From Muricauda sp. MAR_2010_75 (lineage in GTDB: Bacteria; Bacteroidota; Bacteroidia; Flavobacteriales; Flavobacteriaceae), in contig NZ_JQNJ01000001.1 of the NCBI RefSeq assembly GCF_000745185.1, positions 2,896,501 through 2,960,500 on the forward strand: DNA of 64,000 nucleotides. Direction: 5' to 3'. The translations under genes and the position numbers were made by a program. The stretch's first letter is position 1, and the number at the start of each line of letters is the position of its first letter. The notes below the pieces were generated by a model. It saw nothing but the letters and a program-made list of their open reading frames with translations, ran no database searches and was not told where the DNA came from. Shown here one piece after another: positions 1 through 64,000 of this stretch.

Positions 1-516
1 AATACCAGTCTTGTCGTTATGGGTACCAAGGGCACGGCTTCGGGATTTGATGAAATTTTTATTGGAACCGTTACCGAAAAGGTGACACAAAAGGCGCCTT
101 GTCCAGTACTGGCCGTACCTGAAGATGCCAGCTATACTGCATATAAGCGTATCGGGGTCGCAGTGGATACGGATAGTATGGATAATAGAATAGATTTTGA
201 AATATTGTCCAGATTATTGCAAAACTATAATGCACAGTTGCACTTTGTACATATAGCGGACAAACAGGAAAGAGTGCCGGAGAAAGCATTTATTCGTGAA
301 AGATTTGGCAAACTTCTTGTACCTAAGCAATGGTTCTTTACAGTTATCGAGGAAGACAAACCCGAAGAGGGTATCGATGAATTTTTGACTGAAACCCCAA
401 TAGACCTATTGGTTTTGCTTTACAGGGAACACGGATTTTTTGAGGCACTTTTCAAAAAGGGGCTAAGAAAAAAAATGCTGTATGCCTCCAAGGCCCCACT
501 GCTGATAGTTAAGTAG
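1..516 (+). CDS. Universal stress protein (UspA family), 5' end outside window
   Basis: The reading frame is open from base 1, so the gene starts upstream. The first visible residues (VVMGTKGTASG) match the glycine-rich loop of UspA domains, normally near the end of a domain, and are followed by CPVLAVPEDA, the usual domain end. A second, more diverged Usp-like half follows and ends in APLLIVK. This fits a tandem two-domain Usp of about 270-280 residues as is common in Flavobacteriia. Usp proteins are cytoplasmic nucleotide-binding stress proteins. Its exact role here is unknown; it borders the metal island. Confidence 0.85.
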   Translation, partial: NTSLVVMGTKGTASGFDEIFIGTVTEKVTQKAPCPVLAVPEDASYTAYKRIGVAVDTDSMDNRIDFEILSRLLQNYNAQLHFVHIADKQERVPEKAFIRERFGKLLVPKQWFFTVIEEDKPEEGIDEFLTETPIDLLVLLYREHGFFEALFKKGLRKKMLYASKAPLLIVK

Positions 517-561
517 CTTTTCTACCTATGTGATACTCTAGTAAATATTAGGTATAGCTTA

Positions 562-696
562 CTATGCGAAATTATCGTGCTCATTCTGGGCGCAGGTGGA
601 TTGGCTACCATGTGGGAAGCAGTCTTTGCGGATGTGGGCGTGGCGTTATTGGCGATTTTTAATGCGGTGCGGTTGCAGCGGATGAAGTGGGCATAA
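562..696 (+). pseudogene. C-terminal fossil of a heavy-metal P-type ATPase (ZntA/CadA type)
   Basis: One frame here reads about 44 residues ending at TAA 694-696. It contains GLATMWEAVFADVG and ALLAIFNAVRLQRM, the highly conserved last segment of Zn/Cd/Pb-translocating P-type ATPases. The rest of the roughly 700-residue protein is absent and there is no start. This is a deletion remnant, showing that a zinc/cadmium exporter gene once stood just upstream of the present island. The remaining bases of the 517-881 gap hold no gene. Confidence 0.8.
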
Positions 697-830
697 GCCC
701 ATAGTAAATATCGAAATATAAATTTTCATTCTGGCCAACCGACATTTCCCACAGTACGGGATTTTCATAATTAAATCAACAAACCCTTTAAGGTTTAACC
801 ACTTCTTTATTGAAGAATTTTACATCTATA

Positions 831-846
831 TTTAGACTTATCTAAA
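831..846. promoter_or_regulatory. Small inverted repeat upstream of the di-heme oxidoreductase gene
   Basis: TTTAGA and TCTAAA form a perfect 6-bp inverted repeat separated by CTTA, 36 bp before the start codon at 882, in an AT-rich stretch. It could be an operator or part of a promoter. No regulator can be assigned from sequence alone. Confidence 0.3.
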
Positions 847-881
847 AATATATTTTATTTGGAATAAATATCATTATAGTA

Positions 882-1952
882 ATGTCTAAAATCATTCATT
901 TCTTTATTGGCCTGTCTTTAATCGCTCTATTTGGCTGTGAAAATTTGGGTCCGGAAGAACCTATGGAATTTGAGCTGTTGGACGGGCCATTGGACGGATT
1001 GTCCTTAAGCGAGCAACAACTGTTTTTAGCAGGGGATATAGCTTTTAACGATGATGTTTTCACGGTTGAAAAAGGTCTTGGCCCCTTGTTTGTTGGCACC
1101 AGCTGTGCAAGTTGCCATTCAGGGGATGGCAAGGGTCATCCTTTCAATCAACTAATCAGATTCGGTAACAATGACTTGAACTTACCCTCGATGTTATCCT
1201 TCGGTGATGGCAGGAACCAAATTCAAAATAAAGCCATACCGGGTTTTGAACCGGAGACCGTGCCTGAAGGCTTCCCATTTTCCATTTTGGTCGCTCCGGC
1301 GGTAACGGGATTGGGTTTGTTGGATGCTGTCCCTGACGCGAATATTTTGGCTCTCGCAGACCCTTCTGATGCAAATCAAGACGGTATTAGTGGAAGACCT
1401 CACTACAATATTCCTCCTGAATTCACCAAGATTCGGAATAATAGTGTTCCCCAGGGCAACAATTATATCTTCAGGTTTGGAAAGAAAGCGGGTAGTTATG
1501 ATTTGTTGCACCAAAGCGTCAGCGCATATAACCAGGACATAGGGATTACATCTCTTTATGACCCCATTGACCCGTTCAGTGGACTTGAAGAGGATCTTGA
1601 AATTAGTACCCAAACCTTGAACGATGTCGTTTTCTACCTTAAAACCTTAAAAGCACCAATTCCCAGAAATCAAACAGACCCCGATGTCATTGCTGGAAAA
1701 GAACTCTTTGAATCGGTACAATGTGCTGTCTGTCACACACCCACGTTGACCACAGGATTTTCCCCAATTGAATCGTTATCCTTTAAGGAATTTCATCCCT
1801 ACTCGGATTTGTTGTTACATGATGGAAGGGCTTCGAGTATTGAGGAGGCCATTGAATTGCACGGCGGTGAGGCCGATAATTCAAAAGCCCAGTATTTGTC
1901 CCTGACCCCAAAAGAAAAATCACAACTGATAAAATTCATTAATTCCCTATAA
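882..1952 (+). CDS. Di-heme oxidoreductase (DHOR, putative c-type cytochrome peroxidase-like) lipoprotein
   Basis: This 356-residue protein has a lipoprotein signal (LFGC, Cys19) and two c-type heme motifs: CASCH at 75-79 and CAVCH at 281-285. Landmarks of the DHOR family are SGRPHYN, RFGKKAG and, near the end, LLHDGRAS followed by EEAIELHGGEA. Family members are periplasmic or surface di-heme electron-transfer proteins related to MauG/CcpA peroxidases. The next gene, a Rieske protein, begins on the base after the stop, so the two are probably co-translated and may form one electron-transfer module. The substrate is unknown. Confidence 0.85.
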   Translation: MSKIIHFFIGLSLIALFGCENLGPEEPMEFELLDGPLDGLSLSEQQLFLAGDIAFNDDVFTVEKGLGPLFVGTSCASCHSGDGKGHPFNQLIRFGNNDLNLPSMLSFGDGRNQIQNKAIPGFEPETVPEGFPFSILVAPAVTGLGLLDAVPDANILALADPSDANQDGISGRPHYNIPPEFTKIRNNSVPQGNNYIFRFGKKAGSYDLLHQSVSAYNQDIGITSLYDPIDPFSGLEEDLEISTQTLNDVVFYLKTLKAPIPRNQTDPDVIAGKELFESVQCAVCHTPTLTTGFSPIESLSFKEFHPYSDLLLHDGRASSIEEAIELHGGEADNSKAQYLSLTPKEKSQLIKFINSL

Positions 1953-2393
1953 GTGCATAGAAAAGATTTTATTAAACAATTTGGATATCTGATAGCAGTC
2001 CTGCCAGCTTCCTCCGCTTTACTCGGTAGTTGCGCAGGCCTGTATTATGCATCCTTCGTTGAAGAAGGGGGAGTGCTACGAGTTTCAAAGGGGGAGTTTC
2101 AACAGGTGAAAGGGGGAAAGCAGATTGAACGTGATTTTGTGGTCATCCAGAGCGATTCCATGCGATACCCCATCGGAATATTCAAAACACAAAACAGTAA
2201 TTATCTGGCCAGTTTGATGCAATGTACCCATAGGGGCTGTGAACTCAACATTGGCGGCGGCATATTCAACTGTCCATGTCATGGCAGTGAGTTCGACCGT
2301 TCAGGCAGGGTTTTAGAAGGGCCGGCCGAAGAAAACCTAAAATCATTTGAAACAACCGCCGATAATGAAAATATCTATGTGCATGGTTCGTAA
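1953..2393 (+). CDS. Rieske [2Fe-2S] protein, exported
   Basis: The GTG start follows the preceding TAA with no gap. The 146-residue product has a hydrophobic N-terminus with a possible lipobox (LLGSC, Cys27). It carries a complete Rieske binding site: CTHRGC (Cys91, His93, Cys96) and CPCHGS (Cys107, Cys109, His110). The extra cysteines of the disulfide-type Rieske centre are present, as in bc1-type proteins. It likely passes electrons to or from the adjacent di-heme protein in the periplasm. No cytochrome b gene is nearby, so it is not part of a local bc1 operon. Confidence 0.88.
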   Translation: MHRKDFIKQFGYLIAVLPASSALLGSCAGLYYASFVEEGGVLRVSKGEFQQVKGGKQIERDFVVIQSDSMRYPIGIFKTQNSNYLASLMQCTHRGCELNIGGGIFNCPCHGSEFDRSGRVLEGPAEENLKSFETTADNENIYVHGS

Positions 2394-3597
2394 AATATAT
2401 GCAGCCCTTGCTTTAATGAACATTTACGTTTTAACCCTTAGCTCGCAAACTAGCGACAGGGACAGTATTAAGGAATCGATGAATATGGATGCGGTTTATG
2501 ACCGTCCTTTTCTAACTTTCGATAAATTTCCAGTCAATCTGGGCGGTTATCTAGAGGCGAACTCAATCTACAGTATTGAGGACGGATTGTCCGAGGGGCT
2601 TTCTTTTCAGGCCCGAAGATTGACCCTTTTTGTCTCGGCTTCTATTTCAAAGCGCATTAAGTTTTTGACCGAATTGGAATTTGAAAACGGGACAGAGGAA
2701 ATTGCCATTGAATTCGCCTCCATGGACATTGCTTTGCACCCCTTGTTGAACCTTAGGGGAGGCATCGTACTGAATCCAATAGGTTCCTTTAATCAAAATC
2801 ACGACGGACCAAAATGGGAGTTTGTCGAGCGGCCAGATGTCAGCACCAATTTGTTGCCCGCCACTTTCTCCAATGCCGGATTTGGGATATATGGAAAGGC
2901 ATATAAGGAAGCTTGGACCTTGGGCTATGAAGCATACCTCACCAATGGCTTTGATACAAGCATTATAGATAAAGAGGGAGAAAGAACATTTTTGGCTTCG
3001 GTCAAGGAGAATTCCTCGCGATTCGAGGAGAATTTTAGCGGAAATGCGCTCCTCAATGGAAAGTTGGCCATTAAGCATAGAAAATTAGGGGAATTGGGCA
3101 TTTCTTATATGGGTGGGGCCTACAATAGGAAAGAAGTTGACGGGCTTCAGGTTGATACACAATCAGGGAGGGTAGATGTTCTTGCCCTGGATTTAAATAC
3201 TGCCATTAAAAAAACGGGGACAAGGTTTATCGGTGAAATGGCCTACATATGGGTCGATGTTCCGGACACTTTTACCCAGCAGTTTGGTGATCGGCAAGTT
3301 GGTTTTTTTGTGGATATTGTCCAACCGGTACTAAAGACCGAAGTATTGGACTGGGAAAATGCCGTACTCAACCTGTCGCTCAGAACGGATTATGTGGACT
3401 ACAACATTGGCAGGTTTGCCCAGACCAATACGAATGTTGGGGATGATTTATTCGCAATTACACCTGCAATAAGCTTTAGGCCCGCACCACAGACCGTTCT
3501 AAGGATCAACTACAGATACCAGTGGCAACAGGATATTCTCAACAATCCTGCCTCAAGAACGGCCACATGGTATTTTGGATTCAGCACCTATTTTTAA
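2383..3597 (+). CDS. Outer-membrane porin-like beta-barrel protein
   Basis: The protein of about 404 residues has a signal peptide (MVRKIYAALALMNIYVLTLSS) if translation starts at 2383; in-frame ATGs at 2347 and 2365 are alternatives. The start overlaps the end of the Rieske gene. The mature part opens with NLGGYLEANSIYS and shows alternating aromatic/polar strands ending in WYFGFSTYF, a terminal aromatic typical of outer-membrane barrels. It resembles phosphate-selective-porin-like proteins of Bacteroidota. With the two redox genes upstream it may form a three-gene export or respiration module. Substrate unknown. Confidence 0.65.
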   Translation: MVRKIYAALALMNIYVLTLSSQTSDRDSIKESMNMDAVYDRPFLTFDKFPVNLGGYLEANSIYSIEDGLSEGLSFQARRLTLFVSASISKRIKFLTELEFENGTEEIAIEFASMDIALHPLLNLRGGIVLNPIGSFNQNHDGPKWEFVERPDVSTNLLPATFSNAGFGIYGKAYKEAWTLGYEAYLTNGFDTSIIDKEGERTFLASVKENSSRFEENFSGNALLNGKLAIKHRKLGELGISYMGGAYNRKEVDGLQVDTQSGRVDVLALDLNTAIKKTGTRFIGEMAYIWVDVPDTFTQQFGDRQVGFFVDIVQPVLKTEVLDWENAVLNLSLRTDYVDYNIGRFAQTNTNVGDDLFAITPAISFRPAPQTVLRINYRYQWQQDILNNPASRTATWYFGFSTYF

Positions 3598-3735
3598 TAA
3601 AATATTTTACATAGCTACTTTGATTTAATATCGGGTAGAATGTATTTAAGTAAAGTGTAATTTTGGAAGAGCAATGGTGGAGAATATTATTTTAGTATTT
3701 GCTTAAATAATTATATTTTTTTCAAAAACAATACT

Positions 3736-3963
3736 ATGGCACTTGAATTAAGTTGAGCACGCGACGAGGCCGACCAAAAGCAGCTAATACGTTGTCGCGA
3801 AACCTTGGGAACAAACTCAGAGACAATTGTCGAAATCAGCAAAGTGCTAGCCCTGGCCGGTAACGAAACTCGGTTAAAGATACTTTTCTGGTTGAACGAG
3901 GAAGGTGAGCTTTGTCCCTGTGATTTTGCCGATATACTTGAAATGAGCGGTGGAAGCGGATGA
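3736..3963 (+). pseudogene. Truncated ArsR-family metalloregulator
   Basis: From ATG 3736 the frame reads MALELS, then an in-frame TGA at 3754, then about 68 residues matching the N-terminal half of ArsR/SmtB regulators (IRCRETL, LALAGNETRLKILF, ELCPCDFADILEMS). Homology stops at about 3945, exactly before the recognition helix, where sequence of a CusB-type adaptor begins. The gene therefore carries both a nonsense codon and a deletion of its DNA-binding half. The CPC in the retained part resembles a metal-sensing site. It is surely non-functional as a repressor. The 3598-3735 stretch upstream holds no other feature. Confidence 0.8.
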
Positions 3964-5431
3964 ACGATCGATCTATTCCCAATCTTCCCATATTCCCGGG
4001 AGGGTGGAACGGCTAATGGTCAATTTTACAGGGGAGTACATCAAGCAGGGGCAGATCATCGCCTATATTTATTCCCCTGACCTGGTCACTGCACAAGAGG
4101 AACTTTTTGAAGCAAGAAAGGTGGCGGACACCCAACCGCAGTTTTTTAATGCCGCCAAGGAAAAATTAAAAAACTGGAAGCTTTCCGACAACCAAATCGC
4201 ACAGATACTTCAATCCGGGACCGTTAAGGAGGAATTGCCGATACATGCCGATGTTTCAGGCTACGTTACCGAAAAAATGGTAAACCTTGGCGACTATGTC
4301 AACAAGGGCAAGGCATTATATCAAATTGCCAACCTGAACAGCGTTTGGGTATTGTTCGATATTTATGAGTCCGACATGCCCTGGGTAAGGAAAGGCGACG
4401 AAGTGGTCTTTACCATACCCTCCCTCCCGGGCGAAAATTTTAAAGGCAGGATTTCCTATATCGACCCGGTGATCAATCCCATGACTAGGGTTGCCAAGGC
4501 CAGAATCGAGATCGGGAACGCCGGTTTAAGGTTAAAGCCGGAAATGTTCGCTTCCGGAACCGTGAAAGCAAAACAGCCCATTGCATCAGAAGCGATAACC
4601 ATTCCTAAGTCGGCAGTGATGTGGACCGGGGAACGTTCTGTGGTATACATCAAGAATACCACGTCCAATGGGGTGAATTTTGTGTTGCGCGATGTCACCT
4701 TGGGACCATCGTTGGGAAATGGTTTCATTGTCAAGGAGGGTCTGCAAGAAGGGGATGAGATCGCGGTAAATGGGACCTTTAGTATCGACGCGGCGGCCCA
4801 ATTGGCCGGGAAACCGAGCATGATGAATCCTGAAGGTGGGCCCGCCATGACGGGACATAACCACGGAGGAATGAAGATGGGGGATGACAAGGGTACAGGC
4901 GGTAGCGATCATTCGGATATGGATATGGGCGATGTCAAACAGGAAAGTAAAACGGACCATTCCGACATGGACCAGCGAATAGCGGCGACAGGGATATTTC
5001 AGAACCAATTGAAACAGGTGTTGAGCGCCTACTTGGAGTTAAAGGATGCGCTTGTCAATGATAATGCCGCCAAGTCCAATGCCGCTGCAAAAAAAGTGTT
5101 GTCGGCCTTGGAACATGTGGATATGAAACAATTGACGGACAAAAAGGCGCACGACCATTGGATGACGATCTCGAAGGAAATCTCCAATTCGGCGAATTCC
5201 ATTTCAAAGAAATCGGATATCAAGGCGCAACGCGATCATTTTAAACATCTGTCCGCCCATCTATCCAAAGGTGTCAAGCTTTTTGGGGTCGATCAAAAGA
5301 TATACGAACAATTTTGCCCGATGGCCGATAACAACAAAGGTGCCTATTGGTTGAGTACGACCAAAGAGATCAAAAACCCCTATTTCGGTGAGGCTATGTT
5401 GACCTGTGGTGAAATCACCGATGAAATGTAA
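3950..5431 (+). CDS. CusB/CzcB-type efflux adaptor with C-terminal DUF3347, N-terminally truncated
   Basis: The frame encodes about 490 residues of a copper/silver RND periplasmic adaptor: IYSQSSHIPGRVERL, the lipoyl/hairpin region (YIYSPDLVTAQEELF), barrel (WVLFDIYESDMPWV), then a His/Met/Asp-rich linker (HNHGGMKMGDD) and a DUF3347 domain from about residue 347 (YEQFCPMADNN, MLTCGEI). The signal peptide and roughly the first hundred or more residues normal for the family are missing; the frame opens directly inside homologous sequence at the ArsR junction. The only start is an internal GTG. No CusA pump or CusC channel is present. Probably a pseudogene, although the downstream part is intact. 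Confidence 0.85.
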   Translation: MEADERSIYSQSSHIPGRVERLMVNFTGEYIKQGQIIAYIYSPDLVTAQEELFEARKVADTQPQFFNAAKEKLKNWKLSDNQIAQILQSGTVKEELPIHADVSGYVTEKMVNLGDYVNKGKALYQIANLNSVWVLFDIYESDMPWVRKGDEVVFTIPSLPGENFKGRISYIDPVINPMTRVAKARIEIGNAGLRLKPEMFASGTVKAKQPIASEAITIPKSAVMWTGERSVVYIKNTTSNGVNFVLRDVTLGPSLGNGFIVKEGLQEGDEIAVNGTFSIDAAAQLAGKPSMMNPEGGPAMTGHNHGGMKMGDDKGTGGSDHSDMDMGDVKQESKTDHSDMDQRIAATGIFQNQLKQVLSAYLELKDALVNDNAAKSNAAAKKVLSALEHVDMKQLTDKKAHDHWMTISKEISNSANSISKKSDIKAQRDHFKHLSAHLSKGVKLFGVDQKIYEQFCPMADNNKGAYWLSTTKEIKNPYFGEAMLTCGEITDEM

Positions 5432-5453
5432 TTGAACAAATGTAAATGAATGA

Positions 5454-7913
5454 ATGATGAAAATATTGAAATCTAAAATCTTGTTTTTTGTCCTAACTGC
5501 CTTGACGACCCATGTTTTTGGGCAAGTGGGGACAAATGGTGAGGACAGAAAAGAGGAAGGTAGACCCGTTCGGGAATACAATCTTGTACTGGAACAGAAC
5601 AAATTGACCCTCGGTGGGGTCACTGCCGATGCAATGACCATCAATGGGAGTATTCCGGGACCGGTCTTGGAATTCAACGAGGGTGACCTCGCCCTGATCA
5701 ACGTGACCAATAAGATGGATGTGGAAACCTCCGTACACTGGCATGGATTGATCTTGCCCAATTTTTATGACGGGGTTCCCTATTTGACCACACCGCCCAT
5801 AGAACCTGGCACAACTTTCCAATATCGGATTCCGATCAACCAATCAGGTACCTATTGGTACCATTCCCACACCATGCTGCAAGAGCAAAAGGGGGTGTAT
5901 GGCTCGATACTGATCCATCCCAAGGAAAAGACGTTGGACTACGATAAGGATTTGGTCGTGGTGCTTTCCGATTGGACGAACGAAAAGGCCATGAACGTGC
6001 TCCGAAACCTTAAACGGGGAAACGAGTGGTACCAGGTCAAAAAAGGGACCGCGGTGCCCTTGAGCAGGGTCATCAAGGAAGGTGCACTAGGTGCACAGCT
6101 CAAATTTTGGCGAGATCGTATGGAGGGAGCGGATATTGCGGATATCTACTACCCCGCATTTTTGACCAATGGGAAAACATTGGCCGAATACCCTGATTTC
6201 AAACCAGGGGAAAAAGTGCGGCTCAGGTTCGTCAATGCCTCTGCCTCCACCTATTATTGGATGGATTTCGGTGGCGGTAACCCCATGGTGGTTTCCGGGG
6301 ATGGTGTCGATGTGGAGCCTGTTTCCAAAAGTCGTTTTCTTTTTGGCATTGCCGAGACCTATGATGTCATCGTGACCGTTCCTGAAGGCACTTTGGAGGT
6401 AACCGCCACGGCACAGGACGGCTCCGGGCATACCTCGTTGCACTTAGGTCAGGGAACGCTTTTTTCCGCAACGACCATCGATAGGCCCGACAAAGTGGCG
6501 ATGATGAAACAAATGGCCCGAATGGACATGAAAATGGGGGCTCCGGCAATGGCCGGCAACAAAAAAAAGAACACACCCGAATATCTCATGCACAAGTACG
6601 GAATGCAGATGGACATGAAGGATGGCAGCATGGATATGGGTATGCACAATGGGATGTCTATGGATAAGACCAAAATGAGCGGTCAAAAGGATAAACCCAT
6701 TGCGAAGATGGATGATAAAAGGCCTATGAATGCGAATGAAGATCATAGGCACATGGAGATGGATAAAAAGATGGGGGATATGGCAGGAATGGAAAAGGAT
6801 TCAACGTCAATGAAATCCACCGGACATAAGGACAAGATGGAAAACCCTATGGTTCAGACTATGCCAATGATGCAGAAAGACACTTCAGCTTTTGATTACG
6901 ATACCCGTAAAACGTATTTCAACTATGATTTCTTAAAAGCAAAGGAAAGTACTACCTATAATGCCGATCTGCCCGTCAATGACATTCTGTTGAACCTGAC
7001 GGGGAATATGCAACGGTATATCTGGAGTATGAACGGTGTGCCACTTTCAGAAACCGATAAGATCAAGATCAAAGGTGGGGAAGTAACCCGGATCACCCTC
7101 AACAACCTGACCATGATGCACCATCCGATGCACCTCCATGGGCATTATTTCAGGGTCATCAATGAGAATGGTGAAAAGTCACCCTTGAAACATACGGTCA
7201 ATGTGCCGCCCATGCAGAAAGTGGTCATCGAATTTTATAATGAAGAGTACGGGGATTGGTTCTTCCACTGTCATATCCTCTACCACATGATGGGGGGCAT
7301 GGCCAGGGTTTTCAGTTATGATACCCCAAGGGATGTGAGGATGAAGGATTTTCCTGTTCAAAAGTTGGTAGATGAAACTGACCATTATTATGCTTGGGGT
7401 GCTGCCAGATTGGGTTCCAATTTTAATGAACTCTTCCTTGTTTCAAGTAATATCAGGAATGAATTTGGGGTACGGGCAGAATTTGACTACGACCAAAATG
7501 CCGAGGTGGAATTCAATTATAACAGGTATCTCAATGACTGGGTAAGGGTCTATGCAGGGGTGAACACGGAAACCTCCATCCCTGATTCCTATGACCGCTT
7601 CAATACAGTGGGACTGATAGGGGTCAAGTATTTTACCCCATACCGCTTTAATATGGATGTGAGTATGGACCACCAGCTGCGTCCAAGAATAAGGTTGGAT
7701 AGGGAACTATTGCTTTTTCCAAGGATTTTCCTCGAGGGGGAATATGAATTTCGGGCCGATTTTGGATGGGTCAACGATTTGGGGAATTCATCCTATGAAA
7801 GTGAGACCCAATGGCTGGTAGGGGCCTCCTATATCCTTTCACGTAATTTTTCAATCCAGGCCAACTACAACAACCGATATGGTTGGGGCGGAGGCCTGCT
7901 AGCCCGTTTTTAA
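5454..7913 (+). CDS. Multicopper oxidase (CopA type) fused to a CopB-like beta-barrel domain
   Basis: The 819-residue protein starts with a signal peptide (cleavage near VFG-Q). Copper sites are complete: HWH (95-97), HSH (137-139), HHPMHLHGH (from 556) and HCH (605-607). Between about 350 and 475 lies a Met/His/Asp-rich insert (for example MDMGMHNGMSM) typical of periplasmic Cu(I)-handling oxidases. After about 650 the sequence becomes a beta-rich domain (VRAEFDYDQNAEVEF, ending LLARF) resembling the outer-membrane copper protein CopB, fused in one chain. Likely oxidises Cu(I) at or near the outer membrane. A permease gene starts directly after the stop. Confidence 0.88.
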   Translation: MMKILKSKILFFVLTALTTHVFGQVGTNGEDRKEEGRPVREYNLVLEQNKLTLGGVTADAMTINGSIPGPVLEFNEGDLALINVTNKMDVETSVHWHGLILPNFYDGVPYLTTPPIEPGTTFQYRIPINQSGTYWYHSHTMLQEQKGVYGSILIHPKEKTLDYDKDLVVVLSDWTNEKAMNVLRNLKRGNEWYQVKKGTAVPLSRVIKEGALGAQLKFWRDRMEGADIADIYYPAFLTNGKTLAEYPDFKPGEKVRLRFVNASASTYYWMDFGGGNPMVVSGDGVDVEPVSKSRFLFGIAETYDVIVTVPEGTLEVTATAQDGSGHTSLHLGQGTLFSATTIDRPDKVAMMKQMARMDMKMGAPAMAGNKKKNTPEYLMHKYGMQMDMKDGSMDMGMHNGMSMDKTKMSGQKDKPIAKMDDKRPMNANEDHRHMEMDKKMGDMAGMEKDSTSMKSTGHKDKMENPMVQTMPMMQKDTSAFDYDTRKTYFNYDFLKAKESTTYNADLPVNDILLNLTGNMQRYIWSMNGVPLSETDKIKIKGGEVTRITLNNLTMMHHPMHLHGHYFRVINENGEKSPLKHTVNVPPMQKVVIEFYNEEYGDWFFHCHILYHMMGGMARVFSYDTPRDVRMKDFPVQKLVDETDHYYAWGAARLGSNFNELFLVSSNIRNEFGVRAEFDYDQNAEVEFNYNRYLNDWVRVYAGVNTETSIPDSYDRFNTVGLIGVKYFTPYRFNMDVSMDHQLRPRIRLDRELLLFPRIFLEGEYEFRADFGWVNDLGNSSYESETQWLVGASYILSRNFSIQANYNNRYGWGGGLLARF

Positions 7914-9221
7914 ATGGCAGAATACAAAAAGAATAGCCTGAGTCTGACCAATACCGTTGCTTTGGGAACCGGTGTGATGATCGGTGCGGGAATTTTTGCG
8001 CTCTTGGGTCAGGTTGCCGAACTCTCCGGCCAATGGTTTCCCTTTGCTTTTTTAATCGGGGCAGTCATCTCAGGTTTCAGTTCCTACACCTATGTCAAAA
8101 TGTCCAATACCTACCCCTCTGCCGGGGGCATTGGCAGGTACCTCAAAAAGGTATACGGTAAAACGGCCTGGACCGCTACCGGCGCCCTATTGATGGCCCT
8201 TTCCATGGTCATCAATGAGAGTTTGGTGGCCCGGACGTTCGGTACCTACGTATTGGAGCTTTTTGATGTGGAGTCCAAAGCATTCTGGCCCCCGATCCTT
8301 GGGGTATTGTTGTTGATCACAGCCTTTATTGTCAATGTGATGGGAAACAAAGCGATCGGGAGGTCGTCCTTGGTCATGGCCATACTAAAAATCGGCGGGA
8401 TAGCGGTTTTTGCCATTGGTGGCCTTTGGGCAGCTGGATTTACCTTTGATCAGGTCGTTCCTTCCCAGTCCTTGACCGAGCATTCCCTGGTGGATTATTT
8501 GGGGGCATTGGCACTGTCGATATTGGCCTATAAGGGTTTTACCACCATTACCAATAGCGGGGATGAGATCGTCGATCCCAAACGTAACGTGGGACGGGCC
8601 ATTGTCATTTCTTTGGTGATATGTACCCTGGTCTATCTCATGGTGGCATTTGCAGTCTCTTCCAATCTTTCCATCCAGGAAATCATTGCGGCCAAGGACT
8701 ATTCGCTGGCCGAGGCATCCAGACCCGCTTTTGGAAAATATGGGGTCTGGTTCACCGTTGGTCTGGCGATCATATCCACCGTTTCCGGGGTCGTTGCCAG
8801 CATTTTTGCCGTTTCCCGGATGACCACCATGCTCACTGAAAAGGAATTGATACCGCATCGACATTTTGGGATGCCCGGGGACATACAGAAACATATGTTG
8901 GTGTATACCGTGGTGATTGCCATAGGGCTCACCGTGTTGTTCGATCTGAGCCGGATCGCTGCATTGGGGGCCATCTTTTATTTGATCATGGATATCGGGA
9001 TCCATTGGGGGGTCCTAAACAATCTACGAAAGGAAATCGGTGCAAATCCCATTATCCTCATTACGGCCCTTGTGCTGGATGTACTGGTGTTGGGCGCCTT
9101 TATTTGGTCAAAGGCCGGTAGTGACCTTTTGGTGGTCATTGTTGCCCTGGTATTGATGGTGCTTATTTTTTTCGGGGAACGATTGTTTTTGGGGAAAAAG
9201 CGTACGGTCGAGGAAGAATAA
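7914..9221 (+). CDS. APC-superfamily amino acid/polyamine permease
   Basis: The 435-residue protein has about 12 hydrophobic segments. The first carries the APC signature GTGVMIGAGIFALLGQ, and YPSAGGIGRYLKKVYG and LAYKGFTTITNSGDEI follow as in amino-acid permeases. The ATG is adjacent to the stop of the multicopper oxidase, so the two are co-transcribed. Such permeases recur in flavobacterial copper clusters, but their substrate there is not evident. Transport of an amino acid or a metal-ligand complex is inference only. Confidence 0.82.
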   Translation: MAEYKKNSLSLTNTVALGTGVMIGAGIFALLGQVAELSGQWFPFAFLIGAVISGFSSYTYVKMSNTYPSAGGIGRYLKKVYGKTAWTATGALLMALSMVINESLVARTFGTYVLELFDVESKAFWPPILGVLLLITAFIVNVMGNKAIGRSSLVMAILKIGGIAVFAIGGLWAAGFTFDQVVPSQSLTEHSLVDYLGALALSILAYKGFTTITNSGDEIVDPKRNVGRAIVISLVICTLVYLMVAFAVSSNLSIQEIIAAKDYSLAEASRPAFGKYGVWFTVGLAIISTVSGVVASIFAVSRMTTMLTEKELIPHRHFGMPGDIQKHMLVYTVVIAIGLTVLFDLSRIAALGAIFYLIMDIGIHWGVLNNLRKEIGANPIILITALVLDVLVLGAFIWSKAGSDLLVVIVALVLMVLIFFGERLFLGKKRTVEEE

Positions 9222-9352
9222 GGGCTAAGTGCCTGCGTGGGAGAAATGGAAAATTAGATGAAAAAATTAAAATAGTAACAATAATGGGGGATAATACAAA
9301 TATGCCGACCCCGGGCAATCAAAATGAGGAATTAATCTTAAAATCAATTACA

Positions 9353-9982
9353 ATGAAAAGAACAACAGTTACATTAAGTACAATTGCCATTGCGCTTTTG
9401 ACCGTTACCGTGATTTCCTGTAAGGACGGTAAGAAGGAAACAAATGACAAGGAAGGAGCCCATATGGAGATGGGAACGGAAGAGGGCCATCACCATGAGA
9501 GCACTGCAGGGGAAATGGACCACGGAACCATGGACCATGATATGGGTTCGTCCGATGCACAGGGCACATCCGTGATCGACAGCTACCTCCAACTGAAGGA
9601 TGCCCTGGTGGCGGACAATAAGGATGAAGCGGCCAAATCGGGCCAAGCCTTGGCCAGTGCCTTGGGCAGCTTTGATATCAGCGGATACGATGAACAGCAA
9701 CAGAAGGAGCTGTCCGATATCATTGAAGTGGCCAAGGAACATGGGGAGCACATCGCCAAAAGTGATATCGGTCACCAACGGGAACACTTTGAAGGACTGG
9801 GCAAGGATATGGTCGATTTTATAGCCATAACCGGGACTTCCAAAACCTTGTACCAACAATTCTGCCCCATGTACAACAACAACCAAGGAGGAACTTGGCT
9901 CAGCGCAAGCAGCGAAATCCAGAATCCATTTTTTGGAAGTAAGATGTTGACCTGTGGTAAAGTGCAAAAGGAAATCAATTAG
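9353..9982 (+). CDS. DUF3347 lipoprotein (putative periplasmic copper-binding protein)
   Basis: The start at 9353 gives a proper lipoprotein signal (ending VISC, then KDGKKE); the longer in-frame start at 9284 would hide it. The roughly 209-residue protein has a His/Met/Asp-rich stretch (MDHGTMDHDMG) and a DUF3347 domain with YQQFCPMYNNNQGG and MLTCGKV. It closely parallels the C-terminal domain of the CusB-type adaptor upstream. Likely a surface or periplasmic copper chaperone or sponge. The heme-binding gene begins immediately after its stop. Confidence 0.82.
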   Translation: MKRTTVTLSTIAIALLTVTVISCKDGKKETNDKEGAHMEMGTEEGHHHESTAGEMDHGTMDHDMGSSDAQGTSVIDSYLQLKDALVADNKDEAAKSGQALASALGSFDISGYDEQQQKELSDIIEVAKEHGEHIAKSDIGHQREHFEGLGKDMVDFIAITGTSKTLYQQFCPMYNNNQGGTWLSASSEIQNPFFGSKMLTCGKVQKEIN

Positions 9983-10441
9983 ATGAAAGTACTGAAAATC
10001 ATAGTCTTGGTAGTGCTTTTGGGATTTGTGGGCATCCAGTTTGTGCCCACAGAATCCAACCTGAGCGATGTAGTTCCCGATACGGACTTCATTTTGGTGA
10101 ACGAGGTTGCCAAGGATATCCAACACAATTTGCGGGTCTCTTGCTATGATTGCCACAGTAACAACACCCATTACCCATGGTACAATAAGGTCCAACCCAT
10201 CGCCTGGTTTCTGGAAGATCACATCAAGGAGGGAAAGGAGGAACTCAATTTCAACGAATGGGGCGACTATTCGAATCGAAGAAAAAGGAGCAAACTAAAA
10301 TCGATCGCAAGTCAGATCGAAGACGATAAGATGCCCTTATCTTCCTATACCCTGATCCATAAGGATGCAAAATTATCGGTGGAAGAGAAAGAACGGATAT
10401 TGACCTTGGTAAATGATCTAATGGAAGAATTGGATAATTGA
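9983..10441 (+). CDS. Heme-binding domain protein (Haem_bd family), single CxxCH
   Basis: This 152-residue protein has an N-terminal membrane anchor/signal (VLKIIVLVVLLGFVGIQF), then RVSCYDCHSNNTHYPWYN, the hallmark of the small Haem_bd family. The pattern DHIKEGKEELNFNEW and the segment DDKMPLSSYTLIH also recur in this family. It is predicted to be a periplasmic c-type heme protein. Its start codon abuts the DUF3347 gene, so it belongs to the copper operon. Confidence 0.85.
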   Translation: MKVLKIIVLVVLLGFVGIQFVPTESNLSDVVPDTDFILVNEVAKDIQHNLRVSCYDCHSNNTHYPWYNKVQPIAWFLEDHIKEGKEELNFNEWGDYSNRRKRSKLKSIASQIEDDKMPLSSYTLIHKDAKLSVEEKERILTLVNDLMEELDN

Positions 10442-10624
10442 AAATGACATGGAAAATACCCTGAAACCGGGACAAACGATATTGCTATTGTTGTTGGTCA
10501 TGTCCGGTCACTATGAATGAGGAAATAAAGTCCTGAAAGGGAGGGGAGCACCCAAAGTTGATTGGTTGGTGAGTTAGTTAGTTAATCGTTCCCTTCCCTT
10601 GTCAGGCGCTAATGGTAAAAAAAG

Positions 10625-10762
10625 ATGAAAGATTGTTGTCGTACCAATGGACCTATCCAGACGAAAAAGGCCGTTTTAAAAAAATGGTTGGGCTATATCC
10701 TGTATGGGATCGTCATTTCGATCGTCCTAGGGGCCTTTTTCGTACAATACATACTAACCTAA
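10625..10762 (+). CDS. Small single-span membrane protein, 45 residues
   Basis: ATG 10625 to TAA 10762 encodes MKDCCRTNGP followed by a basic stretch and one transmembrane segment (GYILYGIVISIVLGAFFVQY). The CC pair near the cytoplasmic N-terminus could bind a metal. Small proteins of this design occur in flavobacterial copper clusters. The remaining bases between 10442 and 10781 contain only a possible 23-codon ORF from 10450 (start MENTLKPGQ) with no further support. Confidence 0.55.
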   Translation: MKDCCRTNGPIQTKKAVLKKWLGYILYGIVISIVLGAFFVQYILT

Positions 10763-10781
10763 ACAATTTTAGAACAAACCA

Positions 10782-11279
10782 ATGAAACGTATTACTTTAC
10801 AGATTTTTCTACTGGCCGTACTTATCACAGGAGCCTGCTTCGGTCAAACAAACCCTACGATGGAAAACCAAAACCAGGACAGGTCCGCCGTACTGCGGAT
10901 AATGGAAAGCTACAAGGAGGCCCTGGAAAATTTGACCACGGAAGGCACCTTGGAACTTTTTGCGGAAGATTCCGAGGTTTTTGAATCCGGGGGCGTCGAA
11001 GGCACCTATCAACATTATCTCGACCATCATATAGGCCCAGAACTTGGCCATTTCAACAGCTTTAGGTTTTCGGATTATACCATTGAACTGAAGGTGGAGC
11101 TACCCTTTGCCTTTACTACGGAAAGCTATGTCTATACCATTGGCCTAAAATCGGAAAATGGAGGTGAGGGCAAAACGATCAGCAGAAAAGGGGTTGCCAC
11201 CTCCATCCTTAAAAAAACGGATGGGGAATGGAAAATTGTGAAGATGCATAATTCCTCACGAAACAACGGGAAGAACTAA
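10782..11279 (+). CDS. Secreted NTF2-like (DUF4440/SnoaL-like) protein
   Basis: This 165-residue protein has a signal peptide (QIFLLAVLITGACFGQ) and a cone-shaped NTF2-like fold pattern: an N-terminal helix (VLRIMESYKEALENL), TLELFAEDSEVFESGG, and the C-terminal strand DGEWKIVKMHNSSR. The stop overlaps the next start (TAATG), indicating translational coupling with the PepSY protein. No catalytic role can be assigned. Confidence 0.65.
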   Translation: MKRITLQIFLLAVLITGACFGQTNPTMENQNQDRSAVLRIMESYKEALENLTTEGTLELFAEDSEVFESGGVEGTYQHYLDHHIGPELGHFNSFRFSDYTIELKVELPFAFTTESYVYTIGLKSENGGEGKTISRKGVATSILKKTDGEWKIVKMHNSSRNNGKN

Positions 11280-11980
11280 TGGTCGGAAGAAAAACATCGA
11301 TGAAGGTCAGAAAGATACATAGGTATCTTGGCCTTTTTATTGGGATCCAGTTCCTTATGTGGACTATCAGCGGACTATATTTTAGTTGGACGGACATTGA
11401 CGAAATCCATGGAGATCAATTCATCAAGGAGCCTGTGAGCCAGCCCGAGTTTGGCAATTTGATTGCACCCAATGGGGAAATGAACATTAAGATCACATCT
11501 TTGGAAATGAGAAATATAGGGGGAAGTCCCTACTATTGGATAAATGATGGGGTTTTGATGGATGCAAAAACGGGGGAGATTAAAAAGGGTATCGATGAAC
11601 AACAGGCTTTGGCCGTTGCTTCCCAATATATGTTGCCAGACCTTAAGGTCAAAGATGTCGAAAGACTCACCCAAACAGGTGGGCAGCACGAGTATCGGGG
11701 ACGTCCATTACCGGCCTATGTGATCACCTATGAAACGGATGAAAACCTGAAAGCGTATGTCTCAGAGGCCGATGGGTCGTTCCAACGTGTAAGGCATCGG
11801 GCCTGGAGATGGTTCGATTTTTTATGGATGACCCATACCATGGACTATGAAGGACGGGACGATTTTAACACCATGGTTTTACGGATTTTTTCCCTAATGG
11901 GATTGATTACCGTTTTGAGCGGATTCTTGTTGTGGTATGTCAGCTCCCCAACGATCAGAAAATTATGGAAAAGACGATAG
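11279..11980 (+). CDS. PepSY-domain membrane protein
   Basis: The 233-residue product opens with IHRYLGLFIGIQFLMWTISGLYFSW without its first residues, the first helix of PepSY-associated membrane proteins, has a PepSY periplasmic region (EQQALAVASQYMLP and YVITYETDENLKAYVSE), and ends with a second helix (LMGLITVLSGFLLWYV) and a basic tail. Translation could also start at 11300. Such proteins often accompany metal reductases or ion-handling systems. Coupled to the NTF2-like gene by a 1-base stop/start overlap. Confidence 0.75.
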   Translation: MVGRKTSMKVRKIHRYLGLFIGIQFLMWTISGLYFSWTDIDEIHGDQFIKEPVSQPEFGNLIAPNGEMNIKITSLEMRNIGGSPYYWINDGVLMDAKTGEIKKGIDEQQALAVASQYMLPDLKVKDVERLTQTGGQHEYRGRPLPAYVITYETDENLKAYVSEADGSFQRVRHRAWRWFDFLWMTHTMDYEGRDDFNTMVLRIFSLMGLITVLSGFLLWYVSSPTIRKLWKRR

Positions 11981-12068
11981 TTCAACTACTTAGATATCAG
12001 AAGTGGCAAAGCACTTATGTTAGGAGCAAATAGTCGTCCATAGGGACAGTTGAGTCAATGTTGGGAAA

Positions 12069-12251
12069 ATGAGCGAACTTAGAAGGCAAAGACGAAAGAA
12101 AAAAAGGGGTCCGGTAAAGAGGAAACGGGACCCGGCCAAGGAAAGAAAGGAAAAAAGAATGAAAATCCTTGGCATATTGGCATTAGTGCTGATTGTAATA
12201 TTGGCAGTGGTCGTCATTTTTTTGAAGGCCCTGTGGAAATTCACTGCATGA
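12069..12251 (+). CDS. Small basic single-span membrane protein, unknown
   Basis: The first 30 residues of this 60-residue protein are almost all Lys/Arg (RRQRRKKKRGPVKRKRDP), and one transmembrane segment follows (ILGILALVLIVILAVVVIFL). The stop is one base before the start of the AraC-type regulator, suggesting coupling. I do not recognise a family; a membrane-anchored partner of the regulator is only a guess. Confidence 0.5.
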   Translation: MSELRRQRRKKKRGPVKRKRDPAKERKEKRMKILGILALVLIVILAVVVIFLKALWKFTA

Positions 12252-12252
12252 T

Positions 12253-12840
12253 ATGGAAGTTGGGTCCAGTAAATCGAAAGATGTGTTGTACATCAAAAAC
12301 ATGGTCTGTCCGAGATGCATCATGGCCGTCAAAGGTATTTTGGACGATGAGGGCATTCCCTATATGAATGTGTCGTTGGGTGAAATCACCCTCAATGGGA
12401 AAATCACGCCTGAAAAACGGGAAGGTCTCAACGAACGACTTGAGAAAATTGGATTTACGATCATCAACGATCGTAAGGGTCAGTTGATAGAACAGATCAA
12501 AAACCTAGTGATTGAGGCGATACATTACACCGGACCCATGGAAAAGGTCAAATGGCCCGAATACCTTTCCGATGGATTGCATCTTGACTATAAGTATCTT
12601 AGTTCGCTGTTTTCCGCGGTGGAAAGCATTACCTTGGAGCAATATATCATCAACCAAAAGATTGAAAAGATCAAAGAGTTTCTTGTTTATGACGAATTGG
12701 GCTTAAAGGAAATAGCGTTTCAATTGGACTATAGCAGCGTTGCCTATTTAAGCAACCAATTTAAAAAAGTAACTGGAATGACACCTACACAATTTAAGAA
12801 AAGTGCCATTCAAAATAGAATATCGCTTGATGATATTTAA
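12253..12840 (+). CDS. AraC-family regulator with N-terminal heavy-metal-associated (HMA) domain
   Basis: In this 195-residue protein, residues about 10-70 form an HMA-like ferredoxin fold with the metal motif MVCPRCIMAV. A DNA-binding AraC domain with two helix-turn-helices follows: ELGLKEIAFQLDYSSVAYLS and FKKVTGMTPTQFKK. The combination suggests a direct Cu(I)- or thiophilic-metal-sensing transcription factor, and its place between copper genes and the CopZ/CopA genes makes it the likely local activator. That it binds copper is inference from the CxxC motif. Confidence 0.85.
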   Translation: MEVGSSKSKDVLYIKNMVCPRCIMAVKGILDDEGIPYMNVSLGEITLNGKITPEKREGLNERLEKIGFTIINDRKGQLIEQIKNLVIEAIHYTGPMEKVKWPEYLSDGLHLDYKYLSSLFSAVESITLEQYIINQKIEKIKEFLVYDELGLKEIAFQLDYSSVAYLSNQFKKVTGMTPTQFKKSAIQNRISLDDI

Positions 12841-13043
12841 CCTCAACCATTAAGGGCGCAATACCTTCCCAAGGAACCAGCCTCCTAAACGCTATTTAAA
12901 AAACACCTTTCTTCGCAAATGGGTCAAGGTTTGTTTTTTTCAAACAACGCCCCTATACAGAAAATGTTACTTTTCCCATACGTGTTGGAACCAACATTGT
13001 TGATTCTAGGTGTAAAATTGTTAAAATAAAAAATGATCACAAC

Positions 13044-13268
13044 ATGAAAAGAAGATACCAAATAGAAGGAATGACTTGTGATGGCTGTAGGGGGCACGTT
13101 GAAGAAGCTCTTTTCAATGTGGCCGGTGTAGCCGATGTAGCGGTCAATCTAAAAAACGCAGAAGCTACAGTGGAGTCGCAATTTGAGGTCCCCCTTGAAA
13201 ATCTACAAAAGGCATTGGAAAATAAGGGGGGTCAATATAAAATACAAGCGATGAACAAAGCCAATTAA
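13044..13268 (+). CDS. Heavy-metal-associated domain chaperone (CopZ-like)
   Basis: This single HMA domain of 74 residues carries the Cu(I) motif GMTCDGCRGHVEEAL and the expected pattern of beta-alpha-beta segments (VAGVADVAVNLKNAEATV). No signal peptide, so cytoplasmic. It probably ferries Cu(I) to the CopA ATPase encoded about 1 kb downstream. Confidence 0.85.
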   Translation: MKRRYQIEGMTCDGCRGHVEEALFNVAGVADVAVNLKNAEATVESQFEVPLENLQKALENKGGQYKIQAMNKAN

Positions 13269-13379
13269 ACCGATATACGATAACTGGGACAGGTAAATTG
13301 TCAGGCCTATAATTGGAATGGAACAATACAATACTCGAAAGTCAAGGAATAATCACAATAACCAGATAAAATTTGCACA

Positions 13380-13943
13380 ATGGAAGATAGTCAAAGGAAA
13401 TCCAATAATTATTTAAAGTTTTTTGCGATGATTGGTACTTCAATGGTCGCCATGTTTTTTTTAATGTACACCCACTCATATCAAATCATTGATCACTTTT
13501 GGTATAGTGAGACTAGATTTTTCATGACTTTGATCATGGGGGGATCGATGATCATTATTATGCTGCTATATATGCTACAGATGTATAAAGACCGACGCAA
13601 GAACATGTCAATATTAGCCTTGGGTGTTTTGTTGATTGCAGGTGGGATATGGCTGGTCAGGAGTCAGGTTACCGTATCAGGGGTCGACTACATGGAAGGA
13701 ATGATACCCCATCATTCCATTGCTATTTTGACCAGTGAACGTTCTCAAATAAAAGATGTCAGGGTACGGGAGCTTGCCAATGAAATTATCAAGGCACAAC
13801 GCAGGGAGATAATGGAAATGCAGTGGTTGATAAACGACATCAAGGAGAATGGAATAGTGGAAACCGAAGCAGGAAAAGAAAAGCGGCCTATTCCTAAATT
13901 TGAGGGATCGCTTAGCGAAGAAACAAAGAATCTGGCCGAATGA
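13380..13943 (+). CDS. DUF305 membrane protein (metal-cluster associated)
   Basis: The 187-residue product has about three hydrophobic segments at the N-terminus (MIGTSMVAMFFLMYT, FFMTLIMGGSMIIIMLL, ILALGVLLIAGGIWL) and then the DUF305 core: MEGMIPHHSIAILTSE and ANEIIKAQRREIMEM. DUF305 proteins are four-helix ferritin-like proteins found beside copper genes; the HH pair in MIPHHS is the conserved site. The 297 bases after it contain no recognised gene. Confidence 0.82.
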   Translation: MEDSQRKSNNYLKFFAMIGTSMVAMFFLMYTHSYQIIDHFWYSETRFFMTLIMGGSMIIIMLLYMLQMYKDRRKNMSILALGVLLIAGGIWLVRSQVTVSGVDYMEGMIPHHSIAILTSERSQIKDVRVRELANEIIKAQRREIMEMQWLINDIKENGIVETEAGKEKRPIPKFEGSLSEETKNLAE

Positions 13944-14212
13944 GAGGCGATTATTTACTACCAATGCTTCGGTTTTGCCCCAAGTTCACTACAATGGTTT
14001 GTCCTATCGAATATATTCTAAACTGATCGGGGCAAATTCTCCAAAAAAGATTGACGTGGGCGAACCTGATCTCATAGATGTTGCCGAATTCTAAAAACCA
14101 CTCACCAATTAAGGTTAAGTACTTGACGAGGAAAGATAAAGGTTGATTTTTCGGAAAATTCTACAACTCTTTCAGTAAATAACGTAACAGTCCATTTTAG
14201 GTCTATTCTGAA

Positions 14213-14229
14213 ATTTGTACCATACAAAT
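14213..14229. promoter_or_regulatory. Perfect palindromic operator candidate before copA
   Basis: ATTTGTA-CCA-TACAAAT is a perfect 7-bp inverted repeat that ends 11 bp before the ATPase start codon. Its position over the likely promoter or leader suggests a repressor or activator site, possibly for the HMA-AraC protein. No experimental match is known to me. Confidence 0.45.
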
Positions 14230-14240
14230 CGGAGTAGAAA

Positions 14241-16499
14241 ATGGATGCAATCGATATTATTGAGGACACCGAAAGGAAAGCGAAGACGGTGTCCAAAAAA
14301 TCTTTCCCGGTCACTGGAATGACCTGTGCTGCCTGTGCATCCAGCGTGGAATCCATGCTGGGCCATACCGAAGGGGTCTACAATGCCAGTGTCAACTTTG
14401 CCAACAGTACGGTCCTTGTGGAGTATGACAGTGCTATGGACCTAAGCGATCTTCAAAATGCGGTACGTCAAATCGGTTATGATATAATTGTGGATGCCGA
14501 GGATCCTACCGAAGTACAGGAAGAGCTTTCGAAAAAGCATTATGTATCCATAAAAAAGCGAACCCTTTGGTCCGCTATTTTGACACTTCCCATTTTCCTT
14601 CTGGGGATGTTTTTTATGGATTGGGTCCCGGGTAGGTGGATTTCGTTGGTACTTGCCGTTCCTATCCTGTTCTGGTTTGGCCGAAGCTTTTTCATAAATG
14701 CCTTTAAACAGGCCAGATTTGGTAAGGCCAATATGGATACCTTGGTCGCACTCAGTACGGGCATTGCCTTTTTGTTCAGTGCATTCAATACCTTTTTTTC
14801 TGAATTTTGGCTCAGTAAAGGCATGGAACCCCATGTATATTATGAGGCGGCCACAGTGATCATCACCTTTATTTCATTGGGGAAATTATTGGAAGAAAAG
14901 GCGAAATCAAATACATCCTCCGCCATAAAGAAATTGATAGGGTTGCAGCCCAAGACCTTAAAGGTGATAGCAGATGGGGAGGAAAGGGAAATCCCTATTT
15001 CTTCGGTCAAGGTAGGTCAAACGATTTTGGTTAGACCGGGAGAGAAAATCCCTGTGGATGGAACGGTGTCCAAAGGAAGTTCCTATGTTGATGAAAGTAT
15101 GATCACGGGCGAACCCGTCCCTGTAGAAAAGACAAAGGATGAAAAAGTTTTTGCCGGTACCGTAAACCAAAAAGGAAGCTTTCAGTTTGTAGCTGACCGG
15201 GTGGGAGGGGAGACCCTTTTGTCCCAGATCATCAAGATGGTGCAGGAAGCACAGGGGAGCAAGGCGCCCGTACAAAAATTGGTGGACAGGATTGCCGGTA
15301 TTTTTGTTCCCGTGGTAATGACGATTTCACTGGTGACATTTATCACCTGGATGTTCCTGGGGGGTGAGGACGCTTTTACCCATGCACTGTTGACCGCAGT
15401 TGCCGTATTGGTAATAGCTTGTCCCTGTGCGCTGGGTTTGGCAACCCCCACGGCCATCATGGTGGGAATCGGCAAGGGGGCCGAACACAATATCCTCATC
15501 AAAGATGCGGAAAGTTTGGAGTTGGGTTACAAAGTAAATGCCATTGTCCTGGATAAAACGGGAACCATAACAGAAGGAAAGCCAATGGTGACCGATATGG
15601 TCTTTGCGGACCATGTGACCGATCACAGGGCCCTGGAGCAAATTTTATATGCCATGGAAGGGCAGTCCGAACATCCCTTGGCTGAAGCCGTGGTCTCCTT
15701 TTTAAAAAATAGAAAGGTAAATCCGGTCGAAATTTTGAACTTCAATAGTATTACAGGAAAAGGTGTTCGCGCTGAGGCATTGGATGGAACCCTATACCTT
15801 GTGGGCAATCATAAGTTGATGGTCGAAAAAGGAATCGCCATGGATGACAACCTGGGGCACATGGTCGAAGGGTTAGAGCAGGAGGCCAAAACGGTCATAT
15901 ACTTTGGCGGTGGAGGCAAGGTAAAGGCGATTTTGGCCATTATGGATAGCATAAAAAACTCCTCAAAGGAAGCCATACGGGAAATGCAGGGGAATGGTAT
16001 GGAAGTTTACATGATGACCGGTGATAACAAGATGACAGCCGAAGCCGTATCACAACAGGTAGGTATCAAAAGCTATGAAGCCGAAGTGCTCCCATCAGAG
16101 AAAGCTGATTTTGTGAAAAGGCTTCAAGAAAGTGGAAAGGTGGTCGCTATGGTGGGCGATGGTATCAATGATTCGCAGGCACTTGCCCAAGCAGATGTCA
16201 GCATCGCCATGGGCAAAGGGTCCGACATAGCCATGGATGTCGCGAAAATGACCCTGATCACCTCTGATTTAAATGCGATTCCCAAAGCGCTGAAGCTCTC
16301 CCATAAGACCGTTATAGGTATAAGACAAAATCTTTTTTGGGCCTTTATATACAATATCATTGGAATTCCTATAGCTGCAGGGCTGCTGTATCCGATCAAT
16401 GGATTTTTGTTGGATCCGATGATAGCTGGTGCCGCTATGGCCTTTAGCAGTGTATCGGTCGTATTGAACAGTTTGAGACTTAAAACAATTAAACTTTAA
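14241..16499 (+). CDS. copA: Copper-translocating P1B-type ATPase
   Basis: The 752-residue protein has one N-terminal HMA domain ([11 protein letters not shown], Cys29 and Cys32), the actuator TGEP motif near 290, the CPC transmembrane metal site (394-396) followed by ALGLATP, the phosphorylated Asp438 in DKTGTITEG, the SEHPLAEA motif, and GDGIND (639-644). The C-terminal [16 protein letters not shown] and [14 protein letters not shown] are characteristic of Cu(+)-ATPases. It exports Cu(I) from the cytoplasm. A CopZ-like gene follows 21 bp later. Confidence 0.93.
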
Positions 16500-16520
16500 T
16501 AATTCTCTAATTTAAAATTG

Positions 16521-16736
16521 ATGAACATGAGTACATTACAATTCAAATCAAATATTAAGTGCAGTGGGTGTGCCAATACCGTAAAACCATTTTTGGATAA
16601 GGTGGATGGCGTGACCGATTGGTCGGTTGACTTTGCCTCCCAAGACAAATTATTGACCGTTCAGACTACAAGTGCCACGGAAGAGGAAATTACCTCTGCC
16701 GTTGAATCGGCTGGATATCATTTGACCAAGAAATAA
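16521..16736 (+). CDS. CopZ-like HMA chaperone, second copy
   Basis: This 71-residue HMA domain has the metal motif IKCSGCANTV and ends in ESAGYHLTKK. It directly follows copA. The motif differs from the MTCxxC type of the first chaperone, so metal preference or partner may differ. Its last 19 codons are duplicated as a remnant at 33930-33986. Confidence 0.82.
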   Translation: MNMSTLQFKSNIKCSGCANTVKPFLDKVDGVTDWSVDFASQDKLLTVQTTSATEEEITSAVESAGYHLTKK

Positions 16737-17028
16737 AGGAATGTCCAGAAGAATATATTAAATGGTTCGAATAGGATTGGGGGTTACCTTAATCCTATTC
16801 GGGTTGGATATGTTTTTTGAACTTCTTCCGCACAACCAAGTGATGATCAAAGAATTTGTGTTCGCTTGCCATGGGCTGCTGACCAATGAATTTATAATGT
16901 CCATGGTAGGTGTTGTCGAACTTATATCCGGAATATGCTCGATTATTGGAAGATGGATAATCGTTGCACTATCGGTCATGGTCTCCATTGCTTTTGGAAT
17001 CCTTGGTTTTAACTTTAAGGTTGATATA
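16680..17028 (+). repeat. Diverged duplication copy 1 (copZ end plus DoxX-like gene)
   Basis: This stretch matches 33931-34279 in the same orientation and gene order: the last codons of the HMA gene, its stop, the 25-bp spacer with GAATGTCCAGAAGAATA, and the start of a DoxX-like gene. The encoded DoxX segments share 56 of 89 residues by direct count. Confidence 0.85.
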
Positions 17029-17031
17029 TAG
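16762..17031 (+). pseudogene. DoxX-like small membrane protein, truncated copy
   Basis: The frame gives 89 residues with hydrophobic segments (GLGVTLILFGLDMFF, FIMSMVGVVELISGI, WIIVALSVMVSIAFG). It ends at VDI-TAG, where the longer paralogue at 34013 reads VDI-CAG and continues for 35 more residues with a fourth helix. Sequence after the stop has degenerated. It may still yield a shortened product, but the family member is incomplete. Confidence 0.65.
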
Positions 17032-17641
17032 CCTTTTTATTGATATTTTATAACCATTGGGGTTGCCATATCCCAAACCTCTTTAGAAGACACGGCCGTA
17101 ATTGCTTCGTCCCTATCTCATAACTTGCACACATGACGATATAGGTCGTGTTAAAAATCAAGCTGAACTCCCTTTAGGAAACCGATGTGTGTAAGCCATG
17201 ATCAATCTTATTCCGGAGTTGTACATCCAAACACAATAGTAGGATTTAGTTCATCTACAATTCCAATGCTTTCGGTATAGGGTTACAGTAAGCTAATTGG
17301 TGAAATGGGTAATAGGGGAATCAAAGCTCCTCTTCATATTTTTTTAAAAAACAAATCATTTAAAGATTTTTTTATAATTTGTTAACGTTTTTTGGTATTT
17401 ATTCTATTGGTCACTTCAGATCAAAGAATTGAAATAAGGAGCTTATACAGCTTCCCTTTATTAAAAATAGCCCAAGATTGTATTGGGGGATTTTTATGTA
17501 ACGGCACTTTTTCGTTTGAGATAAAGGTAGTTCATGCCACTTTGCTTGAACTACCGCTACGTTAAGAGCGTGAGACAGGTATTGGTGATACAATGGAAGT
17601 ATTCCCAATGGTCGCGCGCTGAATGACCAAGACGAAAATAT
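17032..17641. other. 610-bp non-coding stretch between metal island and polysaccharide locus
   Basis: No reading frame in this AT-rich stretch looks like a gene. The first few dozen bases are the decayed tail of the DoxX-like copy. The end contains a hairpin at 17526-17555 and presumably the promoter of the sigma factor gene. I see no RNA gene. Confidence 0.6.
17526..17555. promoter_or_regulatory. Hairpin upstream of the sigma factor gene
   Basis: GGTAGTTCA and TGAACTACC are a perfect 9-bp inverted repeat with a 12-base loop, about 86 bp before the sigma factor start. There is no U-run, so it is not an obvious terminator. It may be an operator or a leader structure. Confidence 0.4.
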
Positions 17642-18196
17642 ATGGACCAAAAAAAATACAGTGATGAACATCTTCTTGTTGAGCAGCTGAAAGAAGGCTG
17701 CCAAGAAGCCTATGGATACCTTTTTGGGATATACCATAGAGAACTGTGCAATTACATGACGGTGGTCTCTGGCAGTACAAGGGTCGCCGAAGATATAGCC
17801 CAACAAACTTTTATTAGGTTATGGGACAACAGGGAACGGTTGGTTGTCCAAGAAAACAAACTAAAGCATTACATCTTCAAAATAGCCTACCACCTCTTTA
17901 TAGACTCAAAACGGAAAAAGAAAAAGGAATTTGAGTTGTTGGAGAGTCTCAAACAAGAAGCGTATCTGGAAGTTGCAGATACCGATGCTTCACTTTTTGA
18001 GGAACGATTGAAAAGAGTGGAGACCGAAATAGAAAACCTCCCCGAACAGTGTAAGCGGGTCTTTATAATGAGTAAAAAGGAAGGCCTTAAATACCAAGAG
18101 ATCTCCGAGAGACTTGATATATCCATCAAAACTGTTGAAGTGCATATGGGCAAAGCACTGAAAAGACTTAGGGCCCAACTGACCATTTTCTTCTAA
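17642..18196 (+). CDS. FecI-type ECF RNA polymerase sigma factor
   Basis: The 184-residue product shows region 2 (DIAQQTFIRLWDNRERL) and region 4 with its helix-turn-helix (LPEQCKRVFIMSKKEGL, YQEISERLDISIKTVEVHM). It lies upstream of a FecR-type anti-sigma and a SusC receptor bearing an STN signalling domain, the standard trans-envelope signalling layout in Bacteroidota. It should drive the SusC operon when the receptor is loaded. Confidence 0.9.
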   Translation: MDQKKYSDEHLLVEQLKEGCQEAYGYLFGIYHRELCNYMTVVSGSTRVAEDIAQQTFIRLWDNRERLVVQENKLKHYIFKIAYHLFIDSKRKKKKEFELLESLKQEAYLEVADTDASLFEERLKRVETEIENLPEQCKRVFIMSKKEGLKYQEISERLDISIKTVEVHMGKALKRLRAQLTIFF

Positions 18197-18351
18197 AAAC
18201 CTCTCTGTAGGTTCATTTTCCCTGAATTGTTCCTTCTAAAGTTTCAGGGCAAAAAAAGCATACTCCATAATTTTTGTGTTAAAAAAATAAATTCAGGTAA
18301 GGGTTTTTTGAAAAACTGCGTCTGTTTTATAAAAGAGATAAATTTTCACCG

Positions 18352-19530
18352 ATGACCAAGTTCGATATAAGAAGAACTATTACAAGATACATCAACCAGG
18401 AAGCTACCCAAGAAGAATTGTCAATGTTGTATGAGTGGGTAAAAAAGGGGAACAACCAAGAAGTGTTCAAAAAGTATGTTCAGGCAGATTTCCTGATAAA
18501 TTATCAGAACAGATCTTGGAAGTCTGAGGAAGCCTTCAAAAATTTCTTGGAAACCATAAAAGAGAATGACTCCAAAAAGGTAAGGTCATTGTTGGTACGC
18601 GGAGATATGTGGAAATATGCGGCTGCCATAGTGGTAATTGTATCCACATCCTTGTTTGCATTGCTATACAGTACTCCGCAAGAGGATATGACTCCTCGAG
18701 TGGACTTAAATATGATAACGTTGCAATTGGAGAATGGTGAAGTGTTGAATCTAGACCCAAGTGCCAATGGAACGATTAAAAGCAAAAAGGGAAATACTGT
18801 TTTTTCTTTGGTAGAAGGAGTACTCACCCAAAAGAATGGAACCAAAGGGAAGAAAGTGGAAAAAAACAATGTACTGAAGATCCCTTATGGGAAAAAGCTC
18901 TCGGTAACCCTACAAGATGGTACCGTGGTCATGTTGAATTCGGGGTCTACATTGAGCTATCCGGCTAGTTTTTCCGGGAAGGACAAAAGAGAGGTGTATT
19001 TGCAGGGAGAAGCCTTTTTTGAAGTGGCCAAGAACCCGGAACAACCGTTTTTTGTCAAAACCAATACAATATATACCCAAGTGTATGGTACAGTGTTCAA
19101 TGTATCCGCTTATACAGAGGATGGAGTGGCGGAAGTGGTTTTGGTAGAAGGCTCGGTAGGAGTTGGGGAAGTTGATGTAAATACCTCCAAAACCCCACAA
19201 ATGCTAAAGCCCTCACAAAAAGCTTCAAAGCTACTTGATGTGGAGAGTGGTTTTGTTGTGGAAGATGTGGATGTTTCTTCATATGTGTCGTGGACCAAAG
19301 GCATATTGACCTTTGAAAACGAGGCGATGTCCAACATTATAAAAAAGCTGGAGCGTCAGTATAACATACGGATTATAAACCAATTTGAAGAATTGGGTGA
19401 GCGAAGATTCACGGGAATGTTCGATGTGGAGGACATAGACCGGGTTTTGAAAACAATTCAGACCCATACCCGCTTCAGCTATCAAAAAGAAGGAAAAACA
19501 ATAACAATAAAAGAACCTAACAAACAATAG
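18352..19530 (+). CDS. FecR-family anti-sigma factor
   Basis: The 392-residue product has an N-terminal cytoplasmic sigma-binding region, one membrane span near 85-105 (YAAAIVVIVSTSLFALLY), a periplasmic FecR domain (PYGKKLSVTLQDGTVVMLN, VYLQGEAFFEVAKNPEQPF, VYGTVFNVSAY) and a C-terminal DUF4974 region (ILTFENEAMSNIIKKLERQ). It holds the neighbouring sigma factor until the STN domain of the SusC receptor signals. Confidence 0.92.
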   Translation: MTKFDIRRTITRYINQEATQEELSMLYEWVKKGNNQEVFKKYVQADFLINYQNRSWKSEEAFKNFLETIKENDSKKVRSLLVRGDMWKYAAAIVVIVSTSLFALLYSTPQEDMTPRVDLNMITLQLENGEVLNLDPSANGTIKSKKGNTVFSLVEGVLTQKNGTKGKKVEKNNVLKIPYGKKLSVTLQDGTVVMLNSGSTLSYPASFSGKDKREVYLQGEAFFEVAKNPEQPFFVKTNTIYTQVYGTVFNVSAYTEDGVAEVVLVEGSVGVGEVDVNTSKTPQMLKPSQKASKLLDVESGFVVEDVDVSSYVSWTKGILTFENEAMSNIIKKLERQYNIRIINQFEELGERRFTGMFDVEDIDRVLKTIQTHTRFSYQKEGKTITIKEPNKQ

Positions 19531-19595
19531 TGCTTATGATTTGAAGAACCAGTAGACCAAAAAACGAATACTTAACTAACTAGACTAAAAGAATT

Positions 19596-22500
19596 ATGAA
19601 AAAAACCAAAACTATCCATGCTTTGTCGCCAAAGGTCGGTAGAAGAATATTATGCTGTTTTTTCTTACTGTTTATATTCGGCCATTTGAAAGCGGCATCA
19701 TGTACGCAAGAGGATATTGTTGCCATAAGCTTTGAGAATACGAAGCTAGGGGATGTATTTGAAATGATTACAGAATCAACCGGATACAAGTTTTTCTATG
19801 AAGCTTCCGATGTTGACCTGAACCATAAGGTATCCATATCCCGCAAAGACCTTTGTGTTGAAGATTTCATGAAAGAACTTTTCAAGGATACGGACCTGTA
19901 CTTTGAGGTGATCGCAAGGCAAATTGTGGTGAAGCACAAAGACAAGGGGCCACTGCCCAATTTAGTTCCCCAGAAAAGAATTGATGCACCAAAGCCGCAG
20001 TCCAACCTTTCGGGTACGGTTCTGGACGAAGCAGGTATGCCCTTGCCGGGGGCAAGTATTGTGGCCAAAGGGACCACAGTGGGTACAACTACCGATTTTG
20101 ACGGGAAATTTACCATTACATTGCCAGCAGGTGTTACCGAAATCCAAGTAACCTATATTGGGTATAGACCCAAAGAAGTGAATGTGGCAGGACAGACCTC
20201 CATCACGGTTTCCATGGAACAGGATGCCGCTGCCCTTGAAGAAGTTGTGGTAGTGGGGTATGGAACATTGGCCAAAACCAAGGTGACAGGTTCTGTAGTC
20301 TCCATTACCCCAGAAACCATTGTTGAGGTTCCCGCACTGACCCCGGAAGGTGCCCTGATCGGCCAAGTTTCCGGTGTGCAGGTACAGGAAGTCTCCGGTG
20401 AACCAGGAGCGGCCCCTAACATTAGGGTGCGTGGTTCAGGTTCTATTTCTGCGGGAAACGACCCATTGTTTGTTGTGGACGGAATCCCTATTTCGCGTAA
20501 CCTTACCTCATCAAGTCAGTTGGGAGGTGTTGCCAATAGAAGGGCTACGTTCCAACCCCCGACCATTAATCCATTGGCTACGCTAAATCCAAATGATATT
20601 GAATCCATTCAAGTACTCAAGGATGCAAGTGCCGCAGCTATTTATGGATCTAGGGGAGGTAATGGGGTTCTTTTGATCACCACCAAGAAAGGGTCCAACT
20701 CTGAAGAAGGAGTATTTTCTTTTGATTCTTATGTGAGCATACAGTCCGTTGCCAATAAGTTGGATTTGATGAATGCCCAAGAATTGATAGACTATACTAC
20801 GGATGCCAGGAACAACAATTATCTGGCCTCTGTTGATGGAGCTTCCATCAATGATCCCATAGGACCCGGAGATAGAGGGAATGCCAACTACGAACTACCG
20901 GAATCCTTTGTTAACTGGGATGGTACGGATACTGATTGGCAAGACCTTATCTTTAAGACCGGGATAGTTCAGAGTTACAATTTTTCATACGCATCACCGG
21001 TAAGGAACAAGACAAGTTTTTATGTATCCACGGGCTATTTTTCCCAAACCGGGGTTATAGATAAGGCGAAGTTTGAGCGGTACTCCGTACTGCTGAACCT
21101 AAATTCCCAACTTGCCAAAAAGTTGAACTTGGATGTAAGATTGGCCCCGACCGTTACCGAAAACCAACGGGTACCGGCATCTTCACCTTATTTTGCCACG
21201 CCTCCAGGTATCGTCTATTCAGCCATAGTGCATTCTCCAACAGTGAGTCCATACAATCCTGACGGTACCATAAACCAACTGAACAACCAATCCTATTTGG
21301 GAGGTGGGACCACAACGGCAAGTAATCCTTTGGCAATCATCGAAGCCGTGGATGACCAAATATTCCAATTTCAGACAAGGGGAAGCCTTGCATTGACTTA
21401 CGATATTTTACCGGAGTTGAGTTTTAAGACCTTCGGAGGGGCATACATTAATTTGTACAATCAGGATTTTTACCGTGCCAACACATTGTTGTACAGAAAT
21501 TCGGCGGATGGTAACCCGTATGGACAGGCATCATCTTCCACAGAGACCAATTGGCTTTGGGAGAATACCCTCAATTGGAAAAAGGAATTTGGAGACCATT
21601 ACTTGGATGCTGTTTTGGGATATACCGCCCAAAAGGACAATTTGACATTGAAACAGGTATTGGCCAACAACTATCCGGATGATTTGGTTCCCACCATCAG
21701 TGGGGGACAGGTGTTTGGTGGCACCTCTGTAAAGGAACAGTGGTCGTTATTGTCCTCTCTATTCAGGGTCAACTACAGTTACAAGGACAAGTATTTGTTT
21801 ACCGGTACGATTCGTTCCGATAAATCATCCAGATTCGGAAAGAATAACCAAACGGGATATTTTCCTTCTTTCTCGGTTGGATGGCGATTGAACGAAGAAT
21901 CGTTCTTGGTCGGGTCAGAAACCGTTTCCGAGCTAAAACTTAGATTGAGTTGGGGGCAGACGGGTAACTTTGAGATTCCCAATTATGGGGCCGTTGGCCT
22001 ATTATCCCCCCAAAACTATAACTTGGGAGGAAATGAAATCAACGGTTTGGTCCAGAGTACCATTCCCAATCCCAATCTGACTTGGGAGAAATCGGAACAG
22101 ATTGATGCAGGTATTGAACTGGGATTGTTCAACAATCGAGTTTTTCTTTTGGCCGATTACTACGATACAAAAACCAGAGATTTGTTGTTGAATGTTGCCA
22201 TTTCCTCGGTATCTGGGTTTGAAACTACGTTGAGAAATCTTGGTGAAGTACAAAACAGGGGATTTGAGATTGCGTTGAGCACCAAGAATTTTGTAGGAGA
22301 TTTTACGTGGAATACGGATATCAATTTTTCAACCAATAAGAATGAAGTGCTTTCGCTCAATGAAGGAAACGAACCCATTTATTCTTCAGGTAGTGCCGGT
22401 GTACGCCACGTAACAAGGGTAGGAGACCCGATAGGAAGCTATTACGGATATGTAGTGGACGGTATATACCAATCACAGGCAGAAATAGATAGTGCTCCCC

Positions 22501-23120
22501 TGGATACCCAGGCTCCTGATCCAGGTGTCGGTGATTTCAAGTTCAAGGACATTGATGGGGACGGAGAGATCACTCCAGATGATAGAACGGTTACCGGGAG
22601 TTATTTTCCGGATTTTACCTGGGGGGTAAACAATAGGTTCAAGTACAAGAACATAGATTTGAGCTTCTTGATCCAAGGAGTCGAAGGGAATGAGATCTTG
22701 AACCTTACCTCAAGACATATGAAGAACGGGGAGGCCAATTTTAATTCCTATGCCATTTTCAATGAACGATGGAGGTCGCCTTCCGACCCTGGGAACGGGT
22801 CGATTCCACGGGCGGACAGAGAATCTGGAAATCATGGAAATAACAACAGACCGTCTTCTTTCCAAGTAGAGGATGGGTCGTATATCCGATTGAGGAATGT
22901 GACCTTGGGTTATACATTGCCAACCAATAATCTTTTTGGAAGCAACATCCAGAAACTTAGGTTCTATGTTACGGGAACAAATCTTTTTACGATTACCGAT
23001 TACCTTGGTTACAACCCAGAGGTGAGTAGTATTACCACGAACAGTTTAACCCCGGGCGAGGATTATGGAGCATTTCCATTGACCAAATCCTTTACCCTAG
23101 GAGTAAACTTAAAGTTCTAA
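19596..23120 (+). CDS. SusC/RagA TonB-dependent receptor with N-terminal STN signalling domain
   Basis: The 1174-residue product has an N-terminal export signal, an STN domain at about 48-112 (LGDVFEMITESTGYKFFY), a carboxypeptidase-regulatory-like domain at about 133-215 (SGTVLDEAGMPLPGASIVA), the linker LEEVVVVGYG, a plug domain (VLKDASAAAIYGSRGGNGV) and a 22-strand-type barrel ending in FTLGVNLKF. With SusD it imports oligosaccharides. The STN domain links it to the FecI/FecR pair upstream. Confidence 0.95.
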   Translation: MKKTKTIHALSPKVGRRILCCFFLLFIFGHLKAASCTQEDIVAISFENTKLGDVFEMITESTGYKFFYEASDVDLNHKVSISRKDLCVEDFMKELFKDTDLYFEVIARQIVVKHKDKGPLPNLVPQKRIDAPKPQSNLSGTVLDEAGMPLPGASIVAKGTTVGTTTDFDGKFTITLPAGVTEIQVTYIGYRPKEVNVAGQTSITVSMEQDAAALEEVVVVGYGTLAKTKVTGSVVSITPETIVEVPALTPEGALIGQVSGVQVQEVSGEPGAAPNIRVRGSGSISAGNDPLFVVDGIPISRNLTSSSQLGGVANRRATFQPPTINPLATLNPNDIESIQVLKDASAAAIYGSRGGNGVLLITTKKGSNSEEGVFSFDSYVSIQSVANKLDLMNAQELIDYTTDARNNNYLASVDGASINDPIGPGDRGNANYELPESFVNWDGTDTDWQDLIFKTGIVQSYNFSYASPVRNKTSFYVSTGYFSQTGVIDKAKFERYSVLLNLNSQLAKKLNLDVRLAPTVTENQRVPASSPYFATPPGIVYSAIVHSPTVSPYNPDGTINQLNNQSYLGGGTTTASNPLAIIEAVDDQIFQFQTRGSLALTYDILPELSFKTFGGAYINLYNQDFYRANTLLYRNSADGNPYGQASSSTETNWLWENTLNWKKEFGDHYLDAVLGYTAQKDNLTLKQVLANNYPDDLVPTISGGQVFGGTSVKEQWSLLSSLFRVNYSYKDKYLFTGTIRSDKSSRFGKNNQTGYFPSFSVGWRLNEESFLVGSETVSELKLRLSWGQTGNFEIPNYGAVGLLSPQNYNLGGNEINGLVQSTIPNPNLTWEKSEQIDAGIELGLFNNRVFLLADYYDTKTRDLLLNVAISSVSGFETTLRNLGEVQNRGFEIALSTKNFVGDFTWNTDINFSTNKNEVLSLNEGNEPIYSSGSAGVRHVTRVGDPIGSYYGYVVDGIYQSQAEIDSAPLDTQAPDPGVGDFKFKDIDGDGEITPDDRTVTGSYFPDFTWGVNNRFKYKNIDLSFLIQGVEGNEILNLTSRHMKNGEANFNSYAIFNERWRSPSDPGNGSIPRADRESGNHGNNNRPSSFQVEDGSYIRLRNVTLGYTLPTNNLFGSNIQKLRFYVTGTNLFTITDYLGYNPEVSSITTNSLTPGEDYGAFPLTKSFTLGVNLKF

Positions 23121-23128
23121 CCTAAAAA

Positions 23129-24517
23129 ATGGAAAACATGAAACGAGTTCTATATATAATACTATGCACGGTTCTATTCGCCGGATGTAGTGAAGACTTT
23201 ACCGACCTTGCACCAGTATCCAATAGGAATGAAGCCGATTTCTATAATTCTGCGGATGATTTTGAAGTGGCCATCAATGCAAGTTATTCAGGGCTTCAAA
23301 GCACAGGAATTTATGGAAGGGGGTATTGGACCATGTTCGAGATGCGAAGCGATAATACCGATCAAGGTCCGGATGCCACAGGGTTGGCACGTCAATACAC
23401 CGAAATCAATTCCTTTACCGAAGATGCGTTGAACGAGCAGATTACTTCCGCATGGAGTGAATCGTACAAGGTGATTGCCAATTGCAACGTGATTTTGGAA
23501 CGGATACCTAATGTGGAAATGGATGCCTCCCTAAAGAACAGGGTCACAGGAGAAGCACTGTTCATTAGATCATTGGTGTACTATCATATGGCCATCGGTT
23601 TTGGAAACATCCCTTTACAGCTTACACCATATATCTCTGGGGAAGAGCTGACACAGGTCGACCAAAACACGATTTTGGGACAATTGGTCACGGACCTGAC
23701 CGCGGCCGAAGATGCCTTACCGGTTTCTTACTCGGGCAGTGAAGTGGGAAAAGCAACAAAGGGAGCGGCTGCTACTCTTTTGGCCAAGGTATTGCTGACC
23801 TTGGGTGAAGATTCTGCTGCTGAAACGGTACTTCGGAGAATCATAGCCAATTATGGATATGAACTGCTTCCAGACTATGCCGATTTATGGGGTGTGGCCA
23901 ATGAGAACAATGCGGAATCCATTTTTGAGGTGCAATACATCAGTGGGGGGATTGGACAAGGAAGCCTTTTTACCAACGATTTTTCACCCAGTACCGATTT
24001 GCAAACAGGCTCAGGATTTGGGCGAAACCGACCTACGGTTTCCATGTTGGAGGCATATGAGGACGGTGACCTTCGGTATGATATATCGATGGGGGATTCT
24101 TATGTGGATTTGGAAGGAGAGACCATAGAAGCTAGGTACATCAAAAAGTACCGATCTGATTTGGCAATTGAAAACGATTCCGATACCAACTTTGTGGTTT
24201 TTAGATATGCAGATGTACTTCTTATGCTGGCCGAAGCATTGGGGGAAACACCCGAAAGCTATGATTTGATCAATGAGATTAGGAATAGGGTAAATCTTCC
24301 CGATATTGATGCCTCCACTCCAGGAACCTTCGAAGAAAAACTATTGCAGGAAAGAAGAGTGGAGCTTGCTTTTGAGAACCATAGATGGCCAGATTTAAAA
24401 CGCTTTGGTATGGTGGATAAAATCCAGGATGCTGAACCCTTCATCACCGGGACAAGGGAGTTTTTCTATATCCCACAACGTGAGATGGACATTAACCCAA
24501 ATTTTGTACAGAACTAA
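23129..24517 (+). CDS. SusD/RagB-family surface glycan-binding lipoprotein
   Basis: The 462-residue product has a lipoprotein signal (LFAGC) and SusD landmarks: DLAPVSNRNEADFYNSADD, the TPR-like RVTGEALFIRSLVYYHMA, and the end motif LLQERRVELAFENHRWPDL followed by IPQREMDINPN. Start may be 23129 or 23138. It pairs with the SusC protein eight bases upstream to bind and hand over glycan fragments. Confidence 0.94.
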   Translation: MENMKRVLYIILCTVLFAGCSEDFTDLAPVSNRNEADFYNSADDFEVAINASYSGLQSTGIYGRGYWTMFEMRSDNTDQGPDATGLARQYTEINSFTEDALNEQITSAWSESYKVIANCNVILERIPNVEMDASLKNRVTGEALFIRSLVYYHMAIGFGNIPLQLTPYISGEELTQVDQNTILGQLVTDLTAAEDALPVSYSGSEVGKATKGAAATLLAKVLLTLGEDSAAETVLRRIIANYGYELLPDYADLWGVANENNAESIFEVQYISGGIGQGSLFTNDFSPSTDLQTGSGFGRNRPTVSMLEAYEDGDLRYDISMGDSYVDLEGETIEARYIKKYRSDLAIENDSDTNFVVFRYADVLLMLAEALGETPESYDLINEIRNRVNLPDIDASTPGTFEEKLLQERRVELAFENHRWPDLKRFGMVDKIQDAEPFITGTREFFYIPQREMDINPNFVQN

Positions 24518-24722
24518 GCAATGACTTTGATTACGTTATAATGTGTTTTCATTATTTAAGTTAGTTTGATTGGTAGCGCCCCAAAAGACCATGAATCCCT
24601 ACTTATGATGCTATGGGTGCCATTGTCAAAAAGGACAGGGGTCCGTTTCATAAAGTTGCTTTAAAAGAATCGACCAAAATCACAATTATTAAATTTTTAA
24701 GGAACCTAATATAGATTATACG

Positions 24723-25610
24723 ATGAGAAAATTAATGATGGCAATTTGCCTTTGCTTTGCCTTTGCAACCATCCAGGCACAAGAAAAAAAAGTACTCAAT
24801 ATTATAGCCATTGGGGCACACCCTGATGACTGTGACTCAAAATTCGGGGGTACTGCAGCACTCTTTGCAAAAATGGGCCACAATGTGAAATTTTTGGCGT
24901 TGACCAACGGAGACGCAGGCCACCAAAGCATGGGAGGAGGGCCATTGGCCAAAAAGCGCAGACAAGAGGCCAAGGATGCGGCCAAAGCTTTGGGTATTGC
25001 GGAATACGAAGTTCTGGATAACCATGATGGGGAGCTGTTTCCCACTTTGAACGTTCGACTGGAGGTAATCCGAAGAATACGTGGCTGGAACGCTGATATC
25101 GTTTTAGGGTTGAGACCCAATGATTATCATCCCGATCATAGAAATGCAGGTTCCGTTGTACAAGATGCAGCCTACATGAACATTGTGCCCAACGTAGCTC
25201 CGGACACACCACCCCTTAAAAAGAATCCAGTTTTTCTATACATGAGCGACCACTTTAAAAAGCCATACCCATTCCAAAAAGACATTGCGGTGATAGTGGA
25301 TGATGTGATCGATACCAAAGTCAAAGGTTTGGCGGCCCACGATTCACAAATGTTCGAATGGTTGCCATGGACCAATGGAATGGACCTTGCCACCATTCCC
25401 AAAGGAGAAAAGGAAAGACTGGCATGGCTGAAGGACAGATGGATGAACAGAAAACCCGATGCCGGCACTTTGGAAGTCGTAAAGAAGTGGTATCCCAACG
25501 TGGATGTCTCCAAAGTAAAGCAGGTGGAGTTCTTTGAGATTTGCGAGTATGGAAAACAACCGACCGAAGAAGAAATCAAGGAATTGTTCCCCATGCTGGG
25601 TACAGAATAG
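24723..25610 (+). CDS. Secreted PIG-L (LmbE-like) deacetylase
   Basis: This 295-residue protein has a signal peptide (MMAICLCFAFATIQAQ). Zinc-site motifs of the PIG-L family are present: AIGAHPDDCDSKFGG (HPDD) and NDYHPDHRNAG (HPDH). Family members remove N-acetyl groups from amino-sugars or sugar conjugates. Export to the periplasm and position in a glycan locus suggest that it trims an imported glycan; the substrate is not visible. Confidence 0.87.
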   Translation: MRKLMMAICLCFAFATIQAQEKKVLNIIAIGAHPDDCDSKFGGTAALFAKMGHNVKFLALTNGDAGHQSMGGGPLAKKRRQEAKDAAKALGIAEYEVLDNHDGELFPTLNVRLEVIRRIRGWNADIVLGLRPNDYHPDHRNAGSVVQDAAYMNIVPNVAPDTPPLKKNPVFLYMSDHFKKPYPFQKDIAVIVDDVIDTKVKGLAAHDSQMFEWLPWTNGMDLATIPKGEKERLAWLKDRWMNRKPDAGTLEVVKKWYPNVDVSKVKQVEFFEICEYGKQPTEEEIKELFPMLGTE

Positions 25611-25657
25611 GAGTGGACCAATATTTGGAACCCCAAGATTAAAATAACCAACCAAAA

Positions 25658-26920
25658 ATGGAGCACAACAAGGCCACAACCAAAAGATATTTTCACATCA
25701 TTGGGTTGGTAATGATCGTATTCTTTGTAATATCCTTCATCACCAACATACTGAACTCCATAATAGTGGATGTTAAGGGTAGTTTTGATCTAAGTCTGAC
25801 TTTGACAGGCCTACTGCCATTTACATTCTTTATCGCATATGGGATCATGTCCATACCTGCAGGGTTCCTTTCCGAAAGGTTTAGTGAGAAGACCTTACTG
25901 TCCGTATCCTTTCTGGTAATGGCCATTGCCTCTATGGGCTTTGCCCTTACCCCACAGTACAGCGTGTTCAGTATTACACTATTTATACTGGGTTGTTGTA
26001 TGGCGGTCCTTCAGGTCATTATTAATCCCATGTTACGCGTGGCCGGAGGTGAGGAACATTTTGCCTTCAACTCGGTACTGGCGCAATTGGTGTTTGGGTC
26101 AGCGTCTTTTTTAAGTCCTTATCTCTATAAATACTTGGTGAACAAGGAAGAGGTTTCCAACGATATGATTGCAGACATGTTGCGGGGATGGGTGCCTGAG
26201 GATTTGCCTTGGGCCTCGCTCTATATTGTGTTTGCCGGAATATCCCTTTTGTTGTTTTTCTATGTTTTTTTTACCAAATATCCAAAGTTTGAAAAGACTG
26301 AGGAGGAAAGGGCAGGGGACAAAAGCTCCTATTGGGATTTATTGAAAAACAAATGGACCTTACTGTATTTTATAGGGATGTTTTGTTATGTGGGTACGGA
26401 ACAAGGTGTTGGAAATTGGATATCCCAATTCTTATCCGAATACCACGGACTTGACCCACAAACCACAGGAGCTGACACTGTATCCTATTTTTGGGCCATG
26501 TTGACGGTAGGATGTCTGCTGGGCCTTCTATTGTTGAAGTTTATGGATAGCCGGAAACTGTTGATTTTCGCAACATCCATAACCATAGTCTGTCTTATTT
26601 TGGCCTTGACAGGCTCATCCCAAATGGCATTGATAGGTTTTCCAATGGTAGGATTCTTTATTTCGGTAATGTATTCCATTATAGTTTCATTGGCGCTCAA
26701 CTCGGTAAAGGAACACCATGGTTCGTTGTCCGGAATTTTATGTACCGGTATAGCAGGTGGGGCGGTCATTCCATTTATGGTAGGGGGGCTGGGTGAAATG
26801 TTGACCCTGAAATCTGGAATGTTTTTTCTGATACTGCCCTTGGCATTTATTCTTTCCATCGGCTTTTGGGCCAAACCCTTGGTAAATAATAAGACGATAA
26901 GCTTAAAGAAGGAACAGTGA
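25658..26920 (+). CDS. MFS sugar transporter (FucP-like)
   Basis: The 420-residue product has about 12 membrane spans with FIAYGIMSIPAGFLSERF, QVIINPMLRVAGGEEHFAF and FGSASFLSPYLYKYLV, a pattern typical of FucP/GlcP-type sugar:H+ symporters of Bacteroidota. The stop overlaps the start of the ROK kinase by 4 bp (GTGA), so transport and phosphorylation are coupled in expression. Confidence 0.87.
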   Translation: MEHNKATTKRYFHIIGLVMIVFFVISFITNILNSIIVDVKGSFDLSLTLTGLLPFTFFIAYGIMSIPAGFLSERFSEKTLLSVSFLVMAIASMGFALTPQYSVFSITLFILGCCMAVLQVIINPMLRVAGGEEHFAFNSVLAQLVFGSASFLSPYLYKYLVNKEEVSNDMIADMLRGWVPEDLPWASLYIVFAGISLLLFFYVFFTKYPKFEKTEEERAGDKSSYWDLLKNKWTLLYFIGMFCYVGTEQGVGNWISQFLSEYHGLDPQTTGADTVSYFWAMLTVGCLLGLLLLKFMDSRKLLIFATSITIVCLILALTGSSQMALIGFPMVGFFISVMYSIIVSLALNSVKEHHGSLSGILCTGIAGGAVIPFMVGGLGEMLTLKSGMFFLILPLAFILSIGFWAKPLVNNKTISLKKEQ

Positions 26921-27762
26921 AAGGGATTGGAGCAGAGGTTCTTGGGGTTGATATAGGTGGAACTAAGATCAAATCGGGCAGGGTGATGGGAAACAGAATA
27001 GTGGATACCCATCTCATTGAAGTAAATCGAGATGATTCAGAGGAAATTGCCCTCAATAAGGTGTTTGGGGCCATTGATGAGCTTATGACTGATTCAATTC
27101 GAGCCATAGGTATAGGTGTTCCCGCGGTAGTAGATCCAGATTCAGGAATGGTATATGATGTACAAAACATTCCATCTTGGACAAAAGTTCCTTTGAGAAG
27201 AAAAGTTCAAGATCGGTACAATGTGCCTGTCCATATTAACAACGATGCCAACTGTTTCGCGTTGGGCGAGAAGCATTTTGGGAAAGCCATGGGATATTCG
27301 AATTGTGTAGCGCTTTCATTGGGAACAGGATTGGGTATGGGCATTTTGGTGGATGGAAAGCTATACAATGGCGTACTGTGCGGAGCGGGGGAAGTAGGTA
27401 TGATTCCTTATAAGGATGGGATTATGGAGCATTATGCAGGTAGTTTTTTCTTTGATGAAAAATACGGGGAGTCGGCCAAAGCCTTATTCAGGAAGGCCAT
27501 GGATAAAGATAAGTTAGCTCTACAGGCGTACAAGGAATACGGAGTTCATCTAGGAGAAGCCATCAAGGCCATTCTTTATATGTATGCTCCCCAAGCCATA
27601 GTCCTTGGCGGATCCATAAGCAAGGCATATGCGTTTTTTAAAGAATCGATGCATGAAACCTTAATTTCATTTGCTTATCAAAAACAATTGGAACAAACAA
27701 AAATTGAAACATCAGACTTAATGGATGCTCCCATATTGGGCGCGGCTGCATTGTGTCTGTAA
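26917..27762 (+). CDS. ROK-family sugar kinase-like protein
   Basis: This GTG-start protein of 281 residues has the ROK/ASKHA phosphate-binding segments VLGVDIGGTKIKSG, HINNDANCFALGEKHFG and LSLGTGLGMGI. The usual GxIGH and CxCGxxGC zinc cluster of ROK glucokinases is absent; the equivalent region reads GEVGMIPYKDGIMEHYAG. It probably phosphorylates the sugar imported by the MFS protein, but the loss of the zinc site makes substrate and even activity uncertain. Confidence 0.82.
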   Translation: MKGIGAEVLGVDIGGTKIKSGRVMGNRIVDTHLIEVNRDDSEEIALNKVFGAIDELMTDSIRAIGIGVPAVVDPDSGMVYDVQNIPSWTKVPLRRKVQDRYNVPVHINNDANCFALGEKHFGKAMGYSNCVALSLGTGLGMGILVDGKLYNGVLCGAGEVGMIPYKDGIMEHYAGSFFFDEKYGESAKALFRKAMDKDKLALQAYKEYGVHLGEAIKAILYMYAPQAIVLGGSISKAYAFFKESMHETLISFAYQKQLEQTKIETSDLMDAPILGAAALCL

Positions 27763-27784
27763 AATGTATAATCGTATTGCACAA

Positions 27785-30436
27785 ATGAGAATACTAGCTT
27801 TAATATTACTTACATGTTTTTTGCTTAAATCCTGTGGGACCCCAGAAAAGGGCAAGCAGGTCAACATTACCATAGAGAACAATAAAGAAGGTGCACCAAT
27901 AACCCTTGGAATTCCTTTTCCAAAAGGTACACTCCATTCGGTGGACCATCTACGTCTGTTGACATCCCGAGGTACTGAGATTCCTTGTCAAACCACAGAA
28001 GTGAGCAATTGGGGGCCAACCGACGAAAGTGTTAAATGGGTATGGGTTTTCTTTTTCTCCGAAAAAGACTCAGAATACATATTGGAATATGGTGATTCTG
28101 TAATACCCATACTTCCCAAAGAAAAGATTGTTTCCATGAACAACATGCGGCCCCAAGGTGGGATAGAGGTGAATACAGGGCCTTTGTCCTTCTCCATACA
28201 TAAAAAAGGGAATGGTTTTTTGGATGAAGTGTTTTTGGATTCCAACAAAGATGGAAAGTTTGATAAGGAGGAGCTCATTGTTTCTTCACCAGGAAAAAAT
28301 AGGGGTTCTTTTCTCGATCTTTTGGATGATGCCGGAATAGATACTTCGAAAGCGGTGATAAATGAGGTGTTCAGGGAGAAAGGATCTGGCCCGATGCACA
28401 GTATATTCCGGATAGAAGGAACCTATACCTATAGCAGATCGGATAACAATCTGTCCCCTTTTACCATTTGGTTGCACGCCTATGCGGGAAAAAGCTACAT
28501 AAAAGTTTTGCATACCATGACCTATACAGGAATCCCGGACAAACATAAACCACAAGAAGGGGAACATGCCAATATTGCCACACAAAATAAGATAATCGTA
28601 ACGGAGAACACTGAGAACGATATGGGTTGGACTCAGCCCAATGATCAAATTGCAGCCTGTGGGCTTCAGCTTAAATACCATCTGGATAATGAAGTAAATG
28701 TTTCAATGCCTCTATATGAAGGAAGCTGGAAAGAAGACAAAGCCAATACTTTTCTGGAGGAAATCGCTGCCAATGGGGAATCCCCAGTTCAACTTTTACA
28801 ACAAGGCCCGGCAAGGAGAAAGAGCACCAGTTTAAGAAGTTTGTACCTCAACGGTTTCAAAAAGGAGGACGATGGGAACAATCCCGATACGGCTTTGGAA
28901 TTTAGGGCCACTGTTTCAGAAGGGGAAGAAAGTAAAGCAATAGTGGAAAGGGCTAAAGGATGGCTCAACGTTACCGACGGAAAACGAGGAGTAGGCGTTG
29001 GGATTAAAAACTTTATGAAGGAATATCCCAAAGGGATTGAGGTCGATCCTGCCAATGGAACTCTTTTGGGCAGTGTTTGGCCCAAGGAAAACGGTCCCAT
29101 GAACTTTGCTAGACATAATACCGAACCGGATGGGGGCATGTTGGGCAATTTTGCCCAAGGGATTACCAAGACCACAGAGTTTGTCTATTACTTCCACAAC
29201 AACGATGCTATGGATAAAGTAGGGAAAAAGATGGATTATATCATCGAAAACCCAGTGGCGCATGCCACACCTGAGTGGTATACCCAATCCAAGGCATACG
29301 GTAATATGGCCCCTTTTTCATCCAAGCATCCGGAATTTGAGAACGCCCTGCAATATAAATACCAATGGTGGGCCTATAACCAAAAGCATGAGCCGTGGTA
29401 TGGGATTTTCAACTATGGGGATGGGAAAAGTTACTACTTTAATGGAAAATGGGTACAATGGACCAATAATGAACCCACAGTGGACTTCATGCTCTGGACC
29501 AACTTTATGCGGACAGGAGACTCCAAATATTATAATTTGGCCCAAGCCATGAGTAGGCATACCATGGATGTGGACAATGTGCATTGGCCCAAAAAAAGAA
29601 CCTATTATGGGGAGATAAATGATGCCATAGACTTCTGGAACTATGAGGATGAACCCAAGTCCACCCCCTATTTGGGCATAGGAAGAAGGCATGCCAATGA
29701 ACACTGGTATGCTCTTTTGAGTGCCCATGTATGGATACAAGGTTGGATTGCATCATATTACCTTTCTGCCGACCATAGGGCCCTCGAAGTGGCCAGAATG
29801 ACTGGGGATACTTATATCAACAGAATATGGGGGGAGCATGATCTAAGGGGAAGAAGGTTATATCTATCCGTTTTAAACCTTGTTGAACTGTACGATGCCA
29901 CCAAGCTCCAAAAGTATAAGGACGAACTGGACGATAGGGTCAAGTTAATGTTGGAATTCCAGGAACGTCAGGGAGGAAACCTACTCTTGGATAGATATGG
30001 GTATAGTCAGACCTATGTTGCCCAAGGACTTTATAAGTACCAACAGATAACCGGTGATGAAACCGTGAGACAAGCTCTTTTGAAACATGCTCGCTGGGTC
30101 AGGGATGTGCCTCCCTTGAACCATGAGATGGAATCATATTTGGCGACCATATATCCATTGTTGATAGGATATGAGTTCAGTGGGGAAAAAGTGTATCTGA
30201 ATGAAGCTCTTGAGAGAGCCAAAGTACTAATGATCGGAGAACTGCCCAAAGAACCAGCGTCCTATGAAAATGCGGAAGCTTTTAGCGAAGATCTGGTCAA
30301 GATTTCCTATTTGCCAAAAAGTAAAAAGAGCTTTACCAATTGGGAAACCAATCAAGGACTTCGCGTATTTGGATGGACCCATGCCTATAACATTCCTTAC
30401 CTGTTGTACTGGATGGACAAGGAACATATGAATTAA
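27785..30436 (+). CDS. Large RIFT-barrel lipoprotein, exo-rhamnogalacturonan-lyase-like (PL26-like)
   Basis: Start 27785 gives a lipoprotein signal (LILLTCFLLKSC); an in-frame ATG at 27764 is possible. The 883 residues begin with a RIFT-related barrel (APITLGIPFPKGTLHSVDHL, TDESVKWVWVFF), followed by a long beta region and an alpha-helical toroid-like C-terminus (NLVELYDATKLQKYKDEL, YVAQGLYKYQQITGDETV). This architecture resembles PcRGLX/PL26 exo-lyases acting on rhamnogalacturonan. Enzyme class is inference; it is the only candidate depolymerase in this locus. Confidence 0.6.
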   Translation: MRILALILLTCFLLKSCGTPEKGKQVNITIENNKEGAPITLGIPFPKGTLHSVDHLRLLTSRGTEIPCQTTEVSNWGPTDESVKWVWVFFFSEKDSEYILEYGDSVIPILPKEKIVSMNNMRPQGGIEVNTGPLSFSIHKKGNGFLDEVFLDSNKDGKFDKEELIVSSPGKNRGSFLDLLDDAGIDTSKAVINEVFREKGSGPMHSIFRIEGTYTYSRSDNNLSPFTIWLHAYAGKSYIKVLHTMTYTGIPDKHKPQEGEHANIATQNKIIVTENTENDMGWTQPNDQIAACGLQLKYHLDNEVNVSMPLYEGSWKEDKANTFLEEIAANGESPVQLLQQGPARRKSTSLRSLYLNGFKKEDDGNNPDTALEFRATVSEGEESKAIVERAKGWLNVTDGKRGVGVGIKNFMKEYPKGIEVDPANGTLLGSVWPKENGPMNFARHNTEPDGGMLGNFAQGITKTTEFVYYFHNNDAMDKVGKKMDYIIENPVAHATPEWYTQSKAYGNMAPFSSKHPEFENALQYKYQWWAYNQKHEPWYGIFNYGDGKSYYFNGKWVQWTNNEPTVDFMLWTNFMRTGDSKYYNLAQAMSRHTMDVDNVHWPKKRTYYGEINDAIDFWNYEDEPKSTPYLGIGRRHANEHWYALLSAHVWIQGWIASYYLSADHRALEVARMTGDTYINRIWGEHDLRGRRLYLSVLNLVELYDATKLQKYKDELDDRVKLMLEFQERQGGNLLLDRYGYSQTYVAQGLYKYQQITGDETVRQALLKHARWVRDVPPLNHEMESYLATIYPLLIGYEFSGEKVYLNEALERAKVLMIGELPKEPASYENAEAFSEDLVKISYLPKSKKSFTNWETNQGLRVFGWTHAYNIPYLLYWMDKEHMN

Positions 30437-30453
30437 ATCTTGTAATCTTTGCG

Positions 30454-30492
30454 AAAAGAGGCGGTTCGATCATAGATCAACGCCTCTTTTTT
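30454..30492 (+). terminator. Rho-independent terminator ending the polysaccharide operon
   Basis: AAAAGAGGCG and CGCCTCTTTT pair perfectly over 10 bp around a 17-base loop and run into six or more T residues. It lies 17 bases after the lyase-like gene and separates it from the SLC13 gene. Confidence 0.85.
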
Positions 30493-30522
30493 ATATAACC
30501 ATACCAAATCAATTCAAAAAAC

Positions 30523-31953
30523 ATGTCATATAAACGTATGGGCCTTTTACTTGGTCCGATTCTGTTTCTTCTCATTCATTTCTTTTTTAGCGGGGAGGGT
30601 CTCTCCTCCCAAGGAAGGGATATCTTGGCCGTTACCTTATGGATAGGTGTTTGGTGGATTTTGGAGGTGCTTCCGATAGCTGCCACGGCGCTGCTTCCCA
30701 TTGTTTTGTTTCCCATGTTGGGGGCACTGGGCCTAGAGGAAACCACAGCTAACTATGGCCATAAATATGTTTTCTTGTACATGGGTGGGTTTATGTTGGC
30801 AATGGCCATAGAAAAATGGAACCTGCACAAGAGAATCGCATTGCATATCATAAGGGCCATTGGTACCAATATGTATACCATTGTATTAGGATTTATGGTG
30901 GCTACTGCGTTTCTTTCCATGTGGATATCGAACACGGCCACTGCAGTGATGGTAATGCCGATGGCCATATCCATTGTAAAACAGTTAAAGGACAATCCAC
31001 GGACCGCCAAGGACGAAAATGCTGTTTTTGGCAAGTTGCTGATGCTTTCCATCGCATATTCGGCATCCATTGGAGGGATAGCAACATTGATAGGTACCCC
31101 ACCCAATCTGGTTTTCGCCGGTTTTGTACAGAAGGCCTATGGGTTGGATATCAGTTTTTGGCAATGGATGAAGTTTGGACTTCCGATATCGATTCTACTG
31201 TTGATTTTGGCATGGCTATACCTTACGCGGATTGCCTACCCGTTGCGGCAAGGAAGATTTCCTGGGGGAAGGGAAGAGATCCATAGGCTTATACAGGAAC
31301 TGGGACCTATGAAAAGGGAAGAAAAGATTGTTATGGCCGTTTTTGTTCTTACCGCACTCTGTTGGATAACACGGTCGTTCTTATTACAAAAGATTGTTCC
31401 TGGGATAGATGATACCATAATAGCCATTGGAGCGGCACTTGTTTTGTTCATTTTGCCTGCTGGAAAGGGTAGGAAGATGATAAAATGGGAAGAAGCTGTT
31501 CAGATTCCTTGGGGGATAATTCTGTTGTTTGGTGGAGGAATGGCCATCGCTAGTGGTTTTGAGACTAGTGGGTTGGCAATTTATCTGGGTTCACAAATGA
31601 CATTCTTTGATGGATTACCCTTGCTTACGTTGATATTATTGGTCATAACCTGCATAAATTTTTTGACGGAAGTCACCTCGAATTTGGCCACTACGGCCAT
31701 GATGTTGCCTGTTTTGGCACCATTGGCGGTGACCTTGGATGTTGATCCGTTCGTGTTGATGGTTGCCTGTACCACTGCCGCTTCCTGTGCTTTTATGCTT
31801 CCAGTGGCAACGCCCCCAAATGCGGTGGTCTTTGGATCGGGCTACCTTAGAATCCCCGATATGGTACGTACTGGTTTTTTAATGAATTTAATTTCCATTC
31901 TTGTGTTGGCCATTGCGGTGTATTTCCTATTGCCTCTATTTTTGAAAATATAA
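30523..31953 (+). CDS. SLC13/DASS-family sodium:anion (dicarboxylate) symporter
   Basis: The 476-residue integral membrane protein carries the two DASS pseudo-repeats with their substrate motifs: SIGGIATLIGTPPNLVF and FMLPVATPPNAVVFGSG, and FLSMWISNTATAVMVMPMA. Members take up di- or tricarboxylates or sulfate with sodium. It sits after the operon terminator and so probably has its own promoter; a role in uptake of an acidic product of the glycan locus is possible. Confidence 0.88.
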   Translation: MSYKRMGLLLGPILFLLIHFFFSGEGLSSQGRDILAVTLWIGVWWILEVLPIAATALLPIVLFPMLGALGLEETTANYGHKYVFLYMGGFMLAMAIEKWNLHKRIALHIIRAIGTNMYTIVLGFMVATAFLSMWISNTATAVMVMPMAISIVKQLKDNPRTAKDENAVFGKLLMLSIAYSASIGGIATLIGTPPNLVFAGFVQKAYGLDISFWQWMKFGLPISILLLILAWLYLTRIAYPLRQGRFPGGREEIHRLIQELGPMKREEKIVMAVFVLTALCWITRSFLLQKIVPGIDDTIIAIGAALVLFILPAGKGRKMIKWEEAVQIPWGIILLFGGGMAIASGFETSGLAIYLGSQMTFFDGLPLLTLILLVITCINFLTEVTSNLATTAMMLPVLAPLAVTLDVDPFVLMVACTTAASCAFMLPVATPPNAVVFGSGYLRIPDMVRTGFLMNLISILVLAIAVYFLLPLFLKI

Positions 31954-32092
31954 GGGATGGTGGAGGAATGTATGTTCACATCAAAGAGAAATTTCTAGTA
32001 ACATATTGAGTGGTTTGTTAAAAACCTATACCAATAATATCTTGTGACTAATTAATATCAAGGCGGATCATCGAATAATCTTTTTAATCAAT

Positions 32093-32124
32093 ATGTCAAG
32101 TTTTTTGCGCATAAAACTTGACAT
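32093..32124. promoter_or_regulatory. AbiEi operator: 12-bp perfect inverted repeat
   Basis: ATGTCAAGTTTT and AAAACTTGACAT are perfect 12-bp arms separated by 8 bp. The right arm contains the TTGAC element of the promoter of the AbiE operon. AbiEi antitoxins are known to repress their own operon by binding inverted repeats, so this is the expected autoregulatory site. Confidence 0.75.
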
Positions 32125-32146
32125 GTAATTTATTTGGATATCTTTG
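32118..32146 (+). promoter_or_regulatory. Bacteroidota-type promoter of the AbiE operon
   Basis: TTGAC at 32118-32122 and TATCTTTG at 32139-32146 match the -33/-7 consensus (TTG, TAnnTTTG) with a 16-bp spacer. The antitoxin start codon lies only 7 bases after the -7 element, so the message would be leaderless or almost so. Confidence 0.75.
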
Positions 32147-32153
32147 CATTGTA

Positions 32154-32879
32154 ATGACAATTGCGAAAAAAATAGCGGATAAAATAGCGGAACTCCCGAA
32201 GGACAGTACTTTTGGTTATGCCGATTTACCTATTCGGTCAGAAGAATATGTAACCGCTGCAAAGGCCTTGGAACGACTACAAAAAAAAGGAATTATAAGA
32301 AAATTGTCCAAAGGCATTTTTTACAAACCCAATGTAACGGTTTTTGGAGAACTAAAGCCAAGGGAAGAGGATATTCTAAGACCATATTTATACGAAGATG
32401 GTAAGCGAATAGCCTATATAACCGGAACCTCTTTGTACAATCAGTTGAACCTGACTACCCAAATACCGTCACTATACAAAATAGCAAGTGCCGAAAAGCG
32501 CATATATATTAATAGAGGCGGCATCAAAGCAAAGCCCGTAAAGAGCTACGCACCCGTTACTGATAAAAATTATAGGATGTTGGGTTTTTTGGATGCCATG
32601 AAAGACCTTAATAGCATTCCGGATGTTGATAAAAAATCCGCTATTCTTATTTTTTTAAGACGTTTAGGGAAAATGACACCCAAAGAATTGGATGTACTCA
32701 TCAAGTATGCTCTCTTGTACCCACCACGGGTAAGGGCTTTGTTGGGAGCACTATTAGAACAACTTGATGTGGCAATCGATATAAAAGAATTGAAAAACTC
32801 ACTTAATCCACTTACTATCTATAGATATAATTTGCGTGATACCACATTGACAACACAACCAAATTGGAATATCGTATGA
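32154..32879 (+). CDS. AbiEi-type antitoxin (DUF6088-like winged-helix protein)
   Basis: The 241-residue product has an N-terminal winged helix (FGYADLPIRSEEYVTAAKAL, KKGIIRKLSKGIFY) followed by a C-terminal antitoxin region (RIAYITGTSLYNQLNLTTQ). It precedes and overlaps an AbiEii-type nucleotidyltransferase by four bases, the layout of type IV toxin-antitoxin/abortive-infection operons. The start at 32154 was chosen over 32118 because it lies just after the promoter. Confidence 0.85.
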   Translation: MTIAKKIADKIAELPKDSTFGYADLPIRSEEYVTAAKALERLQKKGIIRKLSKGIFYKPNVTVFGELKPREEDILRPYLYEDGKRIAYITGTSLYNQLNLTTQIPSLYKIASAEKRIYINRGGIKAKPVKSYAPVTDKNYRMLGFLDAMKDLNSIPDVDKKSAILIFLRRLGKMTPKELDVLIKYALLYPPRVRALLGALLEQLDVAIDIKELKNSLNPLTIYRYNLRDTTLTTQPNWNIV

Positions 32880-33850
32880 ATCTGCACACTAATAGTGAAC
32901 TCTTTGCTGAGGCGATAAGGGCAACTGCCCAACGTATGGATATTCTAGAAATTTACGTGGAAAAGGATTATTGGATATGCTATGCCCTAAAGCTCATTTA
33001 TGAAAGTGCAAACAAAGATGAGGCCATATTTAAGGGGGGTACAGCTTTGTCAAAGTGTTTTAAATACATTGACCGTTTTAGTGAAGATATTGATTTGGTA
33101 GTATTGCGCAGGGAAGAAGAGACGGGGAGCCAATTAAAGAACAAGCTTAAAAGAATAACCAAGGAAATAGTAGAACCATTCGAGGAGGTGGATATTGATG
33201 GAATCACCAATAAAATGGGAATGATAAGAAAGATTGCCTATAACTATCCCAAAATCTTTGAGGGCGATTTTGGACAAGTAAGGGATACTATCATTGTTGA
33301 AGCTACGTGGTTAGGTCACTTTGAACCATATATTAAGAAGGTCGTCAATACGTATATCTATGAAATGATGGTTGACTCAAACCAAACCAAACTAGCAGAG
33401 ACTTATGGATTATTACCCTTTGAAGTACTTGTGTTGGATGTCAAAAGAACACTTTGCGAAAAAATAATGAGTTTGGTCCGGTTTTCCCATACTAAAAACC
33501 CAATTGAGGATTTGAACAACAAAATTAGGCATGTATACGATATTCATCAATTATTAAAGGATGAAACGGTTCTAGGATTTTTCAATTCGGGTGCATTTGA
33601 TAAAATGCTCCTAAGGGTAGCCCATGATGATACGCAAAGTTTTAAGAACAACAATGATTGGTTAAAGTACCACCCAAAACAAGCATTGATTTTCAAAGAA
33701 CCTGAAAAAACATGGAACCAACTTAAAGATACCTATCGCAATGAGTTTGAGTATTTGGTTTATGGAAAATTGCCAAAAGAGGAAAGCATTTTGGAAATAA
33801 TTCTGTCCATATCAAATAGACTCACAAAAATAAAATGGGAGAATGTATAA
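32876..33850 (+). CDS. AbiEii-type nucleotidyltransferase toxin
   Basis: The 324-residue product overlaps the antitoxin stop (ATGA). It has the nucleotidyltransferase signature FKGGTALSK (54-60) and FSEDIDLVVL (69-73), as in AbiEii/MenT toxins, which transfer nucleotides to tRNA or other targets. With its partner it can act in phage abortive infection or element maintenance. Confidence 0.88.
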   Translation: MNLHTNSELFAEAIRATAQRMDILEIYVEKDYWICYALKLIYESANKDEAIFKGGTALSKCFKYIDRFSEDIDLVVLRREEETGSQLKNKLKRITKEIVEPFEEVDIDGITNKMGMIRKIAYNYPKIFEGDFGQVRDTIIVEATWLGHFEPYIKKVVNTYIYEMMVDSNQTKLAETYGLLPFEVLVLDVKRTLCEKIMSLVRFSHTKNPIEDLNNKIRHVYDIHQLLKDETVLGFFNSGAFDKMLLRVAHDDTQSFKNNNDWLKYHPKQALIFKEPEKTWNQLKDTYRNEFEYLVYGKLPKEESILEIILSISNRLTKIKWENV

Positions 33851-33929
33851 TGTAGATCAAATAGTAGACCAAAACAAGGACACGAAATGCAAATCTTTAA
33901 TCTACTTATCTCTACCTACCCACTATCCA

Positions 33930-33986
33930 GCAGAGGAAATCACTTCTGCCGTTGAATCGGTTGGATATCATTTTACCAAGAAATAA
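33930..33986 (+). pseudogene. Remnant of a CopZ-like gene (last 18 codons)
   Basis: The frame reads AEEITSAVESVGYHFTKK-stop, almost identical to the end of the chaperone at 16521-16736 (EEEITSAVESAGYHLTKK). The upstream part, including the CxxC motif, is absent. It shows that this copy was cut off during duplication or rearrangement. Confidence 0.85.
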
Positions 33987-34279
33987 AAGGAATGTCCAGA
34001 AGAATAGATTAAATGGTTCAAATAGGATTGGGGGTTACCTTGATCCTATTCGGATTGTATAAGTTTTTTGGATTTCTGCCTCACGACCGTGTGATGACCG
34101 AGGAGTCCATTGCTGTTTACAAAGGACTATTGGCCAATAAATTTATAATGCCAACAGTGGGTGTGGTGGAACTGTTACCAGTTATACTTTTGGTCGTTGG
34201 TAGATGGATAATTGTTGCATTGTTAGCTATGATTCCTATTGCTTTTGGAATCATGGGTTTTCACTTTGCGGTGGATATA
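33931..34279 (+). repeat. Diverged duplication copy 2 (copZ end plus DoxX-like gene)
   Basis: Matches 16680-17028 in order and orientation, about 17 kb away. The intergenic spacer between the chaperone stop and the DoxX start is nearly unchanged, so the two copies descend from one segment rather than from independent recruitment. Confidence 0.85.
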
Positions 34280-34387
34280 CAGGGCATTTTTTGGGGAATT
34301 TTGATAGCTTTTGGGCTTGTTTACCTTCTTTCAATGCATTTTTCTAACGTTGGATACCTAATCAAGGAAGTGGATACCATTGGTTGA
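34013..34387 (+). CDS. DoxX-like four-helix membrane protein, full-length copy
   Basis: This 124-residue product has four hydrophobic segments (GLGVTLILFGLYKFF, VGVVELLPVILLVVG, IIVALLAMIPIAFGI, FWGILIAFGLVYLLS). It is the complete paralogue of the truncated copy at 16762. DoxX-like proteins are small membrane proteins of mostly unknown function associated with redox stress. Confidence 0.7.
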   Translation: MVQIGLGVTLILFGLYKFFGFLPHDRVMTEESIAVYKGLLANKFIMPTVGVVELLPVILLVVGRWIIVALLAMIPIAFGIMGFHFAVDIQGIFWGILIAFGLVYLLSMHFSNVGYLIKEVDTIG

Positions 34388-34684
34388 ATATCGTGATTTT
34401 CCATAAACCGCAACCAATAATTGAATTTATTGGTTTTTGAAAATTCCTTTACTATAATATGTAAAGTTCAATTTTTTGTTTGTAATCGCCCCAAGGTGTC
34501 TTTGGCTTTTAAATTAAAGGGATATCAATCAGGAATATAAAGGGTAAGCGATATTTGAGGAAGAACGTTTCAATCTTTCATGGGTAAATTCCCTTACCTT
34601 GAAGGTGTATAGGATACGTAAAGTCAATGGTCTCAAAAATCATCAGTATGCGTTTTACCAAGTAGGGTTTGGTTCTCTGGGTGG

Positions 34685-36088
34685 TCAATATCCCGCAGCG
34701 GTATCGTCCCCTCGTTTGTCCGCCCCGCCCTCAAGTCTGCCGTCTTCCAGCACTCGGATGGCGTCTACCTTTCCTATGATCCGGGTCCTGCCCTCATTGA
34801 TTTGGTAGCCTTTTGCCTTTAGGGTTTCAATGGTTTCCAAAGGAAAGCCTTCGGGTTCGAACACGACTACATCGGGCATCCATTGGTGGTGGAACCGCGG
34901 AGCGTTCACGGCATCCTGCATGCTGAGATTGAACTCGTGGACATTGAGTATGGTCTGGGCCACGGCCGTGATGATCGTGGAACCTCCAGGGGTGCCGACG
35001 ACCATGTAAAGCTCGCCGTCCCTTTCCACTACGGTCGGTGACATACTGCTCAACATTCGTTTCTCGGGTGCAATACTGTTGGCCTCGGAGCCAGGAAGAC
35101 CGAACATATTGGGAACACCGGGCTTGGTACTGAAATCATCCATTTCATTGTTCAGGAAAAATCCCAAGGCATCAATATAAAGTTTGGAACCGTATCCACC
35201 GTTCAGGGTCGTGGTCGCACTGATGGCATTGCCCTCCGCATCGATAATGGAGTAGTGGGTGGTCTCGCTGCTTTCCACAATTTCCACCGTTCCATGGCCT
35301 ACTTCCGAGGACAAGGTGGCCCTATCAAAAGTAAAATCGGCCATTCTGCACTTTAAGTAGTCAACGTCCATGAGCCCCTTATAGGGAATGTCCACGAAAT
35401 CGGGATCACCAAGGTAATGGTTCCGATCCGCATAGGCTCTTCTGGAAGCTTCGGTGAACAATTGGATGGCCCTTGTCGAATTGTGGCCATAGCTAGCTAT
35501 TTCATAGGGTGCTATCATGGTAAAGATCTGATCCATGGTCATACCACCACTGCTGGGGGGACCCATTGAGATGATCTTGATGTCCTTGTAGTCAAATACA
35601 ATGGGCGATCTCCACTTGGCCTCATACCTAGCGAGATCCTCCTCCGTGATCACACCTCCCTTTGCCTGTACATAGGCCGCTATTTTTTGGGCTACCTCCC
35701 CTTTGTAGAACCCATCACGTCCCTCGTTCATGATCTTTTCCAAGGTGGTGGCCAATGCCGGGTATTTGATGGTATCACCAGCTTTGTACACGGTCGCGAA
35801 CTTGGTGCTGTCACTATTAGCTTCAATGAATCGTTTTCGGGTACCTTCTAATCTTTTGGCCTGTTTTTCGGTCACCACGACCCCTTTTCTCGCCAAGGCA
35901 ATGATGGGTTCCATGATTTTGTTGAGGGGCAGTTTTCCGAATTTCTTGTGGACTTCCAGAACCCCGGCCACGGTACCTGGGACACCTACGGCGGTTCCCC
36001 CAGATGTGCTCAGCCCAGGTATGACATTGCCCAGGGAGTCGAGATACATGTCCCTATGGGCGGCCAATGGAGCCTTTTCCCTACCCAT
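34685..36088 (-). CDS. Gamma-glutamyltransferase, N-terminally truncated
   Basis: The 467 residues match the body of gamma-glutamyltransferase: EKAPLAAHRDMYLDS, GGTAVGVPGTVAGV, PPSSGGMTMDQ, the catalytic-threonine region ETTHYSIIDAEGNA and LNGGYGSKLY, FFLNNEMDDFS and GTPGGSTII. Family members run about 560-580 residues with a signal peptide; here about 90 residues including the signal and the DFR before EKAPL are missing. Homology breaks near 36082. Without export and the N-terminal strand it is probably inactive. The last part (ADKRGDDTAAGY) is normal. Confidence 0.88.
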   Translation of the reverse strand: MGREKAPLAAHRDMYLDSLGNVIPGLSTSGGTAVGVPGTVAGVLEVHKKFGKLPLNKIMEPIIALARKGVVVTEKQAKRLEGTRKRFIEANSDSTKFATVYKAGDTIKYPALATTLEKIMNEGRDGFYKGEVAQKIAAYVQAKGGVITEEDLARYEAKWRSPIVFDYKDIKIISMGPPSSGGMTMDQIFTMIAPYEIASYGHNSTRAIQLFTEASRRAYADRNHYLGDPDFVDIPYKGLMDVDYLKCRMADFTFDRATLSSEVGHGTVEIVESSETTHYSIIDAEGNAISATTTLNGGYGSKLYIDALGFFLNNEMDDFSTKPGVPNMFGLPGSEANSIAPEKRMLSSMSPTVVERDGELYMVVGTPGGSTIITAVAQTILNVHEFNLSMQDAVNAPRFHHQWMPDVVVFEPEGFPLETIETLKAKGYQINEGRTRIIGKVDAIRVLEDGRLEGGADKRGDDTAAGY

Positions 36089-36234
36089 AAAATGGGACTA
36101 CGACCCCTATCGACCCATGGATGCTGTCATGGGCATGGCACCCTGACGAGTGCTTTTTTTGTGGAAAGGGAGGAAGAAGAAAAGGGTGGATATTTCCTCG
36201 GATTACCCTGCCCTGTCCACCCCCTGATCGTATA

Positions 36235-36259
36235 TTTACAATAGTTAATCAATTGTAAA
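36235..36259. promoter_or_regulatory. Inverted repeat upstream of the PRTRC operon
   Basis: TTTACAAT and ATTGTAAA form a perfect 8-bp inverted repeat with a 9-bp spacer, ending 19 bp before the start of the PRTRC E gene. Its position suggests an operator controlling the cassette. Confidence 0.45.
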
Positions 36260-36278
36260 ACAGTTAAATACATCGTTT

Positions 36279-36779
36279 ATGAACCAATTTTTTTCATCCC
36301 TTGAAAAAACGGGGATACGACAGTTGGGGCTGAGCATCACCTTTTCCGATGGAGAAGTATCGGTGTCCGTACTGCCCAAGAGCCATGCCGATGACAAGGG
36401 ACTGAAATCCCTAAGACCATTGAGCCTACGGGCAAGCGTTGAGGAAATGGACTGCAAGTTCTTCGAGGCCGTCCAAAGACCATTGGGGCGCACAAAGACC
36501 ATGTTCGACAGTGTGGAGGCCTATGAGGCATCCTTGAAAGCTTCCGAGGGCAGGACGGCAAAGGCCAAGAAGCAAAAGGAATCTTTGGGCAAGAAGACCA
36601 CCGCCTTGCACAACCTTATCAAGGAAAAGGACTTCAACCCGATGAAAGACCATGAGAGGGCGATCAAAGCTGCCAAGGAGATCTTGGCCATTGACCCTGA
36701 TCACAAAGAGGCCAAAAAGGTCTTGGAGCAGATGTCCCAATATGAATCACCAAACCTTTTCCAAGATGAAGATCACTAA
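36279..36779 (+). CDS. PRTRC system protein E
   Basis: The 166-residue protein opens with MNQFFSSLEKTGIRQLGLSI, followed by SDGEVSVSVLPKS and LRPLSLRASVEEMD, as in PRTRC protein E, and ends in a helical, Lys/Glu-rich region with a TPR-like segment (AIKAAKEILAIDPDHKEAKKV). It is the first gene of the cassette and overlaps protein C by 14 bases. Its molecular role is unknown. Confidence 0.85.
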   Translation: MNQFFSSLEKTGIRQLGLSITFSDGEVSVSVLPKSHADDKGLKSLRPLSLRASVEEMDCKFFEAVQRPLGRTKTMFDSVEAYEASLKASEGRTAKAKKQKESLGKKTTALHNLIKEKDFNPMKDHERAIKAAKEILAIDPDHKEAKKVLEQMSQYESPNLFQDEDH

Positions 36780-36984
36780 CATAACAAGAAAGTACCTTTT
36801 CCTGAACGGTAACAGGGAGAAGATCGAACTGGAGGACATCGACCCCGAAATGGGACATGAACGGATCATGGAGCATTATTCCGCACTATATCCCGAACTG
36901 ACCAATGCCAATGTCATGGACAAGGGCATTATCGATGGGTTCCATGAGGTGCACTTCCAATCATTGGCGGGAACCAAAGGTTGA
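36766..36984 (+). CDS. PRTRC system protein C (ubiquitin-like fold)
   Basis: The 72-residue product overlaps the end of protein E. The sequence fits a beta-grasp fold (RKYLFLNGNREKIELEDI, helix HERIMEHYSALYP) and ends with AGTKG. A C-terminal glycine tail is the conserved feature of this family, which Pfam groups as prokaryotic ubiquitin-like. It would be the modifier that the downstream ThiF and B proteins activate and conjugate; conjugation itself is inference. Confidence 0.85.
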   Translation: MKITNITRKYLFLNGNREKIELEDIDPEMGHERIMEHYSALYPELTNANVMDKGIIDGFHEVHFQSLAGTKG

Positions 36985-36988
36985 TGAT

Positions 36989-37168
36989 ATGAACGTGGAT
37001 GAACTTTTGAACAAGGGAAAATGTACAACACCATCAAAGACCATCACCTCGCGGGAACTCACGGAGTTCCACAACGACCTGTTCAGGGCGTTCCAACAGG
37101 AAAGCCACACCATAGGGACAAGGCGGATGAAGGCATTGTCAAAAAGGACAGACTGTTTCCTGACCTGA
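36989..37168 (+). CDS. Short PRTRC-associated reading frame, possible N-terminus of the next gene
   Basis: From ATG 36989 this frame gives 59 residues (MNVDELLNKGKCTTPSK, SRELTEFHNDLFRAFQQE) with natural-looking amphipathic composition. It ends at TGA 37168 just where the -1 frame begins to look coding. Either it is a small separate protein or the real N-terminus of the following gene joined by a frameshift near the A-run at 37141-37145. Confidence 0.45.
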   Translation: MNVDELLNKGKCTTPSKTITSRELTEFHNDLFRAFQQESHTIGTRRMKALSKRTDCFLT

Positions 37169-38076
37169 ACGTATGGCCCATTGCCCTTAACGATTTATCG
37201 GAAAAGTATTCAGGGGACGGACTTTGCCAATTGGCAAGGTTGATGGTGGAGACCACCCGAAAGTTCACGGGGAGGATCGATACTTGGAGGTTCAATAACG
37301 GGGACAGCCTGCAAGACCTTATCCTTAGATGTGCGAACAGGCTCAGGGACAGGGCAAGGGTCGATCTGATCGATGTGTACCGCAATTGTGACGGGGAATT
37401 GGAACTTGACCTCAAACGGTACATCGGGAACAAGGGCAATATCTACTGTATCAACCTAATGCCATTGTACGGCATGAAGCGCAAGAACAGAAAATTGTTC
37501 GAGATACTCCTATCCTTCATCAAGGGACTTCCCTTTGATTCGATCTTCGATACGTGTGAGGACAGGATCGACTGGATATGGACTTTTTTGATCGAGGAAA
37601 TGGCATATTGTAGGGAAGCCCCCAATGAGGATTATGGGGAGAGATTGAAAGGTTCAGTTGATTTCCTGAGTCGCTACGAAAGGAAATACAACGACTTTCA
37701 AATTATGGACTGGAAATCCCGATTGGAAAGCTACCGACCCCAAAAGGATGTATATAGGAAGCTAAAAGAACTCCTTTTGGCCTCGGAAAAATTGGATTTT
37801 CAGGTGGTACAACGGATTTCCGTTCGTGATGGATATGAGAGCATGGTCGATTTTTACCATACGTTCCTGATAACCGATGATGGCGAGAGCGAATTTACCC
37901 GATCGTACATCAACATGCTCAATGATTGTTCCAACGAGTACGACCTGCTCTCCACCTATGCCCATGCGACCGTAAGCAACAATGGGATGGAGACTTTTGA
38001 GGAAGGACTGGAGGAGAAACTAAAGGTAGTGGAAAACTTTATTTGTGAACTGAACGAACAGATAGAAAGAATTTGA
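37021..38076 (+). CDS. PRTRC-associated protein of unknown function (position of protein F)
   Basis: The frame runs to 38076, giving 351 residues if started at 37021. The first 40 residues (GTHGVPQRPVQGVPTGKPHH) look like an out-of-frame reading of the overlapping frame; convincing protein begins around residue 45 (FPDLNVWPIALNDLSEKY). The rest is helical and charged (LDLKRYIGNKGNIYCINL, DRIDWIWTFLIEEMA). It occupies the slot between C and B where other PRTRC cassettes carry protein F, but I cannot confirm homology. Confidence 0.6.
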   Translation: MYNTIKDHHLAGTHGVPQRPVQGVPTGKPHHRDKADEGIVKKDRLFPDLNVWPIALNDLSEKYSGDGLCQLARLMVETTRKFTGRIDTWRFNNGDSLQDLILRCANRLRDRARVDLIDVYRNCDGELELDLKRYIGNKGNIYCINLMPLYGMKRKNRKLFEILLSFIKGLPFDSIFDTCEDRIDWIWTFLIEEMAYCREAPNEDYGERLKGSVDFLSRYERKYNDFQIMDWKSRLESYRPQKDVYRKLKELLLASEKLDFQVVQRISVRDGYESMVDFYHTFLITDDGESEFTRSYINMLNDCSNEYDLLSTYAHATVSNNGMETFEEGLEEKLKVVENFICELNEQIERI

Positions 38077-38077
38077 T

Positions 38078-38785
38078 ATGGAAAAGATCATGGAATTGGA
38101 CATGGACGATCATTTGGTGCCAAAATTTGCATTGATAGGCTATGCCAGTACACCGAGTTATTACAATACGGAGCATTATTTTGCCTACCATAGGATAGTG
38201 GGGGAATGTCTTACAGCGGGGATGCCCTTGACCAAGGATACCGCGCGTAACCTATTCAGGTGCTTGGAAGGGGAATTGATAAAATTCTCCTTTAAGGGGC
38301 TTTTGCCCAAGAATTTGGTACACTTTGATTTTAAGGGAGATTTGCATTTGATGTGGATTGTCCACCCAAAACGGCACACCCTGTATTTTGATGAAAGGAT
38401 GGGCATCCCGATAGGGCAGTACCCCCTCCCCAAATTGGTCTTTTCGTTAAAAGGGAACACGTTGAACGTATTCGCCCTAAAACGGAGCGATGTCCTTGAC
38501 GGGGATACTGTATTGTACCATGCCCCTTTGCCCAATGTCAATGCACGGGGCAGGGTCTGCATGGGCAATGTTTCCATGGACTATGACGGATTCGAGCATT
38601 ATGAGGACATCATGGGATTTATGGAAAAACAGTTCTTTTCCTCGGTGTTCACGGAAACCCACCATAACGACCTGATCAAGGGGAACCTTGTGCAGACGAT
38701 GAACCGCCTAAATGGGAAACAGCGTTTTGACGATGCCCTTCTCATTGCGAACAACAAGACCATAAAACAACTTTATGAAAGATAG
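38078..38785 (+). CDS. PRTRC system protein B (E2-conjugase-like)
   Basis: In this 235-residue protein, the motif HAPLPNVNARGRVCMGNV (Cys161) resembles the active-site stretch of ubiquitin E2 enzymes (HPN, a glycine, then a catalytic Cys), in line with assignment of this family to a prokaryotic E2 group. The C-terminal half includes FMEKQFFSSVFTETHHND. It starts one base after the previous stop and overlaps the ThiF gene by 11 bases. Proposed role: accept the modifier from the ThiF protein. Confidence 0.85.
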   Translation: MEKIMELDMDDHLVPKFALIGYASTPSYYNTEHYFAYHRIVGECLTAGMPLTKDTARNLFRCLEGELIKFSFKGLLPKNLVHFDFKGDLHLMWIVHPKRHTLYFDERMGIPIGQYPLPKLVFSLKGNTLNVFALKRSDVLDGDTVLYHAPLPNVNARGRVCMGNVSMDYDGFEHYEDIMGFMEKQFFSSVFTETHHNDLIKGNLVQTMNRLNGKQRFDDALLIANNKTIKQLYER

Positions 38786-39554
38786 GATACATATCGCCCC
38801 CAATTATTTCTTCAATCCCACACACCCGATCACAATCTCGTTAATAGGGGTAGGTGGAAATGGCTCCCTTATGCTCGCAAGGTTGGCAAGGATGGACCAT
38901 GCCCTTCGCCAAACGGGACATCCCGGACTGCACGTCAGGGCATTTGACGGGGATGTTGTCGAACCCATGAACATCGGGAGACAATTGTTCACCCCCCATG
39001 ACCTTGGACAGAACAAGGTGGTCAATGCCCTGACCAAGATCAACCGTGCCTTTGGGCTGCAATGGGAAGGAATACCGATGAATGCCATGACCTTTGGGGA
39101 TGATATCAGATCGAACATCATCGTGACCTGTGTGGACAATGCCAAGTACAGGACGGCACTTTCTTTGGCCTTGCAGCACCCATATAGGGGTTCCGAATAT
39201 AGGACAATGTTCTACTGGATCGACATCGGCAACGGTAGTGACACGGGGCAGTTCGTTCTTGGTAGCCTGTTCGAGGAAGATAGAAAATTGGACGATGGTT
39301 CTTTGGAGTGCGTAAGCGGACTGAAGAAGATAACCGACCTTTTTCCGAATTTGGAAGACCACGATACCGAATCCCAACAGGGAAGGGGATGCGCCTACGC
39401 CGATCGGTTGATGGAACAGTCCCTTTATATCAACGATGTCTTGGTGGCCCACGCATCGGACTGCCTGTTCAGGTTGTTGTCGCACAGGCAACTATCCGTC
39501 CACGGGGGATTTGTGAACCTCAAAAGTGGAACGGTCAACCCTATAAAAGTCTAG
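38775..39554 (+). CDS. PRTRC system ThiF-family protein (E1-like)
   Basis: The 259-residue product has the ThiF/E1 adenylation motifs: ISLIGVGGNGSLML (ATP-binding loop, 25-30), the acidic pair in FDGDVVEPMNIGRQLF (58-70), and VTCVDN (118-122). Candidate catalytic cysteines are Cys180 and Cys206 (GRGCAYADRL). It likely adenylates the C-terminal glycine of protein C. It overlaps the B gene by 11 bases, so they are co-translated. Confidence 0.9.
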   Translation: MKDRIHIAPNYFFNPTHPITISLIGVGGNGSLMLARLARMDHALRQTGHPGLHVRAFDGDVVEPMNIGRQLFTPHDLGQNKVVNALTKINRAFGLQWEGIPMNAMTFGDDIRSNIIVTCVDNAKYRTALSLALQHPYRGSEYRTMFYWIDIGNGSDTGQFVLGSLFEEDRKLDDGSLECVSGLKKITDLFPNLEDHDTESQQGRGCAYADRLMEQSLYINDVLVAHASDCLFRLLSHRQLSVHGGFVNLKSGTVNPIKV

Positions 39555-39560
39555 GGAACT

Positions 39561-39857
39561 ATGGAGGACAATAAAAAAGTGTTCATAAAGGCATCCAATT
39601 ATTGGGCGATCCATGATATTGTCCTGTTGGGAAACTGGAGCAGGGTACAGGGAACAAAACTACAGGCACTTTACCATCTTGTACAGCGCAGGGGTAAGGT
39701 CTTGGAGGGCCCTCATGACATTAAATATAAAGGGATAAAGGTACTGGAATATGGAGATGGGTGTTACATCGGCTTTATCCGTATCGCTTACAAAGCGGAC
39801 ACTTTTTTTCCCTGCAAACTTCATGTGGTCAGCTTACAGGAACTGGTGAAAAAATGA
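39561..39857 (+). CDS. Unknown 98-residue protein following the PRTRC cassette
   Basis: It starts six bases after the ThiF stop and is clearly in the same operon. It is a compact alpha/beta protein (NYWAIHDIVLLGNWSRVQG, KYKGIKVLEYGDGCYIGFI) without signal peptide. I do not recognise a family. Location suggests an accessory component of the cassette. Confidence 0.55.
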   Translation: MEDNKKVFIKASNYWAIHDIVLLGNWSRVQGTKLQALYHLVQRRGKVLEGPHDIKYKGIKVLEYGDGCYIGFIRIAYKADTFFPCKLHVVSLQELVKK

Positions 39858-39957
39858 ACGGAAAAAGATTCGGTATCGAAGTGTCCTATCGGTCATTTAT
39901 AGGGTTTTTGCGGGCCGATTTTTCATTTAACAGAAATCGAATTTAAAATCAAAGAAT

Positions 39958-40188
39958 ATGACATTTTCGGAACTTTACAATGATCTTCCCTTGGTGGGTT
40001 TTCTTTGGGTGGCTCTATACACTTATTTGGGCATCCTGCGCATCAAACGATTGTTGAGGTTGCCATTCTTATTGGTGATCATCCTTATCGGGCTTATCCC
40101 GGGTATCTGGTTTGTACTTCCCCTATTTGCTGTTTTTGAACTGACCATGCAGATCATGGGGGCGCTTATTTATTTCAGGTTGATCTGA
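39958..40188 (+). CDS. Small three-span membrane protein
   Basis: This 76-residue protein is largely hydrophobic: LVGFLWVALYTYLGIL, RLPFLLVIILIGLIPGIWF and VLPLFAVFELTMQIMGAL. It lies just before the operon terminator. Family unknown; it could anchor the cassette products at the membrane, which is speculation. Confidence 0.55.
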   Translation: MTFSELYNDLPLVGFLWVALYTYLGILRIKRLLRLPFLLVIILIGLIPGIWFVLPLFAVFELTMQIMGALIYFRLI

Positions 40189-40194
40189 ACCTTC

Positions 40195-40223
40195 CCGCAA
40201 AGGTGGTTATTCTTTGCGGTCTT
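40195..40223 (+). terminator. Terminator-like hairpin after the PRTRC operon
   Basis: CCGCAAAG and CTTTGCGG are perfect 8-bp arms around a 9-base loop, 7 bases after the small membrane protein gene, followed by a T/C-rich run. A probable Rho-independent terminator. Confidence 0.6.
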
Positions 40224-40603
40224 CTCCCTTTCCATATTACCCATAACGGGATTAATGGGAATCACATGAATTTATAATAGATTATGGTTTAGGTTTTTTG
40301 CAGAACTCCATTGCGTTCTGTTTGCCTTTTGGGGTCCAGCTTTGTTAAGGAGATTGATTAGACGACAATGATTATTTCTTGTCCAATCTTTTCCAAGTAA
40401 GCAACCTTGTATTCGGCTTACACAAGACCCTCGTAGAGTTCAAGTATGATACACATTAGGAGCAGTTTTTATTTTTCAAATCTCATTCTTTTATTTGAAT
40501 CATAAAATTTACCTGTCCCAATCAATAATTTTTTATTAGGTTTTCTTTTAAAGGGTTATCCCAAGGCCTTGTCCTTGTAGATAAGAAGGTAAACAATCAA
40601 AAT
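40224..40603. other. 380-bp gap without recognised genes
   Basis: AT-rich sequence between the convergent PRTRC operon and the minus-strand nuclease gene. It contains a 10-bp palindrome (CAAGGCCTTG, 40562-40571) but no open frame of interest and no recognised RNA. Confidence 0.5.
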
Positions 40604-41290
40604 TTAATTTATGCATAACAAGTCAATTAAAAAATGCCACAAAATTATATTGTCATTTGATGATTTCCTTGAGTGTAAAGAGTATAATTTTTCTACCGAA
40701 GGTAAAGAATCTTTCATTATTAACCTTTCTTCACTTCCTGTCCAATCTATTGATTCATCTGTGTTATTTTCAGCCATTTCCTCAATCCAATTATTTACTT
40801 TTTTTATCCATTCCAAAGATGTCCGGCTCTGCACGTAGCCAAACATACCACATACTTTGAGATGTGATGAATGATGCCCCCTTTTGAAGCGTTCAATGCC
40901 TCCACGGATACCACAAACATACTCTTTGTTATTTGATGTCTCAGAGAATCTTTTTGCTTCAAATTCAAAAATAGGAATAGGCTTTCTATTTCTGGTTCTT
41001 ACAAAAATTCCAATGTCTGTTTCTTTAGTCGATTCAGTTTGTGTAGGATTCTTACTAAATCGAAAAGGAAAATATCCTTTGGATTCATCTTTGCATATTT
41101 CCAGATAATGGACTAGCAAATCACTTATTCTATTTTCTTTTTCCGAATCGTTTAGAGACAAGTAATATCCTGAAAAGTCCGAAATATAATTATCAATGAA
41201 GGACAAAATAAGATTGACTTCAACATCTTGTTCTACACTAAAATCACTTGATTTTGGAGATTGGTATGACGGAAGCGAATCTTTAAGCAT
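40604..41290 (-). CDS. PD-(D/E)XK-type nuclease paired with a DNA methylase
   Basis: In this 228-residue protein, the stretch TDIGIFVRTRNRKPIPIFEFEAKRF, split here as TDIGIF and FEFEAKRF, fits the D...ExK core of restriction-type nucleases. The N-terminal half is helical (LILSFIDNYISDFSGYYLSL). Its start overlaps the methylase stop by 8 bases, so the two are a coupled restriction-modification or defence pair. Target unknown. Confidence 0.65.
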   Translation of the reverse strand: MLKDSLPSYQSPKSSDFSVEQDVEVNLILSFIDNYISDFSGYYLSLNDSEKENRISDLLVHYLEICKDESKGYFPFRFSKNPTQTESTKETDIGIFVRTRNRKPIPIFEFEAKRFSETSNNKEYVCGIRGGIERFKRGHHSSHLKVCGMFGYVQSRTSLEWIKKVNNWIEEMAENNTDESIDWTGSEERLIMKDSLPSVEKLYSLHSRKSSNDNIILWHFLIDLLCIN

Positions 41291-44216
41291 CTATGTGACG
41301 AGATTTGAAGTAGTCTGCAAAAGTTTCGTCTGCATCTCTTAATGCGATAGATGGTGACCAATAGCGTAACTGTTTTGGTTTTGCCAATATTACGGAATCG
41401 TGCCCATAGATTTTAATAATCTTTTGAATGTGGTAGCTTTTAGTTTGTTCATTTCTCAATGGAATAACCGTTTCTATATATTCCTCAATATCATAAGCGT
41501 TTTCGGTCTGAGGATTTAGTACTTCCGAGGAATACTCAAAATGTAGAGCAAAGAATTTTCCTGCATCTATGATTTTGAATAATTGAAATGTTTTTGAATT
41601 TTGATAAACACTATTCAGGGTTTTCACGAAGATATCAGAGTATAAAACAATGTCTGTTATTGAGGTGTCGTTAGATAATCTTTCTTCGGATAAATGGTTG
41701 TTAATGATATCCTTAATAATTATGTGATCAACTTCTGAAATGTGCAAATCTCCAAGATAAGGAAGATTGAATACATCTTTTTGCAATAAAGTTGATTTAG
41801 ATCTGCTAACACCAGCTCGGGAACTGGTTGCAGTTAGATAAAACCTATACATTTCATTGTTTCTTATAACATCTCCAAGAGATATCAAAGAATCTACATC
41901 TTCAATAGGTGCGTGAATTCCTATTATTTCATTTTTATAAGTTATGTGTTGATCATAAAACAATACAGGGATGCTGTGCTTGCCAATGTTCTTTTTTATC
42001 AATAGAAGAGGGGGTTCAAAGATTTTCTCATTTCTTGGCCATTGATAATATTTGTCCGTATTTATAAATGTTCTATGGATACCTTTTTCGTCAAAATCCT
42101 CTGGTTCAAAAGATAAAGCGCCTGTTAAGTGCTCAGCTGTCGTGTAGCCACCTTTTTTCTTTTCAAAATCTGAATCTGTTAATTCACTATCAGGTTTGCC
42201 TTTAATAAAGCCATCACCAAAAACCCATCCGCTGTATTTTCTTTTTTCTCTCAAATAACTCCCAAGTGTACTTGCGTTTGATAGCTTTTTAATCAATTGA
42301 GATAATCTTCCGCCACCTAGTAAATTTGCTTTCCATACATATGGACTATTAATTGTATCATCCTTTGAAACCAGATGGAAATCATAATAATCAAATTCTA
42401 AGAATATCCGATTACTATTCGAGAAGGTACGATTTGCTACCAGATGCAATACATCTTCATTGTCAGGTGAAGACTTTTGAATAAAAACAGCAGCAGTAGC
42501 AACATTTTTCCTACCCCATAACTTGTCTGCAAGCTTGGTAAAGTCTATTACTTGCAAAAGGTTATATTGGCTAAATAAATCTTGTTTAAAGCTTAGGTCT
42601 TTTTGGTATAGCAATGGGCCTGATGGTTCAATCAAACACAGTAAACCTTCCTGTTTGAGAAGCTTTAATGATTGAACTAAGAAATGTAATGCTGGATTTT
42701 CGTCTGGAATTCTTATTTCACATTCATAACCCTTTTTCATTAATTCCTTAAAATGCTTTTTTCTGCTTGGTTCTTTTCCATTCACGGCGGGAAGGTTAAA
42801 TGGAGGATTACCAATTACCAAATCAAAATTTGCATTTGGCTTTGTCATGATGAATTCAAAGAAATCCTGAGTGATAATGTTTTCACTTAGGTCAGGGAAT
42901 TTCAATTTACCCCAAGTTGGAGGGTCTAGGTCAACTTCGTCCAGAATAGCTAGAGCCAGGCTAAACACAGATAGCCGAATGGCGTCAGGTTCAATATCAA
43001 CACCATATATATTATTGAGCAAAAGCTCTTTTAAAACTGGTAAAGAAGGCTTAACGAGCTTACCTGTCTTTTTCCATTCTTCAAATCGCCACCATTGAAC
43101 AATTCTCTTATAGGTTTTGACGAGAAAAATTCCAGACCCACAACTGACATCAATTATTTTAAAGTCCTTTTGACAAGACTTTATTGGCATGCATTCATCA
43201 ACCAAAGTGCTGACAATCATTTCAGGTGTATAAACTATATCCTTGCTGTCAGTTAGTAACTCTTCATAAACCGAACTGATTACCTCGACAGGTAAATGAG
43301 TAAAAGAATATAGCCGCCAGATTATATATTGACTATCCTTGATATTTCCATCCAGATAATCTGCAAGTTTTCGAACTTCTGTCTGCTGTATAGCTTTTCT
43401 TGCTTCAATCTCATTCTCTTGATGCCATTCGAATATTTTACCGTTAAAGTCATTGGCCAATTTATCCAGTAGGTCCAATAATTTTCCTTTTCTGATGGTA
43501 TCACAAAAATTGGAACATTGGAAATTCTTTTTAAAGTATGTTCCTGCGAAATAACCACTGGCACTTTTCTCATCTCTTTCCTCAAGATACTTAATAAGGA
43601 GGCTCTGGACCAAGAGCTTTAAAGCAACGTGTCTGTCTAATTCCGACTCTTCAACAAAGCTTCTAAAAATTTCCTTTAAGCCTCTGATTAAATCTCTTGT
43701 AGCAGATTCCTCAAAACGAAAATTTTGTTTTTCATTTTGCTCATCCCAAAATAAGCCAGTATCAAACTCCTTGGCATTATAATTCTTAATAGCTTCGCCT
43801 GTTAAAGTCAGTATTTCTTTGGTGTAACTATTCTTGTCTTCTTTTGGTCTTTTTCTAGAATCAAAGATGCTTACCGAAGATTTTTCGATGATTATGTATG
43901 CAGGAACCTGATAGCCATTCCACATTTGAATATGAATTCTATTCCTGTCCTCATTTGTTAGGCTTTTGTGGGTATAATCAAATAAATACAGTTGAGGAAC
44001 AAACGACCTCCCATCATTGAAATATCTAAAGAAAACGGCATCCGCTTGAAATTTCTTCTTAGCTGTTTCTAAAGCAAAAAGAATATTTGGGGATACTAAT
44101 TCGAAATTTAATTGTTCAAAACTATCGGTCAACAACACACCACTCTTCTTCTTGTCCTTGTCGAACATGGAGAAGTTCAAATCAATGATATGTTCCTCAA
44201 ATAGTTGTGTAGGCAT
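41283..44216 (-). CDS. Large N6-adenine DNA methylase (Eco57I/type IIG-like)
   Basis: This 977-residue protein carries the SAM-binding motif I, IIDVSCGSGIFLVKTYKR, with IYGVDIEPDAIRLSVFSLA after it, and the catalytic motif IV NPPF in FDLVIGNPPFNLP, as in gamma-class N6-adenine methylases. The N-terminal 340 residues (DAVFFRYFNDGRSFVPQLY) and the C-terminal 450 residues likely serve specificity. AT-rich compared with flanks. With the nuclease gene downstream it forms a two-gene restriction-like unit. Confidence 0.85.
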   Translation of the reverse strand: MPTQLFEEHIIDLNFSMFDKDKKKSGVLLTDSFEQLNFELVSPNILFALETAKKKFQADAVFFRYFNDGRSFVPQLYLFDYTHKSLTNEDRNRIHIQMWNGYQVPAYIIIEKSSVSIFDSRKRPKEDKNSYTKEILTLTGEAIKNYNAKEFDTGLFWDEQNEKQNFRFEESATRDLIRGLKEIFRSFVEESELDRHVALKLLVQSLLIKYLEERDEKSASGYFAGTYFKKNFQCSNFCDTIRKGKLLDLLDKLANDFNGKIFEWHQENEIEARKAIQQTEVRKLADYLDGNIKDSQYIIWRLYSFTHLPVEVISSVYEELLTDSKDIVYTPEMIVSTLVDECMPIKSCQKDFKIIDVSCGSGIFLVKTYKRIVQWWRFEEWKKTGKLVKPSLPVLKELLLNNIYGVDIEPDAIRLSVFSLALAILDEVDLDPPTWGKLKFPDLSENIITQDFFEFIMTKPNANFDLVIGNPPFNLPAVNGKEPSRKKHFKELMKKGYECEIRIPDENPALHFLVQSLKLLKQEGLLCLIEPSGPLLYQKDLSFKQDLFSQYNLLQVIDFTKLADKLWGRKNVATAAVFIQKSSPDNEDVLHLVANRTFSNSNRIFLEFDYYDFHLVSKDDTINSPYVWKANLLGGGRLSQLIKKLSNASTLGSYLREKRKYSGWVFGDGFIKGKPDSELTDSDFEKKKGGYTTAEHLTGALSFEPEDFDEKGIHRTFINTDKYYQWPRNEKIFEPPLLLIKKNIGKHSIPVLFYDQHITYKNEIIGIHAPIEDVDSLISLGDVIRNNEMYRFYLTATSSRAGVSRSKSTLLQKDVFNLPYLGDLHISEVDHIIIKDIINNHLSEERLSNDTSITDIVLYSDIFVKTLNSVYQNSKTFQLFKIIDAGKFFALHFEYSSEVLNPQTENAYDIEEYIETVIPLRNEQTKSYHIQKIIKIYGHDSVILAKPKQLRYWSPSIALRDADETFADYFKSRHIDA

Positions 44217-44866
44217 AATAAAGTATAGAAAACCCTTATAAGCAAAAATACATTTTTATGAACCAGTTTCTTAAGAAATCCATCAGCAATATAGGGTTAA
44301 TTTCATCTATCTGAGTAGATGATTCAAGCAGAATCAGCATTTCCACAAGCTAAGACGTTACCTAGTGGAGCAAGGACTTTCATGGGAATTATTGTTGTTG
44401 TAAGCCGTTATTCTTTTAATTTTCAGTGAAAAATTCAATATCAATTAGATAGATGACACTTTAAATCAAAATTTTTCAAAAGGAAAAATATTTTCTTGAA
44501 GCCCTCAACTGAATGGAAATGATTTTTTACGTATTTGGTAAAGTCCACATTATAGATTTGACACGGTAAAAGGCCAATACGGACCTTATCATTTGTTCTA
44601 TCAAATGTCGTTGCATAAAAAAACCAAATCGAATATTGACTTTTGATTCAACTATTATGTATTTTGAAAACCGTTTGAACAGAATCATGGGGTGACCAAT
44701 TAGGTGTCAACATTTTTGCCCTATAAGGAACAGGTCAAGATCAAGACCACCATTCAAAAAACTGGAGAATTCCAAACTCAAACTTAACAATGAGGATTTT
44801 GTATTGGTGTGATGGATATTGGGTAGGGCCATCGTTGCATGAATGGAACCATAATTAAAGGAATAT
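44217..44866. other. 650-bp divergent intergenic region
   Basis: The stretch separates the minus-strand methylase operon from plus-strand genes. A perfect 7-bp inverted repeat (TCATCTA / TAGATGA, 44303-44322) lies about 90 bp upstream of the methylase and could be an operator. No gene or RNA was recognised. Confidence 0.5.
44243..44250 (-). promoter_or_regulatory. Possible -7 element of the methylase operon
   Basis: On the minus strand TATTTTTG matches the Bacteroidota -7 consensus TAnnTTTG, 27 bases upstream of the methylase start. No clear TTG element is seen at the -33 position, so support is partial. Confidence 0.4.
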
Positions 44867-45631
44867 ATGGCAGAAGTTGTTTACGACACATTAAATTTTG
44901 AAGGGTCTATTGATGAAAAGACGTTTCGCGGTACATTAAAAGAGCTTGGAGCCAAAGGGTCCAATATCTCTAAAATAGAACTATCAGGGGAACAATTGAA
45001 CTCGCTCATTGCCGTTCTATTTGTATATGGACTCCATTATGATGAATTGGCGGAGGCCAAACGCCCCCGTTTTCTAAATACGCTAGTGGAGGAAAAGCTC
45101 CCGTTGTTCCAGTTGTCCCAACTATTTTCCAGACACCTGTTGAACAATTTGGGTCAAGGAGCAATGCATGAACTCCAACAGCTCCAACAATCGGAAAACA
45201 ATATTGAGGATGTTCTCTCCAATGAAAGCTTGTTGGACTTTGTGGAAATGGAAATGCTCGATCCCACCACTTCCTTCCGAAAGTGGGAATACGGCCGTTT
45301 TGCCATGGCTTTTATGGGCCAAAATTTTTTTGGCCATATCAAATGGGACAAGATCAAAAGTAAAACAGACAGCCTTAAAAGCATCGGAGTGCTATTGGAA
45401 GAAAATGGCCATAAATTGGATTCCCAAGAAAAAAGATTCCTGCAATTGATGGCCAAGGGGATGTTGTTGCCCCAAAAAGTCAATATGTCTGAATTTCTGC
45501 ATGTCGGTTCCTATGTACAGGAAAATATGATGGGGCTTTCGGTACGGATTAAGGAACTGTCCATGGTGTTGGAAAGCATCATTGAAAAGGAAATAGCCAA
45601 ACAAAAGGGCAAGGAAGGGCCAAGTCTATGA
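44867..45631 (+). CDS. Unknown 254-residue protein (first of a coupled pair)
   Basis: A helical, soluble protein without signal peptide (MAEVVYDTLNFEGSIDEKTF, LLNNLGQGAMHELQQLQQSE). Its stop overlaps the next start (ATGA), so the two are co-translated. I do not recognise a family. The pair stands alone between the methylase region and small accessory genes in the mobile element. Confidence 0.65.
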   Translation: MAEVVYDTLNFEGSIDEKTFRGTLKELGAKGSNISKIELSGEQLNSLIAVLFVYGLHYDELAEAKRPRFLNTLVEEKLPLFQLSQLFSRHLLNNLGQGAMHELQQLQQSENNIEDVLSNESLLDFVEMEMLDPTTSFRKWEYGRFAMAFMGQNFFGHIKWDKIKSKTDSLKSIGVLLEENGHKLDSQEKRFLQLMAKGMLLPQKVNMSEFLHVGSYVQENMMGLSVRIKELSMVLESIIEKEIAKQKGKEGPSL

Positions 45632-46113
45632 TCGGTTCGGATGCATTGCTCAAGCATCTCCAAAAATTGGGGAGGGAGGAGGAACCCTTGATAGGTGGCA
45701 ATCAGTACACAGTCTCCCAAGTAAGGTTGGCCGAAAGAATCGTCCAAGACCTGCAACATGACTTGGAAAGGGCCACGAGAAAACCCAAACTGTCACGAAG
45801 AAGGGCGTTCATCGTCATATTGGAGGAACTCTACTACGATATACCAGAATATCCAAGTGAACTTACCCTGGAGAGTGTACATAGAAGGGCCTCATTGCGG
45901 TTCGAGTATATGAACCGTAATGTCAAAGTATTCAGGACACCGACAGAGGTACATCCAAAAGATCCATGCACGTATTATGAGGACAATGCCCATGGAAAGG
46001 CAAGGTATAGGGTTGCTTTGGAACATTTGGTGAACGGGTCATCCAAATACTTTCTAGAACCCAATGCCGAGGCTTCACTAAGGATTATATATGGGGAAAT
46101 AATGCTTTGCTAA
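45628..46113 (+). CDS. Unknown 161-residue protein (second of a coupled pair)
   Basis: Basic, alpha-helical protein (RLAERIVQDLQHDLERATRK) with a middle part rich in Tyr/Pro (ELYYDIPEYPSELTLESVHR). Overlaps the preceding gene by four bases. No domain recognised; basic composition is compatible with nucleic-acid binding but not diagnostic. Confidence 0.65.
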   Translation: MIGSDALLKHLQKLGREEEPLIGGNQYTVSQVRLAERIVQDLQHDLERATRKPKLSRRRAFIVILEELYYDIPEYPSELTLESVHRRASLRFEYMNRNVKVFRTPTEVHPKDPCTYYEDNAHGKARYRVALEHLVNGSSKYFLEPNAEASLRIIYGEIMLC

Positions 46114-46246
46114 TGATGGTACGATAGACTCTTAATAATAGGCCATTACTGACCAGAAATTTTTGATTTTAGCCATGTGGCGATTTAAAAATTCATTTGT
46201 AAATTATAAATCACTTTATTTTTTAATAAAACCATAAGCTGGATAA

Positions 46247-46656
46247 ATGATAGAATACAATATAGAACCGAATTTGAAAGTAGATGAGTTCAGGGAGGTC
46301 TTGATAAATTCCACCTTGGGAAACCGTAGGCCAATAGATAACGATGACATCTTGAAAAAAATGGTTGAAATGGGGAATCTTATCATTACGCAAGGCATAA
46401 AGGCAAACTTATAGGCGTTTCCAGATCTCTGACCGATTTTTCGTTTTGTACCTACTTGTCCGATTTGGCCATTGATGTATCCTATCAGAAAAAAGGGATA
46501 GGGAAAGAGTTGATTAGACGGACCAAAATGGAAGCACCAGAAGCCAAATTAATTTTATTGGCCGCCCCAGAAGCTATTTCTTATTACCCGAAAATCGGAA
46601 TGGCCCAATATGAACATTGTTATTTTTTGGACAAGATTGAAAATTTAAATAGATAA
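46247..46656 (+). pseudogene. GNAT N-acetyltransferase broken by a frameshift
   Basis: From ATG 46247 one frame reads MIEYNIEPNLKVDEFREVL to about 46395 and stops; a different frame continues with GKLIGVSRSLTDFSFCTYL, then the acetyl-CoA signature SYQKKGIGKELIRRTK and YYPKIGMAQYEHCYFLDK. Joined, they make a complete small GNAT enzyme. One base appears to be missing around 46385-46400. Could also be a sequencing error. Confidence 0.8.
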
Positions 46657-46675
46657 AGGTCAAAAAAAAGAATCA

Positions 46676-47245
46676 ATGAAAAACATACTTCCCATTCTAT
46701 TTCTTTTGTGCTTCTTAACTGGGTGCAACGACCAAAATGTAACCCATAAAGAGACAGTCACTAGATATTATAATGCCAGGGATGCAGTTAACTTTAATAA
46801 ATTAAGAACACTTATAAACGATAGTATTACGATTGTGGCGGGAGATTATGTCATGCCCTATGACCAAGATGGCTTTTATGAAGTATTTAGATGGGATTCC
46901 ATTTTTAGCCCATCTTATAAAATAATTGAGTTGGAAGAAAGGAATAATCAAGTCATTGTCTCTGTTATGATGACTTCTGCACGCAATGAGTTTTTAAAGA
47001 ACAGCCCTATGACGTGCCAATATAAGATCTCTTTTAAATCCGGAAAAATTTCAAAGATTGAAGAAAAGGAATGTAGGGATGCCGATTGGGGTGTTTGGAA
47101 AAACAAGGTGGATTCCTTAGTGGGTTGGATCAAAAAAAATCATCCTGAACTTGACGGTTTTATTTATGATATGACCATGAATGGAGCAAAGAACTATTTA
47201 AAAGCCATCGAATTATATGAAATCGATAAAAACTCTTTGCCATAG
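46676..47245 (+). CDS. Hypothetical lipoprotein, NTF2-like
   Basis: The 189-residue product has a lipobox (FLLCFLTGC). After the signal, HKETVTRYYNARDAVNFNKL and IVAGDYVMPYDQDGFYEVF suggest an NTF2/SnoaL-like fold. Exported; function unknown. Confidence 0.65.
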   Translation: MKNILPILFLLCFLTGCNDQNVTHKETVTRYYNARDAVNFNKLRTLINDSITIVAGDYVMPYDQDGFYEVFRWDSIFSPSYKIIELEERNNQVIVSVMMTSARNEFLKNSPMTCQYKISFKSGKISKIEEKECRDADWGVWKNKVDSLVGWIKKNHPELDGFIYDMTMNGAKNYLKAIELYEIDKNSLP

Positions 47246-47265
47246 AGTTGAACAAGCAAATTTCA

Positions 47266-47679
47266 ATGTACAATAGAATTGCCCATATCGCTTTGATTGT
47301 AAGAGACTATGATGATGCAATCCAATTCTATACGCAAAAACTGGATTTTATTCTTCTTGAGGACACCAAGATCGATGAATCCAAGAGATGGGTGGTCATT
47401 GCCCCAACAGGAGCGAAAGAATGTAGCCTTTTGTTGGCCAAGGCCGCAAATGAAGAGCAATTTGCCAGAATTGGGGATCAAACTGGAGGAAGGGTCGGTT
47501 TTTTCCTTTTTACCGATGATTTCAGGCGAGATTATGACAAACTGGTGAATCGGGGAATAACCTTTGTAAGACCGCCGAAAAAGGAACCTTACGGAGTTGT
47601 GGCCGTATTTCAAGATCTTTATGGTAATTTATGGGACCTACTGGAACCCAATGGGAAAAATAAGGGCGTGATCAGATAA
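47266..47679 (+). CDS. VOC-family (glyoxalase/bleomycin-resistance-like) protein
   Basis: Start 47266 gives MYNRIAHIALIVRDYDDAIQ, the canonical beginning of a VOC domain; a TTG at 47248 is an alternative. About 137 residues follow with KLDFILLEDTKID and FQDLYGNLWDLLEP, the metal-ligand end motif. These metalloenzymes act on small electrophiles or bind antibiotics; substrate not evident. Confidence 0.85.
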   Translation: MYNRIAHIALIVRDYDDAIQFYTQKLDFILLEDTKIDESKRWVVIAPTGAKECSLLLAKAANEEQFARIGDQTGGRVGFFLFTDDFRRDYDKLVNRGITFVRPPKKEPYGVVAVFQDLYGNLWDLLEPNGKNKGVIR

Positions 47680-47700
47680 AAGATTTCAAGGTACAAGTAA

Positions 47701-47904
47701 ATGATGACCTACAGAGAGATTCAAGAAAAAGCAAGAAAAGAACTGGGCAGGACAGTTAAGACATGTTGGATTGCAGATGTTAAAAGGGAACTGGGAATGA
47801 CCAGTAGAGTTGCGTACAATCGAAAGTATAATTCCAAAGTGGTTTATCCATGTCCGGATGGTGCGGTAAAGCAATGGCTTTTGAGGATATTAAAAGACAA
47901 TTGA
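47701..47904 (+). CDS. Small conserved-looking protein, 67 residues
   Basis: Basic protein beginning MMTYREIQEKARKELGRTVK with CWIADVKRELGMTSRVAYN, a helix-turn-helix-like pattern, and VVYPCPDGAVKQWLL. No signal or membrane segment. Possibly DNA-binding; unrecognised otherwise. Confidence 0.55.
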   Translation: MMTYREIQEKARKELGRTVKTCWIADVKRELGMTSRVAYNRKYNSKVVYPCPDGAVKQWLLRILKDN

Positions 47905-47909
47905 CAACA

Positions 47910-48296
47910 ATGACCATACAAGAAGTCGAAGAAATTTTCATAACTGAGTTCCAAGCCGTTTTTGATAGGTTCACAATTATAGAAGAGGATGTATTGAGCC
48001 TTGCCAGTTCCAATAAAGACTACATTTATCATCCAGGTGTTTACGTTTTCTTTCTAAACGGCAAGGTAATCAAAGTAGGAAGACATCTGACCAATAGCAG
48101 GAAAAGGGCTTTGGAGCATATACGGGATAATACTAGAAATGAAGGTTTTGAAATGGGGGACTTGAACAGAAATATTGGGGTCAAAATTTTACTTTTTAAC
48201 CTTAAAGATGCCAATGATTATCACTGGGCAGCTTCTGTAGAAATGTATCTTGAGACAAAATTAGACCCAGTCATTAAATCAAAGCGTCTAGGCTAG
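47910..48296 (+). CDS. GIY-YIG-like nuclease-fold protein
   Basis: Start 47910 lies five bases after the previous stop; an overlapping start at 47874 is possible. About 128 residues. HPGVYVFFLNGKVIKVGRH and RKRALEHIRDNT resemble the GIY-YIG core, with GVY and KVG in place of GIY and YIG and an Arg/His helix after them. The later Glu in ASVEMYLE fits the catalytic Glu. Could be an endonuclease of the mobile element. Confidence 0.5.
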   Translation: MTIQEVEEIFITEFQAVFDRFTIIEEDVLSLASSNKDYIYHPGVYVFFLNGKVIKVGRHLTNSRKRALEHIRDNTRNEGFEMGDLNRNIGVKILLFNLKDANDYHWAASVEMYLETKLDPVIKSKRLG

Positions 48297-48314
48297 CCAA
48301 AATTCAAATAAACG

Positions 48315-48620
48315 ATGGGAATCGATATACCGGATAATTATCCAAAAGGATGTTCCGGTGGCCTGATCAAGGAAGTGGTGGCAAAATGTCAAAACAAGAT
48401 CTTGAGGCATGATTACGCTTCGAACATAGTTTTGGGAACCTCTTATTATGCCACTGTAGCTGAACAAGGAAACAATGAGATACATCATAGGCTTACTACA
48501 CGGTTGATCTCTAACCGTGAAAGATCGTCTAAAAGGCAAAGGGAGTTGACATGGGCGATCAATGTAATTGGTGGGTTAAATCTAATAGCGGTACTTTTGA
48601 AATTGATCGGTCTATTATAG
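48315..48620 (+). CDS. Unknown 101-residue protein with C-terminal hydrophobic segment
   Basis: Starts MGIDIPDNYPKGCSGGLIKE and ends with NVIGGLNLIAVLLKLIGLL, a likely membrane anchor. A basic stretch (RLISNRERSSKRQRE) precedes it. Family unknown. Confidence 0.45.
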   Translation: MGIDIPDNYPKGCSGGLIKEVVAKCQNKILRHDYASNIVLGTSYYATVAEQGNNEIHHRLTTRLISNRERSSKRQRELTWAINVIGGLNLIAVLLKLIGLL

Positions 48621-48644
48621 TCAAAGTTTAAAAAAGGATAAGAA

Positions 48645-49256
48645 ATGAGCAGCGTTTACAAACTTCGTGTCGAATTGGAAGGCAGCCATCCCAAAATTTG
48701 GCGTGAATTTTTGGTTGCCCCGGATATTACGTTTTATAAATTGCACCACATCCTTCAGATTATCATGGGATGGGAGAACTATCATCTGTTCGAGTTCGAG
48801 TCGGATACCTATCGAATCGGCCAACCTTATGAGGACGATGGATATAATGGCCCCAATGAAGTGATAAGTCCGGAAAACCTTAAAATTGAAGATGTACTCA
48901 AAATAACAGGGCAAAAACTCTCCTATCTATATGATTTTGGCGATTATTGGCAACATACAATAACCCTGGAGAGGATAATCGAAGACTTGAGGGTTCCCTT
49001 TCCCGTTTGCTGCTTTGGTGAGTTGAACTGCCCTCCAGAGGATGTGGGCGGTTTGCCCGGTTTTTATGATTTTTTAAGGATAATGGACAACGCGAAGCAC
49101 TCAGAGCATGAACAGCTTAAGAAGTGGGTTCAATCAAAACATGTTGCCTTGGGCAGAAAATATGACCCAAAAAAATTCCCTATTGAAAAGGTCAATTTTT
49201 TGCTGTTGCATTTAGATGCTTATATCAGTGATTGGGAAGCAGAAGCAGAACAGTAG
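48645..49256 (+). CDS. pRiA4b ORF-3-like protein
   Basis: The 203-residue protein contains YKLRVELEGSHPKIWREFLV, ITFYKLHHILQIIMGW and YLYDFGDYWQHTITLERI, the signature of the plasmid pRiA4b ORF-3 family, found on plasmids and mobile elements and also in chromosomes. Biochemical function unknown. Confidence 0.9.
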   Translation: MSSVYKLRVELEGSHPKIWREFLVAPDITFYKLHHILQIIMGWENYHLFEFESDTYRIGQPYEDDGYNGPNEVISPENLKIEDVLKITGQKLSYLYDFGDYWQHTITLERIIEDLRVPFPVCCFGELNCPPEDVGGLPGFYDFLRIMDNAKHSEHEQLKKWVQSKHVALGRKYDPKKFPIEKVNFLLLHLDAYISDWEAEAEQ

Positions 49257-49362
49257 CCAAATGTCCAAACAAATGATGACCACATTGGTCATTTACTTGA
49301 AATGATATTTTTGGGAGATATCAATAAATCCCCTTGGATTGGTCGGAGGAGTAAGTCGTATT

Positions 49363-49707
49363 CTAGTTTCCCAATTTTTTTGCTCCTTTTTGATTTCTGG
49401 GCTCAATGACCATGTTTTTTACTTTCTTGCAGAGATTGTCATGTAACCGATCATAGGTATTTTGATCTATCAGGCTATAGCCCTCAATTTCAAATGTATC
49501 AGTGAGAATCTCTGGCTCCTTGCCCAGATTGGCTTCAAAAACGACCACATCGAAATCTAGGCAGTCCGACATGAACAATGCTTCAGGGGATTCACGGAAC
49601 AATGTAAGTGCTTCGTCACTACCATATAAAATATGTGTGGTCAAATTGACCGAAGAAATCCGTTTGAGTTCTTTCAAAACTTCCAAAGCTTTTGATGTCA
49701 GTGCCAA
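49363..49707 (-). CDS. Unknown 114-residue protein
   Basis: Minus-strand frame of a soluble protein (MALTSKALEVLKELKRISS, CLDFDVVVFEANLG) with a basic C-terminus. It is the only minus-strand gene among plus-strand neighbours. No family recognised, coding status likely but not certain. Confidence 0.5.
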   Translation of the reverse strand: MALTSKALEVLKELKRISSVNLTTHILYGSDEALTLFRESPEALFMSDCLDFDVVVFEANLGKEPEILTDTFEIEGYSLIDQNTYDRLHDNLCKKVKNMVIEPRNQKGAKKLGN

Positions 49708-49841
49708 TTTTCAGGTAAGATTTTTGCAACATTGTTTAAAAAATGTAGCTGTTGATTGTCTTTAGGGGGAGATATTTAATAATCCAAAAGCCACATTTTT
49801 TTGAAATATGCCAATATTACGATTAATGGTGAGATCTTGCA

Positions 49842-50357
49842 ATGATTGGGGACGACAATGCTAAAAACCAGATAAATAACACTACAATCCTTTATCATTT
49901 TAAACCGAAACCTTACCTTGGACTCTATATGCAAGAAGAGAGAGGGCTATATTTTGATTTCGACAATGATCCAGAAGGTATCATATCCCGAACAGTCTCC
50001 ATAATGGTCGAATCCTTGCACACAATGTCCGATGGATTGCCCGATCATTTATTAAAAGATCTTTTTGACAAGACCAATCCAAGGGATGAGAACTTGGATG
50101 AGGTTTTTATGTGCGAACTTTTTGATGCTTTATATACCGCTTATCGCTTTCTAAGGGGATTGCCGGAAAGGGATTTGGATCAAGGGGAATTCAACCAGAT
50201 TTTCTTGTCATGGCACATTCTGTTATGGGTCGAGACCTTACGCCGAGCAAGCGTTGTCACTGTTACCCCTTTTCCAATTTTTGATTTTGACAATCTTCCC
50301 GATTTGCAGATAGATTTAAAACTGGATAAATCGGTACTGCTACCTTTATTGAATTGA
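49842..50357 (+). CDS. Unknown 171-residue acidic protein
   Basis: Acidic soluble protein (LYFDFDNDPEGIISRTVSIM, FMCELFDALYTAYRFLRGL) without signal peptide. It lies just upstream of the dGTPase gene but 105 bases away, so membership of that operon is unclear. Family not recognised. Confidence 0.55.
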   Translation: MIGDDNAKNQINNTTILYHFKPKPYLGLYMQEERGLYFDFDNDPEGIISRTVSIMVESLHTMSDGLPDHLLKDLFDKTNPRDENLDEVFMCELFDALYTAYRFLRGLPERDLDQGEFNQIFLSWHILLWVETLRRASVVTVTPFPIFDFDNLPDLQIDLKLDKSVLLPLLN

Positions 50358-50462
50358 TTCTTTAGGGTGTTGAGAAAAAACGTGAATGCGGTATTTTAAA
50401 TTTAGTGGACATGCCGAATAAAATTCAGTATATTGACTAATTGCACTAAATTCTAAAAGGTT

Positions 50463-51884
50463 ATGAGTTATAAAGAGAAATGGAGTTTACTTCTTGAAGA
50501 GAAAAGATTCCGGGCTAAATCTAAAACTATTGAAAGTGATGGGCGAAACACTTTCGAGAATGATTACGGGAGACTTATTTCAAGTGCACCAATCCGAAGG
50601 TTGCAAGACAAAACCCAAGTATTTCCATTGGAGGAAAGTGATTATATCAGAACAAGGTTAACCCATTCTTTGGAAGTTTCCTATTTAGCAAGCTCAATTG
50701 GTCAGAGTATAGAAAATCAACTATTAAAGAAAAAAGAACTTGACTCAGAATTGAAAGGAAATTTAAGTTCTTTATTAAGGGTTGCAGGACTTGTACATGA
50801 TATAGGGAACCCTCCGTTCGGACATTTTGGGGAGGAGGCAATAAAGACATTTTTCAAAGATTATTTTAAAAACAATGACGGGAGTACACTTAGTGAGATA
50901 GAAAAAGCTGATTTCGAAAACTTTGACGGTAATGTGCAAACACTTAGAATACTATCCAAACTTTATTATTTCGGTGATGAACATGGATACAATCTAAATT
51001 ATTCAAGTCTAGCTTCAATAATTAAATATCCCTCAAATTCTATTGATGGAAATAGAAAATTAATATCATTAGAAGAGTTTAGTAAGTTGCCAAGTAGTGA
51101 AAAAAAGAAACACACGTTTGAAATCGCCAAGAAGAAGTTTGGTTATTTTCAAACTGAGGAAGAAACATTTATTGAAATAAACAAGTACCTAAATCTAGGG
51201 GATCGAAGACACCCTGTTGTCTATTTACTTGAAGCAGCCGATGATATTGCTTATAGTGCGGCAGATATTGAAGATGGAATTAAACTAGGAAAAGTAGATT
51301 TAAATGACATTGAAAGGATTTTCAGAGAAAACTTAGTGGAAAACAAGAAAAATGTACTTGGTAATCTGAAAAAATTAAGGAAAAAATTTGAAAAAGAGAA
51401 GAATGTTGATACCTCATTGATAGTTCAAAAATTTAGAATTTTAACTCAACAGATAATGATTGGCAGCATAGTGAAATCATTTGAGGAACATTATGATGAG
51501 ATAATGGAAGGAAAGTTAGAAAGTGAAATAATTGATATTTCAGCAGCTAAAGATATACGTAAAGCATATAAAAAATTACAGTACATTGTATTTGATGATA
51601 AGTCGATCCTTAAAAAAGAAATAGCAGGATGGGAGGCCATATATGGTTTGTTAGAAATTTTTGTTAAAGCCTCCAAAAGTGATTCTTTTATTGCGTCTGG
51701 AAACAATTTGGAATCTAGGTTGTATAAAATAATTTCTACCAGCCATAGAAAAGTATTCGAGGACATTGAAAAATATAAAAATGATGAGTATAAAACTTTG
51801 CAATTAATCGTCGACTTTATTAGCGGAATGACCGATAGATATGCAATTAGGTTGTTTCAAGAACTCAAAGGCATTAAAATTTAA
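50463..51884 (+). CDS. dGTPase-like HD-domain triphosphohydrolase
   Basis: The 473-residue product has RTRLTHSLEVSYLASSIG (His68), LVHDIGNPPFGHFGEEAI (HD at 112-113) and LEAADDIAYSAADIEDGIK, which together form the metal site of dGTP triphosphohydrolases that release triphosphate from dNTPs. Gene is markedly AT-rich. It is followed after two bases by a nucleotidyltransferase-like gene. dGTPases can deplete dNTPs to stop phage replication, so a defence role is plausible. Confidence 0.88.
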   Translation: MSYKEKWSLLLEEKRFRAKSKTIESDGRNTFENDYGRLISSAPIRRLQDKTQVFPLEESDYIRTRLTHSLEVSYLASSIGQSIENQLLKKKELDSELKGNLSSLLRVAGLVHDIGNPPFGHFGEEAIKTFFKDYFKNNDGSTLSEIEKADFENFDGNVQTLRILSKLYYFGDEHGYNLNYSSLASIIKYPSNSIDGNRKLISLEEFSKLPSSEKKKHTFEIAKKKFGYFQTEEETFIEINKYLNLGDRRHPVVYLLEAADDIAYSAADIEDGIKLGKVDLNDIERIFRENLVENKKNVLGNLKKLRKKFEKEKNVDTSLIVQKFRILTQQIMIGSIVKSFEEHYDEIMEGKLESEIIDISAAKDIRKAYKKLQYIVFDDKSILKKEIAGWEAIYGLLEIFVKASKSDSFIASGNNLESRLYKIISTSHRKVFEDIEKYKNDEYKTLQLIVDFISGMTDRYAIRLFQELKGIKI

Positions 51885-51886
51885 TT

Positions 51887-52657
51887 TTGGATTATAAGCA
51901 CCTTAAATTACAATTTAAAAAGCATTTTGGTACGGAGTTAAATAATAACCCGAGACTGAAATTCCTTCTTTATGAAATTTTCGTTTATGGAAGCGCATAT
52001 ATTGTAGGGGGGTATTTGAGAGATTTTTTAAACTCTAAAAAGTCAAGAGATTTAGATATTATTATAGATTTAAATGATGAAAAATTAATTGAGATTATAG
52101 ATAAATCTAATTGTCAGTATTCAATAAATAGGCACAAAGGGATTAAATTACAATTTGACAATATTGTAGTAGATATGTGGAGTATTGAAAATAATTGGGC
52201 TTTTAAGAATGAATTGGTCAAATTGAACGAAAAAGATAAATTAAACAGTATTGCCAAAGGCTGTTTCTACAATTACGATTCTTTGGTCATTAACCTTCAT
52301 ACCTTTAATCTAAACATACAGCATTATAGGTCATATGTGAAAAATAAAAGATTGGATATTTTACTGAAATCCCCTATATATAAAAATTTGAATCCGACCA
52401 CTGAAGCCAATATCATTAGGGCGTTTTATCTAAAAAAGAAAGAACAAATACAATTTTCTAGTAACACAAAGAAATATTTGATTGATAAAATTGGTCAACT
52501 TAAGGACAATGGTTTTAATCCAATTGATATTCTGGAGGAAACAATAACGAAGTACCCCAAATATCAAAATCTACTAAACAAAAATGATTTGGATAAAATG
52601 ATAAATGACTTGTATTCCGCTAACCAATTTGACAATCAAATTTATATTGATATTTAA
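51887..52657 (+). CDS. Poly(A)-polymerase/CCA-enzyme-like nucleotidyltransferase
   Basis: TTG start two bases after the dGTPase stop; 256 residues. YGSAYIVGGYLRDFLNSKK and SRDLDIIIDLN match the GG...DxD catalytic head of class II tRNA nucleotidyltransferases; the usual long C-terminal tRNA-binding body is replaced by a short helical part (LKDNGFNPIDILEETITKY). AT-rich like its partner. Probably a toxin or effector-type enzyme that works with the dGTPase rather than a housekeeping CCA enzyme. Confidence 0.78.
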   Translation: MDYKHLKLQFKKHFGTELNNNPRLKFLLYEIFVYGSAYIVGGYLRDFLNSKKSRDLDIIIDLNDEKLIEIIDKSNCQYSINRHKGIKLQFDNIVVDMWSIENNWAFKNELVKLNEKDKLNSIAKGCFYNYDSLVINLHTFNLNIQHYRSYVKNKRLDILLKSPIYKNLNPTTEANIIRAFYLKKKEQIQFSSNTKKYLIDKIGQLKDNGFNPIDILEETITKYPKYQNLLNKNDLDKMINDLYSANQFDNQIYIDI

Positions 52658-53198
52658 GAGTTTGATTAGTTAACAATAACCGGAGAGGCACAGAATTTAA
52701 TGTTAAAAATTTTAGAAAGCTTCTATTAATCGCCTTGTTGTCCTAGTCTTCTAACTTGTCACTTCATAGGATTGTGGTGTGGTTCCCATAAAACTTTCCT
52801 TTGGGTGATTCTATTTTCATCAAAATAAATGTACGAAATGTCAAGGTTTTTGGTTTCCATGGGTTCATGGCAAAGATATTGCTTGACTTGATCCAATAAA
52901 AAATGGCAATCCGGTAAAAGGATTAAAAATTTAGCGTGCATGCGTTGGCCATTCTTTTCCCTTTCCATGGAAATCCCCTGCTGTTGTTTCCTCCGTTTTT
53001 GGTTTTCCCCTTCTGAAAAGACCCTCCAATGATTTACCGTACATAAGGCCATGTACGGCAAAGCCCTTGTAATCAATCCATAGACTATAGGTTTGTGATA
53101 TAGTTGATCGGAGGTCACGAAGCAAGTTGTGTTTTTGCTAACAAAAACCCTGCGCACCTTGTTTGCAGTTTGCCTTGTGATCCGTTAAATCATTTGAA
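52658..53198. other. 541-bp region before the mobilization genes, likely carrying oriT
   Basis: No convincing gene. A minus-strand frame at 52759-53157 is long but has unlikely composition. The end of the stretch carries a stem-loop typical of a transfer origin, directly before mobC. Confidence 0.45.
53131..53148. other. Candidate oriT stem-loop
   Basis: GTTTTTG-CTAA-CAAAAAC is a perfect 7-bp inverted repeat 50 bp before mobC. Transfer origins of MobA/MobC systems commonly place the nick a few bases 3' of such a repeat. No nick-site consensus can be confirmed here. Confidence 0.45.
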
Positions 53199-53546
53199 AT
53201 GGGAAGGCCAAAAAAAGAACTTGGGTTATTAAAAACAATACAGGTCAATGTCAGGATGACTGCTGCTGATCATTCCAAAGTTTCCGTTAATGCAGAAACC
53301 ATCGGGCTGTCCGTTGCCGAATATATCCGAAGAAAATGTACGGGAAAATCCTTGCCGAATAAAAAGATAACCCCATTGGACAGGAAACTCTTTGTCGAGT
53401 TGAGCCGGGTGGGAAACAACCTGAACCAACTTGCCAGGGTCTCAAACTCAGGTATCCGTGACCCGTTCAATATCATTAAACAATTGGAGGAGGTAAAAAT
53501 GCTGTTGCAACAGCTCAAATCAAATATAGCGAACAATGATAGGTAA
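53199..53546 (+). CDS. MobC-like relaxosome accessory protein
   Basis: This 115-residue protein has a ribbon-helix-helix N-terminus (QVNVRMTAADHSKVSVNAE, SVAEYIRRKCTG) followed by the MobC core LSRVGNNLNQLARVSNSG. It overlaps the relaxase start by 11 bases. Binds oriT and helps the relaxase nick. Confidence 0.9.
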   Translation: MGRPKKELGLLKTIQVNVRMTAADHSKVSVNAETIGLSVAEYIRRKCTGKSLPNKKITPLDRKLFVELSRVGNNLNQLARVSNSGIRDPFNIIKQLEEVKMLLQQLKSNIANNDR

Positions 53547-54585
53547 GATAACAATAGGAAAGGATTTTTACGGTGTTCTTGCCTACAATGAGAAAAAGGT
53601 AGGCGAAGGTGTAGGGTATGTGATCGATTCCAATATAGAGTATTCCACAGCGGTAAACATGACACAGGAATTCAATTTGATCAGGCAATTGCGTCCGGGA
53701 CTTGGGAATGCGGTCCTTCATGTTTCCTTGAACCTGCCGTACTCTGACCAATTGGACGATAATGAATTTGCTTCATTGGGATGCGACTATCTAATGAAGA
53801 TGGGTTTCGATAACAACCAGTTCATTATGTACCGTCATACGGACACGGAACACGAACACATCCATATAGTGGGCAATAGGGTCAGGTATTCGGGTAGGAT
53901 AACGAGTGACAGTAACATTAAAAGAAGAAGCCGGGAAGTGCTCAATGATTTGGAGAGGAAATATGGGTTGACTCAAATTTCAACAAAAATTGGTGGAAAA
54001 AAATCACTTGATCAAAAGGAAATAGAGAAAACCCTGAGAACAGGCGATGTACCTATCAAACTTGTCCTACAGGAGCGAATTGGTTCGGCAATCTCAAAAG
54101 CAATGGACACAACAGAATTTATCAAGTTGCTACAAGAGCAAAATATCTTGCCAAGATTCAACGTAAGCGAAACCACAGGCAGGGTTTCGGGGATATCTTT
54201 CAAATATCAAAATGTGGTATATAAAGGCAGTACCCTTGGTAAAATTTTTTCATGGAACAGTATTGTAAAACAAATCGATTATGAGCAAACAAGAGACCGT
54301 TCAATTATATTATCGGCTAATGGAAAAGAACGAGGAACTGATCAAGCTGACGAAGGAAACGTTGAAGGAACAGTCAAGGTTGAACCAAGAAATAATGGGA
54401 CTGCAAAAGGCACTCGAAATTCTGCTCAACAATCAAAAAGTCATGTGGGAGAAATTAAGGAAAATGGAATAGTCGAGTCTTTAATGGATGAATCGGAATG
54501 GAATCCTTTTAAGCTGGAACTTACTGACCATGGTGCCAGAAAAAAGTCTAAAAGAAAGAAGAAAAGAAAGGGATTGAACAAATAA
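53536..54585 (+). CDS. MobA/VirD2-type relaxase
   Basis: The 349-residue product has the N-terminal nuclease domain with the three-histidine metal motif in YRHTDTEHEHIHIVGNRV and a preceding LHVSLNLPYSDQL. It nicks and carries DNA strand during mobilization. From about residue 255 the protein becomes low-complexity and polar (GTVKVEPRNNGTAKGTRN), exactly where another frame looks coding; see nested gene at 54281. Confidence 0.9.
   Translation: MIGKITIGKDFYGVLAYNEKKVGEGVGYVIDSNIEYSTAVNMTQEFNLIRQLRPGLGNAVLHVSLNLPYSDQLDDNEFASLGCDYLMKMGFDNNQFIMYRHTDTEHEHIHIVGNRVRYSGRITSDSNIKRRSREVLNDLERKYGLTQISTKIGGKKSLDQKEIEKTLRTGDVPIKLVLQERIGSAISKAMDTTEFIKLLQEQNILPRFNVSETTGRVSGISFKYQNVVYKGSTLGKIFSWNSIVKQIDYEQTRDRSIILSANGKERGTDQADEGNVEGTVKVEPRNNGTAKGTRNSAQQSKSHVGEIKENGIVESLMDESEWNPFKLELTDHGARKKSKRKKKRKGLNK
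54281..54472 (+). CDS. Nested coiled-coil ORF inside the relaxase gene
   Basis: In another frame ATG 54281 to TAG 54472 encodes 63 residues (MSKQETVQLYYRLMEKNEEL, LKEQSRLNQEIMGLQKALE) with heptad-like hydrophobic spacing and codon choice like real genes here. The relaxase frame over the same bases is low-complexity. It is probably a true overlapping gene. Confidence 0.5.
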   Translation: MSKQETVQLYYRLMEKNEELIKLTKETLKEQSRLNQEIMGLQKALEILLNNQKVMWEKLRKME

Positions 54586-54611
54586 ATCGAATCAGAGTGT
54601 CGTAAAATTCA

Positions 54612-54863
54612 ATGGGCAATCAAGTAAACATACAACCCCTTAATCTGACCGGTAAGGCGTTTTGCGAAAAGCTTGGTGTATCGTACAATGGACAGATCAT
54701 GCAGGCTTTACGGGATCTAGGATTAGTCAGTTTTTTCAAAGTTGGCAAAAAATACCTGTATGCTTATGAAGACATTTATTCGGTCAATCAAAAACTCAGA
54801 AAGGGGGAAATATCCATAAGAGTGGACAAAGGGTATTATATCACTATTAATGAAGTAGTTTAA
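54612..54863 (+). CDS. Small winged-helix/excisionase-like protein
   Basis: The 83-residue protein contains LTGKAFCEKLGVSYNGQIMQ and LGLVSFFKVGKKYLYAYEDI, the helix-turn-helix plus wing of MerR/Xis-like DNA-binding proteins. It sits between relaxase and integrase and may be the excision factor or a regulator. Confidence 0.6.
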   Translation: MGNQVNIQPLNLTGKAFCEKLGVSYNGQIMQALRDLGLVSFFKVGKKYLYAYEDIYSVNQKLRKGEISIRVDKGYYITINEVV

Positions 54864-54882
54864 GTATTGCATGAAAAGCACT

Positions 54883-56073
54883 TCAACCGAACAATCGATT
54901 CATTTCTTCTGCTTCTTCCTTATGGTAAAAATCTTTTAAATAATGCTGTGTGGTGGACAATTTGGTATGCCCCAATAGTTTGGAGATCATTAACAACCCA
55001 GTATCTTTTTTTACCGCAAAGTCGGCGAAGGAATGTTTTGCCATATGCATATTTACCCATTTTCCTATTTCTGCTTTTTCACAAGCATTACGCAATGACC
55101 GGTTTATAGCATTATTGGCAATATATAATTTGTGTTCTATTTCTTCTGCATTTTTATTGTCCATTCCATAAAGGGGAGGAAAGATAAAAGTATTGTTTCT
55201 ACCTTTATAATTTTCTAGTATAGCCACAGCCTTAGGAGTCAAAGGCAAAGTTCTTTTTGCACCGGCTCTAGTTCTGGATTTGCCCATAGTATATACGATT
55301 TCATTTCCGGCAATATTTTCCCATTTAAGCTTGCATATATCAGAAAATCTCATACCAGCTGTATAGAAGGAAAATAGGAACATGTCCCTGGCTTTGATCA
55401 TCCCTTTGAATCTTACAGGGATTTCCAATTCTGAAAGTTTGGTGATTTCTTCAAAAGTCAATGAGTCTTTTTCAACATTCTCAGTTACTATTGTATAGCC
55501 TCTTATGGGATTTTCCTTTATAACACCCATTTTCATTGCTTTATTTAGAACTGCATACATTGACTTGAAATTCGAGGCGACGGTATTAATTTTATTCCCT
55601 TTTTCAAGCATCCATTTTTCATAATCCTTGGCGAATTGTACGGAAAGATCGGAGAATGAAACGTAGCTCGAGAATTTTTTTAGTTTTTGGATGTACTTCT
55701 GTTGTGTGTTGGCAGTGCGGATTTTACCTTTTAACCTAGCTTCATCGACTATTTGTTGATAGAAGTCCAAAAAAGAACTAGTATCATACTTCTTGTTATT
55801 CTTATAAAGAAGGAGCAAGCGTTTGGCCGAAATCCCTTTATTATTGTAATAGATTTGTTGAACAGAGATCAATAAGGATTGGAGATTGGCGTTCAGTTTT
55901 TCTTCAAGTGGATGCCTTTTTATTTTTTTCTTTTTGTCGTCCCACTGGTTTTTTAGTACGGATATTCCAGAGTCAATATACTGGACATCCTTTTTAGAAG
56001 TCTCAATTTTAAGTCTGATTAATTGGGTTCCGTTCTTTTTTAAATAAGAGGAAAGATAATAGTTGAAATTCAT
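54883..56073 (-). CDS. Tyrosine site-specific integrase
   Basis: The 396-residue protein starts MNFNYYLSSYLKKNGTQLI; longer in-frame starts exist. It has a SAM-like core-binding domain and a catalytic domain with Arg I (AGMRFSDICKLKW), HMAKHSFADFA (His343 with Lys346 where Arg II is usual), LLGHTKLSTTQHYL (His369, Tyr378). It integrates or excises the element. Converges with the relaxase operon and abuts the element edge. Confidence 0.9.
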   Translation of the reverse strand: MNFNYYLSSYLKKNGTQLIRLKIETSKKDVQYIDSGISVLKNQWDDKKKKIKRHPLEEKLNANLQSLLISVQQIYYNNKGISAKRLLLLYKNNKKYDTSSFLDFYQQIVDEARLKGKIRTANTQQKYIQKLKKFSSYVSFSDLSVQFAKDYEKWMLEKGNKINTVASNFKSMYAVLNKAMKMGVIKENPIRGYTIVTENVEKDSLTFEEITKLSELEIPVRFKGMIKARDMFLFSFYTAGMRFSDICKLKWENIAGNEIVYTMGKSRTRAGAKRTLPLTPKAVAILENYKGRNNTFIFPPLYGMDNKNAEEIEHKLYIANNAINRSLRNACEKAEIGKWVNMHMAKHSFADFAVKKDTGLLMISKLLGHTKLSTTQHYLKDFYHKEEAEEMNRLFG

Positions 56074-56092
56074 TAGTTCGGTATTAGTTCGG
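56072..56092. repeat. Tandem direct repeat at the integrase start
   Basis: ATTAGTTCGG occurs twice with one base between, overlapping the integrase start codon region. Such iterons at an integrase promoter can be Xis or repressor sites, or arm-type sites for the integrase itself. Confidence 0.45.
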
Positions 56093-56134
56093 AATATGCA
56101 TAAATATAATGAAACATAAACGATTATAAACAAT

Positions 56135-56162
56135 AAAAGCCTCTATTGATATAGAGGCTTTT
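56135..56162. terminator. Perfect 12-bp hairpin terminator between integrase and yebC
   Basis: AAAAGCCTCTAT and ATAGAGGCTTTT pair perfectly around a 4-base loop, with A and T runs on both sides, so it can terminate in both directions. It ends transcription of yebC (minus strand). Confidence 0.85.
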
Positions 56163-56189
56163 ACGTGTATTTAAAGGGTGTGAGCGTAT

Positions 56190-56900
56190 TTATTCCTGCA
56201 TGGTGTGGTACACGTTCTGTACGTCATCATCCTCTTCAATTTTCTCCAAAAGTTTTTCCACATCCGCCATCTCCTCTTCGGAAAGTTCCTTGGTCACTTG
56301 TGGAATACGATCAAAGCCGGAAGACAGAATTTCAATATCCCGAGACTCCAATTCTTTTTGGATGGCACCAAAACTTTCAAAAGGCGCATAAATATGGATA
56401 CCTTCTTCATCCACAAAAACCTCTTCGGCACCAAAGTCGATCATCTCCAGTTCCAGTTCTTCCGGGTCGATGCCTTCACCATTTATGGTAAAGTTGCAGG
56501 TGTGGTCAAACATGAACTCCACAGAACCAGAAGTGCCCAAGCTACCATTGCATTTGTTGAAATAACTCCGAATATTGGCCACGGTACGGGTGTTATTATC
56601 CGTAGCGGTCTCTATCAAGATGGCAATTCCGTGAGGCGCGTAGCCTTCAAAAAGCACCTCCTTATAGTCGCCAAGACTTTTGTCCGAAGCTCTTTTAATG
56701 GCCCGTTCAATATTGTCCTTGGGCATGTTCACCGCCTTGGCATTCTGAATTACGGCACGAAGTTTTGAGTTGGCATCCGGGTCAGTGCCACCTTCTTTGA
56801 CAGCCATTACAATGTCTTTTCCAATTCTGGTGAATGCTTTGGACATGGCCGCCCAACGCTTCAGTTTTCGTGTCTTTCTAAATTCAAATGCTCTTCCCAT
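56190..56900 (-). CDS. yebC: YebC/PmpR-family protein
   Basis: The 236-residue protein starts MGRAFEFRKTRKLKRWAAMS and contains AVIQNAKAVNMPKDNIERAI, VLFEGYAPHGIAILIETATD and NTRTVANIRSYFNKCNGSLG, the full YebC signature. YebC proteins are cytoplasmic and act in transcription control or in easing translation of proline-rich stretches. Start supported by a promoter about 26 bp upstream. Confidence 0.95.
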   Translation of the reverse strand: MGRAFEFRKTRKLKRWAAMSKAFTRIGKDIVMAVKEGGTDPDANSKLRAVIQNAKAVNMPKDNIERAIKRASDKSLGDYKEVLFEGYAPHGIAILIETATDNNTRTVANIRSYFNKCNGSLGTSGSVEFMFDHTCNFTINGEGIDPEELELEMIDFGAEEVFVDEEGIHIYAPFESFGAIQKELESRDIEILSSGFDRIPQVTKELSEEEMADVEKLLEKIEEDDDVQNVYHTMQE

Positions 56901-56925
56901 ACAAATTATTGGTTATGGCTGGGGG

Positions 56926-56955
56926 CAAATTTAGCAAAAAAAGCACCGCTGTCAA
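56926..56955 (-). promoter_or_regulatory. yebC promoter
   Basis: On the minus strand TTGACA (56955-56950), a 16-bp spacer and TAAATTTG (56933-56926) match the Bacteroidota consensus, about 26 bases upstream of the yebC start. Confidence 0.75.
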
Positions 56956-56979
56956 GAGCGTAAATAGAAGGGGTAAATT

Positions 56980-57264
56980 TTACTTATTGACGATGCTTTC
57001 AATGGTTTTGGCCAGGTCAATATCCTTTTGGGTAACACCGCCGGCATCATGGGTGTTCAATTTAATGGTGAGGTTATTGTAGACATTTTCCCAATTGGGG
57101 TGGTGATTTTGATGCTCACATTCAAAAGCAATCCGGGTCATCACGGAAAAGGCTTCCTTAAAGTTTTTGAATTTGAATGATTTCACAATCATATCATCTT
57201 TTAAAGACCACCCCGAAAGGCTTTTAAGGGATTCTCCAATTTGTGCTGTACTCAACTTTTCCAT
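56980..57264 (-). CDS. 4a-hydroxytetrahydrobiopterin (pterin-4a-carbinolamine) dehydratase
   Basis: The 94-residue protein shows the family core: LSGWSLKDDMIVKSFKFKNF, CEHQNHHPNWENVYNNL (the HHP active-site histidines) and LNTHDAGGVTQKDIDLA. It dehydrates 4a-hydroxy-tetrahydrobiopterin in pterin-dependent hydroxylation. Cytoplasmic, complete. Confidence 0.93.
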   Translation of the reverse strand: MEKLSTAQIGESLKSLSGWSLKDDMIVKSFKFKNFKEAFSVMTRIAFECEHQNHHPNWENVYNNLTIKLNTHDAGGVTQKDIDLAKTIESIVNK

Positions 57265-57327
57265 AAAACTTCGTTTTATTGAAAGTTAACCAAATCAATA
57301 CGAAAAAGCGAAAAAGAAGAGGATTAA

Positions 57328-58152
57328 TCAATCCACGGGAATGTGATGGTCGATAATTTCTTGACAGCTGATCCTCAAGTTTTTTGGCAATTGATTATCC
57401 TTGGGAAGTGCCGCTAAATATCGGTCTTCATTGGTGGTAAAAACCCGCTTGAAAATGGGCTTTTGGTTTCCTCCCATGCGTTGGACAATCTCATTTATGA
57501 ATTCTTCATGATGGATAAGGTCCGTACTTCCCAAATGGAAAATTCCAGCTTTATCCCGGTTGATGAGGTAATGGATTTGTTGGGTGAGCCTGTCGTCATT
57601 CGTAACATTGATGATAAGGTTGGGAAACACCTCAATAGGTTCCTTGTTCTCCAATTGTGCTTTGATTTCCTTTACCCTGGGCGATGTATTTCCAAAGACC
57701 ATAGGCACTCGTAGAATGGTGGTCTTGTCCTTGGGCATACGCATCAACATGTTTTCAATCTTTATTTTGAGTCGCCCGTAGACACTTTCAGATAGCGTTT
57801 TGTCAAACTCGTAGGAAGGAAACTTGCTGTATGCATCAAAAACGTTGGCTGATGAGATGAAATACAATTTGGCCTGGCTCTTCATCAAATATTCCATTAA
57901 ATGATGGTGGGCCTGTATCTGAGCTGGAAAATTTCCTCTCAATGAAGAAATAATGACATCAGGATGCACTTTTTCCAGAATCCGGAAAATATCGTCCTCC
58001 TCCAGATCATATCGGAAAAACTGCTTGTTATTGGAAAAACTTCGGTTGGAATAATAGGTGCCGTATGTGTCAAAATAAGAGCAGAGTTCCTTGTATATGG
58101 CGTTTCCCACAAATCCACTCGCTCCTAATATCAATATCTTCTTTTTCTCCAA
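57328..58152 (-). CDS. NAD(P)-dependent sugar-nucleotide reductase/epimerase (RmlD-like)
   Basis: The 274-residue protein has an N-terminal Rossmann motif (ILILGASGFVGNAIYKEL), a short-chain dehydrogenase core (VIISSLRGNFPAQ, YFISSANVFD) and TTILRVPMVFGN, as in dTDP-4-dehydrorhamnose reductase-like proteins. The classic YxxxK is displaced (YEFDKTLSE). Substrate not clear. It follows gcvT with a 6-bp gap. Confidence 0.75.
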   Translation of the reverse strand: MEKKKILILGASGFVGNAIYKELCSYFDTYGTYYSNRSFSNNKQFFRYDLEEDDIFRILEKVHPDVIISSLRGNFPAQIQAHHHLMEYLMKSQAKLYFISSANVFDAYSKFPSYEFDKTLSESVYGRLKIKIENMLMRMPKDKTTILRVPMVFGNTSPRVKEIKAQLENKEPIEVFPNLIINVTNDDRLTQQIHYLINRDKAGIFHLGSTDLIHHEEFINEIVQRMGGNQKPIFKRVFTTNEDRYLAALPKDNQLPKNLRISCQEIIDHHIPVD

Positions 58153-58158
58153 ACGCTA

Positions 58159-59247
58159 TTACTGGGTTTTATAAAATGGCAATTTTACTATAGTGGCCGG
58201 AACTTTGTTGATACGTATCTGAATATAAATGGTGCTGTCCAAGTTGGCATTTTCTGCAGTAACATAACCCAATCCAATTCCTTTGGATAGGGAAGGGGAC
58301 ATGGTTCCAGAGGTTACCTTGCCGATTTCATTCCCTTTGGCATCCAAAATGGGATAACCATTTCTGGGAATACCACGTTCTTCCATCTGAAAGGCGACCA
58401 ATTTCCGCTTGGGGCCTTCTTCTTTTTCTTGGGCAAGGGCATCGCTGTTCACAAAATCCTTGGTGAACTTGGTAATCCATCCCAATCCAGCTTCGAAAGG
58501 GGAAGTGGTATCATCAATGTCATTCCCATAAAGGCAGTAGCCCATTTCCAAACGTAAGGTATCCCGTGCTGCCAATCCAATGGGCTTGATGCCAAAATCT
58601 GCACCCGCTTCCAAAACTTTGTCCCAAACCTGTTTTACTTCTTCGTTTTTGCAATAGATTTCAAAACCGCCGGAACCCGTGTAGCCCGTGGCCGAAATGA
58701 TCACATGGTCAATCCCTGCAAAATCACCCACCACAAAGTTGTAGAACTTAATGGCCGAAAGGTCCACAGAAGATAACGACTGCATAGCCTCAACTGCTTT
58801 TGGTCCCTGAATGGCCAACAATGAATAATTATCTGAAATGTTGCGCATATCGGCCCCAATTTCCTTATTGTATTTGGAAATATGATCCCAATCTTTTTGA
58901 ATATTGGAGGCATTGACCACCAAAAGGTAGGTTTCCTCCTTAACGCGATATACGATCAAGTCATCTACAATGCCCCCCGTTTCGTTGGGCATACAGCTGT
59001 ATTGTGCTTTTCCCACGGTCAATTTGGAAGCATCATTGGAACTCACTTTCTGAATAAGGGCCAACGCTTTTTGGCCCTCAATCAAAAACTCGCCCATGTG
59101 CGAAACATCAAAGACTCCAACACTTTTTCTAACGGTTTCGTGCTCAATGTTCACCCCTTCGTAGGAAACGGGCATGTTGTAACCCGCAAAGGGAACCATT
59201 TTTGCACCCAACGCAACGTGGGTATCGGTCAACGCAGTTGTTTTCAT
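58159..59247 (-). CDS. gcvT: Glycine cleavage system T protein (aminomethyltransferase)
   Basis: The 362-residue protein starts [20 protein letters not shown]; the longer frame adds unlikely residues. It contains [35 protein letters not shown] and [16 protein letters not shown] and [18 protein letters not shown] (written from [11 protein letters not shown] in the sequence). It transfers the methylene group from the H protein to tetrahydrofolate. No gcvP or gcvH in the window. Confidence 0.95.
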
Positions 59248-59349
59248 TCCTTTTGGTTTATGGGGTAAATTTATTGATTTCGTACAAGACAAGGCTTTAA
59301 ACATTCCGATGTTTTGAACAAACCACTGTTAAATTCAAACCAAAAAATG

Positions 59350-60645
59350 CTAATTGTCCAGTAGATAGGATTTTAGCGCATCGTAAGATGAAATTTTGTT
59401 GGATTTTTTCTGTCTACCCATTACTTTTTGAATTTGGGATGGAATTTCTGGGCTTAATCCAAGGGTTTCTTCCACCACATCCAAGAACTTCACGGGGTGT
59501 GCCGTTTCCAAGAAAATACCGTAGGTATTTGGATTGTTTTTTTGATATTCCTTCAAACCCAAATAGCCCACAGCGCCATGTGGGTCCATAACATATCCCG
59601 TTTGGGTATGAACTTCTTTCATGGCAGCCTTTGTAGCATCGTCCGTAAAAGCATAGGAAGAAAGATTTTCTTTGAGTGTGGACAAATCGTCTTGGTACAA
59701 ATGTCTGATGCGGACAAAATTACTGGGGTCACCCACGTCCATCGCATTGGAAATGGTAGCAATGGAAGGCACTGGGTTATATATTCCTTCCCGCATGAAT
59801 TTGGGCACCACATCATTCACATTGGTGGAGGCCACAAAATGCTTAACGGGCATGCCCAATTTCTGGGCTACCATTCCCGCACAAATATTTCCAAAATTTC
59901 CAGAGGGAACAGAAAATACCATCTCTTTTCCTTTGGATTTGGCCTGTTTGTAGGCAAACAAAAAGTAGAACAACTGCGGTAACCAACGTGCCACATTTAT
60001 GCTGTTGGCCGATGTTAATTTTTTGTGTGCTGTGATTTCCTCATCCAAAAATGCGGTTTTTACCATGCGCTGGCAATCGTCAAACGTGCCGTTGACTTCC
60101 ATGGCCACAATATTTTGACCCAAGGTGGTCAACTGCTTTTCTTGAATATCACTGACCTTGCCACTGGGGTATAGAATCACTACATTCACACCATCAACCC
60201 CTAAAAAACCATTGGCCACGGCACCGCCGGTATCCCCTGAAGTGGCTACCAATACGGTGACTTCTTCATTTTCATCCTGTGAAAAATAGCCCAAACAATT
60301 CGCCATAAATCTTGCGCCAACGTCCTTAAAGGCCATGGTGGGGCCATGGAAAAGCTCCAAAGTGGCCACATTTTCCTCAATTTCAACCACGGGGAAATCA
60401 AAATCCAAGGTGTTCTTCAAGATTTCTTTCAGGACGTTATCAGGAATGTCCTCGCCCACAAATTGTCGTATGACTTGAAATGCGATTTCCAGATTGGATA
60501 AATTTTCAATGGTATCGAAAAAATCTGACCGAAGCGGTGTAATGCTTTCAGGAAAATACAAGCCTTTATCAGGTGCGATTCCGGCAATGACGGCTTCCTT
60601 GAACGATGTTTCTGGGATGGGATGGTTTAAGCTGTAAAATTTCAT
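59350..60645 (-). CDS. thrC: Threonine synthase
   Basis: The 431-residue protein has the PLP lysine in GPTMAFKDVGARF (Lys107), VLVATSGDTGGAVANGFLG, and SVPSGNFGNICAGMVA, all typical of threonine synthase. It converts O-phosphohomoserine to threonine. Four bases separate it from thrB, so they share an operon. Confidence 0.96.
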   Translation of the reverse strand: MKFYSLNHPIPETSFKEAVIAGIAPDKGLYFPESITPLRSDFFDTIENLSNLEIAFQVIRQFVGEDIPDNVLKEILKNTLDFDFPVVEIEENVATLELFHGPTMAFKDVGARFMANCLGYFSQDENEEVTVLVATSGDTGGAVANGFLGVDGVNVVILYPSGKVSDIQEKQLTTLGQNIVAMEVNGTFDDCQRMVKTAFLDEEITAHKKLTSANSINVARWLPQLFYFLFAYKQAKSKGKEMVFSVPSGNFGNICAGMVAQKLGMPVKHFVASTNVNDVVPKFMREGIYNPVPSIATISNAMDVGDPSNFVRIRHLYQDDLSTLKENLSSYAFTDDATKAAMKEVHTQTGYVMDPHGAVGYLGLKEYQKNNPNTYGIFLETAHPVKFLDVVEETLGLSPEIPSQIQKVMGRQKKSNKISSYDALKSYLLDN

Positions 60646-60649
60646 GGAA

Positions 60650-61573
60650 TTAAGCGATTTTTTTTACGCCTTGGGTGTTCACTTTGGATATATGGATGTC
60701 AAAAGGAACACCAATGTTTTTATAGGTTTCCTGCATGGAAGTTGCCACTTTTTGTGCCATGGTTTCCCCTTTGCTCAACGCAAAAATGGATGGCCCTGAC
60801 CCGGAAATGCCACAACCCAACGCTCCAGCTTCGATGGCATTGGACTTGATTTGGTCAAAAGCGGGAATCAAAATGGAACGGATGGGCTCCACAATATGAT
60901 CGTGGAGGGAACGCCCGATGAGGTCATAATCGCTTTGATACAATCCGGCGATAAGCCCCCCCAAATTGCCCCACTGCTGTATACCTTGTGCCAACGAAAT
61001 GGTGGTCCGAAGAATTTTTCGGGAATCCGAGGTCTTGATTTCTATCTGTGGATGAATCACTGTGGCAAACAGTTCGGAAGGGGTGGGGATGGGTATGATA
61101 TCCAATGGGTCATAACTCCTTACCAACGTGAAGCCGCCATAAATGGCAGGGGCCACATTATCGGCATGGGCCACATCACTGGCCAGTTTTTCACCTTGCA
61201 TGGCAAATTGCACCAGTTCCAAATTGGAAAATGGCTTGCCCAACAATTCATTCATGGCCCAAACGGCACCTGCTGAGCTAGCGGCACTACTACCGATTCC
61301 GCTTCCAGGTTTTATTCGTTTATCGATTTCGATTTCAAAACCACCTTCATAGTCGCTTTTGGCCAATAAGGCCAATCCAGCTACGCCAGAAACATTTTTT
61401 TCCGTTTCCAACGGCAGGTCCTGGCCTAAAATCTTGCTGATACGAATGGTCTTTTCAGAAATCTTTCTGACAATCATTTCATCACCTACGGAGTCCAAGG
61501 CCAATCCTAGCACATCAAATCCGCAGGAAACGTTGGCAATGGTAGCGGGGCAAAACACCTTGATTTCTTCCAT
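60650..61573 (-). CDS. thrB: Homoserine kinase
   Basis: The 307-residue GHMP kinase has the ATP-binding loop PGSGIGSSAASSAGAVW (from residue 89), N-terminal VFCPATIANVSCGFDVLG, and the C-terminal GALGCGISGSGPSIFALS. It phosphorylates homoserine. Two bases separate it from thrA. Confidence 0.96.
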   Translation of the reverse strand: MEEIKVFCPATIANVSCGFDVLGLALDSVGDEMIVRKISEKTIRISKILGQDLPLETEKNVSGVAGLALLAKSDYEGGFEIEIDKRIKPGSGIGSSAASSAGAVWAMNELLGKPFSNLELVQFAMQGEKLASDVAHADNVAPAIYGGFTLVRSYDPLDIIPIPTPSELFATVIHPQIEIKTSDSRKILRTTISLAQGIQQWGNLGGLIAGLYQSDYDLIGRSLHDHIVEPIRSILIPAFDQIKSNAIEAGALGCGISGSGPSIFALSKGETMAQKVATSMQETYKNIGVPFDIHISKVNTQGVKKIA

Positions 61574-61575
61574 AA

Positions 61576-64000
61576 TCAGAAATTTCCAATTCGTATGATA
61601 TCCGCAAAGATACCTGAAGCAGTGACATCTGCACCGGCACCGGCACCTTTTATGATCAATGGTTGCTCAACATAGCGGTCTGTAAAGAACAGCACGATGT
61701 TGTCACTTCCTTCCAGGTTGTAAAAATCGTGTCCTTTTGGAATTTTCTGCAATCCAACTTTGGCCTTTCCGTCTTCAAACTGGGCCACGTACTTTAGTTT
61801 ACTATCTGCATCGGCAGCCTCTTTGTACAATTTTTGGAAGTCGGATTCATATTTCTTCAAGCTTTCAAAAAAGGCATCATTGGAATCGGCCTCCAAACTT
61901 TCCTTGGGCAAAAAGGCTTCGTTTTCAATTTCATCTATATTCAAGTGGTAGCCACTTTCCCTCGCCAAAATAAGAATCTTCCGCATCACGTCAATTCCAC
62001 TCAAATCGATAGTTGGGTCCGGTTCTGTATAGCCTTGTTCCTGGGCTTGCTTTACCACATCGTGGAAGGTGGTGGTATCATTAAAAGTATTGAAGACAAA
62101 ATTCAAACTACCGGATAGCACCGCTTGTATTTTTCTGACCTTATCACCTGAAGCAATCAAATGCTTTAAGGTGTCGATGATGGGCAAACCAGCTCCTACG
62201 TTGGTCTCGAACAAATAGGGAGCGTTGTACTGCTTGGCTAATTGTTTCAATTCCTTATAATAATCATAATCCGAAGATGATGCTATTTTGTTGCAGGTCA
62301 CCACAGAAATACTGTTTTTGAGATAGCTCGGATAGCTTTCCGAGACTTCAGAGCTTGCGGTGTTGTCCACAAAAATGCTGTTGCGATAGTTGAGTGCTAT
62401 TATGCGATCAAAAAAGGCTTGTTTATCTGCTTTTTCACCATTGGCCAAAACGGTTTCCCAGTCTTTTAATGGAATACCGTTTTCATCAAAAGCCATGGTT
62501 CTGGAATTGCTGATTCCAATGACCCGAATGTTCAATTTTAACTCCTCCTTTAGGTATTTTTTCTGTTGGCGAATCTGGTCTAAGAATTTAGAGCCCACAT
62601 TTCCAACTCCCATCACAAAAAGGTTGAGTTGTTTGATGTTTTCCTCAAAAAAGGTCTCGTGCAGTGAGTTGAGCGCTTTTTTTACATCATCTTTTTTGAT
62701 GACCGCAGAAATATTTCGCTCCGAAGCACCTTGCGCAATCGCCCTGATGTTTACATTATTCTTTCCAAGAGTGCTGAACATTTTACCACTCAGCCCTTGG
62801 TGACTTTTCATATTGTCTCCAACTAAGGCAACGATGGTAAGGTCTTTTTCAACGATTACCGGTTTGATTTTCTTGGTGGAGATTTCGTATTCAAACGTCT
62901 CATTTACTGCTTCGGCCGCAGTGTCCACATCTTCATCAGCAATACCCACACAAATGGAATGCTCGGATGAAGCTTGGGTAATCAGCACAATACTAATATT
63001 CTTTAGAGACAATGTTTCAAAGAATCGTTTGGATATTCCTGGGATTCCAATCATCCCCGGACCTTCCAACGACAACAAACTGATATTGCCCACATGACTT
63101 ATACCACGAACGGTTTTCCCATTTCCGTTGGTGTTCTTGGTAATCAGTGTTCCCGGATTTTCGGGGTCGAATGTATTCTTGATAGCAATCGGGATTCCTT
63201 TGCCCAAAACGGGTTGAATGGTAGGGGGAAATAACACCTTTGCGCCAAAATGGGAAAGTTCCATGGCTTCCTCATAGCTTATGTGCGAAACACATTTCGC
63301 CTGTTTCACCAATTTGGGATTGGCGGTGTACATACCGCTTACGTCGGTCCATATTTCTAAAATATCAGCTTCAACAGCACCAGCAAGAATGGCGGCGGTG
63401 TAATCGGAACCACCTCTGCCCAAGGTGGTGGAATCTCCAGATTTACTGGAAGATACAAACCCTGGCAAAACGGTAATTTGATGCTTATTTTCTTCAAAAA
63501 ATGCTTTACAGTTCTGATTGGTCAGCTTAAAATCCACATTGGCTTTTCCGTAACTGCTGTCGGTAATAATAAGTTCACGGCTGTCCTTGAAAACGGCATC
63601 AAGACCTTCGGTCTTAAAAAATTCACTGATGATAAAAGAGGACAACAGTTCCCCATAGCTAACAATTTTATCGGAAAGTTTTGGGGTCAATTCTCCAATC
63701 AAGAATGAACCTTCCAAAAGGGTTTCCAGTACATTCAAATCACTTTTTACCTTGCTTAGGGCAGCGCTTTGATTTTGGACGGGAATCAATTCCCGGATAG
63801 CGTTTATATGTTTGTCCTCAATTGTTTTTAAGGATTCCTTGTAGGCTGTATCTTGTTTTGCAGCCAAGGCTGATGTGTTCAGAAGAAGGTCGGTGACCCC
63901 ACCAAAGGCTGATACCACGACGGCTGCTTTTTCTTTGTCCAGTTGTTGGACTATGGACTTGACTTTATTGATATGCTCTGGATTGGCCACTGAAGTGCCA
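61576..64000 (-). CDS. thrA: Bifunctional aspartokinase/homoserine dehydrogenase, 5' end outside window
   Basis: The frame is open to the window edge; the first residues (TSVANPEHINKV) are the aspartokinase KFGGTSVA motif, so only the first few residues are missing. The kinase part has GRGGSDYTAAILAGAVEAD and two ACT domains; the dehydrogenase part begins about residue 465 with LFVMGVGNVGSKFLDQI and includes GLSGSLNFVFN (AVLSGSLNFVFN in sequence) and the Lys region of the active site. It catalyses the first and third steps from aspartate to threonine and is likely feedback regulated by threonine. First gene of thrABC. Confidence 0.96.
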   Translation of the reverse strand, partial: GTSVANPEHINKVKSIVQQLDKEKAAVVVSAFGGVTDLLLNTSALAAKQDTAYKESLKTIEDKHINAIRELIPVQNQSAALSKVKSDLNVLETLLEGSFLIGELTPKLSDKIVSYGELLSSFIISEFFKTEGLDAVFKDSRELIITDSSYGKANVDFKLTNQNCKAFFEENKHQITVLPGFVSSSKSGDSTTLGRGGSDYTAAILAGAVEADILEIWTDVSGMYTANPKLVKQAKCVSHISYEEAMELSHFGAKVLFPPTIQPVLGKGIPIAIKNTFDPENPGTLITKNTNGNGKTVRGISHVGNISLLSLEGPGMIGIPGISKRFFETLSLKNISIVLITQASSEHSICVGIADEDVDTAAEAVNETFEYEISTKKIKPVIVEKDLTIVALVGDNMKSHQGLSGKMFSTLGKNNVNIRAIAQGASERNISAVIKKDDVKKALNSLHETFFEENIKQLNLFVMGVGNVGSKFLDQIRQQKKYLKEELKLNIRVIGISNSRTMAFDENGIPLKDWETVLANGEKADKQAFFDRIIALNYRNSIFVDNTASSEVSESYPSYLKNSISVVTCNKIASSSDYDYYKELKQLAKQYNAPYLFETNVGAGLPIIDTLKHLIASGDKVRKIQAVLSGSLNFVFNTFNDTTTFHDVVKQAQEQGYTEPDPTIDLSGIDVMRKILILARESGYHLNIDEIENEAFLPKESLEADSNDAFFESLKKYESDFQKLYKEAADADSKLKYVAQFEDGKAKVGLQKIPKGHDFYNLEGSDNIVLFFTDRYVEQPLIIKGAGAGADVTASGIFADIIRIGNF

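Follow-up and report, generated by a model that had tools for sequence, protein, structure and literature searches.

The window analyzed in this work is a stretch of 64,000 nucleotides (G000:C1:2896501-2960500) lying within the single-contig, 4.42 Mb genome of a marine bacterium whose nearest relatives are Allomuricauda/Flagellimonas. It harbors a PRTRC cassette spanning positions 36279-39554, with the gene order E, C, an ORF in the position of F, B, and ThiF, all on the forward strand; the genome contains only one PRTRC_ThiF gene above the cut-off. The first gene (36279..36779) codes for protein E (166 aa), recognized above the cut-offs by PF19556 (7e-18) and TIGR03741 (7.5e-12; 45.2 bits vs. 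a cut-off of 37.95). It overlaps by 14 bp the gene (36766..36984) of the putative ubiquitin-like modifier, protein C, which is 72 residues long, ends in AGTKG, and matches PF14454 (Prok_Ub, 2e-13) above the Pfam cut-off, scoring below the cut-off of TIGR03738 (42.0 bits vs. 45.95). The next ORF (37021..38076, 351 aa) has the position and size of PRTRC F. The gene of the E2-like protein B (38078..38785), in which Cys161 and Asn153 can be recognized, passes the Pfam cut-off of PF14460 (Prok-E2_D, 4.8e-24) and remains below that of TIGR03737 (81.1 bits vs. 131.45). It overlaps by 11 bp the gene (38775..39554) of ThiF, an E1-like adenylating enzyme with a cysteine at position 206, which exceeds the cut-off of TIGR03736 (8.9e-61; 205.3 bits vs. 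144.75). Since C and B pass the Pfam cut-offs and fail the NCBIfam ones, the cassette of the window represents a diverged PRTRC form.

Two accessory ORFs follow on the forward strand, i.e., s1 (39561..39857), co-directional with the cassette and with no family assigned, and s2 (39958..40188), coding for a small protein judged by eye to be hydrophobic. Among 49 loci, 17 s1 ORFs and 17 s2 ORFs were found, the former all in Allomuricauda-type or nearest loci. An earlier note, drawn up from the sequence of this stretch, had described the ORFs of the run, their lengths, order, and tight overlap, the AGTKG end and ubiquitin-like family of the 72-residue protein C, and the two ORFs after ThiF, and all of this was borne out.

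A set of 46 Bacteroidota loci, which comprises the window itself and some regions twice, showed the gene order E-C-F-B-ThiF in 40 cases; the other six comprise two loci with this order but no F match, two with ThiF alone (L039 and L103), and two broken ones (L116 and L117). The comparison genomes are labeled "Bacteroidota" because they were chosen from the phylum of the window, and the regions present twice are L011/L045, L012/L042, L013/L044, and L014/L047. In the 42 unbroken Bacteroidota cassettes with both B and ThiF, the distance between the B end and the ThiF start ranges from -4 to 27 bases; it is 9 and 450 in the broken L116 and L117, respectively. Compared with six relatives, the E, C, F, B, ThiF, and 39561 genes gave dN/dS values of 0.07-0.28. 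The conserved order and these values argue against a chance run of genes: the cassette is real, conserved, and probably active.

The truncated conjugative element

The cassette lies next to the chromosomal gene for a gamma-glutamyltransferase (34685..36088, reverse strand), the 5' end of which was cut by the element, so that its product matches only positions 37-511 of PF01019 and the first 36 positions of the profile are missing. The left end of the remaining element is a deletion junction at position 36074, where the similarity to the other copies begins; these align with the window from there rightwards. To the left of the junction, the relatives harbor nucleotidyltransferase-like genes and a 1.6k-residue N6-methylase/SNF2 protein, and one of them (G016) additionally a TraG-type ATPase, a coupling protein, a ParA-like protein, and other genes. 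On the right side, G016 and the window match through the mobilization genes (53199..54585, forward strand), i.e., a gene considered MobC-like from its position, and a MobA/VirD2 relaxase (PF03432, 3.2e-33), and then through a tyrosine integrase (54883..56133, reverse strand; PF00589 and PF13102) into yebC, which the integrase adjoins at the right end, at the same site in both genomes. The junction and the comparison with G016 imply that an integrative conjugative element has lost its left part by deletion and that the window contains what is left of it, on the right. The "mobilizable element" of the earlier note is, therefore, not a self-contained one but this remnant.

The Allomuricauda-type family of elements keeps the PRTRC genes, the mob genes (if the contig reaches them), and two genes with no assigned family (44867..46113, forward strand) that occur together with the cassette, whereas the DNA in between varies. 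Restriction-like genes, recognized by eye, adjoin the cassette of the window.

Gene x and the start of F

Between C and F, and in a different frame, the window harbors an ORF of 59 codons (36989..37168, forward strand; ATG at 36989, stop at 37166-37168), hereinafter x, which is skipped by the annotation because the F ORF, open upstream, masks it. Its start, length, and stop are kept in seven relatives, and, over the stretch shared by the two frames, the codon differences between these and the window are 27 synonymous to 25 nonsynonymous in the x frame vs. 7 to 39 in the F frame. Summing pairs of sequences, the corresponding ratios were 78:83 vs. 24:122 in the Allomuricauda type, 33:28 vs. 10:49 in the L038 group, 203:259 vs. 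68:411 in the other Flavobacteriaceae-type loci, and 447:409 vs. 84:720 in the phages discussed below. The phages represent a control for the other frame, which should mostly not code there, given that F starts at a codon overlapping the x stop in the phages displayed. The pairs are not independent and the Fisher values are, thus, descriptive; Burkholderiales plasmids provided no usable pairs. According to these counts, x is under purifying selection and represents a predicted new overlapping gene that is absent from the annotation. This claim is based on the selection test and not on the number of ORFs, even though, under permissive limits and with some doubtful picks, 99 out of the 106 loci harboring both C and B gave an x-sized ORF. 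The best hhalign value between x proteins of different groups is 9.1%, so that they share place and size and are not proven to form one family; moreover, neither Pfam nor PHROGs gave a match to the x proteins from the window, from one phage, and from one Paraburkholderia plasmid, and that of the phage matched no NCBIfam family.

The F frame lying over x in Bacteroidota resembles the phage control, which suggests that F of the window probably starts near 37165, at a CTG that overlaps the stop codon of x, its length then being approximately 303 residues. The first 48 codons of the F ORF show no protein-level constraint. Hence, the gene noted between C and B does exist as an ORF and occupies the F position, but approximately its first 48 codons are probably untranslated and the overlapping x had been overlooked. 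The overlap of start and stop is CTGA in the window, ATGA in six out of seven displayed phages with such an ORF, and GTGA in the remaining one; in some Bacteroidota, x ends with TAA and no F start overlaps it. A start overlapping the x stop is the favored one where present. Relative to x, F is read in the -1 frame in 93 out of 99 cases, and the two might be joined by a programmed -1 frameshift, but visual inspection revealed no shared slippery site. The better-looking upstream frame had also raised the idea of a frameshifted F ORF or a pseudogene, which was rejected since the relatives share both frames. Finally, F of the window did not match TIGR03742/alpha-hel2, and the hhalign probability with nine plasmid F proteins was 1.8%, i.e., homology across phyla was not detected.

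Distribution of the JAB protease and probable maturation of protein C

The absence of a JAB deconjugase and of a PRTRC ParB from the cassette, also reported in the earlier note, was checked through profile searches of genomes. The JAB/JAMM protease PRTRC_A was found in none of the 24 genomes of the phylum with PRTRC_ThiF; as a control, the same search detected it in two out of four plasmids, which are the two with an annotated A. PRTRC ParB was above the cut-off in only two out of 28 genomes/records, both of them plasmid controls, and the host genome gave two weaker matches, both far from the window. Both absences were thus confirmed. The "reduced form" proposed for this cassette holds insofar as JAB and ParB are missing, but it does not represent a local loss, since JAB occurs in no Bacteroidota locus examined: the JAB-less form is lineage-typical for Bacteroidota.

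A tblastn search with ThiF of the window retrieved 362 plasmid records, and most of the matches listed are annotated as PRTRC. (The name of plasmid pRtrCIAT899 begins with the same letters as PRTRC; PMC6436695.) JAB accompanies PRTRC in 12 out of 21 plasmid loci and in all 48 phage loci, and the JAMM motif is present in 60 out of 60 A proteins. The other nine plasmid loci, from Proteobacteria and Deinococcus, are JAB-less, and PRTRC_A was absent from each of the nine records, searched as a whole. A ParB gene adjoins the cassette in 15 out of 17 proteobacterial plasmid stretches, none being in view in the other two. The sequenced Burkholderia phage BgVeeders33 (OK665841) harbors E, C, x, F, B, A, and ThiF, and six of these proteins are above the NCBIfam cut-offs. 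Scanning IMG/VR with its ThiF retrieved 47 contigs with a relative. One of them (L160) has only B, A, and ThiF, whereas the other 46 carry E, C, F, B, A, and ThiF; no relative was found when the viral scan was carried out with ThiF of the window. A literature search did not retrieve any earlier report of PRTRC in phages, and the occurrence of PRTRC genes with JAB on this phage and on the 47 contigs is new here.

In protein B, Cys161, Asn153, Pro150, and Gly163 are invariant in 109 out of 109 sequences (41 Bacteroidota, 21 plasmid, and 47 phage). In ThiF, G25, G27, G28, G30, D58, N66, R69, Q70, K81, D121, R126, Cys206, and Q215 are invariant in 111 out of 111 (43, 21, and 47, respectively), with D60 differing in two and N220 in one. 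These counts include duplicates and leave out the window itself; L116 and L117, which are broken, and L160, which has a short B, were excluded from both the counts and the tree. Asn153 precedes Cys161 by eight residues, the same spacing as that between the Asn of the HPN motif and the Cys of eukaryotic E2s. The available part of Iyer, Burroughs, and Aravind 2006 (PMC1779556) describes a downstream His as absolutely conserved in this family of E2 proteins; in a set of 45 B proteins, no His reaches 90% conservation, and a search with the B profile retrieved no solved relative. The ThiF profile matched eukaryotic E1s first (5.8e-11), then UBA5, NAE, ThiF, Cap2 (4.3e-6), and MoeB; since these alignments end before Cys206, we only infer that this residue would act as the E1 thioester cysteine. 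Both Cys161 of B and the E1 motifs of ThiF had been pointed out from the sequence, and the modifier, E1-like, and E2-like parts proposed to work in order are all present with invariant catalytic residues.

The lack of JAB and PRTRC ParB, together with the lone ThiF genes (L039 and L103) and the broken copies (L116 and L117), might also indicate that the Bacteroidota cassette is decaying, having lost JAB and retained non-functional genes; the purifying selection on the genes tested and the invariant catalytic residues make this highly improbable.

The domain of protein C ends with Lys-Gly in 106 out of 106 loci, in all groups, and in each of the 42 Bacteroidota loci with a scored C this bare KG is the C-terminal end of the protein. 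Residues beyond Lys-Gly are present in 51 out of 58 cassettes with JAB vs. 0 out of 48 without it. Keeping one row per 95%-identity cluster, a count that avoids the duplicates mentioned above, the values are 39 out of 46 and 0 out of 40, with four further rows having no scored C. The tail counts leave out nine loci with no scored C (four Bacteroidota, three JAB-less plasmids, one plasmid with JAB, and one phage); Salinimonas is one of these nine, and its annotated C ends with Asn-Gly. In phages, GTKG is found in 47 out of 47 sequences and the residue after it is variable. These data suggest that JAB probably matures C and that JAB-less cassettes encode a pre-matured C, the trimming protease being apparently dispensable because the tag is made ready-trimmed. 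Judged from sequence comparison, the association between tail and JAB and the fixed Lys-Gly end of C are new here.

It might be argued that JAB status and C tail are linked by shared ancestry only, the tails being extra domains that are never cut. Independent changes on the tree are few, the pairs test was underpowered, and 32 out of 42 long phage tails belong to one loose family. However, among close phages the tails range from 0 to 100 aa and differ in sequence (among phages with tails >20 aa, 360 pairs have domains at least 80% identical, and in 108 of these the tails share less than 35% identity), GTKG remaining fixed, and tails of one to five residues (R, AL, TAL, ADA, SHT, and AYAQI) are hard to view as domains. 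We consider this explanation rather unlikely compared with a maturation of C by JAB.

The model of protein C consists of two strands, a helix, two strands, and a loose tail, with residues 70-72 having a pLDDT <50. It is beta-grasp-like, in agreement with the fold predicted in the earlier note, with weak structure matches; the C profile matched solved structures at chance level only. The free C-terminal Gly of ubiquitin-like proteins is present in C.

Proposed pathway and role of the cassette

According to these data, the JAB-less PRTRC cassette would run a ubiquitin-like conjugation cascade with a ready-made C, which would instead be matured by JAB elsewhere; we assign to this reading a probability of about 0.6. 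ThiF would adenylate Gly72 of C and would probably form a thioester with it via Cys206; C would then be passed to Cys161 of B, which would attach it to a protein target. In the relatives with JAB (phages and many plasmids), C would mostly be a precursor, cut by the JAMM protease A after Lys-Gly. As C of the window ends at Lys-Gly and needs no cut, the pathway could operate in the absence of both A and a dedicated deconjugase. The products of the overlapping frames, x and F, are probably helper or targeting subunits. Overall, the gene set appears capable of tagging proteins with a small ubiquitin-like one.

From the gene set, we infer that PRTRC corresponds to operon type 6d of Iyer et al. 2006 (PMC1779556). 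As far as the available part of that source goes, the two share an E1-like protein, a Cys-bearing E2-like protein, a small ubiquitin-like protein with a C-terminal Gly, and a further protein in the position of the helical one (E of the window being assigned by NCBIfam); they differ in that the JAB of type 6d is always fused or adjacent, whereas the window cassette has none, and in x, a gene between C and F that this part of the description does not mention. Moreover, C and B of the window are below the NCBIfam cut-offs, and F has no detectable homology to plasmid F. A literature search found no functional experiment on a PRTRC cassette; PRTRC genes of B. thetaiotaomicron appear in expression tables in the available part of PMC10434189. 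The BilABCD system (PMC11354881, available part) shares a ubiquitin-like protein, an E1, and an E2, with a precursor trimmed by a JAB enzyme that exposes Gly; however, BilA has two ubiquitin-like domains, BilD a separate Cys domain, and BilB a CEHH motif. The window, in contrast, has one ubiquitin-like domain ending with KG, a short ThiF, and no JAB. CBASS Cap2/Cap3 follows the same E1, E2, and JAB logic, and Cap2 is matched by the ThiF profile. E1 and E2 are, however, fused in Cap2, and the cyclase itself serves as the tag, whereas the window harbors separate genes and a dedicated ubiquitin-like protein.

The C-terminal Gly is also adenylated in the sulfur transfer systems ThiS/ThiF and MoaD/MoeB, from which the window differs by its E2-like partner. 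C might, accordingly, be a sulfur carrier, adenylated by ThiF and converted at Gly72 to a thiocarboxylate as in ThiS/MoaD, with B not being an E2. The ThiF/MoeB-like E1 domain, the small, beta-grasp-like C ending in Gly, and a phosphoadenosine phosphosulfate reductase that, in Alteromonas, lies approximately 5 kb downstream of the cassette are compatible with this. Nevertheless, B has an invariant Cys and a conserved set of partners, and no rhodanese, cysteine desulfurase, or metabolic enzyme is labeled between ParB/E and ThiF in the annotated plasmid cassettes. JAB, in addition, is missing from thiamine and MoCo operons according to the available part of Iyer et al. 2006 (PMC1779556), while it accompanies PRTRC in the plasmid and phage loci counted above (12 out of 21 and 48 out of 48). 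A sulfur carrier is, thus, improbable, and conjugation remains the preferred reading.

As for the role, the upkeep or establishment of the element is most likely, since conjugative elements, large plasmids, and phages carry the cassette as part of their backbone. An alternative is that it represents anti-phage or anti-plasmid defense cargo. BilABCD has a defense role, CBASS Cap2/Cap3 is a defense system of related parts, and restriction-like genes (by eye) stand beside the window cassette; the parts of BilABCD are also of the same kinds (PMC11354881, available part). On the other hand, the DNA surrounding the cassette varies within the Allomuricauda-type family, the cassette itself remaining in place; the cassette also occurs in phages themselves, and ParB adjoins it in 15 out of 17 proteobacterial plasmid stretches, so that defense cargo appears doubtful. 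Backbone position, adjoining ParB, and presence in phages favor a task for the element itself; it could still act between mobile elements, possibly in a conflict role.

The PRTRC genes occur on plasmids, in Bacteroidota conjugative elements, and, as found here, in phages. The cassette of the window, known in kind but variant in form, adds a new overlapping gene, and the comparison provides evidence on the maturation of the modifier. The annotated start of F is called into question, and x would be a gene missed by the annotation. The comparison predicts that A cuts C after Lys-Gly and that the cascade from Cys206 to Cys161 works without A. Tentatively, and with somewhat less than even confidence, PRTRC may be depicted as a ubiquitin-like system of mobile elements with a hidden subunit x. 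Its modifier would be made as a precursor to be cleaved in phages and in some of the plasmids, vs. a ready tag in Bacteroidota, where conjugation would have no deconjugase of its own and might be one-way; since phages carry the full pathway, such a system would serve the element rather than the host.

Junction and cargo of the element

At the boundary of the element, a gamma-glutamyltransferase gene without a start is fused to the element (window positions 34685–36088); two full-length paralogs of this gene are present elsewhere in the same genome. Immediately outside the element lies a toxin–antitoxin-like pair, composed of DUF6088 (AbiEi-like) and AbiEii (32118–33850).

The restriction/methylase-like cargo of the window (40604–44216), in which an NPPF motif was spotted by eye, shares more than 99% identity with that of the Bacteroidota locus L012, whereas the cassette proteins of this locus are 89–97% identical to those of the window. 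In Allomuricauda-type elements, a large N6-methylase/SNF2-helicase protein adjoins the PRTRC genes (L010, 499–5370); a relative (27% identity, E 1e-122) likewise adjoins PRTRC on a Polaromonas plasmid (L096, 11550–16499).

PRTRC genes in phages, plasmids and incomplete loci

A PRTRC cassette with the JAB gene was found in the Burkholderia phage BgVeeders33 (L137, 16252–20738), and JAB-bearing cassettes also occur in 47 IMG/VR contigs (L138–L184). A Tunicatimonas plasmid (L094) harbors, close to PRTRC, a set of multiubiquitin, ThiF and DUF6527 genes (15059–17106), and is thus a single replicon with two ubiquitin-like systems.

Two loci (L039 and L103) carry the PRTRC ThiF alone, with no matches to B, C, E or F within the stretch examined; in two others (L116 and L117), the cassettes are broken and show stops or split frames.

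C terminus of the x protein

Across several groups, the protein encoded by x, the small gene between C and F, frequently has Leu/Met-Pro-hydrophobic-hydrophobic-Phe or -Pro as its last residues, as in LPMVF, LPMIF and MPVLP. This recurrent pattern could represent either a binding motif or a consequence of the overlap with F.
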